A stretch of 60,228 nucleotides of DNA, taken from positions 1-60,228 of the IMG/VR virus record IMGVR_UViG_3300017971_000310. One strand, written 5' to 3'. Numbering within the stretch: position 1 is the first letter of the stretch; each line of letters starts with the position of its first letter. The notes under the pieces were generated by a model that was given only the letters and a program-made list of their open reading frames with translations, ran no database searches and was not told the DNA's origin. The position numbers and the translations under genes were made by a program. Origin of the DNA: a virus. Positions 1-60,228 of the stretch are shown here, in pieces.

Positions 1-69
1 GACCTGAACGACGCGGCCGGCGACGACGAGCAGCTAGAGTTCAATTTCTGGTACCGCAGGGATAGCTGA
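1..69 (+). CDS. C-terminal end of an unidentified upstream gene (partial)
   Basis: Frame 1 is open from the window edge and ends at TGA 67-69, giving the last 22 residues (ending ...FWYRRDS). The stop overlaps the ATG of the next gene in an ATGA arrangement, which suggests translational coupling. Too little is present to assign a function; its position next to a LamG protein suggests a tail-fibre or adhesion gene. Confidence 0.6.
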   Translation, partial: DLNDAAGDDEQLEFNFWYRRDS

Positions 70-797
70 TGAACATTCAGCGTCTCAGTAGATCACATCG
101 GCGGCGGATCTTTGGCGGGTACGATAGAAAGGTGTTGGCCTACGGGCCTATCGCGTATTGGCCGCTGTGGGAAGCGGCCGGCAGCGTGGCGGAGTGCCTG
201 GTCAACCCGGCGCAGAATGGGACGTATGTTGGCGTCACACTTGGGCAAAATGGCATCGGCGACGGTAACACCGCCCCGTTCTTTGACGGGACTAACGATT
301 ACGTCGACTGCGGCACAGCCACCCTGTACGGCGCTTTTAAGCCAGACATCGGCACAGCTCTCGTTTGGTGCAAGGTCAACGCCGCCGCTGTCTGGACGGA
401 CGGGATCAGCAGACAAGCAATCTTTACTCAATACAACAACATCAACTACCTGATGTTGAAGAAAGACAATGAGGACAACCGCGCCGAGCTGCTGTACAAA
501 GCGGATGGTACTACAAAGCCCATAAACATCACATCTTACTCCAATGCTGCATGGTTTGTAATGGCGGTGACGTGGGACAAGGGGAACGACCAGGAGAAAG
601 GTTTCATTGATGGCGTACAACAAGGCCCGACACAAACAGGCCTGGGCACCTGGAATCCCGCGAACGCTATCATCAGGTTCCTGATTGGGGCCTACAACAC
701 AACCCCTATCCAGGCGTGGCATGGCTGGCTGGCGCACGCGGCGCTATGGGATCGTGTCCTTTCACCGGCCGCTATGCTTGACCTATCTACCGTGTGA
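69..797 (+). CDS. LamG/concanavalin A-like lectin domain protein
   Basis: A 242-residue protein, most of which looks like a LamG-type jelly roll: a 'YWPLWE' opening strand, 'APFFDGTNDYVDCG' near residues 68-82, and 'AHAALWDRVLSP' near the C-terminus. These are hallmarks of concanavalin A-like lectin/glucanase folds found in phage tail and bacterial surface proteins. Such domains bind glycans, so a role in host-surface recognition is inferred. There is no signal peptide. The start overlaps the preceding stop (ATGA) and the end overlaps the next GTG. The region is clearly richer in G+C than the head genes that follow. Confidence 0.75.
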   Translation: MNIQRLSRSHRRRIFGGYDRKVLAYGPIAYWPLWEAAGSVAECLVNPAQNGTYVGVTLGQNGIGDGNTAPFFDGTNDYVDCGTATLYGAFKPDIGTALVWCKVNAAAVWTDGISRQAIFTQYNNINYLMLKKDNEDNRAELLYKADGTTKPINITSYSNAAWFVMAVTWDKGNDQEKGFIDGVQQGPTQTGLGTWNPANAIIRFLIGAYNTTPIQAWHGWLAHAALWDRVLSPAAMLDLSTV

Positions 798-1255
798 GGC
801 AACGTAGTATGAACCGACACGTCTACTTTGGCATCGAGAACCTGAACTTGAACGCCAGCCAGCGTCAGGTGCTGGTGGAGGCCCTGCGCGGCCTCGGGCC
901 GGCTGGCGACCGGCAGCCGGCGCACCTGTGTCATTGGCGGACCCGGTTAGACGGCGAGGCGGCCATCTTTGAAGCGCTGTTCGATGAGAGCAGGATCACG
1001 GTGCAGGCTTTCAAGAACCGGTTGGGCGTGATATTTGGCGTTGATCCGAACAGTATCGACCAGGCGGTTAGCAACGTCACCTTCGGCGCCAGGGACACCG
1101 CCGTCGTGACGTTCTCGCGCAACAGCACCGACTATCTAAGGGTGGCCTTCTTCGGCTACGACGGGGTGGACTGGCCAACGTGGGATGAGAGCCGGGTAGA
1201 GACACTGGCATACCTGGCAGCGAATCAAGAGGAATGGGAGCCGGAGGAGCTGTGA
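794..1255 (+). CDS. Hypothetical protein of the adhesion module
   Basis: A protein of 148-153 residues with no recognised domain. The GTG at 794 overlaps the previous stop as GTGA. An ATG at 809 preceded by GAGG is an equally good start (MNRHVYFGIENLNLNAS...). The sequence looks globular and acidic towards the C-terminus (NQEEWEPEEL). Its tight coupling between the LamG gene and the glycosidase-like gene suggests a fibre-associated or assembly role, which is inference only. Confidence 0.6.
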   Translation: MRQRSMNRHVYFGIENLNLNASQRQVLVEALRGLGPAGDRQPAHLCHWRTRLDGEAAIFEALFDESRITVQAFKNRLGVIFGVDPNSIDQAVSNVTFGARDTAVVTFSRNSTDYLRVAFFGYDGVDWPTWDESRVETLAYLAANQEEWEPEEL

Positions 1256-2094
1256 GTGTTATACTCGATTTGAGAGTATTTATCCCGCTTGTTTTGATTG
1301 GAATGTCGCCGGTATCTCCAGGGACCGTCGTGGTACCTGAACCGAGTCCGCACCGCTACACGGCAGGCTTGCACGGAATGGTCGAGACCGAAGCGATGGG
1401 CAGTTACTCCTGGGGTCCAATGATAGCTGATGGCGGTGAGTACGAACGGATGCCAATGATCCGCGACTGGGATGATCTGACGGAGCAGGTTCTCAATCAG
1501 CTCACCTCCACGAATATCGTCGCCACGCTGGGAGGCAACTCTGCCTGGCTGATGCTCTTTAACGAGCCGGACCTGCCCGAGCCAGTGGGCGCTGATGCAA
1601 CCATTGACACGGTCGTCAGGGCTCAGGCCATCACCGAAGCTCTGTTTCCCGACCGCTTGCTCGTCTCGCCGGCCTACTCGCAACACAACTACAGACACGT
1701 TGAGCAGGTGTATGACAGATTTTCCGAGATCTATAGCCGGCCACCTCGGTGGGACGCTCTTGCCTTTCACTGCTACTTTTACGATGGCCCCACACTGACA
1801 CGGTGCACGCACATCGTCGACTGGTACGTGGCCAAAGCTGCCGAGTGGGGGATAGCTGAGGTGTGGTGTAGTGAGTTTGCATCGGTCGCACGAGTGACCC
1901 CAAGTGGCCCGCTGTGGGAACCGGCGGTGACAAGAGGGCGGGACTTTATCGACTATATGGACGCGGCGGGCGTGGCCCGCTGGTTCTGGTACGGCTATGG
2001 CTTCCCGCCCAGCTACACCTCTAGCCTGGTCTACGAGGAAGGAACGTTGTCCGGACTGCTGACCCCACTAGGCGAGATGTATAAGCAGCGATGA
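1252..2094 (+). CDS. Glycoside hydrolase-like TIM barrel (GH128-like)
   Basis: A protein of about 280 residues. The start is taken as GTG 1252, with GGAGGAG about 4 bases upstream and a GTGA overlap with the previous stop. The N-terminus has a hydrophobic stretch (FIPLVLIGM) that could be a signal or anchor. The remainder resembles the Glyco_hydro_cc/GH128 fold: 'LFNEPDLPEP' would supply the acid/base Glu, 'HCYFYD' lies on a central strand, and 'VWCSEFAS' would supply the nucleophile Glu. These enzymes cut beta-glucans; the substrate here is unknown. A virion-associated polysaccharide depolymerase is a reasonable inference. Confidence 0.6.
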   Translation: MSVILDLRVFIPLVLIGMSPVSPGTVVVPEPSPHRYTAGLHGMVETEAMGSYSWGPMIADGGEYERMPMIRDWDDLTEQVLNQLTSTNIVATLGGNSAWLMLFNEPDLPEPVGADATIDTVVRAQAITEALFPDRLLVSPAYSQHNYRHVEQVYDRFSEIYSRPPRWDALAFHCYFYDGPTLTRCTHIVDWYVAKAAEWGIAEVWCSEFASVARVTPSGPLWEPAVTRGRDFIDYMDAAGVARWFWYGYGFPPSYTSSLVYEEGTLSGLLTPLGEMYKQR

Positions 2095-2160
2095 TGGTGA
2101 CACAGCATCGAGGAGATCGTGCCCGAGGGCGCGGTGATAAGGGACCAAGGATGGTGACCA

Positions 2161-2964
2161 ATGACCGACTACTACATTGACCCAAGGATGGGGAACGATC
2201 GAGACCCGGGGCTGACGCCGGTGGCGCCGTGGGCGACATTGCACAATGTTCCCGGCTATCCATTTGTGCCGGGCGACCGAGTGCTGTTGGCCCGGGGCGG
2301 GGTGTGGGACCACGGGCTGACGGTCAACGCCGACGACATCTCAGTGGGCGCGTATGGCCAGGGCGACCTGCCGCGCATCGAACAGGACGGCCGGGCGGTC
2401 GAGATCAACGGGTACCACGTGCGCCTGTGGGACCTGGAGATCGTGGGCGGGCTATCGGGTATCCGGCTGTGGGGTGCGCACAACTTGGTCGCGGGATGCA
2501 CTGTCCGCGACGTGGTGGGCGAGAACGACGGGGTTGGTTTCTGGATGCTCAATCACAACAACGAGGTGGGCTACTGCACGATCCTGAACTGTAGCCACCC
2601 GCACCCGCAATGGGGGTGCGACGGCGGTGCCTTCGAGTGGTTCTGGTACGCAGATGACTGTTGGATCCACCACAACGTAGCGGTGAACTGCTGCGGTTTC
2701 CTGGAGGTCGGCACGTACGAGGGCCAAGGATCGGCCAGGCGGGCGCGGGTGGAGCACAACCTGAGTATCAATAATCGGGTGTTCTCCTATATGCACGGAG
2801 CAGGGAGCGATTGGGGCACGGAGATCGAGGACTTTGCCATTCGGTACAATACGATCGTAGAGTTGCCGGACTTGTACCAGGGCTATCTGTTTGGCGGCGA
2901 CTTGAGCGGGGCGGTGATCGGGGAGAATGTGATTTATACACCTGATCGGGTGGTGATGCCGTGA
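2161..2964 (+). CDS. Right-handed parallel beta-helix protein (pectate lyase-like)
   Basis: A 267-residue protein starting 'YYIDPRMGNDRDPG', the usual opening of phage tailspike-type beta-helix proteins. Coil repeats follow, such as 'NGYHVRLWDLEIVGG', 'GAHNLVAGCTVRDV', 'NNEVGYCTILNC' and 'WIHHNVAVNCCG', which fit the right-handed parallel beta-helix of polysaccharide lyases and tailspikes. No catalytic triad can be named with confidence. Its place after a LamG protein and a glycosidase suggests a capsule- or exopolysaccharide-binding tailspike. The G+C-rich composition matches its upstream neighbours, not the portal gene. Confidence 0.7.
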   Translation: MTDYYIDPRMGNDRDPGLTPVAPWATLHNVPGYPFVPGDRVLLARGGVWDHGLTVNADDISVGAYGQGDLPRIEQDGRAVEINGYHVRLWDLEIVGGLSGIRLWGAHNLVAGCTVRDVVGENDGVGFWMLNHNNEVGYCTILNCSHPHPQWGCDGGAFEWFWYADDCWIHHNVAVNCCGFLEVGTYEGQGSARRARVEHNLSINNRVFSYMHGAGSDWGTEIEDFAIRYNTIVELPDLYQGYLFGGDLSGAVIGENVIYTPDRVVMP

Positions 2965-2989
2965 GACGTAGTACGTAAGGAAGTGCATT

Positions 2990-3094
2990 ATGACGACGTT
3001 TCCAACGCGGGCGCTTTTGGAAGGCGGGTCGACGCATCGGGGCACCCCTATTTGGCCCAAGCCCCAGCGGCTTTTAGAGTTATTAAGGATATAA
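2990..3094 (+). CDS. Small ORF of 34 residues, possibly truncated
   Basis: ATG 2990 is preceded by TAAGGAAG, a good ribosome-binding site, and opens a 34-residue frame (MTTFPTRALL...) that ends at TAA 3094. The peptide has no recognisable domain. It lies exactly where base composition changes from G+C-rich to A+T-richer, so it may be the beginning of a gene cut by recombination. It could also be a chance ORF. Confidence 0.35.
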   Translation: MTTFPTRALLEGGSTHRGTPIWPKPQRLLELLRI

Positions 3095-3107
3095 CACGGA
3101 CAATAGC

Positions 3108-3260
3108 ATGACAAAGCGTAAGCTATTAGCAATATGGGCATTCCCATTCTGGTTGATCGGACGTATAGTAGGGCTAGCAGTGGCCATGCTTAAGTGGGCG
3201 ATGTATGCAATCATCACAGGATATTGGGAGGGGAGGGAGTTAATTGAATCTGTTAGATAG
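3108..3260 (+). CDS. Small membrane protein upstream of portal
   Basis: A 50-residue frame beginning MTKRKLLAIW with two closely spaced hydrophobic segments (about residues 6-24 and 26-42) and a basic N-terminus, so probably inserted in the cytoplasmic membrane. It overlaps the start of the portal gene by 17 bases, and the portal ribosome-binding site lies inside it. No strong ribosome-binding site precedes its own ATG. Function unknown. Confidence 0.45.
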   Translation: MTKRKLLAIWAFPFWLIGRIVGLAVAMLKWAMYAIITGYWEGRELIESVR

Positions 3261-6240
3261 AATTATAAAGACCTCCCGTCGTAATGTATATGGGACTAAG
3301 AAGCTCCCGTTCATTTGGCCGGATTGGAGGGGCGGTACTCCGCAGTGGCACATAGTTGACCTGCAATCATATATTAATGAGGGATTTAACCTCAATACGT
3401 TAATTTATTCTGCAATTATGTACAAAGTTCGTGCCATTGGCCAAGCCCCGCTACGGGCATATACTGGGGATTTTAAGCATCCGGAGGTATTACCCCCAGA
3501 CCACCCTATGACTATGTTGGCGGCCAGGCCAAATGAGCATCAATCGTTCAAGGAGTTTCAGGGGCAGAATATTGTTTATCTGAATCTGGCTGGGAACTGT
3601 TACATATTCCTCGACTACGAAAAGATCACAGACAAAATGCCACGAGCCATGTATTCACTACGGCCGGACAGAACGTATGTAATACCAGACAAGGGCAAGC
3701 CGGGCATTAAGGGCTATTTATACGTTCCAGAGGGGACCGCTGTGCGGGATGGGGTTCCTATTTTACCTCAGCATATGATACATACAAAGTTCCCTAATCC
3801 CGGTGACCCATTAGAGGGGATGGGGGAGGGGCTATCCCCAATGAGTCCATTGGCACGTAGTGCAGATGTAGATAATAGTGTAACTCACTTTTTGAAGCTG
3901 TTCTTCGAGAAGGGCGTTATGATGCCCGGTCTGTTAAGTTTTCCAGAGCCATTGGACGATACTACTATAGCAGAAACACGTCAACGTTGGAAGGACATCT
4001 ACGGCGGGTATCTAAATTGGGCCGAAGAGATCGGAATGGTTGGGCGTGGGGCCACATACCAACGTATTGGCCTATCGTTTGAGGAAATGGGATTTGGGGA
4101 GTTAGATACACGTAACGAGACGCGTATTTTGGGGCCGTTCGGGGTCCCTCCTATTCTAATCGGGGCTAAGGCGGGACTTGAGAGTTCAACATATAGTAAT
4201 TATGGTCAGGCTAGAAAGGCGTGTTGGGAGGATACATTAGTTCCCGAGCTTGGGCTATATGAGGTAGATTTTCAATATTATCTTAAGCATCCGGACGGAT
4301 GGGTGGCGTTCGATACAAGCAAGGTCCCAGCCCTACAGAAAGACATTCCCACATTGGTTACAGCGGCCCATCAGATGTGGACAATGGGTGTCCCAGCCAA
4401 TCAGGCGTTCTATACAGTGGGATTGAATGTGGAGCCTGTACCAGGCGGGGATATTGGGTATCTACCGATGGCGATTATACCTACTGGAACGGAGCCAGGG
4501 GGAACCCCAGTTATGCCGGAGCCGCCGGTCCGTCCAGTCGATCAAGAGGAAATGCGGCGAAAAAAAGTTCCTGGCCCCTCAGGGGCCTGGAAACTTAGGT
4601 TCTGGAAGGCATTTGATGTACAGGCTAAGAACTGGGAGGGAGCATTTGGACTAGCAGCAGATAGCCAATTTGAGGTAGATAAGCGGGGTGTACTGGCTGC
4701 GCTACACAGAGGTAAGGCAAGGGCTATACAAGACAAGGCTACCATAAACTGGAGTCGTGTCGAAGAGGACGTTTACAACTATTTGAGAAACGCTGGTGAA
4801 GGGTGGAGGTCTACGTTCGTACCATTGTACCAGGGTTTGATAGAAGATAGAGCACAAGTGTTGACTGAACAATTCGGCATGTCGTTTGATGTGCGGAACT
4901 GGTTAGCTGAGGCGTTTCTGACTGACCCAGAGTTTGTGATACCGTTTGCCGAGCAGCCACTTATTGATACCACACAAGAACACGTCAAGCAATTATTGCA
5001 AGCTGCTCAAGAGAATGGATGGGGCATTGACGAGACTTCCAATAACCTGGAGAAACTATTCAACCAGTACGTTGTCGGGGATGGACGACCAGAGGACTTT
5101 TGGTTCCTAGAACGTATGCCACCTCACCGCCGGGAATACATTGCAAGGACAGAAACTATACGGGCCAGCAATTATGGTAGTTTCGAGACATACAAGGCTT
5201 GGGGGGCAGAAGGTAAGGAGTGGTTATCGACACCGGATAATAGGACCAGGGATACCCACGTAGAAGTCAATGGGCAGAAGCGGAAGATAGACGAACCGTT
5301 TGATGTAGGTGGGGAGAAACTGATGTACCCAGCTGATCCTGCTGGTAGTGCTAAAGAAGTTCTCCAATGTCGTTGCACAACCTTGCCCGTATTGAAGATG
5401 GAAGAGCCCTCCTTTGACCGGGCAGTGGAACAGTTAGATGCATATAATTGGAAGGTAGGCGAAGATACTTATGTAGAGATGTTGAAAAAGTCAGATCCCA
5501 GATGGGATAGGGGAAAACTTAATGCCAGGCAGATTGGCCTAATCCGTGTTGGGGATCAAGAGACATTGATTTTGGCAGATGGTGTGTGGGAAGGCGGGAA
5601 GCTAATAGATGTGTCTGCCAAACAACGAAACAGTCTGATCGAAGAAGCAGTCATACCATGGCTACAGAAGATTCCTGGGGAACATGTACAAGGATTACAT
5701 CGTGTTGTGTTTACAAATAATGTTTCTGGTATGGCAAGTGGTGATTATCATTCCATAGCCCTAAAATATAGAACCGGGGTGATGGAAAATGCAGCGGGAT
5801 GGATAAACATACATGGGTGGCAGGAATATTATGAGCATGGTGGAGTAGCTAATATAGTCAGTACGCTGAAGCATGAGTTGGGCCATCATGTATGGGATTA
5901 TGTCTTAAGTGATGCGGATAGGATAAGGTATGCTAATGGTTTGGGTATCCCAACAAGTGATCCGCATGCTTTGGGATATCAGTATGAGAATTTTGATACG
6001 CTAAGGCTGGTGTATGAGACTGAGGTTGGGAAAGATATACCAATGATCAGTTACTATGGACAGACAAATGTATTTGAGGATTTTGCAGAATTATATAAAG
6101 GATATAGCAGTATTGCGGGAGAAATGGATAATTCCATAAATTATGAATCTTATAGTAGTTTACGTATACTATTTGACCCATATACACAGCAAGCGGTCGA
6201 TTTAAGAATGGCCTTATTGAGGGGGGATATATGGCCATGA
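3244..6240 (+). CDS. Portal protein fused to MuF-like head morphogenesis and zincin-like domains
   Basis: A 998-residue protein. The start is TTG 3244, preceded by the purine-rich GGGAGGGGAGGGAG. Residues about 1-420 are an HK97-type portal, the dodecameric ring through which DNA enters ('LNTLIYSAIMYKVRAIGQAPL', 'GPFGVPPILIGAKAGLESSTYSNYGQA'). Residues about 540-720 resemble the MuF/SPP1 gp7 minor head protein ('REYIARTETIRASNYGS', 'STPDNRTRDTHVEVNG', 'LQCRCTTLPV'). Residues about 750-998 contain HELGH at 877-881 and EDFAE at 945-949, the pattern of a zinc metallopeptidase with HExxH plus a distal Glu. Portal and MuF are usually separate adjacent genes, so the three-part fusion is unusual. 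Portal and MuF are well supported; peptidase activity is inferred from motifs. Confidence 0.85.
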   Translation: MNLLDRIIKTSRRNVYGTKKLPFIWPDWRGGTPQWHIVDLQSYINEGFNLNTLIYSAIMYKVRAIGQAPLRAYTGDFKHPEVLPPDHPMTMLAARPNEHQSFKEFQGQNIVYLNLAGNCYIFLDYEKITDKMPRAMYSLRPDRTYVIPDKGKPGIKGYLYVPEGTAVRDGVPILPQHMIHTKFPNPGDPLEGMGEGLSPMSPLARSADVDNSVTHFLKLFFEKGVMMPGLLSFPEPLDDTTIAETRQRWKDIYGGYLNWAEEIGMVGRGATYQRIGLSFEEMGFGELDTRNETRILGPFGVPPILIGAKAGLESSTYSNYGQARKACWEDTLVPELGLYEVDFQYYLKHPDGWVAFDTSKVPALQKDIPTLVTAAHQMWTMGVPANQAFYTVGLNVEPVPGGDIGYLPMAIIPTGTEPGGTPVMPEPPVRPVDQEEMRRKKVPGPSGAWKLRFWKAFDVQAKNWEGAFGLAADSQFEVDKRGVLAALHRGKARAIQDKATINWSRVEEDVYNYLRNAGEGWRSTFVPLYQGLIEDRAQVLTEQFGMSFDVRNWLAEAFLTDPEFVIPFAEQPLIDTTQEHVKQLLQAAQENGWGIDETSNNLEKLFNQYVVGDGRPEDFWFLERMPPHRREYIARTETIRASNYGSFETYKAWGAEGKEWLSTPDNRTRDTHVEVNGQKRKIDEPFDVGGEKLMYPADPAGSAKEVLQCRCTTLPVLKMEEPSFDRAVEQLDAYNWKVGEDTYVEMLKKSDPRWDRGKLNARQIGLIRVGDQETLILADGVWEGGKLIDVSAKQRNSLIEEAVIPWLQKIPGEHVQGLHRVVFTNNVSGMASGDYHSIALKYRTGVMENAAGWINIHGWQEYYEHGGVANIVSTLKHELGHHVWDYVLSDADRIRYANGLGIPTSDPHALGYQYENFDTLRLVYETEVGKDIPMISYYGQTNVFEDFAELYKGYSSIAGEMDNSINYESYSSLRILFDPYTQQAVDLRMALLRGDIWP

Positions 6241-6437
6241 TACAAGGGGATACAGTTAGAATATATTCTAATCCAGATAATGGACGGCGTGAGAATTATC
6301 CTTTTGAGGGCTGGAGATATTATACGGAATATATACATACTGAGAATGGTATATCTTGTGCTAGTGGAGTGAATCGAGAGATGGTTTCTGGTAATAATAC
6401 TTTGGATCAGGGTAATTCCCAGGATGAAGATGTATAA
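6231..6437 (+). CDS. Small hypothetical protein after the portal
   Basis: A 66-68 residue protein (ATG 6231 or 6237) overlapping the portal stop, with a G-rich stretch upstream of 6231 as a ribosome-binding site. The N-terminus 'QGDTVRIYSNPDNGRRENYPFEGW' looks like a small beta-barrel; the C-terminus is polar. Its 3' end overlaps by 31 bases the converging minus-strand gene at 6407-6637. No family recognised. Confidence 0.5.
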   Translation: MAMIQGDTVRIYSNPDNGRRENYPFEGWRYYTEYIHTENGISCASGVNREMVSGNNTLDQGNSQDEDV

Positions 6438-6637
6438 TCACCATCTACTTCGCCAAGGCGCTTTCCTGTATAGGTTGTCTTACATGTCTGGATTAAATTG
6501 AGTAATCTAGTTTGGGATGATATGGAAATATTATTATGTCTATATTGTACATATGCACCAGTCCTTTTACATATTCGCCAAATTCTTACATCTATTTGTC
6601 TATTAGTATGATCTGTAAATATATCGATAATTTTCAT
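6407..6637 (-). CDS. Hypothetical protein, second gene of a reverse-strand insert
   Basis: A 76-residue frame (MKIIDIFTDHTNRQ...) six bases downstream of the stop of the 182-codon minus-strand gene, so probably co-transcribed from the promoter at 7181-7208. No clear ribosome-binding site precedes the ATG, which suggests coupled translation. No domain recognised. It converges on and overlaps the plus-strand gene ending at 6437. It is less secure than its upstream partner. Confidence 0.45.
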   Translation of the reverse strand: MKIIDIFTDHTNRQIDVRIWRICKRTGAYVQYRHNNISISSQTRLLNLIQTCKTTYTGKRLGEVDGDYTSSSWELP

Positions 6638-6643
6638 AATAAT

Positions 6644-7174
6644 TCAAAGGATGGGCTTGAGCCATAGGGATTTACGTTTGCCCTGTAAGCGTAAGCGCAG
6701 CTCCCTTCGCCATTCGAGCCAGTGGGTTGATGTGAACATGTGTTTCATTACAAATTGGGCAACCAACTCAGGGTTATCGGGTAATGTTATTAGGGAATCT
6801 AGGGGAACTTCCCATGCGGCTATTGATAGAATGTTGCCCCAGCAAAAGCATACTACTCGATTGAATAGTCTATGCCTATTATGAGGGGGATAAGGCGCAT
6901 TGGTAGGGGTGACCAATATACCGCCACAGGATTTTCTGGCTCCAGCAGAACAAGTTATATTCATTCTGTGTACCCTATCATCGAAGGAGCATAACAACCC
7001 GTCTTTCCAGGGCATAGTGATGGGGCCACAGTCTCCCCATAGCCAATTATATACATGGGCTAATGTGGGGTAGTATGTATGATATGTAGCAGGAAATGTA
7101 TGTAAGTGCTCTTTTCTGGTGTTCTTATTGAAGGTTATTGTTTTTTCTGGTATATAGACAGTTTTTGTTTCCAT
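6644..7174 (-). CDS. Hypothetical protein, reverse-strand accessory gene among head genes
   Basis: A 176-residue protein starting MET-KTVYIPEKTITFN, with several Cys, His and Trp residues but no recognised family. An upstream in-frame TTG at 7192 lies inside the promoter -10 region and cannot be transcribed, so ATG 7174 is preferred. That puts the start codon about 6 bases after the -10 box, implying a leaderless mRNA. It is encoded against all surrounding virion genes under its own promoter, the usual arrangement of a phage accessory ('moron') gene. Confidence 0.65.
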   Translation of the reverse strand: METKTVYIPEKTITFNKNTRKEHLHTFPATYHTYYPTLAHVYNWLWGDCGPITMPWKDGLLCSFDDRVHRMNITCSAGARKSCGGILVTPTNAPYPPHNRHRLFNRVVCFCWGNILSIAAWEVPLDSLITLPDNPELVAQFVMKHMFTSTHWLEWRRELRLRLQGKRKSLWLKPIL

Positions 7175-7180
7175 GATAAT

Positions 7181-7208
7181 AGTATACCACAAGAAATGGT
7201 CTTGTAAA
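7181..7208 (-). promoter_or_regulatory. Sigma70-like promoter (copy a)
   Basis: On the minus strand TTTACA (7208-7203), a 16-base spacer and TATACT (7186-7181) form a consensus-like promoter with a TGG extension before the -10. The spacer begins AAGACC and ends GTGG, as in the copies at 44715-44742 and 56699-56726. Predicted transcription starts at about 7174, the ATG of the reverse-strand gene. Confidence 0.75.
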
Positions 7209-7224
7209 CTAAGGAGGGCTAATT

Positions 7225-8796
7225 ATGCTTATAGAACGAGAATATAAACGGAGACCTGCTTTTGTAACAAAGGCAGACGAAAATGAGGGAATAGTAGAAG
7301 CAATCTTTGCAGTTATGGGGGTTGTCGATGAGGGACTTGATAGGATACATAATGGGGCTTTTGCTAAGACTTTTGTAGAACGTGGGCATAAGGTCAGGTT
7401 GCTTGATTCCCATAATGCCCACAGTGTTCTCAACTCATTGGGTAAAGTGATGGCATTGAAAGAAATAGGGGAAGGGGATTTGCCAATTGACTTGGTGAAA
7501 GCCTATCCTGACGCAACCGGAGGCGCTTGGGCACAACTTAAGTTCAATCTCAACACTGCAAACGGGCACGACGCCTTTCAGCACATAAGGGCGGGGGATG
7601 TAGATGAATGGTCTTTTGCCTACGATGCTACCAATAAAGATTTTGAGGATATAGAAGGGCCAGATGGAGCTACACAACAGATACGTAACCTGAAGGAACT
7701 ACGTCTGTACGAAGTGAGCCCTACGGTGTTCGGGATGAACCCTGCCACAACCACAGTCGGGGCCAAAAGTAAGGACACAAAGACGTGGACTTTTGTGATA
7801 AATGAAGGCAAGTATTGTGTCTATGAAGTGGGCACTGATGGTCACGCCGTAGGGGATATACTCAAACGCTTTGACAAACAAGAAGAGGCTGAGACATATA
7901 TTGGTTCGCTTATGGGTGTCAAAGAAGGCAAGCCTTGGGATGTAGTCACAGAAGGTGGGCAGTATTGTGTCTACAAGGTGGATGCAGATGGCAACCCCAC
8001 TGGTGAGGCAATGAGCTGCTACGATAATGAGAGCGATGCACAGGACTATGTAGCGGCTCTATACGCTAACACAGAAGAAGAATTCAGTAAGCAGGAACCA
8101 GGGGGACCCGAGACTTGTGTCTGCCCAGATTGTGGGTACGAAACAGAGAAAGAACGCGGAATTCCCTGCCGTTCTATGGAGTGCCCGGAATGTGGGGTAT
8201 CCCTGGTGGCTGGTACGACTGAGACAGATTCTGTGGATAAGTCCGTTAATTTATCCGAAATGGTTAATACAGTCAGGGCCGCTTTTGAGGGCGAACATAA
8301 CGCAGAGGATGGTCCTTGGGATTACTGGGTTGCTACAGTGTATGACGACTATGTAGTGGTGGAGTATTATCCAGAGGGCAAACATTATGCTGTGTCTTAT
8401 GCTAGAAACGAAGATGGTATAGCATTTGCAGATAAGGATACTTGGGTAGAGGGTAGCTTGGAATTTGTACCCAACGTGGAAGTTGAAGAAATGACAGATC
8501 CATTGGAGAATATAGAGACCACTATAATTAATATCATCGACGGTAAGGCCGGGCGTGTTCTAGCCCAGCGTAACGCGGACCGCTTGGTGGGTGCGTTGCA
8601 AACCTTGCTAGATGTACTAGAGGACGCTGGTATCGACGTACCAGGGTACGAATCTGGTTCCTACGAAGAGCCAGAGGAAGATGAGGATGAGGACGAGAAA
8701 GCCTCCGCCGCACAAGAGGCCGGGCCGATAGAGATATCACCCACCTTCAGCACGGAGATAGAAAAAGAATTAATAGACATAGAACTTTATTTATAG
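7225..8796 (+). CDS. Prohead protease (S78-like) with zinc-ribbon and acidic scaffold-like extension
   Basis: A 523-residue protein with AAGGAGGG just upstream of its ATG. Residues 1-180 match the HK97 prohead protease fold: His63 in 'LLDSHNAHS' and Ser130 in 'DEWSFAYDA' fit the catalytic positions. It matures the capsid by cutting scaffold or capsid N-termini. The rest is unusual: two similar segments around residues 190-275 ('GKYCVYEVGTDG', 'GQYCVYKVDADG'), a four-Cys zinc ribbon near 298-322 (CPDCG...CPECG), and a highly acidic C-terminus (EEPEEDEDEDE) that may serve as scaffold. It lies directly before the capsid gene. Confidence 0.8.
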   Translation: MLIEREYKRRPAFVTKADENEGIVEAIFAVMGVVDEGLDRIHNGAFAKTFVERGHKVRLLDSHNAHSVLNSLGKVMALKEIGEGDLPIDLVKAYPDATGGAWAQLKFNLNTANGHDAFQHIRAGDVDEWSFAYDATNKDFEDIEGPDGATQQIRNLKELRLYEVSPTVFGMNPATTTVGAKSKDTKTWTFVINEGKYCVYEVGTDGHAVGDILKRFDKQEEAETYIGSLMGVKEGKPWDVVTEGGQYCVYKVDADGNPTGEAMSCYDNESDAQDYVAALYANTEEEFSKQEPGGPETCVCPDCGYETEKERGIPCRSMECPECGVSLVAGTTETDSVDKSVNLSEMVNTVRAAFEGEHNAEDGPWDYWVATVYDDYVVVEYYPEGKHYAVSYARNEDGIAFADKDTWVEGSLEFVPNVEVEEMTDPLENIETTIINIIDGKAGRVLAQRNADRLVGALQTLLDVLEDAGIDVPGYESGSYEEPEEDEDEDEKASAAQEAGPIEISPTFSTEIEKELIDIELYL

Positions 8797-8809
8797 GAGG
8801 AATAAACAA

Positions 8810-10153
8810 ATGAATTACAAGGAGATGCTCCGGGAGGCACGGAGTCTCTTCGAGAAGGCGACCCAACTTCATGCGAAGGCACGTGAGACTGAGGATGCTG
8901 ATGAGCGCAAGGCTCTTCTAGAGCAGGCCGATCAGTTGTCCGAGCAAGCACGTACCATCAAGGAAGATGGGCTCAAGTTCCGGGAGATCGAAATGTCCGC
9001 CAAGGAGCTAGATGAGGAGATTGAGCGGGTTACACAGGAGAAGGAAAAGCAGACTCCCAGTGTACCAGGCTCAAACGGGTTCAAGGAGTGGAACGAGTTC
9101 CTACATGCCTGCTATAAGGCAGGACATCGGGAACCTGGCGTTAGGCAGCGGGATGAACGCTTGGTCTACTTCAAAGATGAGGCCGTCGGTGGGCATGACC
9201 AGAAGCAGATGGTCGAGAGTGTTGGAGCTAGTGGTGGGTTCCTGGTTCCTACAGAGTTTCTGGCCCAGTTGCAGGCTGTAGCTGCGGAATCGTCTATCGT
9301 ACGACCACGTTCTACTATTATCCGTATGGCGAGACGGGCTATTGATATCCCGGTGTTGGATCAGACTGGGACGACCTCTAGCCAGCCGCACTGGTTCGGT
9401 GGGATGTTGGCGTACTGGGCGGAGGAAGCGGCCGAGAAGACCATTACCACGGCAGAGTTCCGCAAGGTGGAGCTGGTAGCACATAAGCTGATTATGTATA
9501 CCCGCGCCAGTGATGAGCTGTTGGACGATGCAGCTATTTCACTGTCCGACTTCCTGGCGGGGCCGCTGGGGTTTCCTGGTGCTGTGGCGTGGCATGAGGA
9601 TTATGCGTTCCTGCGTGGGACTGGTGCTGGACAGCCGTTCGGTATTATATCGGCGGTCAACCAGCCAACCATTGTAGTCGCTAGAACTGCCGCTAATAAT
9701 GTCTACTACGGAGATCTGGTCAATATGATGGAGAGCTTCTTGCCCAGCGCCAATGGCGTTTGGGTTGCTCACCAATCTGTTATGTCCAATCTGATGACTA
9801 TGATGGATCAGGCAGGCGGCGCGGCCAACACTGGTACGTATATCTGGGGTAGTGCGGCCGATGGGGTTCCGGCCCGACTGTTGGGCTTGCCCATTATCTT
9901 CACAGAAAAGACGCCCCGGATTGGGACACAGGGTGACGTTCTCCTGGCGGATATGAGATACTATCTAATTGGGGATCGTCAGGCCACAACTGTTGAGAGC
10001 ACGCAGTACGACTACTGGAGATATGATCAGACAAGTTGGCGTGCTGTTCACCGTGTTGATGGGCAGCCTTGGTTGAGTGCGCCCCTGACGCTACAGGATG
10101 GGACCTCGCAGTTCAGTCCTTTTGTCATCCTTGGCGATGCAGAGAGCTCTTAG
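8810..10153 (+). CDS. Major capsid protein, HK97 fold
   Basis: A 447-residue protein starting 13 bases after the protease gene, with AGGAGG before the ATG. Residues 1-90 are a charged coiled-coil delta/scaffold domain (KEMLREARSLFEKATQLHAK). 'SVGASGGFLVPTEF' then opens the mature shell domain, as in the HK97 phage_capsid family, probably close to the protease cleavage region. The later 'LRGTGAGQPFGI' is also typical of the family. It forms the icosahedral shell. Confidence 0.9.
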   Translation: MNYKEMLREARSLFEKATQLHAKARETEDADERKALLEQADQLSEQARTIKEDGLKFREIEMSAKELDEEIERVTQEKEKQTPSVPGSNGFKEWNEFLHACYKAGHREPGVRQRDERLVYFKDEAVGGHDQKQMVESVGASGGFLVPTEFLAQLQAVAAESSIVRPRSTIIRMARRAIDIPVLDQTGTTSSQPHWFGGMLAYWAEEAAEKTITTAEFRKVELVAHKLIMYTRASDELLDDAAISLSDFLAGPLGFPGAVAWHEDYAFLRGTGAGQPFGIISAVNQPTIVVARTAANNVYYGDLVNMMESFLPSANGVWVAHQSVMSNLMTMMDQAGGAANTGTYIWGSAADGVPARLLGLPIIFTEKTPRIGTQGDVLLADMRYYLIGDRQATTVESTQYDYWRYDQTSWRAVHRVDGQPWLSAPLTLQDGTSQFSPFVILGDAESS

Positions 10154-10170
10154 GATAGGAGGTAATAGAA

Positions 10171-10617
10171 ATGAGTGATTATACAGCACGCTTGAGCGAG
10201 CAGCTTTATCCGCTGGATGTTGAGCATGCAGATAGCCAGGATGCTGGAACGCATAATGGTACTTGGGTTGCTGTCAGTACGTATCATCGCGTCTGGTTTG
10301 TTCTGGACGTTGGTGATATGGCACAGGGTGCGACCCTGGATGCTGGGATTCAGCAGGCTACGACAACTGGTGGGGCGGGAGCTAAGGCAATTACTGGTAA
10401 GACGATCACCCAGCTAGCGCAGGCTGATGGGGATGGTGGGGATCTGGTATGCATTGAGCTACAGACAGAGGAATTGGATGTGGACGGTGGGTTCGACTGT
10501 GTCCGGTTCTATGTTACAGTGGCCAATGCTGCTGTGGAGTATAGTGCGATTCTTTATGGGTGTTCGCCTAGATTCCTGCCCGTACCCACGACCAATTGGG
10601 AAGAGATTGTCGGTTAG
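10171..10617 (+). CDS. Probable head decoration or capsid-stabilising protein
   Basis: A 148-residue beta-rich protein with AGGAGG upstream, 17 bases after the capsid gene. It has no signal peptide or membrane segment. Small proteins in this position (MSDYTARLSEQLYPLDVEHAD...) are common in HK97-like siphophages and often coat the shell. Its family could not be confirmed from motifs, so the assignment rests on position, size and composition. Confidence 0.5.
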   Translation: MSDYTARLSEQLYPLDVEHADSQDAGTHNGTWVAVSTYHRVWFVLDVGDMAQGATLDAGIQQATTTGGAGAKAITGKTITQLAQADGDGGDLVCIELQTEELDVDGGFDCVRFYVTVANAAVEYSAILYGCSPRFLPVPTTNWEEIVG

Positions 10618-10701
10618 GTAGGTTTCTACGGTTTATAGTATAGTATACCACCTAAAATCGGGTTAAAATGCTACCAAAATAGGAGCATTTCGAGGCCGAA
10701 A

Positions 10702-10748
10702 ACCCTATATATGGGGGTTGTGTGTGACCCGACCCCCATATATAGGGA
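10702..10748. repeat. Long inverted repeat CCCTATATATGGGGGT / ACCCCCATATATAGGG
   Basis: Two arms of 16 matching bases flank the loop TGTGTGTGACCCG. Each arm is itself nearly palindromic around ATATAT. As RNA it would form a very stable hairpin; as DNA it would offer paired binding sites for a dimeric protein. Related sequences occur at 10813-10830 and 38778-38835. Confidence 0.8.
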
Positions 10749-10812
10749 TCAGGGGTATTTTTATGTGGATACCTTATGGGTACAATTATACCTTAGCGGT
10801 TAACTGGTAACG

Positions 10813-10830
10813 ACCCCCATATATGGGGGT
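10813..10830. repeat. Perfect 18-bp palindrome ACCCCCATATATGGGGGT
   Basis: A perfect dyad located 37 bases before the first gene of the glycan cassette. It shares its core with the inverted repeat at 10702-10748 and with imperfect copies in the 38.8-kb intergenic region. An operator for a phage regulator is the simplest reading. Confidence 0.75.
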
Positions 10831-10866
10831 AAAACACACATTTTTCTAAACTATACGTTTTATACT

Positions 10867-11514
10867 ATGGCTAAAATCTGGATTCGATGTCTTACTATAG
10901 TCAGGTCAACCGATCAACATGGCAGGCCCTCAGTCTACCATCCTGGGGATTGGGCCAAGGTTGGCAAACATGAGGCCCGTCAATTAGTTGCACAGGGAAG
11001 CGCTGAAATACCTAATGTGCAGACTAGGCAGACTGCGTATGATTGGTACGATTGCGGGGTAGTTCTTAGGGGGAATACGGCTCCTGGACGTGCTGCCCTG
11101 GAGAAGCATTATCCTGGGCTAAACGTCACAAATGGTGGATTAGATCTAACATACTCTAGAAATCTACTATGGGATGCCACATCAAAAATGAATATGCGCT
11201 TCTTACCCGTTGGGTACGAACGGATGGTTAATGGCTGGCAGATGGCTGTGCCTCTAGTGGACTATGACCTATTAGCCACAGATATCGGTACAGAGGAGGA
11301 ACGGGCTTATACGAAATCTATAATACGGGATTTGCGTGTACCAGTGTACGACACGAATATTATATTTGCTGTAAGATGTAATGATGTCCAGGCTTGGTTA
11401 GATAGTTGGAAACAGGAACAGAAGAAGGGTGGGGATATACGTCTATCGTTCTTACGGGCGTTATATATAACTAAGCCAATCATATGTGCGTTGCCGGTGA
11501 CTTGGAAACAATGA
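10867..11514 (+). CDS. Hypothetical protein, first gene of the glycan cassette
   Basis: A 215-residue protein, probably cytoplasmic. 'YHPGDWAKVGKHEARQLVAQGSAEIP' near residues 24-50 resembles small beta-domains seen in phage head-tail proteins; the rest is not recognised. No ribosome-binding site is visible before ATG 10867. The stop overlaps the next ATG (ATGA), so it is coupled to the first glycosyltransferase. It may take part in glycan transfer or be a structural protein left in front of the cassette. Confidence 0.55.
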   Translation: MAKIWIRCLTIVRSTDQHGRPSVYHPGDWAKVGKHEARQLVAQGSAEIPNVQTRQTAYDWYDCGVVLRGNTAPGRAALEKHYPGLNVTNGGLDLTYSRNLLWDATSKMNMRFLPVGYERMVNGWQMAVPLVDYDLLATDIGTEEERAYTKSIIRDLRVPVYDTNIIFAVRCNDVQAWLDSWKQEQKKGGDIRLSFLRALYITKPIICALPVTWKQ

Positions 11515-12434
11515 GAATAATTGCGTATCCGTTGGGAGACTTGAATACAGCGTCTTCTAGGTATAGGGCATACTGGCCAGCAGAAGAGCTTGGGGGCAAG
11601 CGGTTTGCTGTTGCCACGACGGATAATGACTGGGAACAATCTACCATTGTAATGTTTCAACGTGCCTGTACTGTAGCCTATCAAGATATAGCCAAGCGGG
11701 CACATAATACCAGGAAGTTTGTAGTATACGATTACACAGATTTCTATTGGAGGACTGTTGGCGTAGATAAACCCCCAGATAGTGGGGAACTTAAAATGGT
11801 ACAGTATGCCGATCTGTTGACGTGTTGTAACCAGGATGATGCGTGGCTACTACGTCGTACGTTTAATAAGCCAGTCCGTATCCTACCAAATATGCAGAAA
11901 TTATCTCTTTACGTAAAGCAGAAAGTCTACGAAAAGACAGATTGCCCTGTGGTGTTGTGGGTAGGATACAACCATAATATTCGGGCACTGAAATCCATGT
12001 GGGCAGGATTACAGGAAGTTGCTAATAAGGGAATACAGTTTTCTGTTCTAATTGTCAATAACGATGGGGTAGTTCCCAAGCTGGTTCTACCACGCAATAT
12101 AGAGGCAGTTCCATGGTCCTTAAAGAATCTAGGCGATATTATGTGTAGAGGGGATGTGGCAATAAATCCACAGATACCTTGTGCTAATGGTAGATACTAC
12201 AAGGACAATAATAAGAGTGTAACCGCTTGGGCACATGGGTTGGCCTGTTTATCTTTTGATGAGGTAAAGAATTGGGCCAGGGAATTAGAGTGGCCATTGA
12301 TAGATCGAGACAATAGGGCAGAAGAGGGGGAGTATAACAGACTGCGGGCAAGGGATTATGACGTCAGTGTTATGGCTCCTAAGTGGTGGGATATATTGGT
12401 GGAGGAATACCAGTGGTGGAAAGGTCCCCGCTAA
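11511..12434 (+). CDS. Glycosyltransferase, GT4-like
   Basis: A protein of 307 residues; ATG 11511 is chosen because it overlaps the preceding TGA. The opening 'MRIIAYPLGDLNTASSRYRAYWPAEEL' and the central 'VLWVGYNHNIRALKSMWAGLQ' and 'VPWSLKNLGDIMCRGDVAINPQ' match the two Rossmann domains of GT-B glycosyltransferases. The C-terminal donor site (SVTAWAHGLACLS) replaces the usual E-x7-E pattern. It probably transfers a sugar from a nucleotide-sugar donor. The acceptor is unknown. Confidence 0.7.
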   Translation: MRIIAYPLGDLNTASSRYRAYWPAEELGGKRFAVATTDNDWEQSTIVMFQRACTVAYQDIAKRAHNTRKFVVYDYTDFYWRTVGVDKPPDSGELKMVQYADLLTCCNQDDAWLLRRTFNKPVRILPNMQKLSLYVKQKVYEKTDCPVVLWVGYNHNIRALKSMWAGLQEVANKGIQFSVLIVNNDGVVPKLVLPRNIEAVPWSLKNLGDIMCRGDVAINPQIPCANGRYYKDNNKSVTAWAHGLACLSFDEVKNWARELEWPLIDRDNRAEEGEYNRLRARDYDVSVMAPKWWDILVEEYQWWKGPR

Positions 12435-12790
12435 AAATAGTATCGGATAGGCGAGGTTCCCTGGCAGAACTTTTTAGAGGAGATTGGGGACAGGTAAATG
12501 TGGTGGAAGTTTCCCCTGGCGCTTTGAGAGGCTGCCATAGACATAACAAGACAAATGAAGCTTGGGCATTTCTATATGGGATGGGTGTATTATACATGGA
12601 AGGGGAACACGGTACAGTAGAACGTATAGATGTATCCAGAGGCGACCATATATTTCTGCCTGCTGGTACGGGCCACGCCATTCGGAACACGGGACCGGAA
12701 TTATTGGTATTTGTCTATTATATGGATCATATGTATAACCAGGAGAATCCAGATAAGGAACCATGGCTAGTAGAGGAGTTGTTTACGTAG
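12413..12790 (+). CDS. Cupin sugar isomerase/epimerase-like protein (FdtA/WxcM-like)
   Basis: A protein of 125 residues from GTG 12413, which has GGAGG seven bases upstream. The double-stranded beta-helix is evident: 'DRRGSLAELFRGDWGQVNVVEVSPGALRGCHRH' and 'GDHIFLPAGTGHAIRN'. This is the pattern of sugar 3,4-ketoisomerases and dTDP-4-dehydrorhamnose epimerase-like cupins acting on nucleotide-linked deoxysugars. It overlaps both flanking genes. It probably prepares a sugar for the neighbouring transferases. Confidence 0.7.
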   Translation: MVERSPLKIVSDRRGSLAELFRGDWGQVNVVEVSPGALRGCHRHNKTNEAWAFLYGMGVLYMEGEHGTVERIDVSRGDHIFLPAGTGHAIRNTGPELLVFVYYMDHMYNQENPDKEPWLVEELFT

Positions 12791-13362
12791 CTGTTGGCCC
12801 CAATGCTAAGGAAGAGGCAAAAAAGAGCATACGAACATTGAGACGTCATAATAATCTAGATGTGCAGGTTATATCCGATGGGCTGATTAATGGGTGTAAT
12901 ACAGTTACATTCAATAATCCGGGGCGTGGGGCACGACGGGCAAAGTTGAGCATACATAATCTCGTGCCATGGGATAATGTACTGTATATAGATGCAGATA
13001 CCAGAGTACATGGGAACTTAGAGGTTGGATTCGATATATTGGAGGATGGTTGGGATCTTGTTATAGTGCCAAGTGAAAATCAGAATGAGAATGCGTTATG
13101 GCACGTCAGAGAGGAGGAGCGGGAAGCAACCTTACAAGTAGTTCCTGCCCCCTTGCAGTTACAGGGCGGCTTGTTCTGGTTCAATAGAGAACGTTGCAAA
13201 TATATGTTTGATGGTTGGCTGGATGAGTGGTTACGTTGGTCCGGTAAAGATCAAGCTGCTTTGTTAAGGGCATTAGAAAAAGAGCATGTTAAGATATGGC
13301 TTATGGGTAGACCGTTCAATGGGGGTAGCGTAGTAGAGCATCTATTTGGGAGGGCACGGTGA
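12763..13362 (+). CDS. Glycosyltransferase, GT8-like with DxD motif
   Basis: A 199-residue protein with the GT-A pattern: 'VVYVAVGPNAKEEAKKSIRTLRR' at the N-terminus, Asp77-Ala-Asp79 in 'VLYIDADTRVHG' for metal and nucleotide-sugar binding, and 'LQGGLFWFNRERC' with 'GKDQAALLRALEKE' in the acceptor half. These fit short GT8-like transferases of phages and bacteria. Its start overlaps the cupin gene. The C-terminal half of the 14921-16558 protein and the fragment at 57074-57247 look related. Confidence 0.7.
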   Translation: MASRGVVYVAVGPNAKEEAKKSIRTLRRHNNLDVQVISDGLINGCNTVTFNNPGRGARRAKLSIHNLVPWDNVLYIDADTRVHGNLEVGFDILEDGWDLVIVPSENQNENALWHVREEEREATLQVVPAPLQLQGGLFWFNRERCKYMFDGWLDEWLRWSGKDQAALLRALEKEHVKIWLMGRPFNGGSVVEHLFGRAR

Positions 13363-14051
13363 TACCTGACATCTTTATGATGACATATAACCGCCCACAA
13401 ATGTTATCCAGAACGGTTCAATGTCTATACGATCGTACTACTACGCCATTTAATTTACATATAGTGGATGATGGTAGTTATGCTGGTCAGATTGTGCTGT
13501 TAGGTTTATGGGGAGACGGCAAGGCCAAGACAATAGTTATGCGAGAAACCAATAGAGGGGTTCCGTATAATATTAGATTAATGGCTACCCTAACAGAAAG
13601 CGACCCAGTGATACTAATGGGAGACGACCATTTATGTCCACTGGTAGAACCGGATTGGTTGACTCGTGGTCTTATGGCTATGGATGAGAATCTCAATATG
13701 GGCATGTTAGCGTTGAACGACCCATCCTGTAATACTAACAACAGACGACACGTCAAGGAACGTGCTAAGCCCATCACAATCTGTGAGTTTGTCGGTGGTA
13801 CGTTTCTATTCATACGCAGGGAAATTATAGAGTCATTTGTCTACCCGAAAGCTTGGGAGGCTATACAATCTCCATTGAAGAGCTGGGCTAATCATACAAG
13901 AGAGCTTGGGTATGATGTAGGGTATCTTGTGGATACTTATTGTCAACATATTGGGAAATTCTCGGCTAGGATGGGAACAGATATAAGCGAACATCTAATC
14001 GAACCGATAGATCCTGTAACATTGGAGCCAGCAGAAGAATATGCCTGGTAA
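13359..14051 (+). CDS. Glycosyltransferase family 2-like
   Basis: A 230-residue GT-A protein from GTG 13359 (GTGA overlap with the previous stop). 'DIFMMTYNRPQMLSRTVQCLYDRT' and 'LHIVDDGSY' are the classic GT2 N-terminal strand and first Asp pair. 'VILMGDDHLCP' holds the DxD-like metal site, and 'FVGGTFLFIRREI' is the acceptor-side motif. It probably transfers a sugar in the same pathway as its neighbours. Confidence 0.75.
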   Translation: MIPDIFMMTYNRPQMLSRTVQCLYDRTTTPFNLHIVDDGSYAGQIVLLGLWGDGKAKTIVMRETNRGVPYNIRLMATLTESDPVILMGDDHLCPLVEPDWLTRGLMAMDENLNMGMLALNDPSCNTNNRRHVKERAKPITICEFVGGTFLFIRREIIESFVYPKAWEAIQSPLKSWANHTRELGYDVGYLVDTYCQHIGKFSARMGTDISEHLIEPIDPVTLEPAEEYAW

Positions 14052-14943
14052 CATACTATTCATAGGGGGAACGGGCAGGTGTGGTACTACCCTGTTGCGC
14101 GACTGTTTATGTAAACATCCGGATATGACCACTACACCATATAAGTGGAGATTCATAAACGATCCCGATGGCCTGGTCGATTTCTGTTCCGGTACTGCAT
14201 CGACGTGGTCTCCCTACATCTACGATGCGAAATTAAAAAGGCTAGAGAAGCTATTCAGTCTACTGGAATATAAATGTGGTGATGGACCTTATTGGGACTA
14301 TGCCCTGGGAATGTGGCTACCTAATTACAGACGTCACGTGGATACGCTAATTGGAGAGCTTACCCAGTTTTCCTATAGCAGAGGCTGGGTGGGATCGCCC
14401 AATGTGGAAACAGCTATATATAGATACCCTGCTAGAGGATTATTGGGAGCGGTGCGGGATTTTATAACGAATATAGTGAATGATTATTTGACCCAGACTG
14501 GCGGCAGTATATTTGTGGATGCGGATACGTGGAACATACTGTTCTTCAGGGATATTTTACACATATTACCAGAGGCTAGGTTAATTCATATATGGCGGGA
14601 TCCAATAGAGACCGTATGTTCTTTGGCCGAACAGCGTTGGATGCCAGATGATATTGAGCAGGCAGCTATGATATACAGAGATTTATTGATGCGCTGGGAG
14701 GCTGTGCGACATTCAATACCATATTACACATACACCCAAATCCAATATGAGGACTTAGTAAATAAACCAGAGGAAACCTTATATAAAATATGTGATTGGA
14801 TAGGCATAGACTACACTAAAGAAATGCTACTGCCTATTGGGAGTCCGACTAGCAGGGTGGCTAATTTAGATACTATACAGGAGTTGTGTAATATAACACG
14901 TTTCACCAGGGAAGCCGGGTATGAGAGTACACATTGTCTGTGA
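14041..14943 (+). CDS. PAPS-dependent sulfotransferase
   Basis: A 300-residue protein. 'FIGGTGRCGTTLLRD' (from residue 7) is the 5'-phosphosulfate loop. 'ARLIHIWRDPIETVCSL' near residues 178-195 is the 3'-phosphate-binding motif with Arg and Ser. 'YTQIQYEDLVNKPEETLYKICDWIGI' is the conserved C-terminal element. Sulfotransferases move sulfate from PAPS to hydroxyl groups of sugars or other acceptors. Its place between glycosyltransferase genes suggests that the phage-made glycan is sulfated. Rare in phages. Confidence 0.8.
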   Translation: MPGNILFIGGTGRCGTTLLRDCLCKHPDMTTTPYKWRFINDPDGLVDFCSGTASTWSPYIYDAKLKRLEKLFSLLEYKCGDGPYWDYALGMWLPNYRRHVDTLIGELTQFSYSRGWVGSPNVETAIYRYPARGLLGAVRDFITNIVNDYLTQTGGSIFVDADTWNILFFRDILHILPEARLIHIWRDPIETVCSLAEQRWMPDDIEQAAMIYRDLLMRWEAVRHSIPYYTYTQIQYEDLVNKPEETLYKICDWIGIDYTKEMLLPIGSPTSRVANLDTIQELCNITRFTREAGYESTHCL

Positions 14944-16558
14944 ACGTCTTAATACGTCTCGCATATTACCTAGGCTAGCCAAATATTTGGCCGAACACAA
15001 TAATTGGACAGTCGGGGAGGAGCCCAGTACAGCAACAGATCTGAACTATTTTATTCCTTACATAACATGGCGTCAGCATTTTAATGGGTGGAAGAAAACT
15101 AAGCTAGCAGCATATTTTAGCCACTATGACATAAATAATAAAATGAAGGCTAAGTGGTGGCGGGAAGCGGCAGACGCCATGGATTTGTGTACCATAACAT
15201 CCAATCAATATAGGGAACTTTTGGATGCTAATAAGACAATATACGTCAGGCCCCCAGTGGAGGTCGATAGGTTCACAATAAATCCTTGGGGTAAGTCGCA
15301 AATGCCCATAGTCGGAGTGATGGGGTATGTATATGGGGATGGTCGCAAGGGGGAAGACTTAGTAGAGGAGCTACTTAAAACACCGATAGCCAATACAGTG
15401 GAATGGAGAGCTAGTGGTAGAGGCTGGCCAATTAAGACCGTCAGCTACTCATGGGAGGAATTACCCAAGTTTGTTCAGGGATTGGATGTATTATTGTGCC
15501 CATCTAAATTTGAAGGCGTGCCGATGCCGCCATTAGAGGCTTTGGCGTGTGGGGTAAAAATCGTAATCCCAATGGGTGTTGGGATGTTGGACGATCTGCC
15601 AGATATGCCGGGCATATATAGGTATGAGGCAGAGAATGTAGTCGATATGGCCCTTGCCCTAAAACGTGCATGTACTGGCACGGCCAATAGAGGGGATTTA
15701 CGTAACATAATCAAGGACACGTATACAGCGGCTACATGGTCGCAAGATCATAGAACAGGATTTGAGGAGCATTTTAGTAATGTGACAGTTGAAGCTAAGT
15801 TGCCAAAGTGGAAAGAGAGCTCTGGAGTCTATATAGTAGCGTTCGGGGAGCCCGCCAGAAAATGCGCCAACCTATGTATCGATTCTATACATAAACATAT
15901 GCCTGGCCTTCCAGTATGTTTAGCCGCCGCGGAACCACTGGGGCCAGAGGATGTATTTGTAAAACATAAGGACGCGGATATAGGGGGCCGTATAGCAAAA
16001 TTGTCCGCATACGCTTTAGCCCCCAAGGAATGGAATTATATACTGTATCTAGACGCGGATACCGAAGTTGTTGGTGATATAGGGTTTCTTTTTCAGGCGT
16101 TGCAGGATGGATGGGAATTCCTTATATGTAAGGATATGGACAAATATTCCACAGCGGTTATGATGAAACGCCCCGATAATAAAGACGAGTGTGAGGTGAC
16201 CTGGGATTTGTTAGGGGCACGAGAGGGCGCGCTACAGTATAATGGTGGAATGATGGGCTTTCGCCGCAACAAGAGAACTGCCAAGTTCTTTAATATGTGG
16301 AGAGAGGAATGGGAGCGTTGGGGCAAACGGGACCAGGGGGCCTTATTGCGGGCGTTATATAGACAGCCTTTGAGAATGTATGTATTAATGAACCAGTGGA
16401 ACGCATCAGATAGATATCCGTTGCCACCTGGCAATATAGCTATTATGCATCATAACGTAAAAGCTAGGCGCTGGGGTGGGATAGTCGATGGTAGATTAGA
16501 CTCAGCTATAGCATGGGGTAAGGTAGAAGAATGGGAGCGCCATCATGGATACAGATAA
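14921..16558 (+). CDS. Bifunctional glycosyltransferase: GT4-like plus GT8-like domains
   Basis: A 545-residue protein. Residues about 1-290 are a GT-B transferase, with 'IVGVMGYVYGDGRKGEDLVEEL' and 'GLDVLLCPSKFEGVPMPPLEALACG' carrying the E-x7-E donor site. Residues about 300-545 are a GT-A transferase with 'ILYLDADTEVVG' (DxD), 'LQYNGGMMGFRRN' and 'GKRDQGALLRALYRQ'. The second half resembles the separate transferase at 12763-13362. Such fusions usually add two sugars in sequence. The ATG overlaps the sulfotransferase stop region by 23 bases. Confidence 0.75.
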   Translation: MRVHIVCERLNTSRILPRLAKYLAEHNNWTVGEEPSTATDLNYFIPYITWRQHFNGWKKTKLAAYFSHYDINNKMKAKWWREAADAMDLCTITSNQYRELLDANKTIYVRPPVEVDRFTINPWGKSQMPIVGVMGYVYGDGRKGEDLVEELLKTPIANTVEWRASGRGWPIKTVSYSWEELPKFVQGLDVLLCPSKFEGVPMPPLEALACGVKIVIPMGVGMLDDLPDMPGIYRYEAENVVDMALALKRACTGTANRGDLRNIIKDTYTAATWSQDHRTGFEEHFSNVTVEAKLPKWKESSGVYIVAFGEPARKCANLCIDSIHKHMPGLPVCLAAAEPLGPEDVFVKHKDADIGGRIAKLSAYALAPKEWNYILYLDADTEVVGDIGFLFQALQDGWEFLICKDMDKYSTAVMMKRPDNKDECEVTWDLLGAREGALQYNGGMMGFRRNKRTAKFFNMWREEWERWGKRDQGALLRALYRQPLRMYVLMNQWNASDRYPLPPGNIAIMHHNVKARRWGGIVDGRLDSAIAWGKVEEWERHHGYR

Positions 16559-17168
16559 TAAACTAAAAGACAATCTTGTTAAAGAGCATCCAGAACTGGA
16601 GGAGATATTTCGCACAGTTAACAATCGAATTATTCGGTCTAAACGAGAGATATACGATTATCAGGCTGCGATGCTATACAAGTTGGCACTACCATATAAC
16701 TCAGAAGGTTGTAGGGCGTTAGAGATAGGATCTGCTTTTGGGTATTCTTGTTGGTTCATTGCCCATGCTATGTCAAACGCCAGGCGGATAACTACGTTGA
16801 ACCCAAAAGCCAAAGAATACCATCACACGGTTCGGGCGTTGTTACCGTTTGAGAACGTGCAGGTTATATGGATGCGGTCTTGGGATTATTTGAAATACTA
16901 CTCAAAGCCGGCATTTAATTTCATATTTGTGGATGGGGACCATGAGCAGGTTGCCAGGGACTTACCCTGGTTTAATCTCCTAAGACCGGGCGGGCTTATA
17001 TTGTTTCACGACTACGCGCCAGATGGTTCGGCTAGACCGGTCCCTACAGTGTACAATGTATTGAACGACGCCAAGCAACGGCTCAAGAGAGATTTTGATA
17101 TCTATATTGTGGATGACAATCAAGTGGGCATGGTAGGCTGGTATCGTCAAGAGGGGGAACAATTGTGA
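16545..17168 (+). CDS. SAM-dependent methyltransferase, family 24-like
   Basis: A 207-residue class I methyltransferase. 'CRALEIGSAFGYSCWFIA' is the glycine-rich SAM motif, 'FNFIFVDGDHEQVARDLPWF' the motif with Asp-Gly-Asp-His typical of family 24, and 'LRPGGLILFHDYAP' the following strand. These enzymes often methylate sugar hydroxyls. The context suggests methylation of the glycan made by neighbouring transferases. Confidence 0.75.
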   Translation: MDTDNKLKDNLVKEHPELEEIFRTVNNRIIRSKREIYDYQAAMLYKLALPYNSEGCRALEIGSAFGYSCWFIAHAMSNARRITTLNPKAKEYHHTVRALLPFENVQVIWMRSWDYLKYYSKPAFNFIFVDGDHEQVARDLPWFNLLRPGGLILFHDYAPDGSARPVPTVYNVLNDAKQRLKRDFDIYIVDDNQVGMVGWYRQEGEQL

Positions 17169-17611
17169 AGAGGCTCAATCTTGGCTGTGGCAAGGATGTT
17201 CGGGGGGATTGGATCAATCACGATATAAAACAGCACGACGCTGCTATAGATGTTGTATGGGACTTAAATAAGATACCCTGGCCCTGGGACGACAGCTCTG
17301 TAGATATGATCCACGCCATTAGCGTATTGGAGCACCTTAAGCTAACATTCATAGAATCCCTAGACGAGTGTTGGAGAATACTTAAGCCGGGAGGGGCACT
17401 TTACGTAAAGTTTCCCATCTACACTTCACCATTCATACATCATGACCCTACACATAGATGGTTCTGGGATGAGTCTACACCAAATTTTGTAGACCCGGCT
17501 ACGGATTTGGGCAAGCGATACAGTTATTATACGACTAGGAAATGGGAGACATTAGATAAGAAGGTTACGGATAAAAATTGCTGGATCACATTGAGACCAC
17601 TTAAGAAATGA
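17165..17611 (+). CDS. SAM-dependent methyltransferase, type 11-like
   Basis: A 148-residue, small class I methyltransferase. 'RLNLGCGKDVRGDWINHDI' is motif I, 'SVDMIHAISVLEHL' the acidic strand, and 'CWRILKPGGALYVKFP' the characteristic PGG turn. GTG 17165 overlaps the previous stop and the end overlaps the next ATG, so it is translationally coupled. Probably another glycan-modifying step. Confidence 0.75.
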   Translation: MKRLNLGCGKDVRGDWINHDIKQHDAAIDVVWDLNKIPWPWDDSSVDMIHAISVLEHLKLTFIESLDECWRILKPGGALYVKFPIYTSPFIHHDPTHRWFWDESTPNFVDPATDLGKRYSYYTTRKWETLDKKVTDKNCWITLRPLKK

Positions 17612-18471
17612 AGGTAGCATTAATACACAGGGAGGGACCTAGGGGAATAAATCGTTCTGTCGGATGGTGGGCGTACGATGTACCAGAGTTTGAGGTAACA
17701 CATTTCCCGGTTCCCAAGTATTCCAGACATAGTAAGAGTGAGTTCAAAGAGTTTGATATCATAATACAGGAGGATCACAAAACAAAAATAACATGGAGGG
17801 ATGACACGGATAGGCCGCCAAGATGCTATCATATTGTGGATTCGTTTAAGAGAGATCAATATCTAGACAGGCGGTATTATGCTACTGGAGCAGATTTATT
17901 ATTGGTGGATTGTGACAGTATAAAGCGGTTCAGAGATATTGCCCCAGTCAGGAGATTCAACTATTGTGTCAATGTAGAAAAGTTTTATGATATGGGTCTA
18001 GAGAGGGATATAGATATCGGATGGTATTATCGACCTAATTTTCCAGAACGTGGGGAGTTGGACCTATGGTTGAAAGGCTTTTGTAAGGAACATAATTGGG
18101 TATATAGTTCAGGGAAGCGTGTCAAAGGCAATTATGTAGAGTATCTAAACAGGACAAAGATATCTATAAATTTATGTAGATTTGACACTATGAGAACACA
18201 TAGGGTATTCGATTCCATGGCTTGTGGGTGTTGTTTGGTTACATCCCCAATTGCGTTTATAGCTGGGGAAGAACGGGAGGAAAATAAGCACTATCTAGTG
18301 TTCAGGAATTATGACCTATTAGCCAAGCATTTGATGTGGTTAATGGAGGGTAATTGGAAGGGCATAGCCGAGGCAGGAAAGGCTCTGGTGGACACATATC
18401 ATACATGGGATGTTCGGGCTAAAGAGCTTTATACTACACTGGTGAAGGAGTTTCCATGGCTAGGATCCTAA
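17608..18471 (+). CDS. Glycosyltransferase, CgeB/GT4-like
   Basis: A 287-residue protein with a GT-B C-terminal domain. 'IGWYYRPNFPERGELDLWLKGF' and 'YLNRTKISINLCRFDTMRTHRVFDSMACGCCLVTS' resemble the C-terminal domain of CgeB-type glycosyltransferases, where an N-terminal domain prepares the acceptor. Its last bases overlap the epimerase gene. The donor sugar is unknown. Confidence 0.65.
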   Translation: MKVALIHREGPRGINRSVGWWAYDVPEFEVTHFPVPKYSRHSKSEFKEFDIIIQEDHKTKITWRDDTDRPPRCYHIVDSFKRDQYLDRRYYATGADLLLVDCDSIKRFRDIAPVRRFNYCVNVEKFYDMGLERDIDIGWYYRPNFPERGELDLWLKGFCKEHNWVYSSGKRVKGNYVEYLNRTKISINLCRFDTMRTHRVFDSMACGCCLVTSPIAFIAGEEREENKHYLVFRNYDLLAKHLMWLMEGNWKGIAEAGKALVDTYHTWDVRAKELYTTLVKEFPWLGS

Positions 18472-19352
18472 TAACTGGTGGCGGTGGGTTCATAGGTGTA
18501 CATCTAGCAAACTGGTTCATTCGGTCCGGTCATCAGGTATTTGTCGTAGATGATTGCTCTAAATGGGGGGATCTATCGTTTAGATACCTGGAGGGATGTA
18601 CGCTGGTACAGGGTAGTATCTTAGACGATAGGGTTTATGGCTGGTTTCCACGTCCAAGCATAATATATCATCTAGCTGTGATACCTATAGGGCAGGCCGA
18701 AGATGAACCGTTGCGTAGCATACAGGTGAATATTGCCGGTACAATGAAGGTGGCTAATTATGCACAGCGTGTAAAGGCAGATGGGCTAGTCTATGTGTCA
18801 TCGGCTAGTATCTACGGAAATGGTCCTATTCCTAGCACAGAATATAGCGAGCCACATGTAGGGTGCATCTACGCTGCGGAGAAACTGATAGGTGAGAATA
18901 TATGTCTTAGCGCACGTTTACCTGTTACTATATTTAGATTGACTAATACGTATGGACCAGATATTGATGGGCATAAGATACGTCATAGGGGCAGTATAGG
19001 CAGAATAATTTACGCCCTATACGATGGTGGACCGTTTGCACTATTTGGGGATGGTTCACATACTAGGGATTACGTCTATATAGATGATGTAGTTAATGCC
19101 CTGGTTCGGGTGGATGGTAATGGTATATATAATGTAGGGACTGGAATAGAAACCACCTCCGCTAGATTAGTAGAGCTAATAGGAAATATAATGGGTAAGG
19201 ATGTACATATACGGCAGGCTCCCTTGCGAAGGATTGATTACATAAAACGCAGGGCGTTGGATATTAGTAGAATTAGGCGAGATTTGAATTGGGAGCCTAC
19301 GGTAGACCTAGAGACTGGGCTAGCTAGATGTGTTGCTAGTATGGAGGAATAG
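18456..19352 (+). CDS. NAD-dependent sugar epimerase/dehydratase (extended SDR)
   Basis: A 298-residue protein. 'ILITGGGGFIGVHLANWF' is the NAD(P)-binding GxxGxxG motif. Ser115-118 in 'YVSSASIYG' and Tyr139/Lys143 in 'CIYAAEK' form the SDR catalytic set. 'RLTNTYGPD' and 'DYVYIDDVVNAL' complete the nucleotide-sugar epimerase pattern. It probably converts a nucleotide sugar (UDP-, GDP- or dTDP-linked). It is the last gene of the glycan cassette. Confidence 0.85.
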   Translation: MARILITGGGGFIGVHLANWFIRSGHQVFVVDDCSKWGDLSFRYLEGCTLVQGSILDDRVYGWFPRPSIIYHLAVIPIGQAEDEPLRSIQVNIAGTMKVANYAQRVKADGLVYVSSASIYGNGPIPSTEYSEPHVGCIYAAEKLIGENICLSARLPVTIFRLTNTYGPDIDGHKIRHRGSIGRIIYALYDGGPFALFGDGSHTRDYVYIDDVVNALVRVDGNGIYNVGTGIETTSARLVELIGNIMGKDVHIRQAPLRRIDYIKRRALDISRIRRDLNWEPTVDLETGLARCVASMEE

Positions 19353-19353
19353 T

Positions 19354-20031
19354 ATGGCATATGCCACATTCACAGAATTTAAGGAGCATACAACTCTACG
19401 AGATACAAGTGGTGATAATCAGGCCAGTGTAGAAAGACTATTGGATGCGGCTAGTAGAAATATAGATCGTTTCTGTAATCGTCCAGATGGGTTCGAGGCA
19501 GATAGTTCGGCCAGTGCCAGAACATACGCTGGGTCCGGTACGCCCTATCAACGTATAGACGAGTGTATAGAAATAACTCTAATAGCAGTTAAGGATTCAG
19601 CCACAGACGATAGCTATACTAGCTGGGGGGATGATGATTGGGTAGCGTATACAGGTGATCCAAGACGTCCAGATTTTAATAGATTACCCTATACCGGAAT
19701 AATGGTCGATCCTACTGGGGGTGAGAGTGTATTCACCAGTGGGAAATTCACCACAAGAGCCGGATTTAGGCCAACAACAGAGGTATACAGAGGTGTGCCT
19801 ACGGTACAGGTTACGGCTAAATGGGGATATAGCGAAGATATACCCGAAGACATAAAAATGGCCTGTATAATGCAGGCAGCTAGGTGGTTCAAACGTATGC
19901 AAGGGAATATGGCGGATGCTGTAGCCAGCGGAGACTTTGGTATGATGATGTATGTCCAACAGCTAGATCCGGATATACAACAGCTATTAATTGCTGGACG
20001 GTATGTAAGGCCGGCAGTAGGGCTAACGTGA
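19354..20031 (+). CDS. Head-tail connector protein (gp6-like)
   Basis: A protein of 225 residues. ATG 19354 is chosen because GGAGG lies seven bases upstream. 'SVERLLDAASRNIDRFCNRP' at the N-terminus and 'EDIPEDIKMACIMQAARWFKR' near the C-terminus are typical of the helical HK97 gp6-like adaptor that docks below the portal. It resumes the virion operon after the glycan cassette. Confidence 0.7.
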   Translation: MAYATFTEFKEHTTLRDTSGDNQASVERLLDAASRNIDRFCNRPDGFEADSSASARTYAGSGTPYQRIDECIEITLIAVKDSATDDSYTSWGDDDWVAYTGDPRRPDFNRLPYTGIMVDPTGGESVFTSGKFTTRAGFRPTTEVYRGVPTVQVTAKWGYSEDIPEDIKMACIMQAARWFKRMQGNMADAVASGDFGMMMYVQQLDPDIQQLLIAGRYVRPAVGLT

Positions 20032-21566
20032 CAGGTATTAGGGTAGAAATACAGGGGCTGAAGGAAGCTCAAGCTAAGATGGAGCAGGTAGCCAGGGATG
20101 TCCATGGTACTCCTATGGTAGACGCCATGAAGCAGGCTACATTGCTAGTAGAGGGGGATGCCAAACGAAATGCCCCTGTGGACACAGGAAGATTACGGGC
20201 CAGTATAATGCCGGAGGTTCGGGTAGCTGGGGTATTTAATAGGACTGTTCAGGGTGTGGTGGGTAGCAATGTCCAATATGCGTGTATCTTTAATGCACAC
20301 ACTAATATAATCACTAAGAGTGGGGGTAAAACTATTGGACAAATAGAAGTAGGGGATTATGTTTTATCTCAGGATGGGCTATATCACAAGGTAGTAGCCA
20401 AGAATATATTCCCTGCCACGGAGAAACCGGAGCTAATAGATATAGAAGCATATTGGCGGGCGGGCCATAATCATAATATTACATTGACTATAGATCATAA
20501 AGTATTAGTGTATAGAAATGGTAGAAATAAGTGGGTTGAGGCTGGGGAATTAGAGATAGGAGATCAGTTATATCAACGTAAGAAGATAGCACACAATAAG
20601 GGTAAATCAAAGTATTCCTCCCGTATATGCATAAATTGTGGCAAAGAATATGAACGCGGGCATGGCGAGGGGAAAACTATGGGAATAAAATATTGTTCCC
20701 ACGAATGTAGATATGAGCATTGGGCCGCTGGCAATAACCCACATATAGGCAGGAAAAGGGCGGCGTCTACAAGAAAGAAAATTAGTGAACGAATTAGGGA
20801 ACGGATACAAAACGATCCTCAATCACGGTTAAATTGTATATTAGCACGCAGGGGATTTGTAACATCACACGAACAAGAAATTAAAGATTGGTTAGACGAT
20901 ATGAATGCTGAATATAAATTCCAAGAACCTATAGGAAAACACGTCGTTGACTTTTATGTACCCTCAATAAATACTATATTTGAGGCCGATGGAGCATATT
21001 GGCACCAGGATCAGCAGAAAGATATAGATCGGGACAAGAAATTACTTAGCAGCATCCCGGAGGCTTGTATATTTCACATACACTTCTATGATAATAGATT
21101 TAGCCCAGAGTTAAATACTTGTCCTATTGATAATGTGTATTATGTCCCTGTAAATCCTGGAATGTCTAGCTTCACCAATCTAGATGTTCTATGTGCGAGT
21201 GAGGTAGTAGCTTTGAGAAGATGGATATATGTAAGGCCACCAGGTAAGTGGGGGGCTAAGGTAGCAAAACTGTATGACCTATCGGTTGAAGGAATGCATT
21301 CTTTCTTTGCTAATGGGTTATTGGTATCAAACAGTCATGTTGAAATGGGAACTGGACCTGCTATTGGCAATTCAGCCTACTCCCCGCCCGCCACCAATGT
21401 GGCTGGCTGGGCACATAGGCATGGGATATCTGCCTATACTGTAGTAGAGGCTATCCGTAGGAAGGGGACTAAAGCTTACAGATACTTACAAAGGGCCGTA
21501 GAAGATAATGCCGATAGAATACAAAGTATTCTGGCAGGGGCGTTGGATAAGATAGCAGACAAATGA
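20028..21566 (+). CDS. HK97 gp10-like tail completion protein containing an intein
   Basis: A precursor of 512 residues from GTG 20028 (GTGA overlap). The N-extein (85 residues) and C-extein (77 residues) together give 162 residues, the usual size of gp10-like proteins that seal the head-tail joint. 'DAKRNAPVDTGRLRASI' and, once spliced, 'YA|SHVEMGTGPAIG' are family signatures. A 350-residue intein interrupts exactly this conserved site. If splicing fails, the product would not work. Assignment of host protein and intein is strong; activity is not tested. Confidence 0.85.
   Translation: MTGIRVEIQGLKEAQAKMEQVARDVHGTPMVDAMKQATLLVEGDAKRNAPVDTGRLRASIMPEVRVAGVFNRTVQGVVGSNVQYACIFNAHTNIITKSGGKTIGQIEVGDYVLSQDGLYHKVVAKNIFPATEKPELIDIEAYWRAGHNHNITLTIDHKVLVYRNGRNKWVEAGELEIGDQLYQRKKIAHNKGKSKYSSRICINCGKEYERGHGEGKTMGIKYCSHECRYEHWAAGNNPHIGRKRAASTRKKISERIRERIQNDPQSRLNCILARRGFVTSHEQEIKDWLDDMNAEYKFQEPIGKHVVDFYVPSINTIFEADGAYWHQDQQKDIDRDKKLLSSIPEACIFHIHFYDNRFSPELNTCPIDNVYYVPVNPGMSSFTNLDVLCASEVVALRRWIYVRPPGKWGAKVAKLYDLSVEGMHSFFANGLLVSNSHVEMGTGPAIGNSAYSPPATNVAGWAHRHGISAYTVVEAIRRKGTKAYRYLQRAVEDNADRIQSILAGALDKIADK
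20283..21332 (+). mobile_element. Intein with NUMOD3-like and EDxHD (Vsr-like) homing endonuclease
   Basis: The intein starts at Cys1 ('CIFNAHTNIITKSGGKTIG', block A) and has block B 'NITLTIDHKVLVY'. It ends in 'HSFFANGLLVSN', followed by extein Ser. The penultimate residue is Ser where His is normal. Inserted between the Hint halves are a CxxC...CxxxC zinc finger (about precursor residues 199-235), a NUMOD3-like segment 'NNPHIGRKRAASTRKKISER' and a Vsr-like nuclease core. The core has Glu319, Asp321 and His326 in 'FEADGAYWH' and a downstream Asp-rich helix. This is the EDxHD class of homing endonuclease. Confidence 0.85.
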
Positions 21567-22033
21567 CTACATATAACCTGAGCGATATAATCGATTCTAT
21601 TGAAGAAGCTTTAAGTGTGGCGGCCTCCTTAAATGCGTCACAGTCCTACGACGAGTTAACAGAGGCTATAATGGACCCACCCACATTACAGGTATATCCA
21701 GACGAAGGTGGGGCCAGTGAGTATTCCGACACGGATAGAATAACATTAGGTAATAGAACAACCAGCAAAAAGCATAGTGTCAAGGTCTATACAATCTTCG
21801 TTGATTTATTAGCCAAACAGCGGGCCAATATCGGAGAGGATATGAAAACCCTGGTGGATTGTATAGACGAGATAGAGGACATACTAGATACCCAGGATTA
21901 TCCGGTGTTCGATAACGATAACATTATATCGTTTAGTTGGGAGCCTTGGCGTAGGGTATTGTATACGTATTCCAATATAGATTATGTGGGGGCACGGTTC
22001 ACATTAACTGTTAGGTGTGGGAGGACTGAATGA
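21563..22033 (+). CDS. Putative tail terminator or completion protein
   Basis: A 156-residue protein overlapping both neighbours by four bases. 'LQVYPDEGGASEYSDTDRITLGN' followed by 'HSVKVYTIFVDLLAKQRANIGEDMKTLVDCIDEIEDIL' resembles the alpha/beta tail terminator proteins that follow gp10-like genes in siphophages. Placement immediately before the tail tube genes supports this. Sequence motifs in this family are weak. Confidence 0.5.
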   Translation: MTTYNLSDIIDSIEEALSVAASLNASQSYDELTEAIMDPPTLQVYPDEGGASEYSDTDRITLGNRTTSKKHSVKVYTIFVDLLAKQRANIGEDMKTLVDCIDEIEDILDTQDYPVFDNDNIISFSWEPWRRVLYTYSNIDYVGARFTLTVRCGRTE

Positions 22034-22386
22034 TATTATATAGAATACTGAAACCATTATCCACTGGGGAGTTGCCTGGAATGATCGTACCAGGCAATAG
22101 ATTTAAGGGGCATATAGCTAAGGCGCTGATAGCAAACACAGCTATTGCCGAAGTTCACGGGCCTCCTCTTGTAGAGATACCAGGGTGGAAAACAAGATCA
22201 AAGCGGTTAGAGAAAGTGGATGTGTATACAGCAATAGAGTTTCTAAATATAGATAACGATGTAATAAGTGAGCTGTTCAACCATAGATCTAAGCGTACAG
22301 TTAAACAGTGGAAAGCAGAGGTGGAAGATTGGCTGATTGTAGAGATAGCAAGGGCACGGCCCGTCAAGCGTCGGATGGGCACGTGA
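22030..22386 (+). CDS. Hypothetical tail-region protein
   Basis: A 118-residue protein with a basic C-terminus (ARARPVKRRMGT). 'LKPLSTGELPGMIVPGNRF' at the N-terminus is a short beta-domain and the remainder is helical. It overlaps the previous gene by four bases. No family recognised; the position between the tail terminator and tube genes suggests a role in tail assembly. Confidence 0.55.
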   Translation: MILYRILKPLSTGELPGMIVPGNRFKGHIAKALIANTAIAEVHGPPLVEIPGWKTRSKRLEKVDVYTAIEFLNIDNDVISELFNHRSKRTVKQWKAEVEDWLIVEIARARPVKRRMGT

Positions 22387-22422
22387 AAGTAATCATAATC
22401 TTATAGTTAATAGGAGGAAATA

Positions 22423-22890
22423 ATGGCACAAACTACAAATCAAGTCCCAATGGCGTGCGGGAAACTAGAGATCAGTGTAGACGACTGCGTATCGTGGACG
22501 GATATCAGTGGTGAGGCTCAGAGTATTAGTGGTACTGAGCAGACCGTCATGAGCGGTGAGGCTTACACGTTCTCAGGCGATACGGCATTGCCAGGCGGCG
22601 GTAAACGAGAGCCGATGGAGCTGGAGGTTGTTATTGTCTATACAGAGGCAGATGATGAGGCGTATCAGTTGGTACGTAACGCCTTTGAGGAGGCCGGCAC
22701 TTGTGGCGGTGAGATATGTTTGCGGTGGTCGCCACGTGGCGGCTCTGCCGGACATGAGCAATTAACCACAGGGTCTGGGCAGCTAACAAGCTTTACATAT
22801 CCAGCTATGGATGCCAGCGCTGGTGGACCAATTATGGTTGGATTCACTGTTAAGGTCGGCTCCATCACAACTACAATCGTAGCATCATAA
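22423..22890 (+). CDS. Major tail (tube) protein
   Basis: A 155-residue protein with a strong AGGAGG ribosome-binding site. 'ACGKLEISVDDCVSWTDISGEAQSISG' at the N-terminus and the beta-rich, Thr/Gly-rich sequence fit a phage tail tube subunit. It precedes the two tail assembly chaperone frames, the standard order. A weakly similar N-terminus occurs in the frameshifted gene at 43827-44050. Confidence 0.7.
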   Translation: MAQTTNQVPMACGKLEISVDDCVSWTDISGEAQSISGTEQTVMSGEAYTFSGDTALPGGGKREPMELEVVIVYTEADDEAYQLVRNAFEEAGTCGGEICLRWSPRGGSAGHEQLTTGSGQLTSFTYPAMDASAGGPIMVGFTVKVGSITTTIVAS

Positions 22891-22906
22891 TATATAGGAG
22901 GGATTG

Positions 22907-23152
22907 ATGGCACAGGAGATTAGGGTTAATCTAGATTCAATGACGCTAGGTGATCTGGAGAAGCTGGAGTCGGACAGCTTTACTGACATGTTGAAGGTAT
23001 TCGATCACGTTGTCTACCTGGAGGGTATTCCCGAAGAGGAACAGGAGGAGGCCCTTAGAAATATGAAGTGGACAGCCATATCAGATATAGCGGATGCTAT
23101 CCGTGAAGCTGTTGAGGAGGCCACTAATCCCAAAGAAGGCGGAAAAAACTAG
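22907..23152 (+). CDS. Tail assembly chaperone, G-like frame
   Basis: An 81-residue acidic, helical protein. ATG 22907 has AGGAGGG upstream. Position and size match the lambda G-type chaperone that coats the tape measure during tail assembly. It ends with Lys-Asn codons that are part of the slippery sequence A AAA AAC (23143-23149), followed directly by the stop TAG. Confidence 0.8.
   Translation: MAQEIRVNLDSMTLGDLEKLESDSFTDMLKVFDHVVYLEGIPEEEQEEALRNMKWTAISDIADAIREAVEEATNPKEGGKN
23143..23149 (+). promoter_or_regulatory. Programmed -1 frameshift site A AAA AAC
   Basis: The heptamer fits X XXY YYZ in the reading frame of the G-like gene, and the zero-frame stop TAG follows at 23150-23152. Slipping back one base joins the downstream open frame, which overlaps without any stop. 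This is the classic arrangement for making a G-T fusion in long-tailed phages. Confidence 0.85.
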
Positions 23153-23358
23153 CCTTGCGGCTGGCCAGCTTCCTATGGGCGGGGGCTGGCCGGCCGCCAA
23201 AAGAATACGTAGAGTATCGAATACGGATGCTGTATAACCTTCCACCTGGGGTGGTCTTAGTGGGGCAAGACTTCCTGACAGCATTAAGGGACTTACGGTG
23301 TAAGGGTATGGAGCTCCAAGTACAGGCACAACGGCAAAAGATGAGGTCTCGTGGCTAG
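23149..23358 (+). CDS. Tail assembly chaperone, T-like extension made by -1 frameshift
   Basis: After the -1 shift, translation reads LALRLASFLWAG... to the stop at 23358, adding 69 residues to the G-like protein (about 150 in total). The basic sequence (LQVQAQRQKMRSRG) contrasts with the acidic G part, as expected for the part that contacts tail tube subunits. It has no convincing start of its own, which supports production only as a fusion. It overlaps the tape measure start by eight bases. Confidence 0.8.
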   Translation, partial: LALRLASFLWAGAGRPPKEYVEYRIRMLYNLPPGVVLVGQDFLTALRDLRCKGMELQVQAQRQKMRSRG

Positions 23359-26300
23359 AGATACCACAATAAAGGTCATAATTGAAGGGCAGGATAAGAC
23401 CGGCCCGGCTATACAAGGCGCTACGTCTGGCCTAAAAAGCATGGGGGCAGGTATGCTAAAGAGTGCCGCCGCCTTCGGTGTCGCTCAAGCTGCCGCTAGC
23501 GCCCTGATTGGTACAGTGGTGAATCTTGCCGAATCCCTGTCTAAATTAGGCCCTACAGCAATCAAGACCGCAGGATCCTTCCAAGAAATGGGGCTTGTGG
23601 CTCAGGCTGTTGGTCAGACAGTAGGTATGCAAAGGGACGAGATAAACCAGGCCATAGATGATCTGAATAAGGCAGGGATTAGGTATGATGCTGCCTCACG
23701 TTCTGTGGCCCTGTTTGCCAGGAATCAGGTGGATTTAGCCTACTCCACTCAACTGGCTAATGTAGCACAAGGCGCGGCTGTTCTCTTGCAAGAAGACTCC
23801 TCTGAGACAATGAACAAGCTAATGATGGCTATTAGCACGGGCAACTCATATATGTTGCGTCGTATGTTATTGTCTACACAATTGAAGGAAGAGGAAAAGA
23901 AATTTGCCGAAGCTCTGGGCAAGACAGTGGATCAGCTCACCCAACGTGAGAAGGTAGAGGCCAGGGTTCAGGCTATTATACGGGACTCTGCTACGCTTAC
24001 TAATGTCTATGGTGCAGCTATGGAATCCCCTACAAAAGCGCTACGGTCATTGACCGGACGTGTATTACCAGAAATGTATGCCAGCCTGGGGCAGATGTTT
24101 CTACCTGCCTGGAAGTCGGTTATAGATACAGTATCCACCGCCGCTAAAGCCATAAAAACAGCAGCCAATGAGGGGGGATCTTTGTATCCTATACTGGTTA
24201 ATTTGGGGGCAGTTGCCTCTATGGCTGCGGATGGGTTTAAGAACTTAGTGAAGGGGTTACTGCCTGCACAGGAAACCGCCGCAGAAGCAGCCAATAGAAT
24301 ATGGAGATTGGAGCACCACATGAGCGCTCTTCCTGCTGCCGCAGAAAAAGCGGGCAAAGGGTTGCTTACTGGGCTTGTAGATAGGCTAATGACAGCCGCA
24401 TCTGCTGCTTTCAGTGGTGGTATAGAAATAGTTGCTTCTCTAGCAGAGGGCATTGTACAGGGTATAGCATCCACGCTTACCTCTGTAATGAATTACCTAA
24501 GTTCTGTGCTTACCTCCTGGTTAGCCCCACACTCTGCTCCCAAAATAGTAGCGGGCCTAATGGACTGGAGTCGCGAGACCTTTCAGATGTATCTGGAGGG
24601 GTTCTCGGCCGCAGACTTTGGTGTATTAGAAAAACTGCAAAGCCCCCTACAAGAGGCATTGTCTACTATGGTCAGTTCTGGAGATATGGGTAAGGACGTC
24701 GCACAAAGCCTGTATGCAGACCTATCTCAAGAAATGGCTGGTGTATTGGCTAAGTTCCAAGAGACTGGGGAATTAGATACTAGCATATTTGATAAACTAA
24801 CAGAGGCCGGTGGCAAATTTGGAGCTGAGCTAGCGGAGTTGGCCCGTAGGCAATTAGAGTTTGCGGGAGCAACCAAAGCAGTAGAAGAGGCAGAGACCGC
24901 ACTTAAGAATGCGCTAACAGAACAAGAAGACGCCCAAGGCAGCCTATCCACAATAATGGATGAGTATAATCAATTATTGAGGGAGGGGGCGGATCCTAAA
25001 GCCTTAGCCGCCAAAAAGAAAGAGTTCGAGGCCGCTAAGGCCAGGGTTGACGCAGCAGAGGATGGTGTTAAGGCTGCCGAGAAACAGAAGAAAAGGGCAG
25101 AAGAACAACTAGACCCTCTACAAGAGCAAGTGACTATCCAGGAGCGGTTACTCAAACAGTTAATGCAGTTTGAGAAGCTCCAATCCGAAATGCAACCAAT
25201 TACAAAGGCACTAGGAATAGATGACCTGGATAAAGCACTTAAGAAAGTTGCTGGTGGTGGTGGAGCAGGCGCAGCTATAGAGGATATATTGCCTACATTT
25301 GATGTCGATCCTACCCAATTAGGAGACCCCATAAAGGACGCTATAGATGCCGCCAAGCTAGATCTACAGACACGGATGGAGGGGCTATTCCAACCATTAA
25401 CAGATGCCTGGACAACGACACAAGAAACCTTTTCTGGGCTAGTTCCTCAGTTCCAAGAGACAATGGGGCATATACAACAGGTTATACAAGAATATTGGCC
25501 TATCATCCGAGACACTGTAGTGGGGTCTGTGCAAACCATCTATGATTGGGTGATGATAAATTGGCCCGTCTTCCGGGATACTGTACTAGGTATTGTGGAG
25601 GAGATAAGGCTGTGGTTTGAGACAAACTGGCCTATTATACAGGCAGTGGCCGTGACAGCATGGACAGTCATACAAGATATTGCGTTAACTGTAGTCGATG
25701 TCTTTAGAAATACTATTTTACCACAATTCCAGGAGGCGTTTGCTAGTGTTACTGAGGCAATACAGGGTTGGGGATGGACCTGGGAGGATGTGTGGAACGC
25801 CGTTAAAACAGTATTGCAGGTAGCTGGAATAACTATTGGCGCTTTATTGGTAGCGCTTCTAAGTGTCATAACTGGCGTGGTTACGGCCATAGCCCATGTT
25901 ATAAACGCATTGGCAGATGCCTGGGCCAGCGTATCTAATGGTATTCGTAACATCATTACTGGTCTAACCGAATGGTTCGCTCACGCGTTCGGTCTAATAA
26001 AGGCTATTATATCGGGCGATACGGACGCTATGATGTTCCACCTGAGGGGGGCTTGGGAAGGAATGAAATTATACTTCCAAGGTGTCCTAGAAACAATCTC
26101 TGGCATATTTACCGCGACGTTCGGATTTATACTGGCCGCTATAGGCGGATTCGTAGAGGGCGTAATAGAGTTCTTCCAGAGTCTATATGATAGACTAGTT
26201 GGGCATTCTATTATAACGGATATGGTTAACGAAATCCAGACAGTCTTCAGTGGTGGGTTAATTGAGGCTGTGCAGACTGTACTGGAGAAGATAGGCTCTA

Positions 26301-27154
26301 TTGTCGATTTGATTGGTGGGTTGATTGGTGGGTTTAAGAGGGCCGGTGAGAATTTAATGGCCAGCTTAATAGATGGTATGGTGACCGTATTACAAGATCA
26401 TCTGCTACCTGCCTTGGAGATTGTATCTGTTTATATGTCAGATACAGTGGTGTATATATTAGAGGAACGGCTTATACCACTGGTAATGACGTTAGACGAA
26501 TGGTTGCTTACAGTAGTGTCTACCATAACAAATTCTCTGATGCCCATTCTGCAACGTCTGTATTTTTATATAATGTTCTCCCTAAAGCCCGCCATTGAGG
26601 CGTTAGATACATCGCTGAGTGCACTAGCAACGACAATTCGGGATACACTTAACCCACCTCTAGAGACGATGCGCGGGAAGCTCGAGCTTATAAAGGGCTG
26701 GATGGTAAAAATTCGGGACGTTATAATGGATGAGGGAGGGTTAAAACAGGGTGTCGGTGATTTAGCCTATCAAATAACTACATATCTGAACCCGGCCCTT
26801 GAGACGTTGGAAGGGAAACTGCTTAGAATATTCAAAGGATTCCGTAACGCAAATGAGGCGGCTTCCGGATTACTAGGAACTATAAAGAATATCAATAATG
26901 CGCTAAACAATTTACACATACCAGACGATCTTAGCCCTGGTTCTCCATCGCCATTTGAGTCCGCACTTCGTGGTATAAACGATGCGATGTTAACTATAGC
27001 TGGTGTAGGCGCTCCCGCTATGCAAGGAGCAATGGGAAGCACGACTCAAACTACGATTGAGAACAATTATAATCTTGGTGGTGTAACGCTAACAGGAACA
27101 GACTTTGGCGCGGTAGAGGAAGGCTTCGCAATATTGCGGGCATTGTGGGGGTAA
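23351..27154 (+). CDS. Tape measure protein
   Basis: A 1,267-residue protein from GTG 23351. It begins 'TIKVIIEGQDKTGPAIQGATSGLKSMG', a common tape measure N-terminus. It is rich in Ala and Gly with long helical stretches, coiled coils around residues 500-620 (EAETALKNALTEQEDAQG; KKRAEEQLDPLQEQVTIQE) and hydrophobic segments near 830-870 (GALLVALLSVITGVVTAIAHVI). At roughly 0.15 nm per residue it predicts a tail near 190 nm. It sets tail length and probably aids DNA passage through the membrane. Confidence 0.9.
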   Translation: MARDTTIKVIIEGQDKTGPAIQGATSGLKSMGAGMLKSAAAFGVAQAAASALIGTVVNLAESLSKLGPTAIKTAGSFQEMGLVAQAVGQTVGMQRDEINQAIDDLNKAGIRYDAASRSVALFARNQVDLAYSTQLANVAQGAAVLLQEDSSETMNKLMMAISTGNSYMLRRMLLSTQLKEEEKKFAEALGKTVDQLTQREKVEARVQAIIRDSATLTNVYGAAMESPTKALRSLTGRVLPEMYASLGQMFLPAWKSVIDTVSTAAKAIKTAANEGGSLYPILVNLGAVASMAADGFKNLVKGLLPAQETAAEAANRIWRLEHHMSALPAAAEKAGKGLLTGLVDRLMTAASAAFSGGIEIVASLAEGIVQGIASTLTSVMNYLSSVLTSWLAPHSAPKIVAGLMDWSRETFQMYLEGFSAADFGVLEKLQSPLQEALSTMVSSGDMGKDVAQSLYADLSQEMAGVLAKFQETGELDTSIFDKLTEAGGKFGAELAELARRQLEFAGATKAVEEAETALKNALTEQEDAQGSLSTIMDEYNQLLREGADPKALAAKKKEFEAAKARVDAAEDGVKAAEKQKKRAEEQLDPLQEQVTIQERLLKQLMQFEKLQSEMQPITKALGIDDLDKALKKVAGGGGAGAAIEDILPTFDVDPTQLGDPIKDAIDAAKLDLQTRMEGLFQPLTDAWTTTQETFSGLVPQFQETMGHIQQVIQEYWPIIRDTVVGSVQTIYDWVMINWPVFRDTVLGIVEEIRLWFETNWPIIQAVAVTAWTVIQDIALTVVDVFRNTILPQFQEAFASVTEAIQGWGWTWEDVWNAVKTVLQVAGITIGALLVALLSVITGVVTAIAHVINALADAWASVSNGIRNIITGLTEWFAHAFGLIKAIISGDTDAMMFHLRGAWEGMKLYFQGVLETISGIFTATFGFILAAIGGFVEGVIEFFQSLYDRLVGHSIITDMVNEIQTVFSGGLIEAVQTVLEKIGSIVDLIGGLIGGFKRAGENLMASLIDGMVTVLQDHLLPALEIVSVYMSDTVVYILEERLIPLVMTLDEWLLTVVSTITNSLMPILQRLYFYIMFSLKPAIEALDTSLSALATTIRDTLNPPLETMRGKLELIKGWMVKIRDVIMDEGGLKQGVGDLAYQITTYLNPALETLEGKLLRIFKGFRNANEAASGLLGTIKNINNALNNLHIPDDLSPGSPSPFESALRGINDAMLTIAGVGAPAMQGAMGSTTQTTIENNYNLGGVTLTGTDFGAVEEGFAILRALWG

Positions 27155-27157
27155 TAT

Positions 27158-29626
27158 ATGAGCGATTGGAAAGCGATTAGCCCTGTAGCAGCTACAAATT
27201 TAGTAACAAATCCGTCCTTTGAGCCAGGAGTAACTAGTTGGACAGCCGGGGGCACTAATACAATTGCCCAATCAACGGATCAATCAAAATTTGGTGCATA
27301 TTCCGCTAAGGCTACATACCAGGACAATGCGATCCTAGCACAATACACTCTATCACTTAGCACTACTACAATGTATAGATTGAGTGTTTGGATATACGTC
27401 CCAAGCAATTTCGATATAGCTAATGGACAGTCAATACGTATATATACGACGGACTTCACCCTCGCAACGCAATATATGGATATAGTCTGGACTGCTGGTA
27501 CAGATGCCACAGGGGTATGGAAAAGAATTAGCACTAGATTGTTCACACAAGCAGACGCCTTGGGTAGCTTTCGTGTATCTATAACTGCTAACCCAACAGC
27601 GGGAAGATATATATATGTTGATGGGGCTATGTGTATACAGACATCTGATACGCATACATATATAGATGGGGATCAACCTGGATGCTATTGGGTAGGGGAT
27701 CCTCACGCAAGTACGTCTATTCGGGTTGCAACTAGCCGAGCAGGTGGTGAGATTCTAGATTTTGAGGATGACTTGCATTTTGATATAGGGGATGTATTAG
27801 GCGGTAGCCTGGGACCATTAGCATTGAATACAGACCTTTATGCTATTCTACCAGGGGGACGGCTGAACAATATAAAAGAACAGCCGCGTTCCTTCTCATT
27901 GGGTGGGGTGTTTCGTGGTACATCTGATTCCAATCTACATAGCAATATCCAAGAGTTTATAGACTGGGCAACGTTCGATGCTGTACCAAAAGACAAGGAC
28001 GGCTATCAACCTCTTAGAATACGTTATCAGGGAGCTACAGTAGAAAAAGAGTTGATGGCCCATTACGATAGGGGACTAGAGGGTAAACGTAGCGCCAAAA
28101 ATGACCCATGCTTTTGGCAGAGAGCTGTAGTTAGATTCTTAGCCCCAGATCCGTATTGGTATGAAATAGGGGAGGGGGCATCCCATTTGGACTACTCCGA
28201 TAGCGCGTCCTTTCGTTATATAATGGCTAGATTATATAGTTCTGGACAATGGAACAATCTTGGTCCCCCAAATGCGGCAGTAGGCTTTACTAGAATATGG
28301 GCCATAGCTATAGGGATAGATAGGTATGTATATATAGGAGGCAATTTTACTGGATGGGATAATGTCGCCAACAGAAATTATGTGGCATACTGGGATGGTG
28401 ATTCCTGGGAGACACTAGGGGCCGTAAACGATTTCAACGCCAATGTGTACGCGCTTGTATTTGATGCAGACGGTATACTATACGCGGGCGGGAATTTTAC
28501 CAATGCACATGGAGATGCAGACGCGGATTACATAGCCAAATGGAACGGTACAGCATGGAGCGCTGTGGCTGCTGGTGGGGTGGCTGCTGTATACGCGCTA
28601 GCAATAGGGCATGATGGCAAGCTTTATATAGGCGGAGATTTTACGAATTGGGGCGACGCTAACGGGGATGGAATAGTATACTGGGATGGTACATCCTATA
28701 CTAGCATGGGGACTGGAACAGCCGATGGACGTATCTATGAAATTGCGGTACATCCCAATGGAGATATTTACATAGTTGGGACATTCTCTGCTGTTGGCGG
28801 GGTAGCAAATACAGCATGTATTGCCAAATGGAATGGAACAGCTTGGGCAGAAGTGGGCGGGGGTGTAGATACAGGAACCGTAATAAACACCATAGCAATC
28901 GCTTCGAATGGGGCTGTATACGTGGGAGGAGACTTCACACAAATAGGCGGGGAGACTATAGCTCGTGTAGCTATGTTTAATGGAACAACATGGCAACCAT
29001 TGGGTGCTGGTTCGGCTGGAGAAGTGTATCAGCTGGCCATTGGCCCAGATAATATACTGTATATGGGATTCAGTGGTGCTTCCGCCGGGGGATTAACCAC
29101 AGAGGCAAGCGTAATAAAGTGGAATGGAGCTAGCTGGTCTCATATGGATATTGATTCCAGCGATACGGCGCATGCCATGGCCATAGGGTATAGCGATCCT
29201 ATCATAGAGGCAAACTATGATATTTATATAGCCTGTAACCAGACTGGTACATTCACATATGCCGGGGACACAACAGCTACAAATAATGGAACCGCGCCAG
29301 CTTTTCCTAAGATAATAGTAAGTAGAGATGGCGGTACAGCAGTACGCCTTATACAAGTAAGAAACGAAACTACAGGAAGAGGGCTATCATTCGACTACTC
29401 GCTGCTCGATGGGGAGGAACTGGTTATAGATTTGACCCCCACAGGAAAGACTATTATATCTAGCATTTTTGGTGCTAGACCAGACGCAATCCTTGCGGGC
29501 TCCGATTTTGGTACATTCTCCCTATTGCCTGGAAACAACACTATAACATGCTTCATTGATGTTGCCGGTGGCCCTACGGTAGACTGCTATCTACTTTGGA
29601 AGGATGCATATAAGAGCTATGATTAA
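27158..29626 (+). CDS. Distal tail protein with carbohydrate-binding module and inserted beta-propeller
   Basis: An 822-residue protein. Residues about 10-180 form a CenC-like jelly roll ('NLVTNPSFEPGVTSWTAGG' to 'YIYVDGAMCIQ'). Residues 190-340 resemble the N-terminal Dit belt domain ('ILPGGRLNNIKEQPRSF', 'FLAPDPYWYEIGEGASH'). Residues about 355-685 contain six or more repeats of about 45-50 residues with the pattern 'VYALAIGHDGKLYIGGDF' and 'AKWNGTAW', which looks like a beta-propeller. The end ('IVSRDGGTAVRLIQVRN...GNNTITCFIDV') looks like the Dit C-terminal domain. So the propeller is an insertion, probably exposed for host glycan or protein binding. Confidence 0.7.
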   Translation: MSDWKAISPVAATNLVTNPSFEPGVTSWTAGGTNTIAQSTDQSKFGAYSAKATYQDNAILAQYTLSLSTTTMYRLSVWIYVPSNFDIANGQSIRIYTTDFTLATQYMDIVWTAGTDATGVWKRISTRLFTQADALGSFRVSITANPTAGRYIYVDGAMCIQTSDTHTYIDGDQPGCYWVGDPHASTSIRVATSRAGGEILDFEDDLHFDIGDVLGGSLGPLALNTDLYAILPGGRLNNIKEQPRSFSLGGVFRGTSDSNLHSNIQEFIDWATFDAVPKDKDGYQPLRIRYQGATVEKELMAHYDRGLEGKRSAKNDPCFWQRAVVRFLAPDPYWYEIGEGASHLDYSDSASFRYIMARLYSSGQWNNLGPPNAAVGFTRIWAIAIGIDRYVYIGGNFTGWDNVANRNYVAYWDGDSWETLGAVNDFNANVYALVFDADGILYAGGNFTNAHGDADADYIAKWNGTAWSAVAAGGVAAVYALAIGHDGKLYIGGDFTNWGDANGDGIVYWDGTSYTSMGTGTADGRIYEIAVHPNGDIYIVGTFSAVGGVANTACIAKWNGTAWAEVGGGVDTGTVINTIAIASNGAVYVGGDFTQIGGETIARVAMFNGTTWQPLGAGSAGEVYQLAIGPDNILYMGFSGASAGGLTTEASVIKWNGASWSHMDIDSSDTAHAMAIGYSDPIIEANYDIYIACNQTGTFTYAGDTTATNNGTAPAFPKIIVSRDGGTAVRLIQVRNETTGRGLSFDYSLLDGEELVIDLTPTGKTIISSIFGARPDAILAGSDFGTFSLLPGNNTITCFIDVAGGPTVDCYLLWKDAYKSYD

Positions 29627-30774
29627 TGGCTGACTATGAATTTTGGTTAACCGACGATACAGGTATGCGAATTGCCGATGAGAGTGGAAAATCTTTTCTA
29701 GATAATGTATTATGGCTCTCGGCGGCCAAGCAGGTCAACGCTGTATCTTATTTTAGCATGGGCCTGCCCAGCAATTTCGATATGTCTCTGGTCATTGATA
29801 AGCCCGACCGTATGGTACAAATATGGCGCGCTCCAACCGGAAGGCGGCTAACGCTATGGGGTGTCTATTTTATACGTAGATACTTATTCCAAACTACTGA
29901 ACAGGGTCTACAGTTTACTATAGGCGGTCCCAATCCTAACGATCTGTTGAGACGTAGAATTGTAGCGGCATATACAGGATCGGCTCAGTCAGATAAGACC
30001 GATTATGGCGACGATATGATGAAGGAAGTCGTCACCGAAGCCTTGGCAGATGGGGTTAATCCTACACCAGATGCGGGGACCAGGGCCTGGTCTAATCTTT
30101 CTATTCAGGGCGAATTTAGTGCAGGACCTACAATAACCAGTAGCACGGCATATAAACGTCTATTGTTACCCAGTGGTGGCGGGGCTATAGGTGAACTAGC
30201 CAAAGCATGTCGAGAGGCCGGCACAGAAGTATTCTTCGATATTGTGCCTAATAGTATAACTCCTACATCTATAGATTTTGAGTTTAGAACGTGGACTGGG
30301 CAACCTGGCCAGGATGTGACAGCTATTGGTATATTGTTCGATTCTGCTAGGGGTAATCTACGAAATCCCTTGCTAGATGTCGACTACACAGAGGAAATAA
30401 ATTATGTATACGGGGCCGGACAGGATTCCGACGATAGCCGGGAGATACAACAGGCATATGATGCCGAACGTTATAATAAATCTATCTGGAATAGATGTGA
30501 GGCAACAGCGGACGCCAGGGACCAAAGCGCCGCTAATGGTGTAAGAGAAGCAGCTAGGGCACTATTAGAAGCTGGAAGACCGATTTATAGATTTGGAGCT
30601 ACCCCTATAGATACCCCTCAATCGGTGTTTGGTATTGATTGGGATTATGGATATAAGGTTCGTACGAAGTATCTATGGTTTGAGTTCGATGCCATTATTA
30701 GGTCTGTTGTATTAGGGTTGGATGGAGAAGGCAATGAGACCATTCAAGCTAGACTGGAGTATGAGGGGACGTGA
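29626..30774 (+). CDS. Tail hub-like protein (Gp37-like)
   Basis: A 382-residue protein directly after the distal tail gene (ATG overlaps the stop). 'EFWLTDDTGMRIADESGK', 'RMVQIWRAPTGRRLTLWGVYFIRRY' and 'FTIGGPNPNDLLRRRIVAAY' fit the siphovirus Gp37-like hub family, which caps the tube and carries fibres. No peptidase or lysin motif is visible. Confidence 0.65.
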   Translation: MADYEFWLTDDTGMRIADESGKSFLDNVLWLSAAKQVNAVSYFSMGLPSNFDMSLVIDKPDRMVQIWRAPTGRRLTLWGVYFIRRYLFQTTEQGLQFTIGGPNPNDLLRRRIVAAYTGSAQSDKTDYGDDMMKEVVTEALADGVNPTPDAGTRAWSNLSIQGEFSAGPTITSSTAYKRLLLPSGGGAIGELAKACREAGTEVFFDIVPNSITPTSIDFEFRTWTGQPGQDVTAIGILFDSARGNLRNPLLDVDYTEEINYVYGAGQDSDDSREIQQAYDAERYNKSIWNRCEATADARDQSAANGVREAARALLEAGRPIYRFGATPIDTPQSVFGIDWDYGYKVRTKYLWFEFDAIIRSVVLGLDGEGNETIQARLEYEGT

Positions 30775-32564
30775 TTAGTTTTAATAATTCCCCATTGGGG
30801 CGTATTATACAGCAGATTGTAGGGCGTGTCAGTAGACTGGAGTATTTATACGATACTATCCCACGCCCAGAAATAGGGGCAGGTCCACAAGGCGCACAGG
30901 GAGCGCAGGGCGCGACCGGCAGTCAGGGGGCACAAGGCGCACAGGGAGCGCAGGGCGCGACCGGCAGTCAGGGGGCACAAGGCGCACAGGGAGCGCAGGG
31001 CGCGACCGGCAGTCAGGGGGCACAAGGCGCACAAGGAGCGCAAGGCGCACAGGGAGCGCAAGGCGCACAAGGAGCGCAAGGCGCACAGGGAGCGCAAGGC
31101 GCACAAGGAGCGCAAGGCGCACAGGGAGCGCAGGGCGCGACCGGCAGTCAAGGCGCACAAGGAGCGCAGGGCGGGTTGGCAGCACACGAGCATAGCGGTG
31201 CAGGGGACGGTGGATCATTAAACATTGGGACCACAGACACAGACGGCACAGCGGGATCGGTACTGTTCCTGGGCACGAACGGAGTATTGCAAGAGGATAA
31301 TTCAGATTTCTTTTGGGACAATACAAACAAAGTCCTGATCGTAGGCAACAACTCTTTTTCGTCAAACAGCCCGCGTGTTGTGGTTGGTGGTACTCGATCA
31401 CCAGCGGCAAATTCTCACGGGATAGTTGTTGAGGAAACAGTGACCGGTGCAGATGCCAGCGGTCATGCGGCGTTTGACGCTAATCAGGTTTTTGACGGCT
31501 CTGAGGACTATGGTCATATAACGGGCTTCCAGTCTAGGCCAGACTATGCCAGCTCAGGTACAGTTACGAAGCTGATGGGATTCTCGTCGGCTATTGAGCA
31601 GAGCGCAGGAACCATCACCAATGCGATCCACTATAAAGCCAGAGACCTTGCTGGGTCTGGGATAGCAACCAATCAGTACGGGTTTTACGTTGAGGAATTG
31701 CTAGACCGTGCGACGAACAACTGGGCGTTTAAGTCAGAAGGTGCGACAAAGTCCTCGTTCGGCGGGCCGGTAGGAATCGGTGGTGACGCTGACGGAACCT
31801 ACTTGTTGAACCTGGTGGATGACGGGTATGCACTTATCAAATTCGATAGAACTGGGAACGCCAATGTAGACGATACGTTCGGGATGGGCGTGTCGTATTC
31901 TGCTCAGGACGATGATGTTCTCTGGCTTGGAACTGGTACAACCGATTTTGTGATTACGGACGATGGAAAGGTTGGTGTTGGCAAAACTGATCCTTCCTAC
32001 GACTTTGACGTTAGTGGTAATATTGGCCTTTCTGGGGATGTGAATATCTCGTCTGGTAAGGGAATTGTGCACGGCGACGGTGTAACAGCCGGGAAGGTGC
32101 TCGTGGCTGATGGGACACGGTACAAGCCGGGTGATGTTGGAGATATATCTGGAAGCGGGTATCTGCTTACATTTGCAGAGGTGACTGACTCCTGCTGGTC
32201 GATTGAGGGTGGTATTGGCGGGGCAGAACAGACGGTTTTTGCCGCTACGGTCTATGAAGATTGTACGCTGGTGTATTGGCAACAGACGCTCTATGTCGAT
32301 GGAAGAAACGATGGGAATGACTATTGGACAGTCAAAATCTACAAAGTGGACATTACCAATAATCCAGAGACGGCCACAGAACTAGCCAGCTTTAACACGT
32401 CTGGAGACAGCGGCTCTGACTGGTTGATCAAGGAAACCAGCTTGAATGACGCTATAGACGTAGATACGGATGAATGGATTATTTGGATTACGGCGACAGC
32501 GACGATTGACTCAGAGGTAGGGAATTTGCAAATGAACGGGCCTGCCGTTTTCGCAGAAGTGTAG
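30771..32564 (+). CDS. Tail fibre with collagen-like repeats
   Basis: A 597-residue protein from GTG 30771. Residues about 38-136 are an unbroken Gly-X-Y collagen repeat built from GAQ, GAT and GSQ triplets. '[18 protein letters not shown]' then starts a beta-structured head region rich in Gly and Asp. The far C-terminus (about 460-597) resembles a receptor-binding jelly roll. Collagen-like stretches form trimeric stalks in phage fibres. It follows the hub gene, consistent with the main receptor-binding fibre. The gene is richer in G+C than the tape measure region. Confidence 0.8.
30880..31170 (+). repeat. Tandem 9-bp-based repeats encoding collagen-like Gly-X-Y
   Basis: Units such as GGCGCACAG and GGAGCGCAG recur, in places as a larger block with GGCGCGACCGGCAGTCAGGGG repeated with little change. 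Near-identity of blocks implies recent unequal recombination or slippage, so length probably varies between relatives. Opposite-strand open frames here are by-products of the repeat. Confidence 0.9.
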
Positions 32565-32601
32565 AGCACAAGAAAATCGAACAATCAATAGAAGGAGAAA
32601 A

Positions 32602-32952
32602 GTGGAGTTACAGCTAACAGCATGGGAAAGGCTAGAACTATTGAGGTGCTTGCCTGAGAATGCGCACCTCTCGGAGATGAATCAGTTGTTACGTATTGAC
32701 GACGTATTGCAACTGACCAAAGAGGAGACAAAGCAACTCGGTGGTTACAGGGAGTCGCAAGTCGTTATAGACGGCAAATTGGGCACTCGAGTAGAATGGG
32801 ATCAGGATACCACGTACACACTAGAGATAGACACGGCAGACGTTGAGAAACTGATCCAACTAGCAGAGAGGCGTAAGGCGTGGCCGAGAGATCGGCGGTC
32901 AAAGGAACTGGAGGCCAAGTGGCAAGAATGGAAAAAGGAGGTAGCTCAGTGA
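32602..32952 (+). CDS. Hypothetical protein between fibre and C39/glycosidase protein
   Basis: A 116-residue, charged, helical protein from GTG 32602 with AGAAGGAG upstream. 'ELQLTAWERLELLRCLPENAHLSEMNQLLRIDDVL' and the Lys/Glu-rich C-terminus suggest a small soluble assembly factor or chaperone for the fibre. The function is not recognised. It ends in a GTGA overlap with the next gene. Confidence 0.6.
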   Translation: MELQLTAWERLELLRCLPENAHLSEMNQLLRIDDVLQLTKEETKQLGGYRESQVVIDGKLGTRVEWDQDTTYTLEIDTADVEKLIQLAERRKAWPRDRRSKELEAKWQEWKKEVAQ

Positions 32953-35303
32953 CAGAGAATCTGTTGCAAAACGGGGCGTTTGAGGCGGACTGGGCAGAGG
33001 AGTATAGCCATAGGGTGCGCGTGTTCACTGAGCAACGTGACGGATCGTTCTCGGGTGAGGAGATCGCGGTCGGCAATGTGTTCACACCTCCAGGATGGGT
33101 GGCGTGGGCTCGACTGGAAGAGAGCAAGTGGCACTTGCCAGAAGTGAAGGATGCGTGGGCTCATCGACGGGCACGGAGCGGGGCCAAGGGTATTATGATG
33201 TTCAAGACCTTTGGTCGATTTGACGCGGGCTTTATGCAGACAGTGCAGGTAGCACCGGGCACCAAGCTCAGGTTCAGTGTCTATGGACACGCCTGGAGCA
33301 ATCACAACGGAGACGGGTTTCCACACCCGGGTGATGCTCGATGGTCAGAGGGCACGTTGGTCGGATTTGGCGAGAATGTGTGCTTGGAGCAAGCCGACAT
33401 ACCAGCGGATAACGGGGAGTCACAGAACGACGCCAACAGGAATTTCCGCTTCACGGTGGGAATTGATACTACCGGTGGTACTAACCCATACGCTGAGAGT
33501 GTAGCCTGGGGCGACCCTCTGTACTGCTACAATGGGTACAGTCGGCCGGTTGAGGTCGAGGCGACAGCACGGGGCAACAAGGTGACAGTATTCATTCGGG
33601 CCAAAGTGCGTTGGCCTTTCAAGATCAACGATGCGTACTGGGATGATGCAGAGCTGGTACAAGTCGGGACTGTGATCGTTCCGCCTGCAGGAGAGTGCGA
33701 GAATCCAGCACGGGAACCATACGATCGGACCTATGTCCTATTACCACCAGACGCAACAGAACAAGAAGCATTAGATGCTATGCGGGAGTACTTCCCTAAA
33801 AGAAGAACTATTGGATTCAGTGCTGACGACGCTGGGATAGGGTGCAAACTTGGGGAACGTAGGGTTATCGTCATTAGACCGAATGCCTGGCCCGGAGGGG
33901 AAGTTGCCCTAAAGGATTTCTACAATACATACTATCCAGATATTGTCTACGATAGCGGGACTACCCCCTCCCCCGAATTAGTGTTGTGTCAAAAGAATGC
34001 CCTATGGAGTGGATTGAGATTTGGAGCAGCCACTTGTAAGTATACGATAGGGCAAATGGGATGCTTTATAACGTGTTTAGCCATGGCGCTTAGGTTCTAT
34101 AAGAAAGATGCTTGGGCTACACCTGCTACAGTGAACCAGGCATTGACTGCCAATGGTTACACCGTATGTCGCCCCTATTGGACTTGGATTGAAGATAAAC
34201 TTGGGTTGAAACTCTCCTCCCCTACAAATGTAGACGAATGGTTAGATAAGGGTTATTGTGCTATGGCAGAAGTCAAGCCAACTACGCTAGAGCATTTTGT
34301 GCTAGTTGTTAGGCGGGAAGGGACAGCCTATTGGATGCTAGATCCTATTGATGGTTCAGAGGGATGGCTGGATGAAGCCTACGATGGGGTGGAGAGTTGG
34401 CGATTGATATTGCCTGCGGAAACGCCTCCTCCTGGTCTAAATGTAGTGGGGTTACATTGGCAGAAGCGTGTTCAAAACGATATAGAGTATGTACAGACTG
34501 TTCGACCAGGGATAGCTAAAACAGTATTGAATATTGAGTTCTGTAAAGAATTCAAACGGGTATCCCCCAATACATTAACGGTATTCAGACAATGGCGGGC
34601 CGACCAGGGCGAGTTCATCAATAAGACAGACGGTCCCCGCAAATGGTTGGAGACTTTCTTAGACTCCCTTCTCATAAACGCAAACTATGTGGATTTTGTG
34701 GAATCGTTGAATGAAATGATAGCCACAGACGATATCGATGGAATAAAACGCATAACAGAGTTTGACGCCCAATTCTGCGAAGAGCTTAGAAAGGAGGGCT
34801 TCCCAGCTAGGCCGCTAGTGTTAAATGCGGCAGTGGGTAATCCTCAACATGGCGAACAGGTAGAATTAATGTTACCTGCTGTTCGGGCGGCTATCGAGGC
34901 AGATGGTGCGCTTGGTTACCATTCCTACTGGGGTTCGCGTCCAGATGGTTATTGTACTATGAAGGATAATTTTAGACACTATGCTGGACGGGCTATGGAA
35001 TCTTGGGATCCCGTATTTCGAGAACATGGGTTGTATCCAAAATATGTATTCGGGGAAGCTGGGGCAGTACACATAAGCCCGGATGGCTGGTTAAATCCCA
35101 ACGCGGGTTGGAAGGATGCCTGCTGGAATTGGGATCATTATGTAGAGCAGATTTTACAGTTCAAGTCGAGAATAGATATATGGAACGCTCAGCATAATAA
35201 TAGGGTATTGGGATTTACTATCTTCACATTAGGTGGCGGGTCCCAGTGGGCTACATTTGATTTGAACGGATATTTGGATAGATTAATAGAGGTATTTCAA
35301 TGA
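32949..35303 (+). CDS. Multidomain protein: carbohydrate-binding, C39-like peptidase and glycosidase-like domains
   Basis: A protein of 784 residues; GTG 32949 is chosen for its overlap with the previous stop and the GGAGG just upstream. Residues 1-220 form a jelly roll ('ENLLQNGAFEADW'). Residues about 344-470 resemble peptidase C39-like folds, with Cys in 'GQMGCFITCLAMAL', His in 'LEHFVLVVRREG' and Asp in 'YWMLDPIDG'. Residues about 496-784 look like a clan GH-A TIM barrel with 'FVESLNEM' (acid/base) and 'VFGEAGAV' (nucleophile). It could be a virion-associated cell-wall hydrolase or an endolysin, since two membrane protein genes follow. There is no signal peptide. Confidence 0.65.
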   Translation: MTENLLQNGAFEADWAEEYSHRVRVFTEQRDGSFSGEEIAVGNVFTPPGWVAWARLEESKWHLPEVKDAWAHRRARSGAKGIMMFKTFGRFDAGFMQTVQVAPGTKLRFSVYGHAWSNHNGDGFPHPGDARWSEGTLVGFGENVCLEQADIPADNGESQNDANRNFRFTVGIDTTGGTNPYAESVAWGDPLYCYNGYSRPVEVEATARGNKVTVFIRAKVRWPFKINDAYWDDAELVQVGTVIVPPAGECENPAREPYDRTYVLLPPDATEQEALDAMREYFPKRRTIGFSADDAGIGCKLGERRVIVIRPNAWPGGEVALKDFYNTYYPDIVYDSGTTPSPELVLCQKNALWSGLRFGAATCKYTIGQMGCFITCLAMALRFYKKDAWATPATVNQALTANGYTVCRPYWTWIEDKLGLKLSSPTNVDEWLDKGYCAMAEVKPTTLEHFVLVVRREGTAYWMLDPIDGSEGWLDEAYDGVESWRLILPAETPPPGLNVVGLHWQKRVQNDIEYVQTVRPGIAKTVLNIEFCKEFKRVSPNTLTVFRQWRADQGEFINKTDGPRKWLETFLDSLLINANYVDFVESLNEMIATDDIDGIKRITEFDAQFCEELRKEGFPARPLVLNAAVGNPQHGEQVELMLPAVRAAIEADGALGYHSYWGSRPDGYCTMKDNFRHYAGRAMESWDPVFREHGLYPKYVFGEAGAVHISPDGWLNPNAGWKDACWNWDHYVEQILQFKSRIDIWNAQHNNRVLGFTIFTLGGGSQWATFDLNGYLDRLIEVFQ

Positions 35304-35746
35304 AGAACTTTATGGAGTCATCTAGAACACAAAAATGGATATGCTTTTTAGCAATCTCTCAGGCCATTCTAATAGGATGGGCCTTGATTGTGACGGTTGC
35401 TAGTGCTACAGGGGATGGCATGTTCTATAGCATCAAGAGGCCCGTGCATATAGTAGACATAAGACCGGATAGGGCTATATTAGAGCTTACACGTAGTGCG
35501 GCCTGGCCAATGGGAGGGGTATGTAGTTATGAAATAGAGTGCTCAAATCTTGTGACGCAGCTTGGTCAGGAAGCGTGCCCAATTGAGGCAGGAGATAAGA
35601 CATTCAAATTCTCTCTGATTATACCGGAAGGGTCCACATCGCCATGCCAATTTAGAGGCACAATTACGTATACCCCATTCGGTCCATTTGGTCCCCATTT
35701 CACAGAAGAGTGGTCTTCAGATATATTTGAACTGGTCTATGAATAA
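35300..35746 (+). CDS. Membrane-anchored protein, possible lysis cassette member
   Basis: A 148-residue protein with one N-terminal membrane segment (about residues 14-36, 'ICFLAISQAILIGWALIVTVASA') and a beta-rich outer domain with four Cys residues that could pair outside the cytoplasm. It overlaps the preceding stop (ATGA). Its position between a putative wall hydrolase and a holin-like gene suggests lysis, but the family is not recognised. Confidence 0.5.
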   Translation: MKNFMESSRTQKWICFLAISQAILIGWALIVTVASATGDGMFYSIKRPVHIVDIRPDRAILELTRSAAWPMGGVCSYEIECSNLVTQLGQEACPIEAGDKTFKFSLIIPEGSTSPCQFRGTITYTPFGPFGPHFTEEWSSDIFELVYE

Positions 35747-36320
35747 TATAGATTGGATCGCCATAGGCCAATTTTTGGTTACTATTGCCGTGGCATCTAT
35801 ACCTGGCTGGTTGGCATATCTAGCCAAAGTCCGTGAAACGCGGACGGAAGAGAAACGTATCAGTTCGGATGCTGGAACAGCACTTACCGATGATCTGCTG
35901 GCTAATCTACGATACAAGGACGAGCAGATACGAGACCTACGCGATCAACTCATCACTGTGGACCAGAGAGATAGTACACAGATTATATCTCTACAATCCC
36001 AATGTAAGGAACTTGTGGATGAGAACTACGCGCTCTCCGAGACCTTAGACAAGGCCGTAGAACGAATAGCTGTACTAGAGTGGGTTGAGAGAGGATACAA
36101 GTTGCTTGTGGAATATGCACAAGGCCTAGAACGCGCCATTGCTCAAGCCGGTATTAGTTGGGAGACTATTACCACTACGCGATTGATGGCGTTGAATGAA
36201 TGGGAGGGAGGTCCTCACGTAGACTTAGTTGGGGATTTGGAAGGGGAACTGGGGGATTCTAAAGTCGTTAATAAAATCAGGCGGGAAATTCAAGCTAGTT
36301 TACAGGACAGGAACCTGTAG
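35739..36320 (+). CDS. Holin- or spanin-like protein with one membrane segment and coiled coil
   Basis: A protein of 193 residues from ATG 35739, overlapping the previous stop. One membrane helix at about residues 9-30 ('FLVTIAVASIPGWLAYLAKV') is followed by a long charged coiled coil ('DLLANLRYKDEQIRDLRDQL'). This layout fits phage membrane proteins of lysis cassettes, such as inner-membrane spanins, but is not diagnostic. The downstream promoter overlaps its last codons. Confidence 0.5.
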   Translation: MNNIDWIAIGQFLVTIAVASIPGWLAYLAKVRETRTEEKRISSDAGTALTDDLLANLRYKDEQIRDLRDQLITVDQRDSTQIISLQSQCKELVDENYALSETLDKAVERIAVLEWVERGYKLLVEYAQGLERAIAQAGISWETITTTRLMALNEWEGGPHVDLVGDLEGELGDSKVVNKIRREIQASLQDRNL

Positions 36321-36326
36321 TATAAT
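36299..36326 (+). promoter_or_regulatory. Sigma70-like promoter (copy d) for the metallophosphoesterase
   Basis: TTTACA (36299-36304), 16 bases, TATAAT (36321-36326). Together with flanking TAG it matches the minus-strand promoter at 44715-44742 almost base for base, including GGAACCTGT inside the spacer. The gene's ATG lies only 9 bases after the -10 box, so the mRNA would start at or next to its start codon. Confidence 0.75.
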
Positions 36327-36335
36327 ATATGTACT

Positions 36336-37580
36336 ATGACAAATTATAATTGGGACGAAATCTTTCGCCACGCCATCGATCTGGTTCCACGGTGCACAAC
36401 TCCAACAGATCTGGCCCGTCTTCTTGACATACCTTCCACAACCCTACGTTCGGCAATGGCCAGACGTGGGCTGACCTTCCCCAAGCTTTTGGCGCAATCT
36501 ACATATGAGCAGGAAACAGGCATCAAGAGCCTACAGCTTCAGAATCAGGCTTTACGTAAAGAGATCGAGTATCTAAATAGAAAAATTGGGCAGAAGGCCT
36601 GGCTTCGAGAAACCCTGGTGGAAATGTCTTCTGTGCTCAAGTTAGCCCCAGTCAGCTCTCCTCCCAAAGCCCCACAGGCAGAAACCCCACAGACTGCCGT
36701 TCTCCTGTTATCGGATGTACATTTAGGGCAGGAAACGCCAGTCGATCTAGTTCAGGATTTTGGGGAATACAACAGTAAAATAGCAGAGGCCAGAATGCGC
36801 CATGTATTCACGGCCTTTGCCAGTGTAGTGAAACATCAAGCATTTCCCATCAGCGATGTAGTTGTGTTCGGACTAGGAGACTGGGTAGAGCACGCCCACC
36901 TCCGGCCGGGGCATGAGGGCAGGGTGGACTTGGGGGTAGTTAAGCAAACGTTACAGGCTGCTGATATAGGCGGTCATGGGCTATTAATGTTAGCGGAGCA
37001 ATTTCCACGAGTGACATTTATTGGCATCCCAGGGAATCATGGGCGTGTGACCAGTGATCCACGTAAGTCGTCCCCCACAGAAAACTTCGACTATATGTGC
37101 TACCGCATAATGCAAATGATGCTACAGGACCAGCCCAATATAGATTGGATTATACCTGAAAGCTGGTATGTACGTCATAACATACAAGGGTGGAACTTTT
37201 TTGCTATACATGGTGAAGATATACGGTCCTATGCTGGATTCCCCTGGTACGGGGCCACAAGAGACGCCAGGAACTATGTAGGGATGTTTAGGTTGGCCCA
37301 ACGTCGTATGATCCGTAGAGCTAGCCCCAAGACGGTAGAAGAATTACAAGAATGTATGATTGTTCCGGACTACGCTCTACTGGCACACTTCCATACAGAG
37401 GCCACTTGGGAATCACCAGATATAGAGCATTTTGCTAATGGGGCTATGCCAGGTGTTAGCGCATACGGAGCGAAGAGGATAAAGAAAATTAACCGGTCTA
37501 GTCAACGTATGTTCTTTGTGCATCCCAAGTTTGGGGTGACCATGCGCTGCCCCATTGACTTAGACGATATCGGGATCTAA
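36336..37580 (+). CDS. Calcineurin-like metallophosphoesterase with N-terminal helix-turn-helix
   Basis: A 414-residue protein. Residues about 1-50 contain a DNA-binding-like helical motif ('TPTDLARLLDIPSTTLRSAMARRGL') followed by a coiled coil. Residues about 125-410 hold the phosphoesterase metal sites 'LLLSDVHLGQE', 'VVFGLGDWVEH', 'GIPGNHGRV', 'FFAIHGEDI' and 'LLAHFHTEA'. Such enzymes cut phosphodiesters or phosphomonoesters in nucleic acids or nucleotides. It is the last plus-strand gene and overlaps the converging RusA-like gene by four bases. Confidence 0.8.
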   Translation: MTNYNWDEIFRHAIDLVPRCTTPTDLARLLDIPSTTLRSAMARRGLTFPKLLAQSTYEQETGIKSLQLQNQALRKEIEYLNRKIGQKAWLRETLVEMSSVLKLAPVSSPPKAPQAETPQTAVLLLSDVHLGQETPVDLVQDFGEYNSKIAEARMRHVFTAFASVVKHQAFPISDVVVFGLGDWVEHAHLRPGHEGRVDLGVVKQTLQAADIGGHGLLMLAEQFPRVTFIGIPGNHGRVTSDPRKSSPTENFDYMCYRIMQMMLQDQPNIDWIIPESWYVRHNIQGWNFFAIHGEDIRSYAGFPWYGATRDARNYVGMFRLAQRRMIRRASPKTVEELQECMIVPDYALLAHFHTEATWESPDIEHFANGAMPGVSAYGAKRIKKINRSSQRMFFVHPKFGVTMRCPIDLDDIGI

Positions 37581-38260
37581 ACGCCCTTGGCCTTCCACCA
37601 TCTAAGTATGTTCTTCTTACGCTCTTCATACTCCGGGTCATTACCTCTACAGGGACAAATCTCAATATCACATTTCTTACATGGACAGTCTTCGTATACA
37701 CTGGGGTCAAAATACTCTGGGCAATATTCCAAGGCCTCACAGGTCATACAATAGGCAGAGCCATACCCAATACACATATCCATATTCTGTAGCTTAAGCT
37801 TAGTTATCCATCCCTGGCTCAACAGGGGTCCCATCGATTTCGCACTATATGGGATTTCCTGTGACTGTAGTTCCCTATCCGGTGTTGACCAGTGTAGGGT
37901 ATAGACTAGCCAATTATCCCCATCCTCTAATATAGTGGTGTCGCTGGTTTGATCGATCAACCAATCGTCTATCCCCAGACATATAGCGGCAATGTCTTTG
38001 GGTAGTTTGACAAAATTATCTGCGTCCGGTATCCGCCCCCGCTTTTTTCTCCATAGTAAACTAAGTTCTAGCCTAGGTCGGGTATCCAGGGCTACCGGCA
38101 ATCTCGTTCCAATTTCTTTATTCAGCTCTGCTTTGAATTTTGTTAGCCATAGGTCTACGTCTTCCTTATGTCCCAGCCTGGGATTATTTCTCACATAGGC
38201 CCGATTAACGGATACCAGTGGGAAGTATTCCATTTCTACTCTAGCGACGTGATGCTGCAT
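37577..38260 (-). CDS. RusA-like Holliday junction resolvase with Cys-rich tail
   Basis: A 227-residue protein with AGGAGG before the ATG and a TAATG overlap with the upstream gene. 'IPDADNFVKLPKDIAAICLGIDDWLIDQ' (about residues 76-104) carries the RusA pattern D-x-D-N-x-x-K followed by Asp-Asp. 'LVSVNRAYVRNN' fits the N-terminus. RusA enzymes resolve branched DNA during replication and recombination. The C-terminal 60 residues contain about ten Cys (CMTCEALEYCPEYF, CPCKKC, CPC), probably binding zinc, which is unusual for RusA. Confidence 0.75.
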   Translation of the reverse strand: MQHHVARVEMEYFPLVSVNRAYVRNNPRLGHKEDVDLWLTKFKAELNKEIGTRLPVALDTRPRLELSLLWRKKRGRIPDADNFVKLPKDIAAICLGIDDWLIDQTSDTTILEDGDNWLVYTLHWSTPDRELQSQEIPYSAKSMGPLLSQGWITKLKLQNMDMCIGYGSAYCMTCEALEYCPEYFDPSVYEDCPCKKCDIEICPCRGNDPEYEERKKNILRWWKAKGV

Positions 38261-38703
38261 TATAGCCTCCTAGGTGGTTCTGTCTTCCAGGGTAGATCGT
38301 AATACCATTTCTTCATAATCTCTTGCCCATAGAAACTACATTGATAGTCCCAGCAATCCTCTCGGGAGGGCGGGCTACTCAGGTGACAATCCTCATGTAA
38401 CGGGACAAGATTGAGCTCTGTATCTATGAGCAATCTTAAATTAGGCTTCCAGCCTCTAACGTCCTGCCGGCTTACTAAAGCGTGGTGCAAATGAAATGTA
38501 GTGAAAGGTTCACTACATACAAGACACATTCTGGGTCGCACCTCTGTGAACAGCCAGTTGATTTTGTCCCTGACGGTAAATCGCCAGTGCTCGGCAAATC
38601 CGCCGGGCATCCCATAGATATCGCTCAGCTCTAGCCACTCGGCCTGCAGACGCATTTTTGGTAGACAAGTTTCCAGTGGACTTAAGAAATCAACAGCTTT
38701 CAT
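38260..38703 (-). CDS. HNH-type endonuclease-like protein
   Basis: A 147-residue protein; ATG 38703 is chosen because AGGGAG lies about 6 bases upstream. 'RMCLVCSEPFTTFHLHHALVSR' and 'ELNLVPLHEDCH' give the CxxC, HH, Asn and CH elements of an HNH zinc-binding nuclease. It could be a homing-type or replication-associated nuclease. It lies next to the RusA-like gene. Confidence 0.65.
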   Translation of the reverse strand: MKAVDFLSPLETCLPKMRLQAEWLELSDIYGMPGGFAEHWRFTVRDKINWLFTEVRPRMCLVCSEPFTTFHLHHALVSRQDVRGWKPNLRLLIDTELNLVPLHEDCHLSSPPSREDCWDYQCSFYGQEIMKKWYYDLPWKTEPPRRL

Positions 38704-39018
38704 GGATACTCCCTGGGGGTATAGCAATAAACACGAAAAAGTCCCTTACAAAGTATAAACTACCTGTATCTTATCATACCCCTATATATGGGTAAATATT
38801 AGCAAAATGTAGGATTTGACCCACATATGGGGGTTTTAATCCTACGTTTTTTGAACCGACTTGTAAAAATATGGCGATTTTCGGGCATTTTTGAAAAAAC
38901 GTAGTTTTAGCTACAAGATTTTCTATACATAAATAATGTTAACATGGGGGTATAGGAGAAATGGCTTACATGGATATCCAACATAATCCTGGCTCGAGAT
39001 TTCCTTAACATTTCTTGT
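38704..39018. promoter_or_regulatory. Intergenic region with palindromes and terminator-like hairpin
   Basis: No gene is seen. ACCCCTATATATGGGT (38778-38793) and ACCCACATATGGGGGT (38820-38835) repeat the palindromes of the 10.7-kb region. GTAGGATT and AATCCTAC (38810-38845) enclose the second one. On the plus strand a GTTTTTT run follows, so the structure looks like a rho-independent terminator, possibly working in both directions. It separates the long minus-strand operon from the last two genes. Confidence 0.55.
38809..38852. terminator. Hairpin with nested palindrome and T-run
   Basis: The outer stem GTAGGATT/AATCCTAC encloses ACCCACATATGGGGGT. On the plus strand GTTTTTTG follows; on the minus strand ATTTTG follows. 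It could end transcripts from either side: the convergent plus-strand metallophosphoesterase mRNA that has read through two antisense genes, or the minus-strand operon ending at 39019. Confidence 0.5.
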
Positions 39019-39756
39019 TCAGAAGTCATCTAATCCTTCACATGCGCCAAGCAGCCAAGCGTCGCATTTCCTATTCCACGCCATACACGCCTCCCGGTTA
39101 TGACGGCCAGGGAATTCTGCCCTAGTCTTAAGTTCGTGCCTCAATGTTAAAATCCTATCCTCATATTCCGATACCTGCTGTGGAGTGCGTGTTGTTGAAT
39201 ACCAGTATATATCTCCGGTGTCTTTGACGCCCACGCAGAAGGCCACATTATGGCATCCTGTTAACCAGGCGTATCCTGTTAGCTGATCGCTCAATTCGAC
39301 ATCCCTGTCTTCGTATGGTCTACTGGCCGTCTTCCAATCAATAACAGTTCTTACACCATCGACCATGCCAATGCAATCCACCTTCCCGACATAATGATCG
39401 TTAGCCATCATCTGCTCACTGATTACTGGCTCGAACTTCAGCTGCTGTAATTTCTGGTCAAAGTTGTCAATCAAGCGACTCCCAATAGCTATCCAATACT
39501 CCGGGTTCGGCCCCTTGCCTTCTCCCTCCCTATAGGATTTTTCAAAAACCTGCTTAGCCATTACGGCAGGATATTCTTCCTCTTTCCATCCGTGGCACAG
39601 TGCCTCCATCCCATCGTGAAGGGCGATGCCAAAACACAGGGGCTGAGGTTTCTCCTCCATCCTGATTTTTAATATGTAACTAATGTACCAAAGTTTCGGA
39701 CATTGCTGATACATGCTAACTTGCGTATTCGATAATTTGCCTATTTGACGATCCAT
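39019..39756 (-). CDS. PD-(D/E)XK nuclease (RecB/Cas4-like)
   Basis: A 245-residue protein. 'LSNTQVSMYQQCPKLWYISYI' is the typical N-terminal motif. 'YVGKVDCIGMVDGVRTVIDWKT' gives the catalytic Asp...Asp-x-Lys, and 'DQLTGYAWL' the QxxxY motif. Cys in the N-terminal 'QQCPK' and three Cys near the C-terminus could bind an iron-sulfur cluster as in Cas4/AddB-like nucleases. It probably processes DNA ends in phage recombination. Confidence 0.8.
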   Translation of the reverse strand: MDRQIGKLSNTQVSMYQQCPKLWYISYILKIRMEEKPQPLCFGIALHDGMEALCHGWKEEEYPAVMAKQVFEKSYREGEGKGPNPEYWIAIGSRLIDNFDQKLQQLKFEPVISEQMMANDHYVGKVDCIGMVDGVRTVIDWKTASRPYEDRDVELSDQLTGYAWLTGCHNVAFCVGVKDTGDIYWYSTTRTPQQVSEYEDRILTLRHELKTRAEFPGRHNREACMAWNRKCDAWLLGACEGLDDF

Positions 39757-40349
39757 CTAATAACCTCAAAGCTTTCTGCGTAGTCCCATCCCATCTGCGC
39801 GCCTCTGACACGTGCCAAGGACCTTATAAGATCTCCCTGCATATACGGCCGGTCCTTCTGGCTTTCAAAATACTCTAGGGCGCTTGTCTTAAGCGCCACA
39901 TCCGGTTCCTCTAGTTGTATGAACCCAGCAGCCTCAAAGTCTATGTTATTCCAGGGGAGCTCATAACCTAATATGCACGTATGCTTAAATGCACGCATAG
40001 CCTCCCTAGTTACAGTAGCATGGTCTTGGTGTATATCGAACGTATTGGGAGTCAACACAATATCTACCTGCCCACGCATTTCAACCAAATTCTCTAGAAT
40101 GCCTTGGCGTTGACGTGGGAAGTCCCTAGTGGGGTAACGATAGATTTTTATATTGTTGACAGGAATTCCTAGAACATGGGCAGCCTTAGTCACCTCTGCT
40201 GTTGCTACTGCTGGGGCTATAGTCTGTGTAGAAAGAGAGAATACAGTATAGTAAATCTCATCCCCCCTGCCTATAAAATATGGTATGCTACCTCCAGCCC
40301 CCAAGATACCGTCATCTATGTGAGGGCTGAGGACCAATATACGTCTCAT
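39741..40349 (-). CDS. LmbE/PIG-L-like deacetylase
   Basis: A 202-residue protein. 'ILVLSPHIDDGILGAGGSIPYF' is the zinc-binding H-x-D-D motif and 'FDIHQDHATVTREAM' supplies the third His. These enzymes deacetylate GlcNAc-type sugars, including GlcNAc-PI, mycothiol precursors and antibiotic intermediates. Here it may modify a cell-wall, nucleotide or glycan substrate; the genomic neighbours (ThiF-like gene upstream) give no clear substrate. It overlaps both flanking genes. Confidence 0.75.
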   Translation of the reverse strand: MRRILVLSPHIDDGILGAGGSIPYFIGRGDEIYYTVFSLSTQTIAPAVATAEVTKAAHVLGIPVNNIKIYRYPTRDFPRQRQGILENLVEMRGQVDIVLTPNTFDIHQDHATVTREAMRAFKHTCILGYELPWNNIDFEAAGFIQLEEPDVALKTSALEYFESQKDRPYMQGDLIRSLARVRGAQMGWDYAESFEVIRWIVK

Positions 40350-40899
40350 GAGCCTCCTTCTCTGTAATGATCAGCTCGCTCTGTTGTCCAGTTTCAATAA
40401 ATCGTTCTATAGCATTGGTAGCTGCTGCTGCTGTTAATCTCAGTATCCTTGCACCTAATAGATGGGTACATACTGGGTTATTTTCCACTTCCTCTTGTGG
40501 CATAGGATATCTGTTGTTCCACGCTATTAGCCCAACCCTATCCACAGACACCCCAATGTGTATAGTCGACCGTAGAGGGGATTGTGTAAATCCCCTAGCA
40601 GCAGGATTATCAAATGTATCTACTACTAATGGTTCCCCATCCTGTGCCGGCAGATACCATCGTATATTTCTTTCTACCCGCACAAATATAGGGTTGGTTC
40701 TTCTACTATTCTTAAGATATAGCATTTCCGCCAATGTCTGAACTTTGGTCATCCCAATGTGTACTCTACTATAAGCAGATGTCCCAATGTTCTCTTCTCC
40801 AACCCTATCGTTATCGATTAGATGTAGGGTGTGATCCCCGACCAGGTGCATAGCTATTTGACTACCCAATGCTCCGCAGCCAGCCAGAACGATATCCAT
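40312..40899 (-). CDS. ThiF/E1-like adenylyltransferase
   Basis: A 195-residue protein. 'DIVLAGCGALGSQIAMHL' is the Rossmann nucleotide loop, 'LIDNDRVGEENIGTSAYSRVHIGMTKV' the acidic strand with the Asn and Lys of E1 enzymes, and 'VVDTFDNPAARG' the second Asp motif. 'NPVCTHLLG' could hold a thioester-forming Cys. E1-like enzymes adenylate the C-terminal Gly of ubiquitin-like or sulfur-carrier proteins. A candidate substrate is encoded at 45319-45606. It is smaller than typical E1/MoeB (about 240 residues). Confidence 0.75.
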   Translation of the reverse strand: MDIVLAGCGALGSQIAMHLVGDHTLHLIDNDRVGEENIGTSAYSRVHIGMTKVQTLAEMLYLKNSRRTNPIFVRVERNIRWYLPAQDGEPLVVDTFDNPAARGFTQSPLRSTIHIGVSVDRVGLIAWNNRYPMPQEEVENNPVCTHLLGARILRLTAAAATNAIERFIETGQQSELIITEKEAHETYIGPQPSHR

Positions 40900-41154
40900 T
40901 CACTGTCCTTTCATAGGGACACAGCTTATGCCCCTAGCATACACTATGTAGCATATATTATTATGGTCTACATCTATAAACCTGGTCACTTGATAGGTCT
41001 GCTGTGGCCCATCCACCCAAAATACCTCACCCTGTATAATGGGTTCTCGAATAACCTCGACAGGCGTAACTAGCTTTGTGCTAGGAGCACAAGAGTTTAT
41101 TATAATGCTTACAATAACTATAAGCACAAGACAAAAGAATATTCTTATATCCAT
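40900..41154 (-). CDS. Small putative lipoprotein
   Basis: An 84-residue protein with a hydrophobic signal (residues 5-19) ending in 'IINSC', with Cys22 a candidate lipid attachment site; Asn at -2 is not ideal. The exported part (about 62 residues) has two further Cys residues ('NNICYIVYARGISCVP') that may form a disulfide. Phage lipoproteins of this size sometimes block superinfection or form outer spanins. No evidence separates these here. Confidence 0.55.
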   Translation of the reverse strand: MDIRIFFCLVLIVIVSIIINSCAPSTKLVTPVEVIREPIIQGEVFWVDGPQQTYQVTRFIDVDHNNICYIVYARGISCVPMKGQ

Positions 41155-41993
41155 AGCCCCTCATCCATATCGAATCTGTGTAGTTCTCGAGCACGTTGCA
41201 TAGCCAAGGCTAGTGAAGCTAAGTCATGCTCGCTGTCTGTTCCTTCCATACAGATACCAGCGGAGATTGCCATACCACTTCTAGATATAGTGGCGGTATG
41301 TCTGGCCCCACCATATTCCCAGGTCACATTATACCCGTCGCTGGCATTGGACCAATCTAACAGCTCTGCTCCAACTAAAGACAGCTGATAACGAAACTCC
41401 CCCTCTACGCGTTTACGGTCTTCTAGAAGAGCCTGTTGTTGCCTAGCCTGCTCCCTGACTTTACGTAAAGTGTCTAGTCTATCTTGTACCAATGCTCTGG
41501 CCCGGAGCATATCAGGAGTGGTTTCTCTGGACAGAAACGGATATAGATGAAACAACAAGTTCCCACCCAGTACACCAGCAGACACAGGGTCCAATGGGAC
41601 TGGCTGCCCACGAACTAGATGTATCGGTCTTGGGATGGCTTCTTTCCAGCCCTTTTGTGAGGCATCACTAGCATTGTAGGGAGTACATAACCATGTAGTA
41701 TCAGAGAGGGGATACAACATTATAACGTTTATGTGCCGCAAGGAGACTAGAAAACGCAGATACTCTTCTGGTGTTGCCTCCCGATCTAGCTCAGCCATGT
41801 GTTCAAGGGTGGGATGTGCGTCCATTTTCCACCAGCCCACAGGCCAGTTTCGTACCCTAAATGTATAGGGAAACCCATCCTGGACAATGAATACCTCTGT
41901 AGTTTCACTGTCCAGAATGGGAGCTATAAAGGGACGGAGCGTATGCTGTTCTAGCCTATTCAGTGCCTCAAATAAACTAGCCCCACTAGACAT
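41145..41993 (-). CDS. Hypothetical protein in the Ro60-like operon
   Basis: A 282-residue protein; ATG 41993 is preferred over an upstream TTG at 42047 that lies inside the previous gene. Predicted mixed alpha/beta ('VFIVQDGFPYTFRVRNWPVGWW'), with a coiled-coil segment near the middle ('LRKVREQARQQQALLEDRKRV') and an acidic C-terminus. No family recognised. It lies two genes after the Ro60-like gene, so it may act in the same system. Confidence 0.6.
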   Translation of the reverse strand: MSSGASLFEALNRLEQHTLRPFIAPILDSETTEVFIVQDGFPYTFRVRNWPVGWWKMDAHPTLEHMAELDREATPEEYLRFLVSLRHINVIMLYPLSDTTWLCTPYNASDASQKGWKEAIPRPIHLVRGQPVPLDPVSAGVLGGNLLFHLYPFLSRETTPDMLRARALVQDRLDTLRKVREQARQQQALLEDRKRVEGEFRYQLSLVGAELLDWSNASDGYNVTWEYGGARHTATISRSGMAISAGICMEGTDSEHDLASLALAMQRARELHRFDMDEGLWI

Positions 41994-42336
41994 CCTCTGG
42001 TCCAATCCACGTATTGTATATAGCTGTTCCCTGCTTCTTCCAACCAAATCTACCAGAGATTGTATCCCCGTTCATATGTGGAATCATTTCCACCATATCC
42101 CTGACCGTGAATCTAAACTTTATACCATGTATGTCTTCGAATACTAATCCCCCTGTACTGCGAGAGCTGAACCAATCCACCAATTTTAACGTAGACACGA
42201 AGGGGCGGGCTACCCGTAGTGCATATCTCTCTTGGTAGTATTTACTCCAGATTTCACCATAGCTATTCACAAACCAGGCATCCCCATGTGCTGGTTGCCC
42301 CGTTTCCTTATGGTAAGGAATCTTGAACTTAGCCAT
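41986..42336 (-). CDS. Hypothetical protein next to Ro60-like gene
   Basis: A 116-residue protein; ATG 42336 has GGAGG seven bases upstream and overlaps the Ro60-like stop region. 'GDAWFVNSYGEIWSKYYQERYALRVARP' and 'VFEDIHGIKFRFTVRDMVEMIP' suggest a compact beta-rich domain with many aromatic and basic residues. Not recognised. Close coupling suggests a partner of the Ro60-like protein. Confidence 0.6.
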   Translation of the reverse strand: MAKFKIPYHKETGQPAHGDAWFVNSYGEIWSKYYQERYALRVARPFVSTLKLVDWFSSRSTGGLVFEDIHGIKFRFTVRDMVEMIPHMNGDTISGRFGWKKQGTAIYNTWIGPEDV

Positions 42337-43825
42337 TCTTAACCTCCAATATGCGGGGAATCTCTGTCTGTACAATTACATCCAAGATTGAAGTAACGGC
42401 CGGTCCACCCAATAGAGCTGTCACTTGATCGTAGATATAATAGTCCCCTGTGAATGGAAATACTTGAATTGTATAGCCTTCCTGTCTCAAATAACTCTGC
42501 AAAACATTGGGGTCCGTACCACGAAATTGTATCATTACCAATACAGGGGTCTTACCTGTTTCCTCCTCATACTGCCTCAATTCTCTAGACAACTGATTAC
42601 GATTCTCGCCCCCATCCGTTAACAATACGATCTTATCCGGGTTTCTGCCCATTCTACGTGATAGCTTGAACGCCTCGCTATGTAATGTGCCACCACCAGC
42701 CCGGACACCCCTAAGGACTTTCTTAACGTCTTGATAGGGATGACCAGTATCAGCTACTTTAAGCTGTCTGGCCACATCGTTATGGATAAAAATCTTACCG
42801 TCTTCGCACAAGGGCAATATTCGCTCGGCGAATCTTGGAGCCTCTTCGATGGGCACCTGCATTGAATAACTATGGTCTAGGTAAATGTCTGTCTGTCCCC
42901 CAATTGGTTCTTGAGCCGCAATAGCCTTTTCCTGGGATGCAGCCATAGCGGCATCTACCTCTTTATCTGATCCCTTGGAGCTCTTACGGTGGTCACTGGA
43001 TGCCACTGATTTAGTGGCCTGGCTGATTTTATCAATATAAGCCTGCTTAAACTCTGGAATATTGAGTAACCCCAATCGCTCGACCCTTGCCCGGATGTTC
43101 TGTGCTTGGGTGGGGGTCATAACGGCTAGCCTAATCAACCAGCTAGCGGTTGACCCGTCCAATACAGATTGTAGGATGCGGTCGTCTATCCTATTGTCAA
43201 CCGCCAATTGCATTTGTTCCCTGGGATTATCTGCGTTGGCTATCTGCTTGAGAACACCCAATTTGCTATCCTTTGGTACAGGACCATATAGCAAAGCATG
43301 CAGATATGGGCATTGTTCGGGATCCATATGATAGTGACGCCACACTGCCTTACCCGCCGACCTATTCTGTAGCATAACCCCATCGGCCCGGCCGTGGTCG
43401 CCTTCCAGCATCCCATAATAGTGTTTCATAATGGTGGCCATTCTACGGGGCAGCTTCTTGCTAGACTCTCGGATATAACGTTCAATCCTAAAGATGCGAT
43501 ATGGGGGCAACCCATCGAGGTTATCTGGCTCTGTACTGTATACATCACTACCCAAGAGTAGCGCCTGACCAGCATTACGATAATCCAGGGCCAGATCAAA
43601 GTCCCCTACTATCAGCGGATTGCTCTGTAGCAGGGCTATAATGGCACAGTCCTGCTGATCTCGAATAGCTGACTTTTGGGCCATATATACACAAGCCCTT
43701 GCTGTAAAATCGGGGTCCTCCTGTAACGCTCCAGTCAAGGCTGGAACAAGTTTAGAATAGTCCTTATGGGGAACCTCCATAAATGATCTCCACAAAGCCA
43801 TCCGTGCCTGAGATTGCTCTACCAT
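42329..43825 (-). CDS. Ro60-like RNA-binding protein: TROVE-like helical module plus vWA domain
   Basis: A 498-residue protein with AAGGAG before ATG 43825. Residues about 1-275 are all-helical with HEAT-like repeats, as in the TROVE ring of Ro60 ('LTGALQEDPDFTARACVYMAQKSAIRDQ', 'LPRRMATIMKHYYGML'). Residues about 312-498 form a von Willebrand A domain with a complete metal site: Asp317-x-Ser319-x-Ser321, Thr380 and Asp404 (LLTDGGENRN). Ro60 proteins bind misfolded RNAs and Y RNAs and deliver RNA to nucleases. Two tRNA-like RNAs lie just upstream. The vWA part is certain; TROVE identity is likely but inferred from fold pattern. Confidence 0.7.
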   Translation of the reverse strand: MVEQSQARMALWRSFMEVPHKDYSKLVPALTGALQEDPDFTARACVYMAQKSAIRDQQDCAIIALLQSNPLIVGDFDLALDYRNAGQALLLGSDVYSTEPDNLDGLPPYRIFRIERYIRESSKKLPRRMATIMKHYYGMLEGDHGRADGVMLQNRSAGKAVWRHYHMDPEQCPYLHALLYGPVPKDSKLGVLKQIANADNPREQMQLAVDNRIDDRILQSVLDGSTASWLIRLAVMTPTQAQNIRARVERLGLLNIPEFKQAYIDKISQATKSVASSDHRKSSKGSDKEVDAAMAASQEKAIAAQEPIGGQTDIYLDHSYSMQVPIEEAPRFAERILPLCEDGKIFIHNDVARQLKVADTGHPYQDVKKVLRGVRAGGGTLHSEAFKLSRRMGRNPDKIVLLTDGGENRNQLSRELRQYEEETGKTPVLVMIQFRGTDPNVLQSYLRQEGYTIQVFPFTGDYYIYDQVTALLGGPAVTSILDVIVQTEIPRILEVKNG

Positions 43826-43826
43826 T

Positions 43827-44050
43827 TTACTCCTTTCTTATGGTTGCTATTGTTAACTTTAACTTCCACTTGGGATGATCTACAGCTACGAACTCTATAG
43901 GAGCTCCAGCAATAGTCCGATATAACTCGACTAGACTAGACTATATGCAGTAGATAACTCCACAGGGCCGCATAAATCTGTTATATCCTCCCAGACTTTA
44001 CCATCCGTAGAAACCTCTAATTTAGCTGCCGTTGCTTTATATATAGTCAT
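43827..44050 (-). pseudogene. Small gene broken by a 5-bp tandem duplication, before the Ro60-like gene
   Basis: From ATG 44050 the frame reads MTIYKATAAKLEVSTDGKVWE... but meets TAG after 39 codons. The break sits in three copies of GACTA (plus strand). With one copy fewer, the frame runs on without a stop through 'VELYRTIAGAPIEFVAVDHPKW' to a TAA two bases before the Ro60-like start, giving about 72 residues. The intact N-terminus resembles that of the tail tube protein (KLEISVDDCVSWTDIS). Its ribosome-binding site is weak. A reversible slippage switch is possible. Confidence 0.65.
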
Positions 44051-44059
44051 AATAAGAAA

Positions 44060-44081
44060 CAGCCCCGGTTTCCCGGGGCTG
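44060..44081 (-). terminator. Hairpin terminator after the small RNA cluster
   Basis: A 9-bp perfect stem (CAGCCCCGG/CCGGGGCTG) with a four-base loop, followed on the minus strand by GTTTCTTATT. The strong stem and the moderately T-rich tail fit a rho-independent terminator ending the transcript from the promoter at 44715-44742. The Ro60-like gene would then depend on read-through or another promoter. Confidence 0.6.
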
Positions 44082-44215
44082 CCCATCGCCCCAGACCATT
44101 GTCAATAATAATCCACTGCACCGTGAACGCCACACACAATAACTATCGGAGGAGCTTTATGTAGGTCTGGGTTGATCCTTTCTAGTGACGTGGTGGCGTG
44201 TAGTGCTTTATTTGT

Positions 44216-44287
44216 TTCTCTCAGTGGGAATTGAACCCACAACCTATGGTTCCTAATACCATAGCTCTTACATTGAGCTATAAAGAT
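44216..44287 (-). tRNA. tRNA-like gene with anticodon UAG (Leu), atypical
   Basis: The D stem GCTC/GAGC, anticodon stem ATGGT/ACCAT with loop ATTAGGA (anticodon UAG), and T arm GTGGG-TTCAATT-CCCAC are clear. The acceptor stem pairs poorly (ATCTTTA with TGAGAGA; two mismatches and several G-U pairs) and the D loop lacks GG. A leucine anticodon should come with a long variable arm, but this one is short. Function is doubtful or unusual. Confidence 0.55.
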
Positions 44288-44356
44288 TGTGAGCACCAAA
44301 CTAAGTCACGTCGCGTTTTCTTATACAATAGCGTAGTAGCCAACAGAACAATTTTC

Positions 44357-44429
44357 TATACTCGATGGGACTCGAACCCATACTAACGCCATTCCAGGGC
44401 GTTGCCTTTTCCGATTTGGCAACAAGTGT
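44357..44429 (-). tRNA. tRNA-like gene with anticodon GGA (Ser), atypical
   Basis: Acceptor ACACTTG/CGAGTAT with one mismatch, D arm with GG in the loop, anticodon stem ACGCC/GGCGT with loop CTGGAAT (anticodon GGA), and T arm ATGGG-TTCGAGT-CCCAT. The long variable arm expected of tRNA-Ser is missing. It lies between the Leu-type gene and the two long tRNA-like RNAs. Confidence 0.6.
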
Positions 44430-44469
44430 GTGTGTTCCATTCAAAGCCACGCTATTCTATTGTTAAAGG

Positions 44470-44582
44470 AGGGCCGGGCTGGAATCGAACCAGCAAAAGT
44501 TTGTGAATACACATAGTAAGTCACGAAACCGTGTTAGCCTAGGGTATTGTTTCAAACGAGTATAACCACATATACCCGGCCC
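44470..44582 (-). ncRNA. tRNA-like RNA without anticodon arm, candidate Y RNA (copy 1)
   Basis: A 113-nt RNA. GGGCCGG/CCGGCCC forms a perfect acceptor-like stem, GCTGG-TTCGATT-CCAGC a canonical T arm, and GTATA/TATAC a D-like arm. In place of the anticodon arm lies a segment of about 60 nt closed by GUUUG/CAAAC, with an inner hairpin CACG-GUUU-CGUG. No 5-bp stem with 7-base loop can be formed there. The last base is U, followed by CCU. It begins exactly where the upstream copy's CCA ends. This is the layout of bacterial YrlA-type Y RNAs. Confidence 0.6.
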
Positions 44583-44687
44583 TGGCGGGGAGGCGGGCTA
44601 TTAACCCACAAGTTTGTGGACATCGTGAAAAGCCGCGTAACCGCAGTAGCCCAAGAGGTCTTCTAAACAGCACTAATGTGCCTCCCC
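44583..44687 (-). ncRNA. tRNA-like RNA without anticodon arm, candidate Y RNA (copy 2, with CCA)
   Basis: A 105-nt RNA. GGGGAGG/CCTCCCC is a perfect acceptor stem followed by G and an encoded CCA. The T stem is GTGGG/CCCGC with an unusual loop TTAATAG, and GCAC-ATTA-GTGC sits in the D-arm position. The insert in the anticodon position is closed by GUUU/AAAC, has an inner hairpin CUGCG-GUUA-CGCGG, and shares GGCTA, CGGTT, CTT and CACAAACTT with copy 1. It lies about 20 bases after the predicted transcription start. Confidence 0.6.
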
Positions 44688-44714
44688 CATGTAAAGGTTC
44701 CCCAATACACTTAC

Positions 44715-44742
44715 ATTATACCACAGGTTCCGGTCTTGTAAA
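44715..44742 (-). promoter_or_regulatory. Sigma70-like promoter (copy c) of the small RNA cluster
   Basis: On the minus strand TTTACA (44742-44737), a 16-base spacer and a perfect TATAAT (44720-44715) preceded by TGTGG. Spacer AGACCGGAACCTGTGG is almost the same as in the plus-strand copy at 36299-36326. The start point would be near 44708, about 20 bases before the first tRNA-like RNA. Confidence 0.8.
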
Positions 44743-44750
44743 CTAAAATT

Positions 44751-45356
44751 CTACCTCAAATGCCCGATAAAGCTAAGACTACTTTTCCCATGGAGGTATT
44801 GCCAGAGCCCATCATAGTCCAATACCTCTTGCTTACAGAACGTAGTTGGTCCTATAGCCCCCTTCTTCTTGTTACATCGTTTACAGGCTGAGATATAATT
44901 AGACAAGTCATTATCCCCACCCATTTCTAGGGGTATGAAATGGTCCACTGTCATTTGGACGTCTCCCATTTTAGCCCCGCAGTATAAGCACTGAAACCCA
45001 TCCCTGGCCCAGACTTTCTGTTGAATGGCCCCACTAATCGCATACTGCTGTTTACGAACTATGGCTTTGGGGTTCCAGTGTTCATTATCCTTAAAGAATA
45101 CGGGATCATCCGTCTGCTTGAGAATAGCACACCACTCCTCCAGGGTGGGGTCCGCCAGGCAAATATCGTTTGGGACAATTAACTGATTGGCTGTGGGGGA
45201 CATCAATAGTATGTTTTCCCCCTGCCCCTGCAGAAGGATGCCCGATATCTTCAACAGATGTCCAGCATCCTCTATGTATACTGGCCTGTCCGTATTCGGA
45301 TATTTTAACTCGTAGAGTCTACCCATAGGTAAATTCCGCCCCCACCAGAATGACAT
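44751..45356 (-). CDS. HNH endonuclease
   Basis: A 201-residue protein; ATG 45356 has GGAGGG upstream. The C-terminal half is a full HNH domain: 'ARDGFQCLYCGAKMGDVQMTVDHFIPLEMGG' and 'NDLSNYISACKRCNKKKGA', with two CxxC pairs and the DH catalytic element. The N-terminal 120 residues look like a recognition domain. It overlaps the ubiquitin-like candidate by 38 bases and ends just upstream of the RNA cluster promoter. Possibly a homing or restriction-type nuclease. Confidence 0.8.
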   Translation of the reverse strand: MSFWWGRNLPMGRLYELKYPNTDRPVYIEDAGHLLKISGILLQGQGENILLMSPTANQLIVPNDICLADPTLEEWCAILKQTDDPVFFKDNEHWNPKAIVRKQQYAISGAIQQKVWARDGFQCLYCGAKMGDVQMTVDHFIPLEMGGDNDLSNYISACKRCNKKKGAIGPTTFCKQEVLDYDGLWQYLHGKSSLSFIGHLR

Positions 45357-45606
45357 TGCCCTCCGCTGGACGGCTAACCTTACGTCCCCTCAATGCCCCT
45401 GGTTCCATTACATCGGCCATATGGCGCTCAATTCGTTCTAGCAACTGGTCATCGGGAACCAGCATTGGGTCGTCTGGCATAGCAATGTCGCTGTAAGGAA
45501 ACTCGTGGATTTGGGCATCGGCTCCACGTCCCACAATTACCCGTACAATTGGTCCTGTATCCGTAACGGTGACCTCTGTTTCAAATAGTTCAGTATAGGT
45601 GTCCAT
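45319..45606 (-). CDS. Small protein, possible ubiquitin-like (Prok_Ub-type) protein
   Basis: A 95-residue acidic protein with AAAGGAG before the ATG. The middle 'HEFPYSDIAMPDDPMLVPDDQLLERIERHM' resembles the beta-strand, 'LPDP-P-LSPEEV' helix pattern of PRTRC C/Prok_Ub beta-grasp proteins. The sequence ends in Gly ('GAEFTYG'), as an E1 substrate should, though not in Gly-Gly. A ThiF/E1-like gene lies 4.4 kb downstream on the same strand. The assignment is tentative. Confidence 0.4.
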   Translation of the reverse strand: MDTYTELFETEVTVTDTGPIVRVIVGRGADAQIHEFPYSDIAMPDDPMLVPDDQLLERIERHMADVMEPGALRGRKVSRPAEGNVILVGAEFTYG

Positions 45607-45607
45607 T

Positions 45608-46018
45608 TTACTCCTTTCTAATTAGTTGGATTGCCATTGTCACTATACCTGGCGGAATCTTCGTACTAAAGACGGCATGTTGGCTAGAGTCTACTAGGTA
45701 AATCGCCGGCTCTAACGTTATCCCATATGGTCCAAAATCCGTCCTATCCACGATAATCTTTTGTGCTATATTCTGGGCCTCCTTTCTCCAATGGGCGGGT
45801 TCTATTATTTGATGTTCAACTAGACAATCAAACCCATCCAATGCCGCCAGAAACCTTAAAATGAATGGAACCACACCTCCATAGGTGAATTGCGGGACTT
45901 TACCATGTGTAATACGCTTTAGCCGTTTATACCATGTGTAAGAGTTACTAGGATATGTAAACAGGCTGTACTCATGCCATAGATAATGTGTATAGGCAAG
46001 CCATACGCATTCGGTCAT
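45608..46018 (-). CDS. Hypothetical protein
   Basis: A 136-residue protein rich in Tyr, Trp and His at the N-terminus ('ECVWLAYTHYLWHEYSLFTYPSNSYTW') with a beta-rich C-terminal half. It overlaps the previous gene by four bases and is followed two bases later by the possible ubiquitin-like gene, so it may belong to the same system (for instance an E2-like protein). No catalytic Cys can be named. Confidence 0.55.
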   Translation of the reverse strand: MTECVWLAYTHYLWHEYSLFTYPSNSYTWYKRLKRITHGKVPQFTYGGVVPFILRFLAALDGFDCLVEHQIIEPAHWRKEAQNIAQKIIVDRTDFGPYGITLEPAIYLVDSSQHAVFSTKIPPGIVTMAIQLIRKE

Positions 46019-46758
46019 TCTTCTGTTACCTTACACGCGGCCAGAATGTACTCGTGGGCCTTACGTACCAGGGCGGTGTCGCTGCCGGTTAATTCGGCCA
46101 CCACTTGTTCCTCCCCATTTTCATATGCTACGATATATGAGCTTATTCTGGCTAGTCTGAACTTATCTGGCCTTGGTGGGGGCAATTGCGATCTACCCTG
46201 TATAGTAGCAGACAATACGTGGACCGAGACCTCTGGGTTAAATAGCTGTCCCAGGGCTATTGGATTACTCTCTAATCTACCATCCTTAGCCGCGCCCTTC
46301 GCCACGAGCAATTTACTGGCAGATTGCTCTAAAAGAAGTTCCCTAGTATCTGCTACCGTACCAGTGGGATTGCCTGTCCTATCGTATAATTCTACTTGTT
46401 CTGGTATGCCTTCCGGCAACTCTCCCAATAGGAAAGTCCTGCCCACATCTACCATATTATCTATCGTACTACGCTGATAGCCCCCAGTTTTATCACTGGC
46501 ATATGTATAGAAACTGTAGCTCCACGTGTCCACTATATCTAATGGGAATTGGTCCCAGTACAAATTGGCATAAGCTAATTGGGCACAAAGCCGTAGATTC
46601 TGTTCCTCCCGTTCCTTGACGCTTTTACTTATTTCGGTATCTAGAACATGGAAAAGAGCAACAGGGTCTTGTATGCTGCCCTCTACGGTATCCCGTAACG
46701 ATACTATATAGTTGCCAGAATAAAGAACCAGGCTAGAAATCGTCTGTTCCGTTGTCAT
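46015..46758 (-). CDS. Hypothetical protein
   Basis: A 247-residue, soluble, mixed alpha/beta protein without a recognised family. It follows the sliding clamp gene with a 26-base overlap and is coupled to the next gene by ATGA. Its segment 'DPVALFHVLDTEISKSVKEREEQNLRLCAQLAYANLYWDQF' is helical; the C-terminus is basic then acidic. Role unknown. Confidence 0.55.
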   Translation of the reverse strand: MTTEQTISSLVLYSGNYIVSLRDTVEGSIQDPVALFHVLDTEISKSVKEREEQNLRLCAQLAYANLYWDQFPLDIVDTWSYSFYTYASDKTGGYQRSTIDNMVDVGRTFLLGELPEGIPEQVELYDRTGNPTGTVADTRELLLEQSASKLLVAKGAAKDGRLESNPIALGQLFNPEVSVHVLSATIQGRSQLPPPRPDKFRLARISSYIVAYENGEEQVVAELTGSDTALVRKAHEYILAACKVTEE

Positions 46759-47923
46759 CTTCCTCCTTGACCACAGGATGCTCCCATTGGTCTAGTATCT
46801 CTTTGCTTGGAGCTAGTGGTGTTTGCACAACTGCCCATGCTGTTAATTGATCTTTAGCCTGTATTAATGCTGGGCTACCTGGCCCCCACAAAGTCATTCT
46901 TATTCCAGGCAGGGGCGACGCTTCCAACGCCTGTCTTAATAGGGATGGGTCCATGTATATAATTGAATCTGGTCCCTCTACCTGGCAATACTCGATTAAA
47001 TCGTCCATTCCTCCCGCTGTAGTCTGCATCTTAAGCCATAGACGGCTATCTTTTACTTCCAACGTTAATGCCTTAGATTCTTGGGCCTCTATGGCTAGGT
47101 CACCATATGTACAGGCTAGTTCCAATGGCTTCAACAGAACCTCATTATCGAAAGTTAGCACCGTACCATCGGGCTTTTCTAACAGGGAATCGATGGCCTT
47201 ATACGCTACAGTGGGGTATTCACCGGATATACGGTTAATCCAGACAGTAGCGGCATCCGTCTCAAGTTTGAACCAGCCCGCTTCTCCATATGTAAGAACA
47301 ACCTCATCGACATCCGTTATATAGGTCAAACTACGTAGACATTCCCAGACCTGTGGACTTAACACAGCTCCCAATGGTATATCATGTTCCAATAAGGCTC
47401 CAGCTATACGTAACCCATCCCCGGCCAATATACGGTCGGCATCTGCATCTAAACACAACCCCTGTAGAATGGGTCTATCACGTGTTTCAGACTTTGCGAA
47501 TCCCACTCTATCTATAATGCCTAGAAACTGAGATAAGGGGACTGTGAATTTTGTAGTGTCCTGTACCATTGGGTCTGGTGGGAAATCGTCTGGATTGGCT
47601 GTAGATACCCAACGTTCTGTATCCCCCTGATTGATTAATAGCTTGTTTCTCTTCTTTGTTATAGCTATATCCCCACCTGGTTCCAGCGTCCCCAGAATCG
47701 TAGCTAATAGGTTGGGGTCAATTAACACAGATAACTGAGAACCAATGTTAGCCCCAGCTTCCGTCTCCGTCCTAATGATACCGTCCATCCCACGCATACG
47801 TAGCGTGAATTCTGTAGTCTCTAGCCACATCAGCCTATAGATCGGATTTAGCGACCTTACACCCACAAAGTTCCTGACGAACCGGACGTATTTTATAAGC
47901 TCTTGAAGTTCACAGGTTATCAT
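46733..47923 (-). CDS. dnaN: Sliding clamp (DNA polymerase III beta subunit-like)
   Basis: A 396-residue protein, close to the 366 of E. coli beta. 'RWVSTANPDDFPPDP', 'GFAKSETRDRPILQGLCLDADADRILAGDGLRIAG' and 'WINRISGEYPTVAYKAI' match conserved beta-clamp elements in order. Three clamp domains are implied by length, with an additional acidic C-terminal tail ('VVKEEDDNGTDDF'). It tethers the polymerase to DNA. It overlaps the polymerase gene by four bases. Phage-encoded beta-type clamps are uncommon. Confidence 0.8.
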   Translation of the reverse strand: MITCELQELIKYVRFVRNFVGVRSLNPIYRLMWLETTEFTLRMRGMDGIIRTETEAGANIGSQLSVLIDPNLLATILGTLEPGGDIAITKKRNKLLINQGDTERWVSTANPDDFPPDPMVQDTTKFTVPLSQFLGIIDRVGFAKSETRDRPILQGLCLDADADRILAGDGLRIAGALLEHDIPLGAVLSPQVWECLRSLTYITDVDEVVLTYGEAGWFKLETDAATVWINRISGEYPTVAYKAIDSLLEKPDGTVLTFDNEVLLKPLELACTYGDLAIEAQESKALTLEVKDSRLWLKMQTTAGGMDDLIEYCQVEGPDSIIYMDPSLLRQALEASPLPGIRMTLWGPGSPALIQAKDQLTAWAVVQTPLAPSKEILDQWEHPVVKEEDDNGTDDF

Positions 47924-49611
47924 TTAGCCCAACACTCCTCTATAGCAACATCTACTGGGGTGGGTACACAGTTAACATAATACTGCCCGGCCCGTTCCAT
48001 TTCTCGTACAATAATTGGAACAACTTCTTCTTCTTGCCCCTTCCTAACACGTACCACAAGTTCGTCGTGTACAGTTAAAACTATATCGGCGTCATATTTA
48101 CGTAAAGCGGTATCTACATATAGTATGGCCCGTTTCATCATATCTGCCGCCGTGCCCTGGATTGGGCTATTCCTAGCAGAGTTCTGCCACGTGAACGAGT
48201 TTGGGTCTACGTCTAGAAACCAACGTATCCGACCGCCCAGTGTCTTAACGTAACCTTCCTCTTGAGCCATTTGAATTTGATGTTTAGACCACGCCTCTGC
48301 TGTCGAGAATAGTGTGCGATAGGTCTTAACTACTCTACGGGCCTCTCGACTGCTAATACCTGCCCCATTGGCTATAGTCTCTGCCCCAGCTCCATAAGAC
48401 ATACCCAACCCAAGCCCTTTGGCTACTCTACGCCTGGGGTCACTCTTTGTTATAGTCTTATCGTTATATACTAGCCGGGCTATCTCACAGTGTACGTCCA
48501 ATTCCCGGCATACCCGCTGTAGATTTTTGTCCCCAGATGCCTGTGCAGTTATGCGGTGTTCCTGTTGAGCAAAATCCACTGTTACATATAGATACTCTGG
48601 TTCCCTGAATGGGGCACGGTATTCTTTTGATGCCGGTACGTTCTGTAGATTTGGATCACTAGAAGAAAACCGGCCAGACCTAGGACCAACCTGATTGTAC
48701 TGGGTATGTATACGTCCAGTCATAGGATTAATATATGATGGGTAGTTAAATCCTATCCGTTTGGTAGCCTTCCTATAATCTATTAGATGCCTTAGAACGG
48801 TAGCACTGGGATGGGTTCTTAGATACTCTAACAGGGTATCTTCTTGTGTATCTTCTACCCTAATACCTAATTCATATAATGCTTCGGTGACCTGTTTATT
48901 GGAGCCTATATTTATGCCAGAACAATTATCGCTGAACAGGTCCATCGTATAATTGTGACAGGGTAACAGGCGAAGGGCCTTCTGCTCGGCTTCCTTAGCG
49001 ATATAAGATTCCTTTCTTACAAGGTCCCCCCATAAGGCTGTATTAAACCCAACCCCTAGATACTCCATAGCAGCTACAGCAGGAACCAGGGCGTTTTCCA
49101 ACTCTACTGTTTCCATAAGGCCCAATTTCTTACAATCCCGTTCCTGGGCCTGTTGTAGCTTATGTAAATGTAGGACGTCATTCTTGGAATATTCTAGTTG
49201 GGCGTCCGTGAACGCGCCGATATGATCCTTGAAGGACTTACCCAAGTCCTTTTTGTCTATCAATATGTTACATCGCCGCCATAGTGTACTCTGTAAGTCC
49301 CTGCGAACAAGCTGACCGGCCGTAAGTACACGTTCTATCAGTAGAGTATCCCATAGCCTAGGATAACCAGTGTAGCCCAATGACCACAGAAACCGTAAGT
49401 CAAACTCGGCGTTGTGGGCTATCATTACGTGGTCTGGCTCGTTTAGCCACGCCCATAATTGAGGCAGCCAATCCCCTGGTTCCAATACCTCAACATCTTG
49501 CCCATTACAGATAGATATTAGATGGACCGTATCCCTATGCGGGTCTGGACTGTTTCCATACCAGGAAGATGTCTCTAAATCTATCGCCAATGTGGATGTA
49601 AACTGTATCAT
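47920..49611 (-). CDS. polA: DNA polymerase, family A, with 3'-5' exonuclease
   Basis: A 563-residue protein lacking the 5'-3' exonuclease domain. Exonuclease motifs: 'LAIDLETSS' (residues 8-16), 'IAHNAEFDLRF' and 'YSKNDVLHL'. Polymerase motifs: 'RSGRFSSSDPNLQNVP', motif A 'VTVDFAQQEHRI', motif B 'RRVAKGLGLGMSYG' (residues 394-407) and motif C 'LTVHDELVV'. Leu402 occupies the position of Phe762 in E. coli Pol I. It is the replicative polymerase, set between clamp and helicase genes. Confidence 0.95.
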   Translation of the reverse strand: MIQFTSTLAIDLETSSWYGNSPDPHRDTVHLISICNGQDVEVLEPGDWLPQLWAWLNEPDHVMIAHNAEFDLRFLWSLGYTGYPRLWDTLLIERVLTAGQLVRRDLQSTLWRRCNILIDKKDLGKSFKDHIGAFTDAQLEYSKNDVLHLHKLQQAQERDCKKLGLMETVELENALVPAVAAMEYLGVGFNTALWGDLVRKESYIAKEAEQKALRLLPCHNYTMDLFSDNCSGINIGSNKQVTEALYELGIRVEDTQEDTLLEYLRTHPSATVLRHLIDYRKATKRIGFNYPSYINPMTGRIHTQYNQVGPRSGRFSSSDPNLQNVPASKEYRAPFREPEYLYVTVDFAQQEHRITAQASGDKNLQRVCRELDVHCEIARLVYNDKTITKSDPRRRVAKGLGLGMSYGAGAETIANGAGISSREARRVVKTYRTLFSTAEAWSKHQIQMAQEEGYVKTLGGRIRWFLDVDPNSFTWQNSARNSPIQGTAADMMKRAILYVDTALRKYDADIVLTVHDELVVRVRKGQEEEVVPIIVREMERAGQYYVNCVPTPVDVAIEECWAK

Positions 49612-49937
49612 TAGAACAAGTCTACCGTTCTATCTGTTTCTATATATGGTATATCCCAATACTCATTCATATGCCATATATTCATGATACCTCGACTATA
49701 CGGTATTTCTGCTAATTCCTCTGGAGTCATTCCATAAGTGGACCAATGATCACGAAGCACCTCTTGCACATCAGTCTCAAGATTATCAAAATGGTTGCTT
49801 TGTCTTTCCTCTTTGGCACTTCTAGAAAACGTGACCTTTCCGTAGGGAGTTATGACAGTACCAAACTGCCCCCCAATAAGATGAACGGAACTATCTGCTG
49901 TATCTACATTGACACTCTTCAGAAATTGGTTCCCCAT
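49611..49937 (-). CDS. Hypothetical protein between helicase and polymerase
   Basis: A 108-residue protein with a beta-rich N-terminus ('VHLIGGQFGTVITPYGKVTFSR') and a C-terminal helical part containing 'YGMTPEELAEIPYSRG'. It overlaps the end of the helicase gene and the polymerase start, so it is probably co-translated with replication proteins. No family recognised. Confidence 0.6.
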   Translation of the reverse strand: MGNQFLKSVNVDTADSSVHLIGGQFGTVITPYGKVTFSRSAKEERQSNHFDNLETDVQEVLRDHWSTYGMTPEELAEIPYSRGIMNIWHMNEYWDIPYIETDRTVDLF

Positions 49938-51352
49938 AGATCATCTAATTTATCGTATAACGCTGACATTCCAAATCCAGACATAGATGGGTCGGCAAAC
50001 CGCACAATCCCAGGCGTCCACTCTAACGGAAAATAACCAGTCGGGCCGTGCTTATTCTTGTGTACAAATACGTAAGCCTGATTCAAATTAGGTATGATGT
50101 CTGGCTTACGAAAGGTCATACCCTGTGCCTTCATATAGACTGGATTCCATAATTCTAATTGAAGTTCTGCGGCAGCCCAGCCCCCAACTCTAGAGTAACG
50201 TGTTCCCCCTGGTCCGGCTAACATGGTGTCCTGGTCCAATCCAGACGGTTGAGATAACACTATTACAGCCCCGTCTATTTTACGGCTCAGTCTTTGGCCC
50301 TGGCGGAATATATTTGATATACGTAACTCCTCCGACCCCTTGTCTGGATCAGGGACCAACTCTACATAGTCTACCCCCACTACGTGAACCTGGCCGTGTT
50401 CTGCTGCTAATGCCAACGTCTGTGTTACGATTTGCGTAGAGGTCATATCCCCTACGTCGTCGTACAGTATTGGCAAGGTTTCGATAAACTCCCTGGCCTC
50501 ATTCAAGTTATGGTAGTCTTCTGTAGACGAATCTCCTAATTGACTGGATTTTAGGTTAACCCCAGATAGACAAGAGGCCATTCGAGCGATATAACGTTTG
50601 CCCTTCATCTCATAGGTGTTAATAACACAGACTCCAGGAAGGTTATAGTATTTTAACTGTATAGCCGCCCCTAGAATAAATTGAGCTAATAGCTGCGATT
50701 TACCAGAACTAGGAATACCCAACAGAGTAACGAGCGACGACCTTGGCAATAGGTTATATTTACGTGTAGCGTGCCACCCAATGGGCAGCCAGGATACCGC
50801 CGCCCCTCCTGCCTCTGAGTCTAGTTCTCGTTTGAACTCGGCCCCAGCCACAGATATATGCTGGTAGGATGTTAGTGCCTTGCTTGTGTCTCCTATATCT
50901 TCCATTACGTCTGCGAAGAACCCATCAACATCCCCTATACGGGGCAGGGCTTTATCTATGTCATCTAATTGGTCTTGATATTTAGATAGTACATGGCTGA
51001 GCCTACGTAACCGCCCCGCACCATCTACCACTGTAGCCCATTCAGAAAGTCCATCTATGTTATGTATACCTAATGACGGCAAGGTATTCGCCAGTTCGGC
51101 TAGATACGCCTCCCCTCCCACCAACTCTAGGTCTCGGGCCAGCCGTTTGCCCACTGTACCCACATCTATGGGCTGTTGGTCTTGATACAATGCTACCATA
51201 GCCCTATAAATTAGAGAGTGGGCTGAGGCCTCTACGTCACCTGGGCCAAACCAGAAGGACGTATCCGGGACCTCTGGGGCCAACCTATATATGGCAGCCT
51301 TTTCACGTAAACAGGCAGACAACAGTAACCTTTCGTATGTGGCGATATTCAT
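49919..51352 (-). CDS. dnaB: Replicative DNA helicase, DnaB-like
   Basis: A 477-residue protein with the DnaB layout. The N-terminal helical domain ('TYERLLLSACLREKAAIYRLAPEV', 'DVGTVGKRLARDLELVGGEAYLAELANTLPS') is followed by a RecA-like ATPase with Walker A 'GIPSSGKSQ' and Walker B 'VHVVGVDYVELVPD'. 'QGQRLSRKIDGAVIVLSQPSG' completes the sensor region. It unwinds the fork as a hexamer and works with the primase encoded just upstream, with a four-base overlap. Confidence 0.9.
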   Translation of the reverse strand: MNIATYERLLLSACLREKAAIYRLAPEVPDTSFWFGPGDVEASAHSLIYRAMVALYQDQQPIDVGTVGKRLARDLELVGGEAYLAELANTLPSLGIHNIDGLSEWATVVDGAGRLRRLSHVLSKYQDQLDDIDKALPRIGDVDGFFADVMEDIGDTSKALTSYQHISVAGAEFKRELDSEAGGAAVSWLPIGWHATRKYNLLPRSSLVTLLGIPSSGKSQLLAQFILGAAIQLKYYNLPGVCVINTYEMKGKRYIARMASCLSGVNLKSSQLGDSSTEDYHNLNEAREFIETLPILYDDVGDMTSTQIVTQTLALAAEHGQVHVVGVDYVELVPDPDKGSEELRISNIFRQGQRLSRKIDGAVIVLSQPSGLDQDTMLAGPGGTRYSRVGGWAAAELQLELWNPVYMKAQGMTFRKPDIIPNLNQAYVFVHKNKHGPTGYFPLEWTPGIVRFADPSMSGFGMSALYDKLDDLWGTNF

Positions 51353-52260
51353 AGGAGCAGTGAGGGCTCAATGTTCAAAATCTCAGTACAGAAATCCTGG
51401 GGCGTATGGTCTCGACGATACTCTGTGTAATCCATCCCATAGTCTCCTGAATAGGTATGTACTGTAGCACGGTTGAGGAATTTAGATGCTATATTATAGG
51501 CAGATCTTTCTTCCCCCTTATCTGGTACGACCCAAATCCGCTTAATATGGGCCATAGCCAATGTCCATTCTCGTTTCCAGACACCTTGACCTGCTGTGCC
51601 ACTTACCACTGGTAGACCGTCTTGTGTAGCTAGAATGGCGTCAAACTCTCCCATCATTATGATAGCTTTCCAGTCACCAGGCCCTTTGACCTGTGCGTTG
51701 GTCTCTAGAACCCAACTATTAAATAGTTTAGGGTCCGATCTACCGGGCAACCCTGAGTATTTTATATCCCCTGTACTATTTCGGAATTTGACATTATAGG
51801 CTTTTGACACGCCGGGCATACCCTCCCATATAGGGATAACATAATGTGTACCATCCCACCCAAGCCTATAGAAATCAATGTACTTGTCTGTAAGCAGTCG
51901 GCTATAATAATACTTTCGAACGTTAGGGGCCTTGCCACAATCGTACCAGTAATCTAATATCTCATGGTTAATTGGTGGAAGGCTACGTTTCTCCTGCTGT
52001 ATTTCTACAGTCTGTCTGGTTATAAGGCTACGGTCCTGTAGTTTCTGTTTGGCCTGCCCATCCGTAACGCCTTCCTTTTCCGATATGAATTGCACAGCGT
52101 CAAAGAACCGGCCACATCCAAAACAGTAAGCATGATCATCATATACAACTAAGCTCGGAACAGTATCGTTATGAAAAGGACAGACCCCAACGTGCTGACC
52201 TCCCCTACGTTTTAGTGGGATATAATACCCCACTACAGCCACCATATCTACATCCCACAT
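51349..52260 (-). CDS. dnaG: DNA primase, DnaG-like
   Basis: A 303-residue protein. The N-terminal zinc-binding CHC2 domain is clear: 'GVCPFHNDTVPSLVVYDDHAYCFGCGRFFDAVQFI'. The Toprim domain follows with 'IIMMGEFDAILATQDG' (Glu and Asp) and 'IWVVPDKGEERSAYN'. The second acidic motif reads Asp-Lys-Gly rather than the usual Asp-x-Asp, which may weaken metal binding. It makes RNA primers for the polymerase. Shorter than cellular DnaG because the C-terminal helicase-binding domain is absent. Confidence 0.85.
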   Translation of the reverse strand: MWDVDMVAVVGYYIPLKRRGGQHVGVCPFHNDTVPSLVVYDDHAYCFGCGRFFDAVQFISEKEGVTDGQAKQKLQDRSLITRQTVEIQQEKRSLPPINHEILDYWYDCGKAPNVRKYYYSRLLTDKYIDFYRLGWDGTHYVIPIWEGMPGVSKAYNVKFRNSTGDIKYSGLPGRSDPKLFNSWVLETNAQVKGPGDWKAIIMMGEFDAILATQDGLPVVSGTAGQGVWKREWTLAMAHIKRIWVVPDKGEERSAYNIASKFLNRATVHTYSGDYGMDYTEYRRDHTPQDFCTEILNIEPSLLL

Positions 52261-52637
52261 AGTTCTTTGACCTGGTCTACCCTCTCAAGTGCCCGCCATA
52301 ATGTGACAGGACCGTCTACCGTCATAGCTGTATAGTGTACAGTCCTAGCAGCTAAGTCTATACCATACTCCAGTAACTTTTTGGCAGGCTTCAATTCCGA
52401 TGGGTATCCGTGTACCAATTGCCTTGTTTGTCCATTCATTACAAGTTCACCTAGACACAACTCAAAGAATCCCACTAGATACCAGGGCGTCGGTTTATCT
52501 GTTAGCCAAGTGGGGGGCATATAATCGGGAGATAATGGGTTACTATTAACAACTGTAGCTTCCTCCTCTACAGGTTGCCCCCCACTTGGCACTATAAGAG
52601 GCGCGTTACGCGCCAATAAACTACCAGTCTGGCTCAT
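52248..52637 (-). CDS. Hypothetical protein of the replication operon
   Basis: A 129-residue protein with a Pro- and Glu-rich disordered N-terminus and a helical C-terminal half ('KKLLEYGIDLAARTVHYTAMTVDGPVTLWRALERV'). It overlaps both neighbours. No family recognised. Confidence 0.55.
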   Translation of the reverse strand: MSQTGSLLARNAPLIVPSGGQPVEEEATVVNSNPLSPDYMPPTWLTDKPTPWYLVGFFELCLGELVMNGQTRQLVHGYPSELKPAKKLLEYGIDLAARTVHYTAMTVDGPVTLWRALERVDQVKELCGM

Positions 52638-53661
52638 TACCTTCTATCAGCTTGGCCAAATCTCCTCTATCCACCGCGTGTAGTAGGGTTACGACTTGAC
52701 CTTCCTCCATAGACGCGAATTCTTTGGGGATACCTAGATTCTTACAGTGCTCGGCCAAGTTTGATTTTGCCCAGGCCTTACCAAGGTCCGCCAGCGGACT
52801 TGCCGAGTTATATGGCGATACGAACGCCATACTTTCACGCCACGGCTTCTTATCCACTCCATCCGCAATGGCTTGATATAGGTGTTCAATAAATCCAAGC
52901 CCCGGTTCTCCTGTTACATCCGATACATCGTCAGCCGATCCGGGCCGTAACGTCATAGTCTCAAGCCGCGCCCAGCCCTTCGGGGTTTCCCCAACCTCCC
53001 CTAGAATGGTTTCGCTCTCGGCCTTAGCCAGGGCGTCCAACCTAGCCGGGAAACTCTCCAATGGTCCGAATGTACCCTTCATTGACTTTGGGGCAATTGC
53101 GTACATAATTTGGACAGTAGACTTAGAAACCCATCCCTCCATAATTGTACCAACAAACGGGTTCCCAGGGGTTGCTACCTGTAGCTGGGCTAAGGCGTAT
53201 TCTCGATCGTTACGTGCTCCCCATGTGGGGGCACCATCTTCATCCTTATGCTGAAGCCCCTTGTACGTCCACAGATAATCACCTGGCGGTAGTGCCATAC
53301 CAGGCACACTCTGGATCCATCCACTGTTACCCACAAAGACATTGACTGTCTTACCCGCGTTGGCAATCTCTTGTTCGGCGATCTTTAGGTTTTGTAGCTT
53401 ATCTGGACCTAATTTGGTAGGATCCCCGCCAAAGGCCTTGACCAGAAGGGCAAGTTCGTGGGGCTGCACGCTACCAGGTGGCCCTTCTGCCTCATCGTAC
53501 ATGGTACGGTATTGTGCTAAAAGAACCGGTCCACTGGGCCACTCCATCGTTTTATAAATGGGGTTCCCTTGTGGGTCCTTGCTAAAGAACTCCAGCCGGT
53601 TGACCGGATAAGTCGCACTCTCAAATGTCTCGTATTTTGCTACAGGTTCAACCTTCGGCAT
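52621..53661 (-). CDS. Hypothetical protein of the replication operon
   Basis: A 346-residue soluble protein. The central part 'AGKTVNVFVGNSGWIQSVPGMALPPGDYLWTYKG' is beta-rich, and the region 'KGWARLETMTLRPGSADDVSDVTGEPGLGFIEHLYQAI' precedes a helical end with an acidic tail (EGNEPDW). A conserved acidic tail next to primase and helicase genes would fit a single-stranded DNA-binding or recombination protein, but no motif confirms it. The ATG overlaps the preceding stop (TAATG). Confidence 0.55.
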   Translation of the reverse strand: MPKVEPVAKYETFESATYPVNRLEFFSKDPQGNPIYKTMEWPSGPVLLAQYRTMYDEAEGPPGSVQPHELALLVKAFGGDPTKLGPDKLQNLKIAEQEIANAGKTVNVFVGNSGWIQSVPGMALPPGDYLWTYKGLQHKDEDGAPTWGARNDREYALAQLQVATPGNPFVGTIMEGWVSKSTVQIMYAIAPKSMKGTFGPLESFPARLDALAKAESETILGEVGETPKGWARLETMTLRPGSADDVSDVTGEPGLGFIEHLYQAIADGVDKKPWRESMAFVSPYNSASPLADLGKAWAKSNLAEHCKNLGIPKEFASMEEGQVVTLLHAVDRGDLAKLIEGNEPDW

Positions 53662-53837
53662 TACATACCCTCCTTATCTACCAGCATATCCAATTTCATT
53701 TGTTCCACCATTTCATCGTCCCTATCTATAGCAAGTTCCACCTGTTCCTCCCAAGATAAATTCTCCCTTTCCCAATCTTCCAGATAATTGAGAACAAGCT
53801 GACGCTGCCACTCTTCCTCTGTCATTGTGTCGACCAT
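53661..53837 (-). CDS. Small acidic protein of 58 residues
   Basis: ATG 53837 with GGGAGG just upstream; stop TAA at 53661-53663 overlaps the next ATG (TAATG). Sequence MVDTMTEEEWQRQLV... is helical and strongly acidic, ending VDKEGM. It is well supported by ribosome-binding site, coupling and gap-free fit between neighbours. Function unknown. Confidence 0.7.
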   Translation of the reverse strand: MVDTMTEEEWQRQLVLNYLEDWERENLSWEEQVELAIDRDDEMVEQMKLDMLVDKEGM

Positions 53838-54166
53838 TATGTTCCTCCCAACAGTTTAATAGATACGCTAGGATCAGATACCTTATACGATACGTCTCTA
53901 ATATTATAATGATCACAGACGGCCTTATAATCCATCGTGATCTTTTGAAAGGCCGTTAACTCATCAAATGGTATAGCAGCGTCAATGACAGCTTGCTCAT
54001 AATTATATGTTTTACGACCAGACCTATAGCTAACCCGCACGTTTCCAACAGTTTGTGTCTGCCCGAGCTCAAGAACGCTAGCTTTGATCTCCTCCTCAAG
54101 AACGTCTAAATCGCGTTTCTTTTTCTCCCATTCTAGCAGTTTCTGTGCCAGCTCGCTAGCGTCCAT
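53837..54166 (-). CDS. Hypothetical coiled-coil protein
   Basis: A 109-residue protein. Residues 1-35 form a charged coiled coil ('ELAQKLLEWEKKKRDLDVLEEEIKASVLEL'), followed by a beta hairpin ('GNVRVSYRSGRKTYNYEQA'). This layout is shared by Gam- or siphovirus gp157-like nuclease inhibitors and other small phage proteins, but similarity is too weak to assign. Coupled to its neighbours on both sides. Confidence 0.55.
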   Translation of the reverse strand: MDASELAQKLLEWEKKKRDLDVLEEEIKASVLELGQTQTVGNVRVSYRSGRKTYNYEQAVIDAAIPFDELTAFQKITMDYKAVCDHYNIRDVSYKVSDPSVSIKLLGGT

Positions 54167-54423
54167 TAGAAGCTATCCTCCCGTTTAACGAAATTCTGCG
54201 GAGCCTCCCTGGCGAAAGCGTTGCACGTAGGCATCAACGCCTCAAACATATCTACCAGTGCTTGTCCAAATGTTTCCTCAGACATGGGGCTTTCCCCAGG
54301 AAACTCTACTATTAGATCGCCCTCTTCCTTGGGAGCCATATCTACTCCCAGGCTCATTGTACTACCCGATTTGGGATCTTTTACTGTTAACCAGATATTG
54401 TACTTATCGACTTGAACTTGCAT
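54166..54423 (-). CDS. Hypothetical protein
   Basis: An 85-residue acidic protein with a beta-rich first half ('QVQVDKYNIWLTVKDPKSGSTMSLGV') and a helical end. The ATG overlaps the upstream gene by 20 bases and its end abuts the next gene. No family recognised. Confidence 0.55.
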   Translation of the reverse strand: MQVQVDKYNIWLTVKDPKSGSTMSLGVDMAPKEEGDLIVEFPGESPMSEETFGQALVDMFEALMPTCNAFAREAPQNFVKREDSF

Positions 54424-54604
54424 CTTCCTCCTCTATAGCCCCACATAGTTCGGTATAGTGCATATCTATGTATTGGTCCAGCATATCTAAATCAAATCTA
54501 GAGTCGTAGACCCACCTGAGGACCTCATAATCGCGCTGGTCGGTTAGTCCCGCTTCTACATTAACCAATAACCTTGCCAAGTCCGTATAATCAAAGTTAT
54601 CCAT
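54404..54604 (-). CDS. Hypothetical protein
   Basis: A 66-residue, acidic, all-helical protein ('DYTDLARLLVNVEAGLTDQRDYEVLRWVYDS'). It starts one base after the methyltransferase stop and overlaps the next gene. No family recognised. Confidence 0.55.
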   Translation of the reverse strand: MDNFDYTDLARLLVNVEAGLTDQRDYEVLRWVYDSRFDLDMLDQYIDMHYTELCGAIEEEDASSSR

Positions 54605-54605
54605 T

Positions 54606-55292
54606 CTACTTTTTGAACACCATTATATGCTCGTGTTTGAACACAGCCGTTCCGTTTCTTTGATGTCTATACCTCCATAGATTTGCTGTATTGTCTTGGG
54701 AATTACCCTGGATGTCTTTCACATAGTCTACCTTCAATTTATAGTTGAGCCTGTGTATCTCTTCCCAGCAATAATATGGTAGAGGCACAAGACATCCCTG
54801 TACATATATGTTCCCCATTATCAGGGCTAGATACCCGTTCTTCATTAAGGCCGTATTTAAATTCCTTACAACAGTCCCGAACCCAAATAAGAAATCTCCA
54901 ATGGCATCATAATTGCTAAGACATCTAGGGTTATCAGAGAATTTGATTATATCGTGATAGGGAGGGTGCAGTATAATTAGATCCATTAACTGCGCCGGTC
55001 TATAATTTCTAGCATCCCCCTGCCGTATATCTGGCCGGATAGGAACTAAGTCCGACATATATACTGTGAGGTCGAAATCTTGTAATGCGTCCCCAGTCGT
55101 ACCAGATCCAGCCATTGGGTCCCAGACGGTATCCCCTGGATTTGTATAGCGGGCAGCAAGATACTGAGGTATCTGTGGAATAAAGGCCCCGTGAAAACCG
55201 GGGTCCCCGCCCTCACCACGCCTAGGGAATAGCCATAGGTCATCGTAGATTTGTGGACCATACTTTTCTACAACTTCTTTGTAATCCCTCAT
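54606..55292 (-). CDS. DNA methyltransferase (N4/N6-type) with HPPY motif
   Basis: A 228-residue protein. 'PGDTVWDPMAGSGTTGDAL' is the SAM-binding motif I and 'LMDLIILHPPYHDIIKF' is motif IV, where the usual first Asp or Asn of (D/N)PPY is His. The order of motifs (I then IV) and small size fit N4-cytosine or N6-adenine methyltransferases. It may protect phage DNA from host restriction. No partner endonuclease is adjacent. The His change might reduce activity or shift specificity. Confidence 0.75.
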   Translation of the reverse strand: MRDYKEVVEKYGPQIYDDLWLFPRRGEGGDPGFHGAFIPQIPQYLAARYTNPGDTVWDPMAGSGTTGDALQDFDLTVYMSDLVPIRPDIRQGDARNYRPAQLMDLIILHPPYHDIIKFSDNPRCLSNYDAIGDFLFGFGTVVRNLNTALMKNGYLALIMGNIYVQGCLVPLPYYCWEEIHRLNYKLKVDYVKDIQGNSQDNTANLWRYRHQRNGTAVFKHEHIMVFKK

Positions 55293-55510
55293 TGGCCGGC
55301 CTTTATCTTAACCGCTTCCAAATGAATACACCACTGCCTATGCCGATAGCCCTTACATTCACACCGTCCACCTATACCATGCCAATGTACAGTATAGGAG
55401 TCATCCTCTTTAGACAGGCTGGGGACATCAAATACCCCTGGTTCAATCTCCTCTATTTGAGGGAGCAATAGCATTAACTTTTCTTGTCTAGTCAACCGTC
55501 TCAGATTCAT
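55289..55510 (-). CDS. Small SWIM-type zinc finger protein
   Basis: A 73-residue protein. 'GGRCECKGYRHRQWCIHLEAVKI' near the C-terminus fits the SWIM motif CxC...CxH, and the N-terminal half ('IEEIEPGVFDVPSLSKEDDSYTVHWHG') is the usual beta-hairpin that precedes it. SWIM fingers bind DNA or proteins. It is coupled to the methyltransferase by a four-base overlap. Confidence 0.7.
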   Translation of the reverse strand: MNLRRLTRQEKLMLLLPQIEEIEPGVFDVPSLSKEDDSYTVHWHGIGGRCECKGYRHRQWCIHLEAVKIKAGQ

Positions 55511-55736
55511 CTTCGTATAAAAAGAAGTGCCCGTTGGGCAATATATCTGTTGCCACTGTTAGCCCCAAAAAGTCCTCCGACCGTATGGCTAAATGGGTAG
55601 GCGGTCTGCCATGTTTCTGCTTATACCTGGCAACGGCTTTACGTAGAGGGCGATCGAATGGTGTAGGCCCCTCATCGTCCGGAGGGCGACCTGGCTCCCT
55701 GGCTAACATTTCCTCCCAGGCAAATAACTCTTTCAT
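55488..55736 (-). CDS. Hypothetical protein
   Basis: An 82-residue protein from ATG 55736, which forms an ATGA overlap with the stop of the membrane protein gene; longer versions would run through that gene. 'RPLRKAVARYKQKHGRPPTHLAIRSEDF' is basic, and the end is acidic. No family recognised. Confidence 0.6.
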   Translation of the reverse strand: MKELFAWEEMLAREPGRPPDDEGPTPFDRPLRKAVARYKQKHGRPPTHLAIRSEDFLGLTVATDILPNGHFFLYEDESETVD

Positions 55737-56233
55737 AGATAATCCCTCAACCAGTGTACTAAGTCTTGAGCGGCCCAACCCCAATACAATCCTGCCCAAA
55801 ATAGTGGCTGCCAGAGCAACGCTGACTGTATAGTCTCTATCCCACCTAGCAACACTATCGGTAATCCTATAGCGTACAGTATACGAATTGGTGTGGCTAC
55901 CAGAAACATAACTAGCCATCCAAATGGGGGCGGTCCCCCATGAGACCATACACTTCTATGCTCGAACATAATCTCATAGGGGGACCAGTATGCCCGAAAC
56001 AGCTTACCTATGGTCTTGCCAAACATCCGGCTAATACGCCCTTCGCTAATGGTCTTCCACTCGTGGTCCAGGTCGGGATCAATGAAAAATCCACATATGG
56101 CTCCAGCCAGAACCCCCAACCCTAACAGGAATTGTCCGATAGCCATCACACCTAGAGCCAGGCCAGCGCACAAGGCTATTACAGCGAGAGCGTTACGCTG
56201 GTGTAGCTGTCCGTCCGTTACGACGTTCTTCAC
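55733..56233 (-). CDS. DUF2227-like metal-binding membrane protein
   Basis: A 166-residue protein with three to four membrane segments ('ALAVIALCAGLALGVMAIGQFLLGLGVLAG', 'WLVMFLVATPIRILYAIGLPIVLLGG'). 'FIDPDLDHEWK' and 'EHRSVWSHGG' are the paired acidic and His motifs of the DUF2227/YdjM-like putative metal-dependent membrane family. Its function in phages is not known. Confidence 0.75.
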   Translation of the reverse strand: MKNVVTDGQLHQRNALAVIALCAGLALGVMAIGQFLLGLGVLAGAICGFFIDPDLDHEWKTISEGRISRMFGKTIGKLFRAYWSPYEIMFEHRSVWSHGGPPPFGWLVMFLVATPIRILYAIGLPIVLLGGIETIQSALLWQPLFWAGLYWGWAAQDLVHWLRDYL

Positions 56234-56612
56234 GTAGTTCGTACTCCGGGCTAAGTCTAAATAGTGCTCTGCTTAGACTAATCTTACATCCCTTCTGATA
56301 ACAGAAATGGTCCTTGTGACTACAATCGGCATGGCCAGTGGCTACCACCTCTCCGTCAACGTCGTAAAGATAGCAAAAGCTGTATCCTCCCCTTTCGCTG
56401 GGAACCCAATCTGATTCACTACGTTGATAATGATGGGCTACCCCATGACGGCCACTATAGATATTTTCATATCCATCTGGACCAGCACAGGGAACACTAT
56501 ATTTTGGAAAGCGGAAGTGTTTCCATACCGGCCTGAGATCGAGCGAACAAACCAACTCTGCCCACCATGGAGGGGGCTGTTTTCCTTCCTCAACTTCTAC
56601 TGCGGGGTCCAT
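56193..56612 (-). CDS. Hypothetical Cys/His-rich protein
   Basis: A 139-residue protein, first gene after the promoter at 56699-56726, with AGAGAGGAGAG before ATG 56612. Several Cys and His residues ('GHADCSHKDHFCYQKGCK') could bind zinc. The protein ends in a basic stretch. No family recognised. Confidence 0.6.
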   Translation of the reverse strand: MDPAVEVEEGKQPPPWWAELVCSLDLRPVWKHFRFPKYSVPCAGPDGYENIYSGRHGVAHHYQRSESDWVPSERGGYSFCYLYDVDGEVVATGHADCSHKDHFCYQKGCKISLSRALFRLSPEYELREERRNGRTATPA

Positions 56613-56690
56613 ACTCTCCTCTCTTTATTTGATATGGTGGGATACCCACCCGCCGGGGCGGGTGTGCTGTTATCTATGGCGGGTGGGTTC
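56613..56690 (-). promoter_or_regulatory. Leader with strong hairpin between promoter and first gene
   Basis: The 80-base leader contains ACCCACCCGCC and GGCGGGTGGGT (11 bp, 56643-56687) around an internal CACCCGCC/GGCGGGTG hairpin. The two pairings compete, since arms are shared. This resembles an attenuator or an RNA-based switch. No T-run follows, so simple termination is less likely. Confidence 0.5.
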
Positions 56691-56698
56691 CCAGTTAT

Positions 56699-56726
56699 AG
56701 TATACCACGAAAAGTGGTCTTGTAAA
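56699..56726 (-). promoter_or_regulatory. Sigma70-like promoter (copy b)
   Basis: On the minus strand TTTACA (56726-56721), 16-base spacer, TATACT (56704-56699). The spacer starts AGACCAC and ends GTGG. Transcription would start near 56692 and run into the leader and genes from 56612 downwards. The -35 directly abuts the stop of the upstream zinc-ribbon gene. Confidence 0.75.
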
Positions 56727-56915
56727 CTAAAATGGTACACATTCCGTGCACAATACAGCGCCGCGTGGGATTAACCTGCCACACTCAACGCATTTATCCC
56801 ATTCCTGGTTCAACGCCTCGCCACACCAGGGGCAATATCTGAACTGCGGGCCGTTCCATTTTGGTGCAGCCGCCTGATTAGCACAGAACCTCTGCTGTGC
56901 CACAAGCAGGGGCAT
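56727..56915 (-). CDS. Zinc-ribbon protein
   Basis: A 62-residue protein with two zinc ribbons: 'YCPWCGEALNQEWDKCVECGR' and a final CxxC ('VLCTECVPF') that may pair with an earlier one. Small double zinc-ribbon proteins are common in phages and often bind nucleic acid or RNA polymerase. The last codon abuts the promoter. Confidence 0.6.
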   Translation of the reverse strand: MPLLVAQQRFCANQAAAPKWNGPQFRYCPWCGEALNQEWDKCVECGRLIPRGAVLCTECVPF

Positions 56916-56943
56916 ATAGATCTCTCAATCCCTACATATACAT

Positions 56944-57045
56944 TCATCCATCCTGCCCTCTGAATAGAATTGGGGCTATAATGGTGAAAATCACCACACC
57001 AGAAACCAATCCGAGCTTAAGCCCATCTAAGAAGTAAGCCCACAT
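56944..57045 (-). CDS. Small membrane peptide of 33 residues
   Basis: ATG 57045 to TGA 56944. 'MWAYFLDGLKLGLVSGVVIFTIIAPIL' is one membrane helix followed by a short polar end. No strong ribosome-binding site is present. Comparable short membrane peptides fill gaps in phage early regions; function unknown. Confidence 0.45.
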   Translation of the reverse strand: MWAYFLDGLKLGLVSGVVIFTIIAPILFRGQDG

Positions 57046-57073
57046 TATAGCCCCGCAAACTTCGTAGCTAGGC

Positions 57074-57247
57074 TCAGTGCCCGCTGCTCTTGTACTGGCG
57101 CACCTCGTTGAACAGATCCGACGTGATAGGATCAGGAGTAAACAGAGTAGCCTGAATGCCTGAGTTGTGTGACCGGGCGCTTTTCAGAGAAGCATGAGCC
57201 TCGTTGATAAAGCGTTTCCCTGTAGCAAAGTAGACCAATCCTCTCAT
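57074..57247 (-). CDS. Glycosyltransferase-like N-terminal fragment
   Basis: A 57-residue frame starting with an ATG that overlaps the previous stop (ATGA). 'MRGLVYFATGKRFINEAHASLKSARSHN' resembles the first strand and helix of GT8-like transferases such as the one at 12763-13362 (VVYVAVGPNAKEEAKKS). The frame ends after 57 residues, so the donor-binding DxD part is missing. Probably a truncated remnant still being translated, or a small protein with a new role. Confidence 0.5.
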   Translation of the reverse strand: MRGLVYFATGKRFINEAHASLKSARSHNSGIQATLFTPDPITSDLFNEVRQYKSSGH

Positions 57248-57792
57248 TTCCCAATCATCTCTAATATCTGCCCCATCTGCCAAGCAGTTTCTGCGTCCCT
57301 GGCGTCCCTGGCGGCGGCCCTGGCGGCCCTGGCTGCGGCCCAGGCGGCGTCCCTGGCGGCCCAGGCGGCGTCCCTGGCGGCGGCCCTGGCGGCCCAGGCT
57401 GCGGCCCAGGCGGCCCAGGCGGCGGCCCAGGCGGCGGCCCAGGCGGCGGCCAATTCCTCGTCCGATACCTCCCCCCGCAGCCAACCCCGCTTTGCCTCGA
57501 TCGCAGCCCGAGGGCGCGGATCATCACCACATAGATCCACCACCCGCTCCGCGAAATCGCACGCCAGCCCGTGCATCTCCACATCGGTCAGGAACTCGTT
57601 ATGAAATAGCGCCCACAGTGCATCCTCGTGCGAGATCTCAAGGTTGGCAATATCTCTTGCCGTTAGTACCTCTCGACCCGCAAACAACCTCTCAATCCTG
57701 GCCCGCGTGTAGTTCTGGTCGTTATCCTCTCCCCTCAGCCCACACGGCCCCCACGCCACTACTTGTTCTACAGTCACACCCTGATTGCTCAT
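57244..57792 (-). CDS. Ala/Trp-repeat protein (Imm5-like)
   Basis: A 182-residue protein. Residues 1-110 are ordinary ('EDALWALFHNEFLTDVEMHGLACDFAERVV'), and residues about 112-170 are an almost pure repeat of AAWAA, ARAAA and RDAA units. Proteins of this design occur in phages and resemble the helical Imm5-type immunity family; that link is from memory and not verified. The DNA repeat is very G+C-rich. A reading frame overlapping it that encodes Gly/Arg repeats is an artefact. Confidence 0.6.
   Translation of the reverse strand: MSNQGVTVEQVVAWGPCGLRGEDNDQNYTRARIERLFAGREVLTARDIANLEISHEDALWALFHNEFLTDVEMHGLACDFAERVVDLCGDDPRPRAAIEAKRGWLRGEVSDEELAAAWAAAWAAAWAAWAAAWAARAAARDAAWAARDAAWAAARAARAAARDARDAETAWQMGQILEMIGK
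57310..57460. repeat. GC-rich tandem repeat GGCGGCCCA/GGCGTCCCT
   Basis: About 150 bases of 6- to 12-base units (GGCGGCCCAGGC, GGCGGCGGCCCAGG, GGCGTCCCTGGC) encoding the Ala/Trp/Arg segment on the minus strand. Such repeats change length by slippage, so copy number probably varies in the population. Confidence 0.8.
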
Positions 57793-57989
57793 GTCCTCTC
57801 CCTTAGTAGCTCCTGCCGTTCGTCCTCAAGCTCTTGTCGCTCAAGCAGCTTGCCCAGTCGCTGTGACACCGCCAGAAGGCCCCAACCAATCGCCTCTCCA
57901 ATCTTGAGCAAAGGTATTTCTTTTCGAGGTGCTGAGTGCCGTCCTTCTGCTTCCCATCCGTCCATAGACAATGCGACCTGTTCAACCAA
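57789..57989 (-). CDS. Hypothetical protein
   Basis: A frame of up to 66 residues. TTG 57989 and ATG 57965 are possible starts; neither has a convincing ribosome-binding site. The sequence is helical and charged at the end ('RLGKLLERQELEDERQELLRERT'), and its stop overlaps the start of the Ala/Trp-repeat gene by four bases. Function unknown. Confidence 0.5.
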   Translation of the reverse strand: MVEQVALSMDGWEAEGRHSAPRKEIPLLKIGEAIGWGLLAVSQRLGKLLERQELEDERQELLRERT

Positions 57990-58015
57990 CTCAATAAATG
58001 TCTCAGATATATTAT

Positions 58016-58956
58016 TTATACCTCTGCGAACTTAGTTGCTAGACTTAACGCCCGCTGCTTGATATTGGCCCCAGATCCGAACAGGGCGTTTTCAAGCTGG
58101 GGAGTCTTGGTCTCATACTGCCAGTCTACATATTGTGTGGCTGCGTTGAAAGCACTATACCATGTGTCCTTGATACCCGATATTTGGTTCCACTCATGGG
58201 CTAGCGCCTCCGCCACACCCTCACGGTGTTCTCTGGTACGTTTACCTGGATTATCTCCATAGTGCGGAAACAGCTCTTCCACATACTGGTTAAACAGTGG
58301 ATGGGTCAGTGGCTTATTGGCTAGAGCATTGAACAGCTTCTCAGTTTGACGGAACTGTTCATTCACCAATCCTAATAAGGCGGTAGCCTGCGACAAGCGG
58401 TCGTGGACATTCGTAGTGTGACGTAGGGTCACTTTGGCCCTATGTGTTCTCAGGGCCATATTCAAAGTGTTCTGGCAGACAACCCTTACCGCTGTCGTCA
58501 TTACCCGTAAGGCATAGCTACCATCGTGACTGTTGTTCAGAACCACATACTCTTCATAGGCATCATCTTTGATATAGAACTCCTGAGGTATTCTAGCTAC
58601 TACAAAAGTCCTTTCCCCATGCCCCAGTACACCAGCCGACGTATAGATTGCCTTGCCCTCCCCGACAACCTCATCGAAAAACGAGAAGGCGTCCCGGTTT
58701 TGTACCACTGTATACTCCCGGCCCACAAAGCCCAGCACATGGTCGGGATCGTCGCTTGGCAGATCGAGTCTAACAGTAGCATACTTGTTTACCCTAATCC
58801 CATCATCTAAGTACAGGGGAACCTTTTGACCTCATAGTCAAAGTCCATTTCCTGGACCAGATGTTCTGCTGTGAAATCCTCCCCTATAACTCTGCCCAAC
58901 CTATGCCAAGCAGCCTCAGAGCCCACATAATTATCCTTGTAAATCTCGTGAGACAT
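58016..58956 (-). CDS. DUF932-family protein interrupted by a frameshift
   Basis: ATG 58956 with AAAGGAG upstream opens 'MSHEIYKDNYVGSEAAWHRLG', the usual start of DUF932 (phage/plasmid-like) proteins. The frame stops at 58807-58809. In the -1 frame it continues without a gap as 'KVPLYLDDGIRVNKYATVRLD', then 'LGFVGREYTVVQNRDAFSFFDEVV' to 58016. The join falls on a run AAAA (58824-58827) after GTC. Total length about 310 residues matches the family. Either a -1 slip during translation, a mutation, or a sequencing error. Confidence 0.75.
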
Positions 58957-58957
58957 C

Positions 58958-59059
58958 TTACTCCTTTCTAGGTATAGTTTCTAAAACACACATCAAAACT
59001 ATTACTACAGCTACAGCCAGACACGCCCCTTGAAATAGCCATACTAGAACACTAGCCAT
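58958..59059 (-). CDS. Small membrane peptide of 33 residues
   Basis: ATG 59059 with GAGAGGAG upstream; stop TAA 58958-58960. 'MASVLVWLFQGACLAVAVVIVLMCVL' is one membrane helix followed by ETIPRKE. Its last codons hold the AAGGAG ribosome-binding site of the DUF932 gene. Function unknown. Confidence 0.6.
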   Translation of the reverse strand: MASVLVWLFQGACLAVAVVIVLMCVLETIPRKE

Positions 59060-59228
59060 ACTTTCTCCTCTCTCTAATCATTAGGTATAGCCCTATCAAC
59101 TCCAATAGAACAAACGGGGAACAACACATGGCAAAACATATATCGTTAGTATCTACGATATTGCAGACCTTGCCAATGCTTAACACAAATGGAAGGCTAA
59201 TTATCAGTAGGATTAGATATTTGAGCAT
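59052..59228 (-). CDS. Small membrane protein
   Basis: A 58-residue protein from ATG 59228, with AAAGGAG upstream and a TAATG overlap with the preceding stop. Two membrane helices are predicted (about 3-19 and 30-50), separated by a Cys-containing loop, followed by a basic end (RERRKYG). Function unknown. Confidence 0.6.
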   Translation of the reverse strand: MLKYLILLIISLPFVLSIGKVCNIVDTNDICFAMCCSPFVLLELIGLYLMIRERRKYG

Positions 59229-59608
59229 TACCACTCCTTTCTTTCATACTTGGATGTATACAGTACAGTAGGTATTCCAGCCTTCTTAGCCCGGTTCAAC
59301 ATATCCTTTGTGCCTCTGGACTGTTCTATGTTATCGTGAAACCCAATAACTATATCTGGTCTCCCTTCATCTAACATCTGTTGGTTTCTAATAACACCAG
59401 CAGCCTTCCCATATCTATTCCACTGGGCCGGGTATTTTCTAATCTTAAATCCCATACCCAACCCTATATGACCAGCTAGTCTATCTGCTCCACGACAACC
59501 CCCATGTATCAACGTGTCTTGATAAGGCAATCCCTCATATAACGCTAAGACAGTTTCTATGGGACCTATGGCCCTCCAGTTTCGATCACCACATACAAGT
59601 ATTCTCAT
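59228..59608 (-). CDS. SLOG-family protein (DUF2493/YspA-like)
   Basis: A 126-residue protein. 'RILVCGDRNWR' at the N-terminus, 'DTLIHGGCRGADRLAGHIGLGMG' in the middle, 'YPAQWNRYGKAAGVIRNQQML' and 'PDIVIGF' near the end are the conserved elements of DUF2493 proteins of the SLOG superfamily. The fold binds nucleotides or nucleotide sugars. Common in phages, role not established. Confidence 0.8.
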   Translation of the reverse strand: MRILVCGDRNWRAIGPIETVLALYEGLPYQDTLIHGGCRGADRLAGHIGLGMGFKIRKYPAQWNRYGKAAGVIRNQQMLDEGRPDIVIGFHDNIEQSRGTKDMLNRAKKAGIPTVLYTSKYERKEW

Positions 59609-59676
59609 ATATCCCCCTATTAATGTTTTGCCCTGGTTTTCTTAATATAGATTTCTTATACATGGTAGCCTTTAAT

Positions 59677-59750
59677 ATGGGCCGCCCCGGATTTGAACCA
59701 GGAACTGTCGGGTTACAGCCGAGTATGATGCCGATTTCACCAGCGACCCA
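59677..59750 (-). tRNA. tRNA-Tyr (anticodon GTA)
   Basis: Acceptor TGGGTCG/CGGCCCA, D stem GGTG/CATC, anticodon loop CTGTAAC with stem TCGG/CCGA, T arm CCTGG-TTCAAAT-CCGGG. Variable arm is short for a bacterial tRNA-Tyr. Two extra bases lie between the D and anticodon stems. Last base U, no encoded CCA. Confidence 0.75.
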
Positions 59751-59754
59751 GGAG

Positions 59755-59827
59755 TGGATCCGGCAGGGCTCGAACCTGCGACTGACCGTTTATGAGACGG
59801 CTACTCTAACCACTGAGTTACGGATCC
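59755..59827 (-). tRNA. tRNA-Met (anticodon CAT)
   Basis: Perfect acceptor GGATCCG/CGGATCC, D arm ACTC-AGTGGTTA-GAGT, anticodon stem GCCGT/ACGGT with loop CTCATAA, T arm GCAGG-TTCGAGC-CCTGC, last base A. A CAT anticodon may be elongator Met or Ile (after lysidine modification); the acceptor stem does not look like an initiator. Confidence 0.9.
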
Positions 59828-59830
59828 AGC

Positions 59831-59903
59831 ACTCCCGATGCGATTTGAACGCATAACCCCTGGATTAGAAGTCCAGCGCTCTATCCAATTGAGCTACGGG
59901 AGC
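59831..59903 (-). tRNA. tRNA-Arg (anticodon TCT)
   Basis: Acceptor GCTCCCG/CGGGAGT (one terminal G-U pair), D arm GCTC-AATTGGATA-GAGC, anticodon stem CTGGA/TCCAG with loop CTTCTAA, T arm ATGCG-TTCAAAT-CGCAT. It reads AGA and, by wobble, AGG, codons frequent in this A+T-richer genome. Confidence 0.9.
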
Positions 59904-59909
59904 GTATAC

Positions 59910-59979
59910 GGGCCGGGGAGGACTCGACCCTCCAGCACTGGTTTTGGAGACCAGCCGCTTACCATTAACGAACCGACCC
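59910..59979 (-). tRNA. tRNA-Trp (anticodon CCA)
   Basis: Acceptor GGGTCGG/CCGGCCC, D stem CGTT/AGCG with GG in the loop, anticodon stem CTGGT/ACCAG with loop CTCCAAA, T arm GGAGG-GTCGAGT-CCTCC. The first base of the T loop is G rather than T. Confidence 0.85.
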
Positions 59980-59981
59980 CA

Positions 59982-60052
59982 AGCCCCTATCTGGATTCGA
60001 ACCAGAACCGGGGCAGTACAAATGCCCTGCCCTACCATTAGGCTATAGGGGC
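59982..60052 (-). tRNA. tRNA-Thr (anticodon TGT)
   Basis: Perfect acceptor GCCCCTA/TAGGGGC, D arm GCCT-AATGGTA-GGGC, anticodon stem GGGCA/TGCCC with loop TTTGTAC, T stem TCTGG/CCAGA with loop TTCGAAT, last base U as expected for tRNA-Thr. Its 5' end overlaps the last 15 bases of the upstream protein gene. Confidence 0.9.
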
Positions 60053-60223
60053 GGTTACAGATTTTACATATAGAATAACATTGGACCTAGTTACACCGGC
60101 TTTATACTCTGCGGCCTCTAGCTCTTCTGCTGTGCCCCTCTCAAGCACCCATCCTAAATTATCCCGGGCCTCTAGAGCACGGTCTAACAGCTTCACAAAT
60201 TCTGCATACTGTTCGTCTGTCAT
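60038..60223 (-). CDS. Hypothetical helical protein at the window edge
   Basis: A 61-residue frame (MTDEQYAEFVKLLDRALEARDN...) that is helical and acidic. Only five bases precede the ATG in the window, so its ribosome-binding site is not visible. Its 3' end overlaps tRNA-Thr. No family recognised. Confidence 0.5.
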   Translation of the reverse strand: MTDEQYAEFVKLLDRALEARDNLGWVLERGTAEELEAAEYKAGVTRSNVILYVKSVTAPIA

Positions 60224-60228
60224 TTCTC

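Follow-up and report, generated by a model that had tools for sequence, protein, structure and literature searches.

A probable virion-glycosylation island with a predicted sulfotransferase in the head operon of an uncultivated Caudoviricetes lineage

What does a run of glycan-modifying enzyme genes do in the middle of a phage head operon? The 60,228-nucleotide stretch of viral DNA analysed here (the window; IMG/VR record IMGVR_UViG_3300017971_000310) raises this question at positions 10867-19352, where 11 ORFs, taken with the coordinates of a first-pass annotation, all lie on the + strand. A jelly-roll cement-like gene bounds this cassette on its 5' side and a head-tail connector gene on its 3' side, and each of the 11 genes overlaps its neighbour by 4-52 nt. 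The first-pass annotation had already described the tight overlap and the placement between decoration-like and connector genes. Both descriptions hold, and the flanking genes are true virion genes (portal/MuF, protease, HK97 MCP, jelly-roll cement-like protein, connector and gp10). The cassette and its immediate flanks are as follows.

8810..10153, +, HK97-type major capsid protein (MCP), flank (PF05065 3.9e-45; phrog_10)
10171..10617, +, jelly-roll cement/decoration-like protein, flank, candidate glycan acceptor (AF2 pLDDT 84; phrog_28483)
10867..11514, +, ORF1, module of about 50 aa plus DXD-less GT-A domain, proposed docking subunit (AF2 pLDDT 88; GT-A and N-module matches)
11484..12434, +, possibly a GT-B glycosyltransferase, a guess by eye from the sequence
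12383..12790, +, cupin, start codon uncertain (PF14667 2e-13)
12763..13362, +, GT8-type glycosyltransferase with DAD motif, core (homology to the GT8 half of the GT4-GT8 fusion)
13359..14051, +, GT2-type glycosyltransferase, variable (PF00535 8.6e-10)
14041..14943, +, PAPS-type sulfotransferase, variable (PF13469 2.1e-25; PSB and 3'-PB motifs; short NoeE-like match 4e-8)
14921..16558, +, GT4-GT8 fusion glycosyltransferase, core (GT1/GT4 PF00534 4e-7; GT8 sub-threshold)
16545..17168, +, SAM methyltransferase, Methyltransf_24 type (PF13578 6.2e-15; frequent in other islands)
17165..17611, +, SAM methyltransferase, Methyltransf_11 type (PF08241 2.3e-7)
17608..18471, +, GT1_2-type glycosyltransferase (PF13524 3.2e-13)
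18456..19352, +, SDR nucleotide-sugar epimerase/dehydratase, nearest to UDP-glucose 4-epimerases (PF01370 3.8e-38; 7ys8 4.9e-35)
19330..20031, +, head-tail connector, flank (phrog_442 4.9e-17)

The earlier count of at least five glycosyltransferase domains agrees with the five identified here, namely GT8 (12763), GT2, GT4 and GT8 within one protein, and GT1_2; the DXD-less GT-A domain of ORF1 is a sixth. The epimerase, the two methyltransferases and the PAPS-dependent sulfotransferase are likewise borne out by Pfam (PF01370; PF13578 and PF08241; PF13469). What had been called a cupin isomerase does belong to the cupin family, but "isomerase" is over-specific and family membership is all that is supported: the protein resembles the C-terminal sugar-nucleotide cupin domain of Cap5F (6e-8) and also oxalate decarboxylases (down to 1e-13). 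The product of 11484..12434 has no match in Pfam, NCBIfam or PDB. The MCP-adjacent gene encodes a predicted jelly roll similar in size to the BPP-1 cement protein, and its model matches PDB 3j4u chain H with a Z of 9.0; however, identity is 17% and other jelly rolls score equally, so that the match indicates the fold only.

A search for the cassette in related phages, which the annotation had suggested, reveals the same arrangement at some 90 related loci, and chance is therefore ruled out. Among 94 non-redundant viral loci, defined by possession of the same GT4-GT8 fusion, the gene order is MCP, cement, ORF1, GT8, GT4-GT8, variable genes and connector, with few exceptions. ORF1 leads the island in 64 of 65 loci; ahead of it, the cement gene is in place in 56 of 59 and the MCP gene in 35 of 38, the denominators being loci with sufficient upstream sequence. 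The GT8 gene lies upstream of the fusion in 75 of 81 loci, and a Methyltransf_24-type gene lies downstream in 18 of 25. Island size ranges from about 4 to 26 kb across the lineage; the smallest island consists of ORF1, GT8, GT4-GT8 and one methyltransferase, and in relatives devoid of the cassette the cement gene lies directly beside the connector gene. A one-off set of cargo genes is rejected, since the island is lineage-wide. Because the contigs that MCP alignment against bacterial genomes brought up, from Phycisphaerae, Anaerolineae and a gammaproteobacterial MAG, were short or consisted of phage sequence alone, and because inspection of a 55.7-kb contig in one of these genomes (G577) found no evident host flank, no host is claimed.

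The two core glycosyltransferases retain their motifs. A strict hhhDAD pattern is present in 81 of 98 homologues of the GT8 protein (12763-13362) and in 79 of 99 homologues of the GT8 half of the fusion, the remainder including truncated ORFs. In an alignment of eight relatives, the fusion shows 42-56% identity with an invariant D-A-D. A GT-A fold is also seen in the AF2 model of ORF1, which matches GT-A enzymes with a Z of about 9 over 135-175 residues. The strict DXD (DAD) motif, by comparison, occurs in 0 of 103 ORF1 homologues and a loose pattern in 7, and ORF1 is probably by now catalytically inactive. Its N-terminal module of about 50 residues resembles small phage proteins whose genes lie between those for MCP and connector; the phiAxp-2 match is consistent with a gene between capsid-position and neck-position genes. 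A tblastn search against phages with the N-module of an ORF1 homologue gave hits all at E >=4, and ORF1 homologues scanned against PHROG and Pfam yielded no informative match. Neither ORF1 nor GT8 nor GT4-GT8 has a tblastn match among 50,697 phage records, mycobacteriophages included, although such a search could miss a distant relationship.

The enzyme encoded by 14041..14943 is a predicted PAPS-dependent sulfotransferase. It scores 90.7 bits against Sulfotransfer_3, for which the curated cut-off is 27, and carries a 5'-PSB-like GTGRCGTTLL near the N-terminus and, about 170 residues on, a 3'-PB-like RDPIETVCS whose R and S are spaced eight apart. The annotation held viral sulfated glycans to be rare. 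This agrees with the small literature, but in the present lineage the enzymes themselves are by no means rare: PF13469 matches at E<=0.001 occur in 19 of 111 related viral records as against 1 of 50 random viral contigs, and the curated cut-off is exceeded in 8 of 111 and 0 of 50, respectively. The control contigs were drawn with a 14-mer, a 16-mer having yielded just 6, too few. At least five mutually unrecognisable kinds of sulfotransferase are present, all in the variable part of the island; the window enzyme does not recognise the others, and single-sequence searches of sequenced phages and viral contigs found no relatives of it.

The product had been proposed either to decorate the particle or to alter the host surface. 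The first of these is strengthened by the conserved position across the lineage, the head-like N-module of ORF1 and the near-absence of membrane proteins, and with moderate confidence the segment is taken to be an island for glycosylating virions in a single uncultivated Caudoviricetes lineage. Phage-encoded glycosyltransferases that adjoin virion genes, a feature of phage virion glycosylation systems, are found in the window. Late remodelling of host O-antigen, capsule or S-layer glycan, by which released particles would not stick to debris or superinfecting phages would be excluded, is weakened by the same evidence and is considered unlikely. Similar nucleotide-sugar enzymes and sulfotransferases do build bacterial surface polysaccharides, as the short NoeE-like match and the Cap5F-related cupin recall, and soluble glycosyltransferases could act on host lipid-linked precursors, which counts against the virion reading. 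However, a hydropathy scan of 403 ORFs from the relatives finds hardly any hydrophobic segments, and thus no evident flippase, polymerase or oligosaccharyltransferase; in the window cassette the 19-residue hydropathy peaks at 1.72, and a gtrABC-type membrane flippase and a membrane-anchored transferase are not evident. Moreover, the island is fixed at one spot of the head operon throughout the lineage, and its ORF1 module resembles phage head-region proteins.

Sulfation could also be directed elsewhere within a virion-glycosylation system, the target being a small molecule or the tyrosine residues of a protein, whether from virion or host. Tyrosylprotein sulfotransferases are similar in the 5'-PSB region (E 0.007), and polyketide sulfotransferases give the best PDB matches, but every one of these matches is short or weak. 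The gene sits among glycosyltransferase genes, and several unrelated sulfotransferase kinds sharing one variable stretch fit glycan caps better, making a non-glycan target rather improbable. It is less likely still that the glycosyltransferases and sulfotransferase act on modified bases of the phage genome. Such base-modification systems have been proposed for phages, according to PMC10829341, which cites Iyer et al. 2013. However, a Pfam scan of 20 right-half proteins together with the head and cassette proteins, with some small ORFs outside it, detects no thymidylate-synthase-like hydroxymethylase, TET/JBP-like oxygenase or base kinase, and the genes lie in the head operon, not in the replication arm.

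If the segment is a virion-glycosylation island, its genes, going by gene position only, would be expressed late. In the cytoplasm, the conserved core of ORF1, GT8 and GT4-GT8 would begin and lengthen a short glycan; its acceptor would be a head protein present in abundance, the likeliest being the product of one of the adjoining upstream genes, cement or capsid. Glycan composition and caps would be determined by the variable genes (extra glycosyltransferases, epimerase, cupin, methyltransferases and sulfotransferase). The head-like N-module of ORF1 may bind the capsid lattice or the cement protein while its DXD-less GT-A domain holds the active glycosyltransferases, allowing sugar to be added to assembling heads. 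The outcome would be a strain-variable coat, probably sulfated in the window phage, which might modulate adsorption, protect the particle or imitate host surface glycans. More tentatively, a head-region protein may have been recruited to dock a glycan assembly line: ORF1 would bind the capsid lattice and its DXD-less GT-A domain would scaffold GT8 and GT4-GT8, while reshuffled enzymes write a strain-specific, repeatedly sulfated coat on each head; the virion surface would then diversify through enzyme swaps and not through capsid residues.

Should the virion reading hold, an entire phage group would make its own variable, sulfated particle coat by means of a dedicated multi-enzyme island. If so, virion glycosylation extends from a few mycobacteriophage glycosyltransferases to an operon-scale, fast-changing trait, a concrete role is suggested for those phage sulfotransferases that have been listed without explanation among auxiliary metabolic genes, and ORF1 offers a testable example of a catalytically dead glycosyltransferase serving as a targeting subunit. 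Phage virion glycosylation is already known, but a conserved multi-gene island in the head operon, in which sulfotransferases recur, seems to be novel, and a glycan and sulfation island in this uncultivated tailed-phage group appears to be previously undescribed.

In giant viruses and chloroviruses, soluble virus-encoded glycosyltransferases are held to make complex glycans on capsid proteins in the cytoplasm. Those systems belong to NCLDVs of eukaryotic hosts with another capsid fold and offer an analogy only. Among phages, the mycobacteriophages Che8, Corndog and Myrna glycosylate capsid and tail-tube proteins (Freeman et al. 2023, as covered in PMC12363180). The likeness lies in phage-encoded glycosyltransferases, the target there being capsid and tail proteins of the particle. 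In the account given by PMC12363180, one or a few glycosyltransferases are involved and glycosylation is proven, whereas here it is predicted from the genes of a multi-gene island. Unlike the mycobacteriophages, this island has nucleotide-sugar enzymes, methyltransferases, sulfotransferases and a DXD-less glycosyltransferase fused to a head-like module. Since sequenced phages show no detectable sequence relatives of ORF1, GT8 or GT4-GT8, the precedent holds by analogy only. Sulfotransfer_3-type genes have been reported as auxiliary genes in OM43 phages (PMC10580990) and Patescibacteria viruses (PMC12285232), in the latter alongside epimerase/RmlD genes. In the passages of these two papers that deal with them, their function is unclear and no head-operon context is given, whereas here the sulfotransferases belong to a conserved island of the head operon.

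In the complete IMG/VR record of 60,228 bases, eleven plus-strand ORFs with putative roles in glycan synthesis form an island between the following flanking genes:

8810-10153, HK97-type major capsid protein (MCP) gene, upstream flank
10171-10617, small neighbour of the MCP gene (cement gene), upstream flank
19330-20031, head-tail connector gene, downstream flank

The island ORFs overlap one another serially and the last one also overlaps the connector gene, as tightly as the first-pass annotation had claimed. The enzyme genes that it had named, for glycosyltransferases (GTs), a cupin protein, an epimerase, two methyltransferases and a sulfotransferase, are borne out by Pfam matches to the cupin, GT2, Sulfotransfer_3, GT1/GT4, GT1_2 and SDR epimerase families and to SAM methyltransferases in two cases. 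Three ORFs had no family match in the Pfam scan: ORF1, which begins the island at 10867; the ORF at 11484-12434, whose identity stays a guess; and the GT8-like ORF at 12763-13362, which is clearly homologous to the GT8 half of the GT4-GT8 fusion protein encoded at 14921. The base composition of the island is unremarkable against the genome, and promoter- and terminator-like sites occur in it at background level only.

The small gene 3' of the MCP gene is predicted to encode a jelly roll (pLDDT 84). Its model matches PDB chain 3j4u_H (Z 9.0, 110 residues, 3.2 A), the jelly roll securing the capsid of Bordetella phage BPP-1, and, at the same Z, other jelly rolls. The prediction and the PDB matches therefore make the earlier label 'decoration-like' reasonable, short of proof.

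The cassette was found in related phages, where a search for it had been proposed, and its gene order recurs, with few exceptions, in 94 non-redundant fusion loci. Searches yielded 33 viral loci for the MCP and 25 for the connector, and profile searches yielded 61 for ORF1 and 80 for the fusion. Among the non-redundant fusion loci with enough upstream sequence, the same strand carries GT8 in 75/81, ORF1 in 64/65, cement in 56/59 and the MCP in 35/38 upstream of the fusion. Of the 25 loci that have 8 kb or more of downstream sequence, 19 contain the connector there; the others may end before it. The MCP-to-connector distance is 3.8-16.4 kb inside individual island-bearing loci (41 values, about five being duplicates from overlapping loci) and reaches 25.9 kb in whole records. 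The smallest island (L138) consists of ORF1, GT8, GT4-GT8 and one methyltransferase. The order MCP, cement, connector occurs without a cassette in one relative (L033), in another with an HNH-like gene (L053) and, as L222 exemplifies, in assemblies of bacterial genomes. In L053 the HNH-endonuclease-like gene, judged by eye, lies between MCP and cement (L053:9019-9555). The island is thus a trait of the whole phage lineage and, because these cassette-less relatives have cement beside the connector, it fills one precise interval between the two.

No other island gene is as constant as ORF1. The AlphaFold model of its product (pLDDT 88) comprises an N-terminal module of ~50 residues and a C-terminal GT-A domain, which resembles GT-A enzymes at Z about 9. 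The strict hhhDAD motif occurs in 81 of 98 GT8 and 79 of 99 fusion homologues and in none of 103 ORF1 homologues. The N-terminal module matches short phage proteins, some named virion structural protein or head-to-tail connector, and over some 50 residues the closest matches superpose at 1.4-2.9 A. A weaker match (10.3 A across the whole alignment) is to a 77-residue protein from Achromobacter phage phiAxp-2; the CDS of this length, identified by its length within the first 40 kb of the phage's genome, comes directly 3' of the capsid-position gene and 5' of the neck-position genes. This architecture of N-terminal module and GT-A domain suggests that ORF1 may have a docking role. ORF1, GT8 and GT4-GT8 have no detectable relative among 50,697 sequenced phage records, and we know of no cultured member of the lineage.

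Gene content 3' of the fusion differs from phage to phage. The variable genes encode methyltransferases, GT1_2, GT2, epimerases, DegT aminotransferases, a GH113-like glycoside hydrolase (L069:14730-16280 in the G016 island; PF22612, 5.5e-53) and, as judged by eye, an acyltransferase-like protein. Among the first set of 39 records, 8 (about five being independent) score above the Sulfotransfer_3 cut-off, and 19 of 111 related viral records (39 + 41 + 31, two host-genome assemblies being left out) have a match at E<=0.001. Fifty random viral contigs >10 kb (~1.7 Mb) gave one sub-threshold match and none over the cut-off. These counts point to an enrichment of Sulfotransfer_3 in the lineage, an uncalibrated indication since there is some redundancy among the related records and many of them are short. 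Compared all against all, the sulfotransferases of the islands form several groups without mutual recognition (Stf0/Sulfotransfer_3-like; G031/G577/G010; the window's own; G005/G011; Sulfotransfer_1 type), which is consistent with repeated recruitment to the islands.

Assemblies with lineage members carry the labels Phycisphaerae, Anaerolineae and Gammaproteobacteria, and no host flank is evident on the longest assembly contig examined. The Phycisphaerae-class assembly G577 holds a 55.7-kb phage of the lineage (contig C70; L233 with L234-L236), whose island includes sulfotransferase-like and DegT-like aminotransferase ORFs. An Anaerolineae assembly with a member contig (G081, source of L108) has 26 Sulfotransfer_3 matches; should it prove to be the host, mimicry of sulfated glycans of that host would be plausible.

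Elsewhere in the window, the gp10-like neck gene (19884-21566) contains an intein with Hint and DUF559 nuclease domains; gp10 of most relatives has about 150 aa and no intein. One 998-aa ORF (3244-6240) fuses the portal with a Mu-F-like head protein and has a possibly metallopeptidase-like C-terminus. LamG-like, glycoside hydrolase-like and beta-helix-like ORFs upstream of the portal (69-2964) are perhaps fibre or spike proteins. On the opposite strand (39741-40899), a PIG-L-type de-N-acetylase gene overlaps a ThiF-like gene and could provide a further sugar enzyme outside the island. Five tRNA genes cluster at the right end (59677-60052) and two more lie at 44216-44429.

When 403 same-strand ORFs (100 residues or longer) from related loci were scanned for hydropathy, one showed an unmistakable hydrophobic segment and 14 showed borderline segments, the top value in the window cassette being 1.72. 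Thus, by hydropathy, no flippases, polymerases, initiating phosphoglycosyl transferases or oligosaccharyltransferases are apparent among these ORFs, a result in favour of a protein being modified directly in the cytosol. Late in infection the operon would yield capsid, cement and island proteins at the same time, as gene overlap and position suggest. GT8 and GT4-GT8 would put the first sugars on a head protein, and accessory GTs would lengthen the glycan, with the epimerase, and perhaps the cupin protein, supplying or altering sugars. Methyltransferases and the sulfotransferase would cap the product, PAPS and nucleotide sugars presumably coming from the host.

No description of a sulfated phage virion glycan was found in the literature searched, although such absence is weak evidence. 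Phage sulfotransferases are listed with unknown function (PMC10580990; PMC12285232). GT/sulfotransferase systems are mentioned as proposed for DNA modification in PMC10829341, citing Iyer et al. 2013; however, the base-modifying enzymes that this role requires were not found among the window proteins scanned against Pfam. For a glycan on the phage head, a known counterpart is the glycosylation of capsid and tail proteins in mycobacteriophages, as noted in PMC12363180, citing Freeman et al. 2023.

Follow-up and report, generated by a model that had tools for sequence, protein, structure and literature searches.

Positions 20283-21332 of the viral DNA analyzed here (IMG/VR record IMGVR_UViG_3300017971_000310, all 60,228 nucleotides of which are referred to as the window) encode, as judged from sequence profiles and a structural model, an intein inside the gene for a gp10-like tail completion protein (TCP). 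It is highly probable that this is a class 1 homing intein specialized for one codon stretch of the phage TCP gene. An earlier sequence-only reading had proposed an intein with exactly these boundaries in a gp10-like gene, and both proposals are borne out by Hint and intein profiles, by profiles of the host protein, and by intein-free relatives. The gene is one open frame from a GTG codon at position 20028 to a stop codon at 21566, in which 85 amino acids precede and 77 amino acids follow the 350-amino-acid insert, and the insert contains no frameshift or stop. The features of the region are as follows.

19354..20031, + strand: head-tail adaptor gene, the upstream neighbor, with its start set at the first ATG that follows the GTG listed at 19330 (phrog_442, 5e-17).
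20028..20282, + strand: N-extein of the gp10-like TCP, 85 amino acids, GTG start, ending in VQYA (phrog_5, PF04883).
20283..21332, + strand: predicted intein, 350 amino acids, Cys1 to Asn350 (CIFNAHTN...LLVSN), stop-free (profiles, family alignment, model).
20283..20582, + strand: N-terminal Hint half, residues 1-100, with block A Cys1 and block B T69-x-x-H72 (PT-HINT match over residues 9-100).
20628..20708, + strand: zinc-finger-like segment, C116, C119, C138, and C142 (invariant in 16/16 nuclease-bearing members; low model confidence).
20736..20813, + strand: NUMOD3-like DNA-binding stretch beginning NPHIGRKR, residues 152-177 (Pfam NUMOD3 in 3/21 members; helix at 161-177 in the model).
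20862..21092, + strand: Vsr/EDxHD-type nuclease core, residues 194-270 (DUF559, PDB 3r3p, Vsr, invariant residues).
21129..21332, + strand: C-terminal part of the Hint domain, residues 283-350, which carries H339 of block F and the terminal Ser349-Asn350 (TIGR01443; kept in the mini-intein L265).
21333..21566, + strand: C-extein beginning SHVEMGTG, with the +1 Ser, plus the stop codon (alignment to intein-free relatives).
21563..22033, + strand: downstream neighbor in the tail terminator position (by gene order only; homologs follow the TCP gene in L084, L093, L099, and L105).

In profile searches, the host protein is hit by phrog_5, annotated as "tail completion or Neck1" (6e-15, with the window's match at profile positions 88-168), and by the Pfam profile PF04883, HK97-gp10 (7e-6). 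Its gene stands in the order adaptor, TCP, next tail gene, and both the small tail genes and the one for the tape measure lie further downstream. By profile match and gene order, the host gene is a predicted HK97-gp10-like TCP ("Neck1"), a group that comprises HK97 gp10, lambda gpZ, and SPP1 gp16.1 (PMC11661146). The earlier designation "head-tail connector" was right in pointing to a gp10-like structural protein, but the label itself is better replaced by tail completion protein (PMC11661146, PMC11099176). The structural module is interrupted at window 10867-19352, where a block of sugar-metabolism-like genes (glycosyltransferases, methyltransferase-like, and epimerase-like) separates the major capsid gene from that of the head-tail adaptor. 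A 9.9-kb contig (L081), which stops short of the TCP gene, carries a major capsid gene whose product is 100% identical to that of the window; the contig therefore represents the same or a near-identical virus assembled elsewhere.

The insert bears the marks of a class 1 intein, namely Cys1, the block B TxxH, the block F His, a C-terminal Asn, and a +1 Ser. It is matched by PF14890 Intein_splicing (4e-8, slightly below Pfam's own cut-off), PF07591 PT-HINT (6e-7), TIGR01443 for the intein C-terminus (2e-5), PF04480 DUF559 (5e-7), and the I-Bth0305I nuclease (PDB 3r3p; 0.002 with the insert alone and 1.7e-6 with the family profile). Hint, NUMOD3, and DUF559/Vsr, the profiles that had been suggested as a check, are all recognized in the window or in the family described below. 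The usual penultimate His is absent, and Ser349 occupies its place, as the sequence-only reading had noticed; a penultimate His is usual in inteins but not universal, and hence is not a defining character. A toxin-type PT-HINT, suggested by nothing more than the name of the profile, was rejected as the identity of the insert, since no toxin domain was detected and its C-terminus is that of a splicing intein; a free-standing Hint protein was considered and dropped. Two PHROG families of unknown function with ~700 positions, phrog_21587 and phrog_36001, match the N-terminal Hint part of TCP-site inteins and may have been built from intein-containing precursors.

An AlphaFold2 model computed from 21 sequences reached a mean pLDDT of 83.8 and a pTM of 0.71, with a pLDDT of 92-95 in the N-terminal Hint part and low values in the zinc-finger stretch; prediction from the single sequence gave a pLDDT of 35 and was unusable. 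Against solved structures, residues 1..350 of the model match hedgehog and intein Hint domains, and the Mtu RecA intein is matched with a Z of 18.6 and an rmsd of 1.8 over 132 residues. Both ends of the insert are thus predicted to combine into one Hint fold, the absence of which from a model had been named in advance as evidence against an intein. Because the Hint domain fills the Foldseek/VIA lists against solved structures, the nuclease fold was assessed through sequence profiles.

The window reads YA/SHVEMGTG across the insertion point (marked here by a slash), in agreement with the conserved YA/ site proposed previously. The corresponding junction, YA/xxxE-x-GT, is uninterrupted in 7 GenBank phage homologs and in 63 distinct homologs from viral contigs, and both flanks of the insert align contiguously to intein-free gp10/Neck1 proteins. 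In a site alignment of 65 rows, including the window and one truncated row, Tyr84 is found in 59, Ala85 in 61, and Glu89 in 55, so that few motifs of the TCP are as well conserved as the one that the intein occupies. The +1 residue is Ser in the window, whereas it is Pro in 45 of the intein-free relatives and Ser or Thr in just two distant ones; the splicing nucleophile is therefore present exactly where the TCP family normally has none. The window virus's own relatives, represented by the 63 distinct TCPs from viral contigs, are devoid of the intein. An intein-free allele more than 60% identical to the window's TCP was not found, the closest relatives reaching up to 57%, and we thus infer the insertion into the window's lineage from relatives at or below this value. 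Different inteins occur in two relatives of the window: a LAGLIDADG-looking insert with a zinc finger in the portal gene of L125 (record G006), and another intein in a terminase-like gene of L123 (record G010). In the latter record there are, in addition, two EDxHD genes that stand free and in which several zinc-finger-like motifs occur.

Used alone as a query, the intein retrieved no relatives from viral_contigs, genome_contigs, or phages at an E-value of 1e-3, and at E-values of up to 10 it retrieved only weak matches to the Hint part, in phages and plasmids. Pattern searches of the junction in which E-x-GTG (and VHN or NG...N) had to be present yielded no further intein because they were too strict, members of the family reading GTS, GTR, GTK, or HGH; a match of L002 as an extein was spurious. 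The family was uncovered after two free-standing EDxHD genes from window-related viruses had been added to the query. With near copies left out, it comprises 15 further full-length inteins, which are 39-48% identical to that of the window and lie at the homologous TCP position, together with one mini-intein (L265, 169 amino acids) and partial copies at the same site. This arrangement is found in at least 16 distinct viral sequences, a recurrence that excludes chance. All ten of the host genes tested match phrog_5 Neck1, and several of these matches end or restart at profile positions 168-170. The family profile recovers its own members in virus records; it gave no match in ~790 sampled prokaryote genomes, a result of little weight since the phyla were picked arbitrarily and the genomes included no positive control.

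Cys1, T69, H72, D332, H339, Ser349, Asn350, and Ser+1 are identical in 17/17 sequences (the 16 full-length inteins and the mini-intein), and two partial copies likewise end in Ser-Asn, one of them with a +1 Cys. The penultimate residue is Ser in all 19 family copies with a readable C-terminus and His in none; as far as the family alignment goes, this Ser is a fixed trait and not a defect. In the mini-intein (L265 2547-3053), the nuclease block alone is cleanly missing, whereas the two Hint parts and the terminal Ser-Asn are retained, a loss that would fit, as expected, a late stage of the homing cycle.

The zinc finger, NUMOD3-like segment, and Vsr-like core described in the sequence-only reading are all recovered: DUF559 is recognized in 20/21 family members, Vsr in 6/21, and Pfam NUMOD3 in 3/21, and the four zinc-finger Cys, D223, E234, H241, D247, R250, D251, H265, and H267 are invariant in all 16 nuclease-bearing members. 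E197, at which the first Glu of EDxHD would be expected, is kept in 14/16, and the candidates for the remaining letters of E-D-x-H-D (D223, H241, D247, and D251) in 16/16, an assignment that follows what we take to be the Vsr pattern, which presumably also gives the catalytic letters to D223 and H241. The earlier proposal was a core of Glu319, Asp321, and His326, precursor numbers that correspond to E234, D236, and H241 of the intein. All three residues are present, but they are unlikely to form the catalytic set: since D223, E234, and H241 are invariant, and Asn replaces D236 in one member (L250) as well as in L123's free-standing nuclease, the likely set is D223 (D308 of the precursor) and H241, with E234 nearby. 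E319 and H326 would therefore be retained, and D321 would not. In the closest pairs, dN/dS is 0.03-0.12 in the Hint part and 0.06-0.09 in the nuclease block where computable, with dS high or saturated. The low ratios and the invariance would fit a homing element under continuing selection on its predicted splicing and cleavage.

In compared stretches of 4-13 kb, the window's relatives have 6-11 neighboring proteins in common with it and no intein; the intein carriers have 0-1 neighboring genes in common with it. Of 136 pairs, 124 are more alike in their inteins than in their exteins (median identity 44% vs 29%), with alignments that are crude and, for some pairs, short, and faster extein evolution could be an alternative cause of this excess. 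In a tree, a branch with 100/100 support separates the TCP inteins from the MuF inteins L216 and L218. That at least 15 viruses, largely unrelated to one another, carry the intein at the same site suggests a selfish element specialized for a virion-assembly gene.

The motifs suggest a pathway in which Cys1 would form the N-terminal thioester with the assistance of T69-x-x-H72, the chain would then be transferred to Ser+1, and Asn350 would cyclize, the block-F His339 most likely standing in for the missing penultimate His, to leave an intact TCP. Such a role of the block-F His has been argued for other inteins (PMC5050341). As homology and distribution suggest, the zinc-finger/NUMOD3/EDxHD nuclease would cut intein-free TCP genes within the YA/xxxE-x-GT codons, and repair would copy the intein into the cut gene, probably along with the +1 Ser codon, since intein-free genes usually encode Pro there. 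The Ser in place of the usual His and the sub-threshold Pfam Intein_splicing score could also be taken as signs of a decayed intein or Hint-like domain, in which splicing was lost with the penultimate His and the TCP gene is broken. However, Ser is fixed in 19/19 copies, all other splicing residues checked are invariant, the reading frame of the insert is undamaged, and the TCP is essential in studied phages (PMC11099176); furthermore, a phage intein with a penultimate Gly splices completely, and a restored His slows its splicing (PMC5050341), so that decay is very improbable. An artefact of sequencing or a chimeric assembly, by which an intein and a TCP gene were falsely joined, might be suspected from the occurrence of the exact window sequence in one contig only. 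It has a negligible probability, being refuted by contigs that were assembled independently from many samples and show the same arrangement at the same codon.

Two further alternatives accept splicing, and both appear unlikely to a similar degree. In one, the endonuclease is dead and the intein is vertically inherited, as the variation of E197 and the existence of a mini-intein might suggest; against this, D223, E234, H241, and the four zinc-finger Cys are invariant at ~40% identity with low dN/dS, and the intein is missing from the relatives of the virus itself, while viruses with almost no neighboring genes in common do carry it. In the other, the intein is kept, beyond selfishness, for a regulatory role in which tail completion would be held back until splicing is favored by the conditions. 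The fixed Ser-Asn end could tune the splicing rate, and a penultimate substitution altered precursor accumulation in a phage intein (PMC5050341), but the patchy distribution and the absence from the virus's own relatives fit a selfish element without regulation. The reading as a homing intein specialized for the TCP codons is therefore preferred.

The genes in which inteins are usually described are those for DNA metabolism, terminase, and portal, and the sequence-only reading regarded the structural-gene location as unusual. The location stands, but its unusualness is limited, since inteins in virion genes (portal, MuF-like) are already known, as are non-His penultimate residues and EDxHD nucleases in mobile elements (PMC3943268). 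What is new here is a predicted TCP-specific EDxHD intein family with a Ser-Asn end fixed in all readable copies. In the open full-text literature searched, which covers few subscription papers, neither such a family nor any intein in a tail completion protein was found to be described. A homing element can evidently track one virion-protein motif across viruses whose TCPs are just ~25-40% identical, which would make the codons around YA/xxxE-x-GT a target constrained enough for a parasite to rely on. The 16 natural full-length sequences and the nuclease-less one provide material for studying Asn cyclization without a penultimate His, and the family offers contiguous inteins with EDxHD nucleases as well as tags for locating mis-annotated TCP genes.

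The window's intein has in common with the Mtu RecA intein the Hint fold, Cys1, TxxH, the C-terminal Asn, a nuclease in the middle of the Hint domain, and site specificity. By contrast, it ends in Ser-Asn, not in His-Asn as do class 1 inteins such as Mtu RecA, and its nuclease is of the Vsr/EDxHD type, whereas the Mtu RecA intein carries a LAGLIDADG nuclease. The Vsr-like core of I-Bth0305I (PDB 3r3p), an enzyme whose gene lies in a group I intron of recA, aligns with that of the window over 65 residues; unlike I-Bth0305I, the window's nuclease is part of a continuous intein, one that interrupts a virion gene, and is accompanied by a zinc finger. EDxHD homing endonucleases were reportedly treated by Dassa et al. 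in 2009 and by Taylor et al. in 2011. Such enzymes have an elongated architecture with extra DNA-binding modules (PMC3943268), as does that of the window.

Mycobacteriophage inteins (Kelley et al., 2016; PMC5050341) include some in the portal gene and many without a penultimate His; they differ from the present family in occupying other genes, with no TCP among those noted from that survey, and in a penultimate residue that varies, in contrast to the fixed Ser here. The inteins in the MuF-like proteins of Gordonia Vividuovirus (gp15) and Vibrio phage 1.265.O are matched in the Hint part only. Both Gordonia phage Barsten gp15 (head morphogenesis; L011 1631-4738) and gene 07 of Vibrio phage 1.265.O (L013 1221-3314) contain intein-like inserts ending HN/CR that are unannotated as inteins. 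One MuF-like ORF (L216 1-3540) apparently harbors two inteins, CFPIGTRV...GILVHN/CEFC and HPPLHPM/CFVD...FVVHN/CRC, the second of which carries an EDxHD nuclease. The MuF-like inteins L216-L219 resemble that of the window in domain order, EDxHD nuclease, and location in a virion gene, at 25-31% identity, and differ in host gene, in a site ending /CRC, and in a His-Asn end. It is reasonably probable, though less assured than the specialization for the TCP gene itself, that a distinct EDxHD intein lineage has specialized on the virion-assembly genes of tailed viruses (TCP, with a fixed Ser-Asn, and MuF-like, with His-Asn), whose products evolve fast, and moves between largely unrelated viruses via a few conserved codons.

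What the first reader, a model, noticed from the sequence alone, without database searches (positions are those of the whole stretch)
42329..44742. Candidate phage-encoded Ro60-Y RNA particle
A promoter (44715-44742) drives two tandem tRNA-like RNAs that lack an anticodon arm. Just downstream on the same strand is a protein with a helical TROVE-like module and a vWA domain with an intact metal site. Bacterial Ro60 (Rsr) proteins bind YrlA-type Y RNAs, which carry a tRNA-mimic module, and steer RNA to nucleases. Finding both partners together in a phage suggests that the virus builds its own RNA-handling particle, perhaps to degrade or remodel host RNA or to survive RNA damage. I recall Ro-like proteins being annotated in some actinobacteriophages, but cannot check whether this two-RNA arrangement is known.
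Basis: partly seen in the sequence, partly recalled or inferred. Interest (0 to 1): 0.92.

Follow-up and report, generated by a model that had tools for sequence, protein, structure and literature searches.

The report
Phage Ro60 with tRNA-bearing Y-like RNAs
This virus of bacteria carries a relative of the human Ro60 RNA-binding ring protein next to four small RNAs that join tRNA bodies to paired stems, and the same pairing of protein and RNAs (often with tRNAs whose halves are written in swapped order) turns up in dozens of other phages and bacteria where nobody seems to have described it.

Summary
The 498-aa protein is a Ro60/TROVE-vWA protein: no Pfam TROVE match, but an alignment-based AlphaFold model (pLDDT 86) matches human Ro60 (Z 20), Rsr (Z 19) and a Thermus phage Ro60. 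RNA1 and RNA2 fold as tRNA-like RNAs without an anticodon arm, behind a near-perfect promoter.

Relatives (59 phage contigs, 75 bacterial genomes) make this much larger. Upstream of the Ro60-like gene lies a repeated bipartite stem (ACUU opposite CCNA/UACUG): 156 confident copies with 144 different P2 pairings, few in control DNA. It resembles the paired ends of YrlA, and carries whole tRNAs, circularly permuted tRNAs, 23S-rRNA-like fragments or short loops. Genes for a ubiquitin-like protein, E1 and an unnamed ~300-aa protein accompany it.

Best reading: a divergent Ro60-Y RNA system whose RNAs display tRNA/rRNA replicas. These RNAs are not YrlA by covariance model. Binding is untested; the function (decoy/sensor of RNA damage, or tRNA maturation) is inferred. 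The window's own stem core is diverged, so its link rests on architecture and synteny.

The parts
42329..43825 (-). Ro60-like (TROVE ring + vWA) protein, 498 aa
   Evidence: MIDAS residues invariant in 34-sequence alignment
44715..44742 (-). promoter of the RNA cluster (TTTACA-16-TATAAT, TG extended)
44587..44687 (-). RNA1: tRNA-like RNA (acceptor, D, T arms) with a stem in place of the anticodon arm; 3x3 internal loop CUA/CUU, then CCACAAAC
44470..44583 (-). RNA2: tRNA-like RNA (acceptor, D, T arms; T loop UUCGAUU) with a stem in place of the anticodon arm; 5x5 internal loop GCUAA/ACUUA, then CACAAAC
44323..44460 (-). RNA3: tRNA-Ser(GGA)-like body (73 nt) enclosed by a paired stem P2/P1 with 3x3 loop CUU/CUA
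   Evidence: tRNA; flank pairing 0/1000 shuffles
44185..44314 (-). RNA4: tRNA-Leu(UAG)-like body (71 nt) enclosed by a paired stem P2/P1 with 5x5 loop ACUUA/GCCAC
   Evidence: tRNA; flank pairing 2/1000 shuffles
44057..44084 (-). terminator-like hairpin between the RNA cluster and the Ro60-like gene
44751..45356 (-). HNH protein conserved with the module in phages (50% identical in L089; 29 of 67 phage loci)
45319..45606 (-). small protein ending in Gly, placed like the ubiquitin-like protein of relatives (assignment by position and inclusion in the profile; no pairwise BLAST match)
   Evidence: position as in L089
41145..42047 (-). ~300-aa conserved protein ('E2-like' only as a working label), 34% identical in L089, homologues in 33 of 75 bacterial loci
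   Evidence: no Pfam, NCBIfam or PADLOC match
40312..40899 (-). ThiF/E1-like adenylyltransferase
   Evidence: Pfam PF00899 E 1.3e-8

Best explanation
The region encodes a phage member of a divergent Ro60 family together with its own set of Y-RNA-like RNAs. Each RNA has two parts: a stem with a short internal loop, inferred to be the protein-binding part as in Y RNAs, and a tRNA body (whole, rearranged, or stripped of its anticodon arm). Shown here: the protein fold; the RNA architecture; co-location of the stem element with this protein family in phages and bacteria; recurring genes for a ubiquitin-like protein, an E1 and a ~300-aa protein. Inferred: the ring binds the stem, and the displayed replicas act as bait or sensors for nucleases that attack tRNAs and ribosomes (or capture damaged tRNA and rRNA), the outcome being passed to a nuclease partner or to the ubiquitin-like pathway. 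In a phage this would protect, substitute or monitor translation RNAs during infection. I give about 0.75 to 'Ro60-Y-like RNP with tRNA replicas' and about 0.35 to the decoy/sensor role.
For: Fold: AlphaFold pLDDT 86.2; Foldseek top 11 all Ro60/Rsr/TROVE; Z 20.1 human Ro60, 19.3 Rsr, 17.6 phage phiLo Ro60, against at most 13.9 for lone vWA domains. RNA side: a scan of IMG/VR for the stem element alone gave three contigs with genuine elements, and all three encode the Ro60-like gene 0.8-3 kb downstream on the same strand. Scripted search: 37 elements upstream and 0 downstream or reversed in 8 phages (these phages helped define the motif); 43 up/7 down/4 reversed in 38 further phage loci and 82/10/2 in 50 bacterial loci; 156 elements scoring 13.5 or more with 144 distinct P2 and 128 distinct P1 pairings. 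Stem motif ACUU-G...C-CCNA resembles YrlA's paired ends (AcUuG / CggCgaAUG). Cargo: of 93 cargos over 60 nt, 19 whole and 48 circularly permuted tRNAs, none in shuffled or reversed cargo; 23S H69-71-like cargo in several loci. Window synteny equals L089 (protein 41% identical): Ubl-HNH-RNAs-Ro60-300aa-E1, where the tRNA flanks also pair (0-1/1000). Replica rather than decoder: all 9 whole cargo tRNAs with Leu/Ser anticodons, and both in the window, are 71-77 nt, without the long variable arm of those tRNAs; Calothrix has separate Thr-UGU and Leu-UAG genes.
Against: No binding data. The scripted motif search finds nothing in the window or L089, because their internal loops have diverged and in the window lie in the opposite orientation; membership of the window RNAs rests on architecture, position, the ACAAAC-like tail and synteny. 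The window protein is about 20-28% identical to most relatives. Permuted tRNAs with canonical arms and varied anticodons could equally mean they mature into working tRNAs. A Calothrix plasmid tRNA array also has 75-78 nt 'Leu' tRNAs, so short size alone does not prove mimicry. No nuclease partner was identified. One relative (L003/L075, 470 kb phage) has the protein and Ubl operon but no detectable RNA elements. Bacterial and phage locus counts include near-identical contigs, so they are not all independent.
Confidence: 0.7

Rival explanations
1. A tRNA maturation (splicing) system: the stem is an intron-like element, the protein a splicing or processing factor, and permuted genes mature through a circular intermediate that is opened at the short linker, as permuted tRNAs of algae and archaea do.
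For: The element sits in the D arm of phage tRNAs, and deleting it restores canonical tRNAs (Arg-UCG, Lys-UUU, Phe-GAA, Tyr, Met); permuted tRNAs keep acceptor, T, D and anticodon arms; RtcB is present in the three bacterial genomes tested and an Rnl2-type ligase in two huge phages.
Against: RNA1 and RNA2 of the window restore no tRNA on deletion; cargo also includes 23S-like fragments and short loops; element cores without the ACAAAC tail occur in the Ro60 gene leader; no RtcB in any element-bearing phage record tested, including 595 and 390 kb ones; no tRNA endonuclease was identified.
Confidence: 0.17
2. A RYPER-like RNA degradation machine: the tRNA body docks a nuclease ring (PNPase of the host) on the Ro60 ring to degrade structured RNA, as described for Rsr-YrlA.
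For: Closest characterised bacterial system; YrlA is a tRNA mimic that tethers PNPase to Rsr (PMC8394870).
Against: YrlA has one effector module, whereas here a single locus displays up to a dozen different elements with varied tRNA bodies and rRNA-like cargo; no nuclease gene is conserved with the module apart from the phage HNH protein.
Confidence: 0.25
3. Ordinary phage tRNA cluster beside an unrelated vWA protein; RNA1 and RNA2 are decayed tRNAs.
For: Phages often carry tRNA arrays; RNA1 has a degenerate T loop and a mixed fold.
Against: Fold and profile identify Ro60; flank pairing only for the two tRNAs of this cluster; the same arrangement recurs in L089 and in other phages and bacteria.
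Confidence: 0.05

Closest known systems
Ro60 / Rsr (TROVE-vWA) proteins, incl. Deinococcus Rsr 2nvo, human Ro60 9nen and Thermus phage phiLo Ro60 9l5y
   Same: TROVE ring plus vWA fold over 413-438 aligned residues, Z 17-20; metal-site residues intact
   Different: 12-16% identity; Pfam TROVE does not detect it or its bacterial relatives tested; accompanied by ubiquitin-like, E1 and ~300-aa genes
YrlA bacterial Y RNAs (RF02553), also reported in phages
   Same: paired ends with an ACUU-G / C-CGA-like internal loop, a tRNA-like module with T arm before D arm, next to a Ro60 gene
   Different: no match above the family cut-off in window or 11 bacterial loci; here the module is a complete tRNA, a complete permuted tRNA or an rRNA-like piece, with many per locus; the window's loop core is diverged
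Permuted tRNA genes of red algae and archaea (from own knowledge)
   Same: tRNA halves in swapped order with a short linker between acceptor strands
   Different: here within a Ro-type stem beside a Ro60-like gene in bacteria and phages; no bulge-helix-bulge motif or splicing enzyme identified; joining not shown
PRTRC / prokaryotic ubiquitin-like operons (ThiF, JAB, Ubl)
   Same: ThiF/E1, JAB in several relatives, small Ubl-like protein ending in Gly
   Different: built around a Ro60-like protein and RNAs; matches to PRTRC_ThiF are far below cut-off; no JAB found in the window

Membership tests
Ro60/Rsr (TROVE-vWA) | ring of helical repeats plus vWA domain in one chain | tested here: met
   AlphaFold with 34 sequences, pLDDT 86; Z 19-20 to Ro60 and Rsr over ~436 residues; Foldseek top 11 all TROVE
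Ro60/Rsr (TROVE-vWA) | sequence homology to TROVE proteins | tested here: met
   profile of 10 relatives hits 9l5y/9kop E 5e-12 over residues 26-395, Ro60 1.4e-7; single-sequence Pfam scan finds nothing, PHROG 850 'RNA-binding protein' E 0.011
Ro60/Rsr (TROVE-vWA) | MIDAS metal site DxSxS...T...D | tested here: met
   D317, S319, S321, T380, D404 invariant in alignment A5
Ro60/Rsr (TROVE-vWA) | binds Y RNA and misfolded RNA 3' ends | not testable with these tools
   needs biochemistry
Y RNA (general architecture) | 5' and 3' ends pair into a stem with an internal-loop protein site, apical module elsewhere | tested here: met
   RNA3 and RNA4 flank pairing 0/1000 and 2/1000; 156 elements in relatives
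Y RNA (general architecture) | conserved Ro-binding sequence in the stem | tested here: inconclusive
   present in relatives (ACUU / CCNA); the window's own loop (CUU opposite CUA/CCA) is diverged and inverted, scripted motif finds 0
YrlA (RF02553) | match to the family covariance model | tested here: not met
   17.7 bits against cut-off 69, straddling two RNAs; none in 11 bacterial loci
tRNA gene with intron (RNA1, RNA2) | removing an internal segment yields a tRNA with an anticodon arm | tested here: not met
   0/1485 and 6/2200 inconsistent deletions, positive controls in other phages
Ubiquitin-like conjugation module | E1-like ThiF plus a ubiquitin-like protein with C-terminal Gly | tested here: inconclusive
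   ThiF met; the window's small protein is in the Ubl profile by construction and has no pairwise BLAST match

The most novel reading that the evidence does not exclude
Bacteria and their phages share an unrecognised Ro60 system that keeps a rack of tRNA and ribosomal-RNA replicas (linear, circularly permuted, or grafted onto a Ro-binding stem) and uses them to sense or absorb ribonuclease attack on translation, coupled to ubiquitin-like protein conjugation; phages carry it as counter-defence. It would also make permuted tRNAs a bacterial phenomenon and suggest that YrlA Y RNAs derive from permuted tRNAs.
Probability: 0.3. Interest if true: 0.96.

Novelty: new variant of a known kind. Interest (0 to 1): 0.86.

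Why it matters
What Ro60 and Y RNAs do has stayed open since their discovery as lupus autoantigens. A family of loci in which the RNA partner visibly carries whole tRNAs, permuted tRNAs or rRNA-like fragments names candidate targets directly and can be tested in culturable cyanobacteria and planctomycetes. It also offers an origin for the tRNA-like module of YrlA, brings permuted tRNA sequences to bacteria and phages, and links Ro60 with prokaryotic ubiquitin-like systems.

Tried and rejected
Single-sequence AlphaFold gave a useless model (pLDDT 39), replaced by the alignment-based one. Single-sequence IMG/VR and PDB searches found nothing. A degenerate DNA pattern for the window's own core found no other contig. 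The tRNA-intron idea was my main hypothesis for a while; it fails for RNA1/RNA2 and fits poorly with rRNA-like and empty cargo. A tRNA-Sec match to RNA2 (23.2 bits against cut-off 47) was dismissed. About 67 of 70 contigs from the element pattern were chance matches (no paired stem). No defence-system annotation from PADLOC for the Ro60-like protein (HNH and E1 hits there are generic). No library paper describing permuted tRNAs in phages was found; a main Y RNA review is not held, so prior description there cannot be excluded. A literature search combining TROVE with ubiquitin terms failed on input and was not repeated.
Full report
WHAT IS IN THE WINDOW. On the minus strand a TTTACA-16-TATAAT promoter (44742-44715) precedes four small RNAs, a terminator-like hairpin (44084-44057), and the gene 43825-42329. 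RNA1 and RNA2 fold with tRNA-like acceptor, D and T arms and a long central arm. They are not called as tRNAs by ARAGORN or Rfam. Deleting any 20-74 nt internal segment never gives a consistent tRNA, whereas the same procedure restores tRNA-Arg, Lys, Phe, Tyr and others from comparable RNAs of other phages (two of the phage comparators also gave no hit). The next two genes look like plain tRNA-Ser(GGA) and tRNA-Leu(UAG), but the DNA on both sides of each pairs with itself: duplex -25.9 kcal/mol (0/1000 shuffles) and -20.9 (2/1000), against P 0.19-0.85 for the five tRNAs at 59.7-60.1 kb. In the predicted folds RNA1 and the Ser RNA share a 3x3 internal loop CUA/CUU, and RNA2 and the Leu RNA a 5x5 loop GCUAA or GCCAC opposite ACUUA (read by eye). 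After the inner stem each has an ACAAAC-, ACACAC- or ACAAUC-type tail.

THE PROTEIN. Pfam and NCBIfam find nothing. A profile from ten relatives hits solved TROVE proteins at E 5e-12 and Ro60 at 1e-7. The AlphaFold model from 34 sequences (pLDDT 86, pTM 0.80) matches human Ro60 at Z 20.1, Deinococcus Rsr at 19.3, 9kop at 19.1 and 'Ro60 dimer from Thermus phage phiLo' at 17.6, ahead of isolated vWA domains at 13.9. Foldseek's first eleven hits are all Ro60/TROVE. The metal-site residues are invariant.

RELATIVES AND A REPEATED RNA ELEMENT. The first relative, in the 595 kb phage LR756511, has a dense cluster of odd tRNA genes upstream of the protein gene, sharing a repeated element. The element has two helices, P1 and P2, around an internal loop with nACUU on one strand and CCNA on the other, then UACAAAC. 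Searching IMG/VR for the element alone gave 70 contigs. Three had a real paired element, chosen by inspection of the pairing before the protein was looked for, and all three carry the protein gene 0.8-3 kb downstream. Profile searches then found 59 phage loci and 75 bacterial loci in cyanobacteria, Obscuribacterales, planctomycetes, Chloroflexota and others. A scripted search requiring both loop strands, both helices and the tail found 37 elements upstream and none downstream or in reversed sequence in the eight phages used to define it. In loci not used to define it, it found 43 upstream, 7 downstream and 4 reversed in 38 phage loci, and 82, 10 and 2 in 50 bacterial loci. Complementarity is a search criterion, so the controls and not the pairing itself are the evidence. 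Some loci are near-duplicates, so counts are not independent. The 156 copies scoring 13.5 or more have 144 distinct P2 and 128 distinct P1 pairings.

WHAT THE ELEMENTS CARRY. Most are of the closed form P2'-CCNA-P1'-UACAAAC-cargo-P1-ACUU-P2. Of 93 cargos longer than 60 nt, 19 are read by ARAGORN as whole tRNAs and 48 become tRNAs when the cargo is circularised, i.e. they are circularly permuted; none does after shuffling or reversal. Others carry sequences like 23S rRNA helices 69-71 (ACGGUCCUAAGGUAGCGA; L001, L165, L177, L191, L198, L200) or only a short loop. In phages 13 copies are hairpins, several of them inserted into tRNA bodies; the core without the tail occurs in the leader of the Ro60-like gene in L001 and L087.

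LINK TO Y RNAs. The YrlA consensus printed has paired ends reading CggCgaAUG and AcUuGucGccg, and its T arm precedes its D arm; the element reads P2'-C-CNA and ACUU-G-P2. That is the basis, together with co-location with a Ro60-fold gene, for calling the element a Ro-binding stem; human Y1 looks similar from memory. Neither the window RNAs nor the bacterial ones score above the YrlA cut-off.

HOW THE WINDOW FITS. The motif script finds nothing in the window or in L089. L089, whose protein is 41% identical in the alignment, has the same gene order: small Ubl-like gene, HNH (50% identical), RNAs, Ro60-like gene, 300-aa gene (34%), ThiF (38%). Its two tRNAs are enclosed by pairing flanks (0-1/1000) with GUGC-CCG and UU-GCAC and an AUACAUAC tail, close to the canonical form. 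The window's loops are more diverged, with the CUU strand on the other side. I therefore treat the window RNAs as Y-like by architecture, position and synteny, not by sequence motif.

THE WIDER OPERON. Homologues of the Ubl-like gene occur in 36 of 75 bacterial loci, the 300-aa gene in 33, ThiF in 27 and a JAB protein in 8; the HNH gene is phage-only bar one.

FUNCTION. Two observations favour replicas over decoding tRNAs. All whole cargo tRNAs with Leu or Ser anticodons are 72-77 nt (9 of 9; 71 and 73 nt in the window), while Calothrix chromosomal ones are 82-94 nt; and Calothrix has separate Thr-UGU and Leu-UAG genes. A caveat is a plasmid array with 75-78 nt 'Leu' tRNAs. No RtcB occurs in the phage records tested, though the three bacterial genomes have it. 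I favour a Ro60 RNP that displays tRNA and rRNA replicas as decoys or damage sensors; a RYPER-like degradation machine and a tRNA maturation system remain open.

KNOWN OR NEW. Phage Ro60 proteins and phage YrlA are known (PMC7824862; PMC7765460; 9l5y), and RYPER is described for Rsr-YrlA (PMC8394870). I found no description of this Pfam-invisible Ro60 clade with complete or permuted tRNA cargo, but a main Y RNA review was not available.

Noticed in passing
L001 4702; L165 2268; L177 3863; L191 5310; L198; L200 5623: Sequences almost identical to 23S rRNA helices 69-71 (GGUCCUAAGGUAGCGA), mostly inside the Ro-type stem or next to its UACAAAC tail, upstream of the Ro60-like gene.
   Followed up: partly
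L167 7489-7573: A fragment matching bacterial LSU rRNA model positions 1076-1161 lies just after the Ro60-like gene of Moorena.
   Followed up: no
L001 7928; L087 10503: The element core without its ACAAAC tail sits in the leader of the Ro60-like gene itself, suggesting autoregulation.
   Followed up: no
L158 -238 and L166 -840 (upstream of the gene); L089 5487-5561; L198 -810: Some cargo tRNAs carry anticodons for stop codons (UUA, CUA).
   Followed up: no
L112: Five scripted elements lie downstream rather than upstream of the Ro60-like gene in this phage.
   Followed up: no
L003/L075 (470 kb phage): Has the Ro60-like protein, Ubl-like, JAB and ThiF genes but no detectable RNA elements or tRNA cluster beside them.
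   Followed up: no
window 59677-60052: A second, ordinary tRNA cluster (Tyr, Met, Arg, Trp, Thr) without pairing flanks.
   Followed up: yes
G005 C2 10538-12216 (L277): Calothrix plasmid tRNA array whose Leu tRNAs are 75-78 nt, i.e. without a long variable arm.
   Followed up: no
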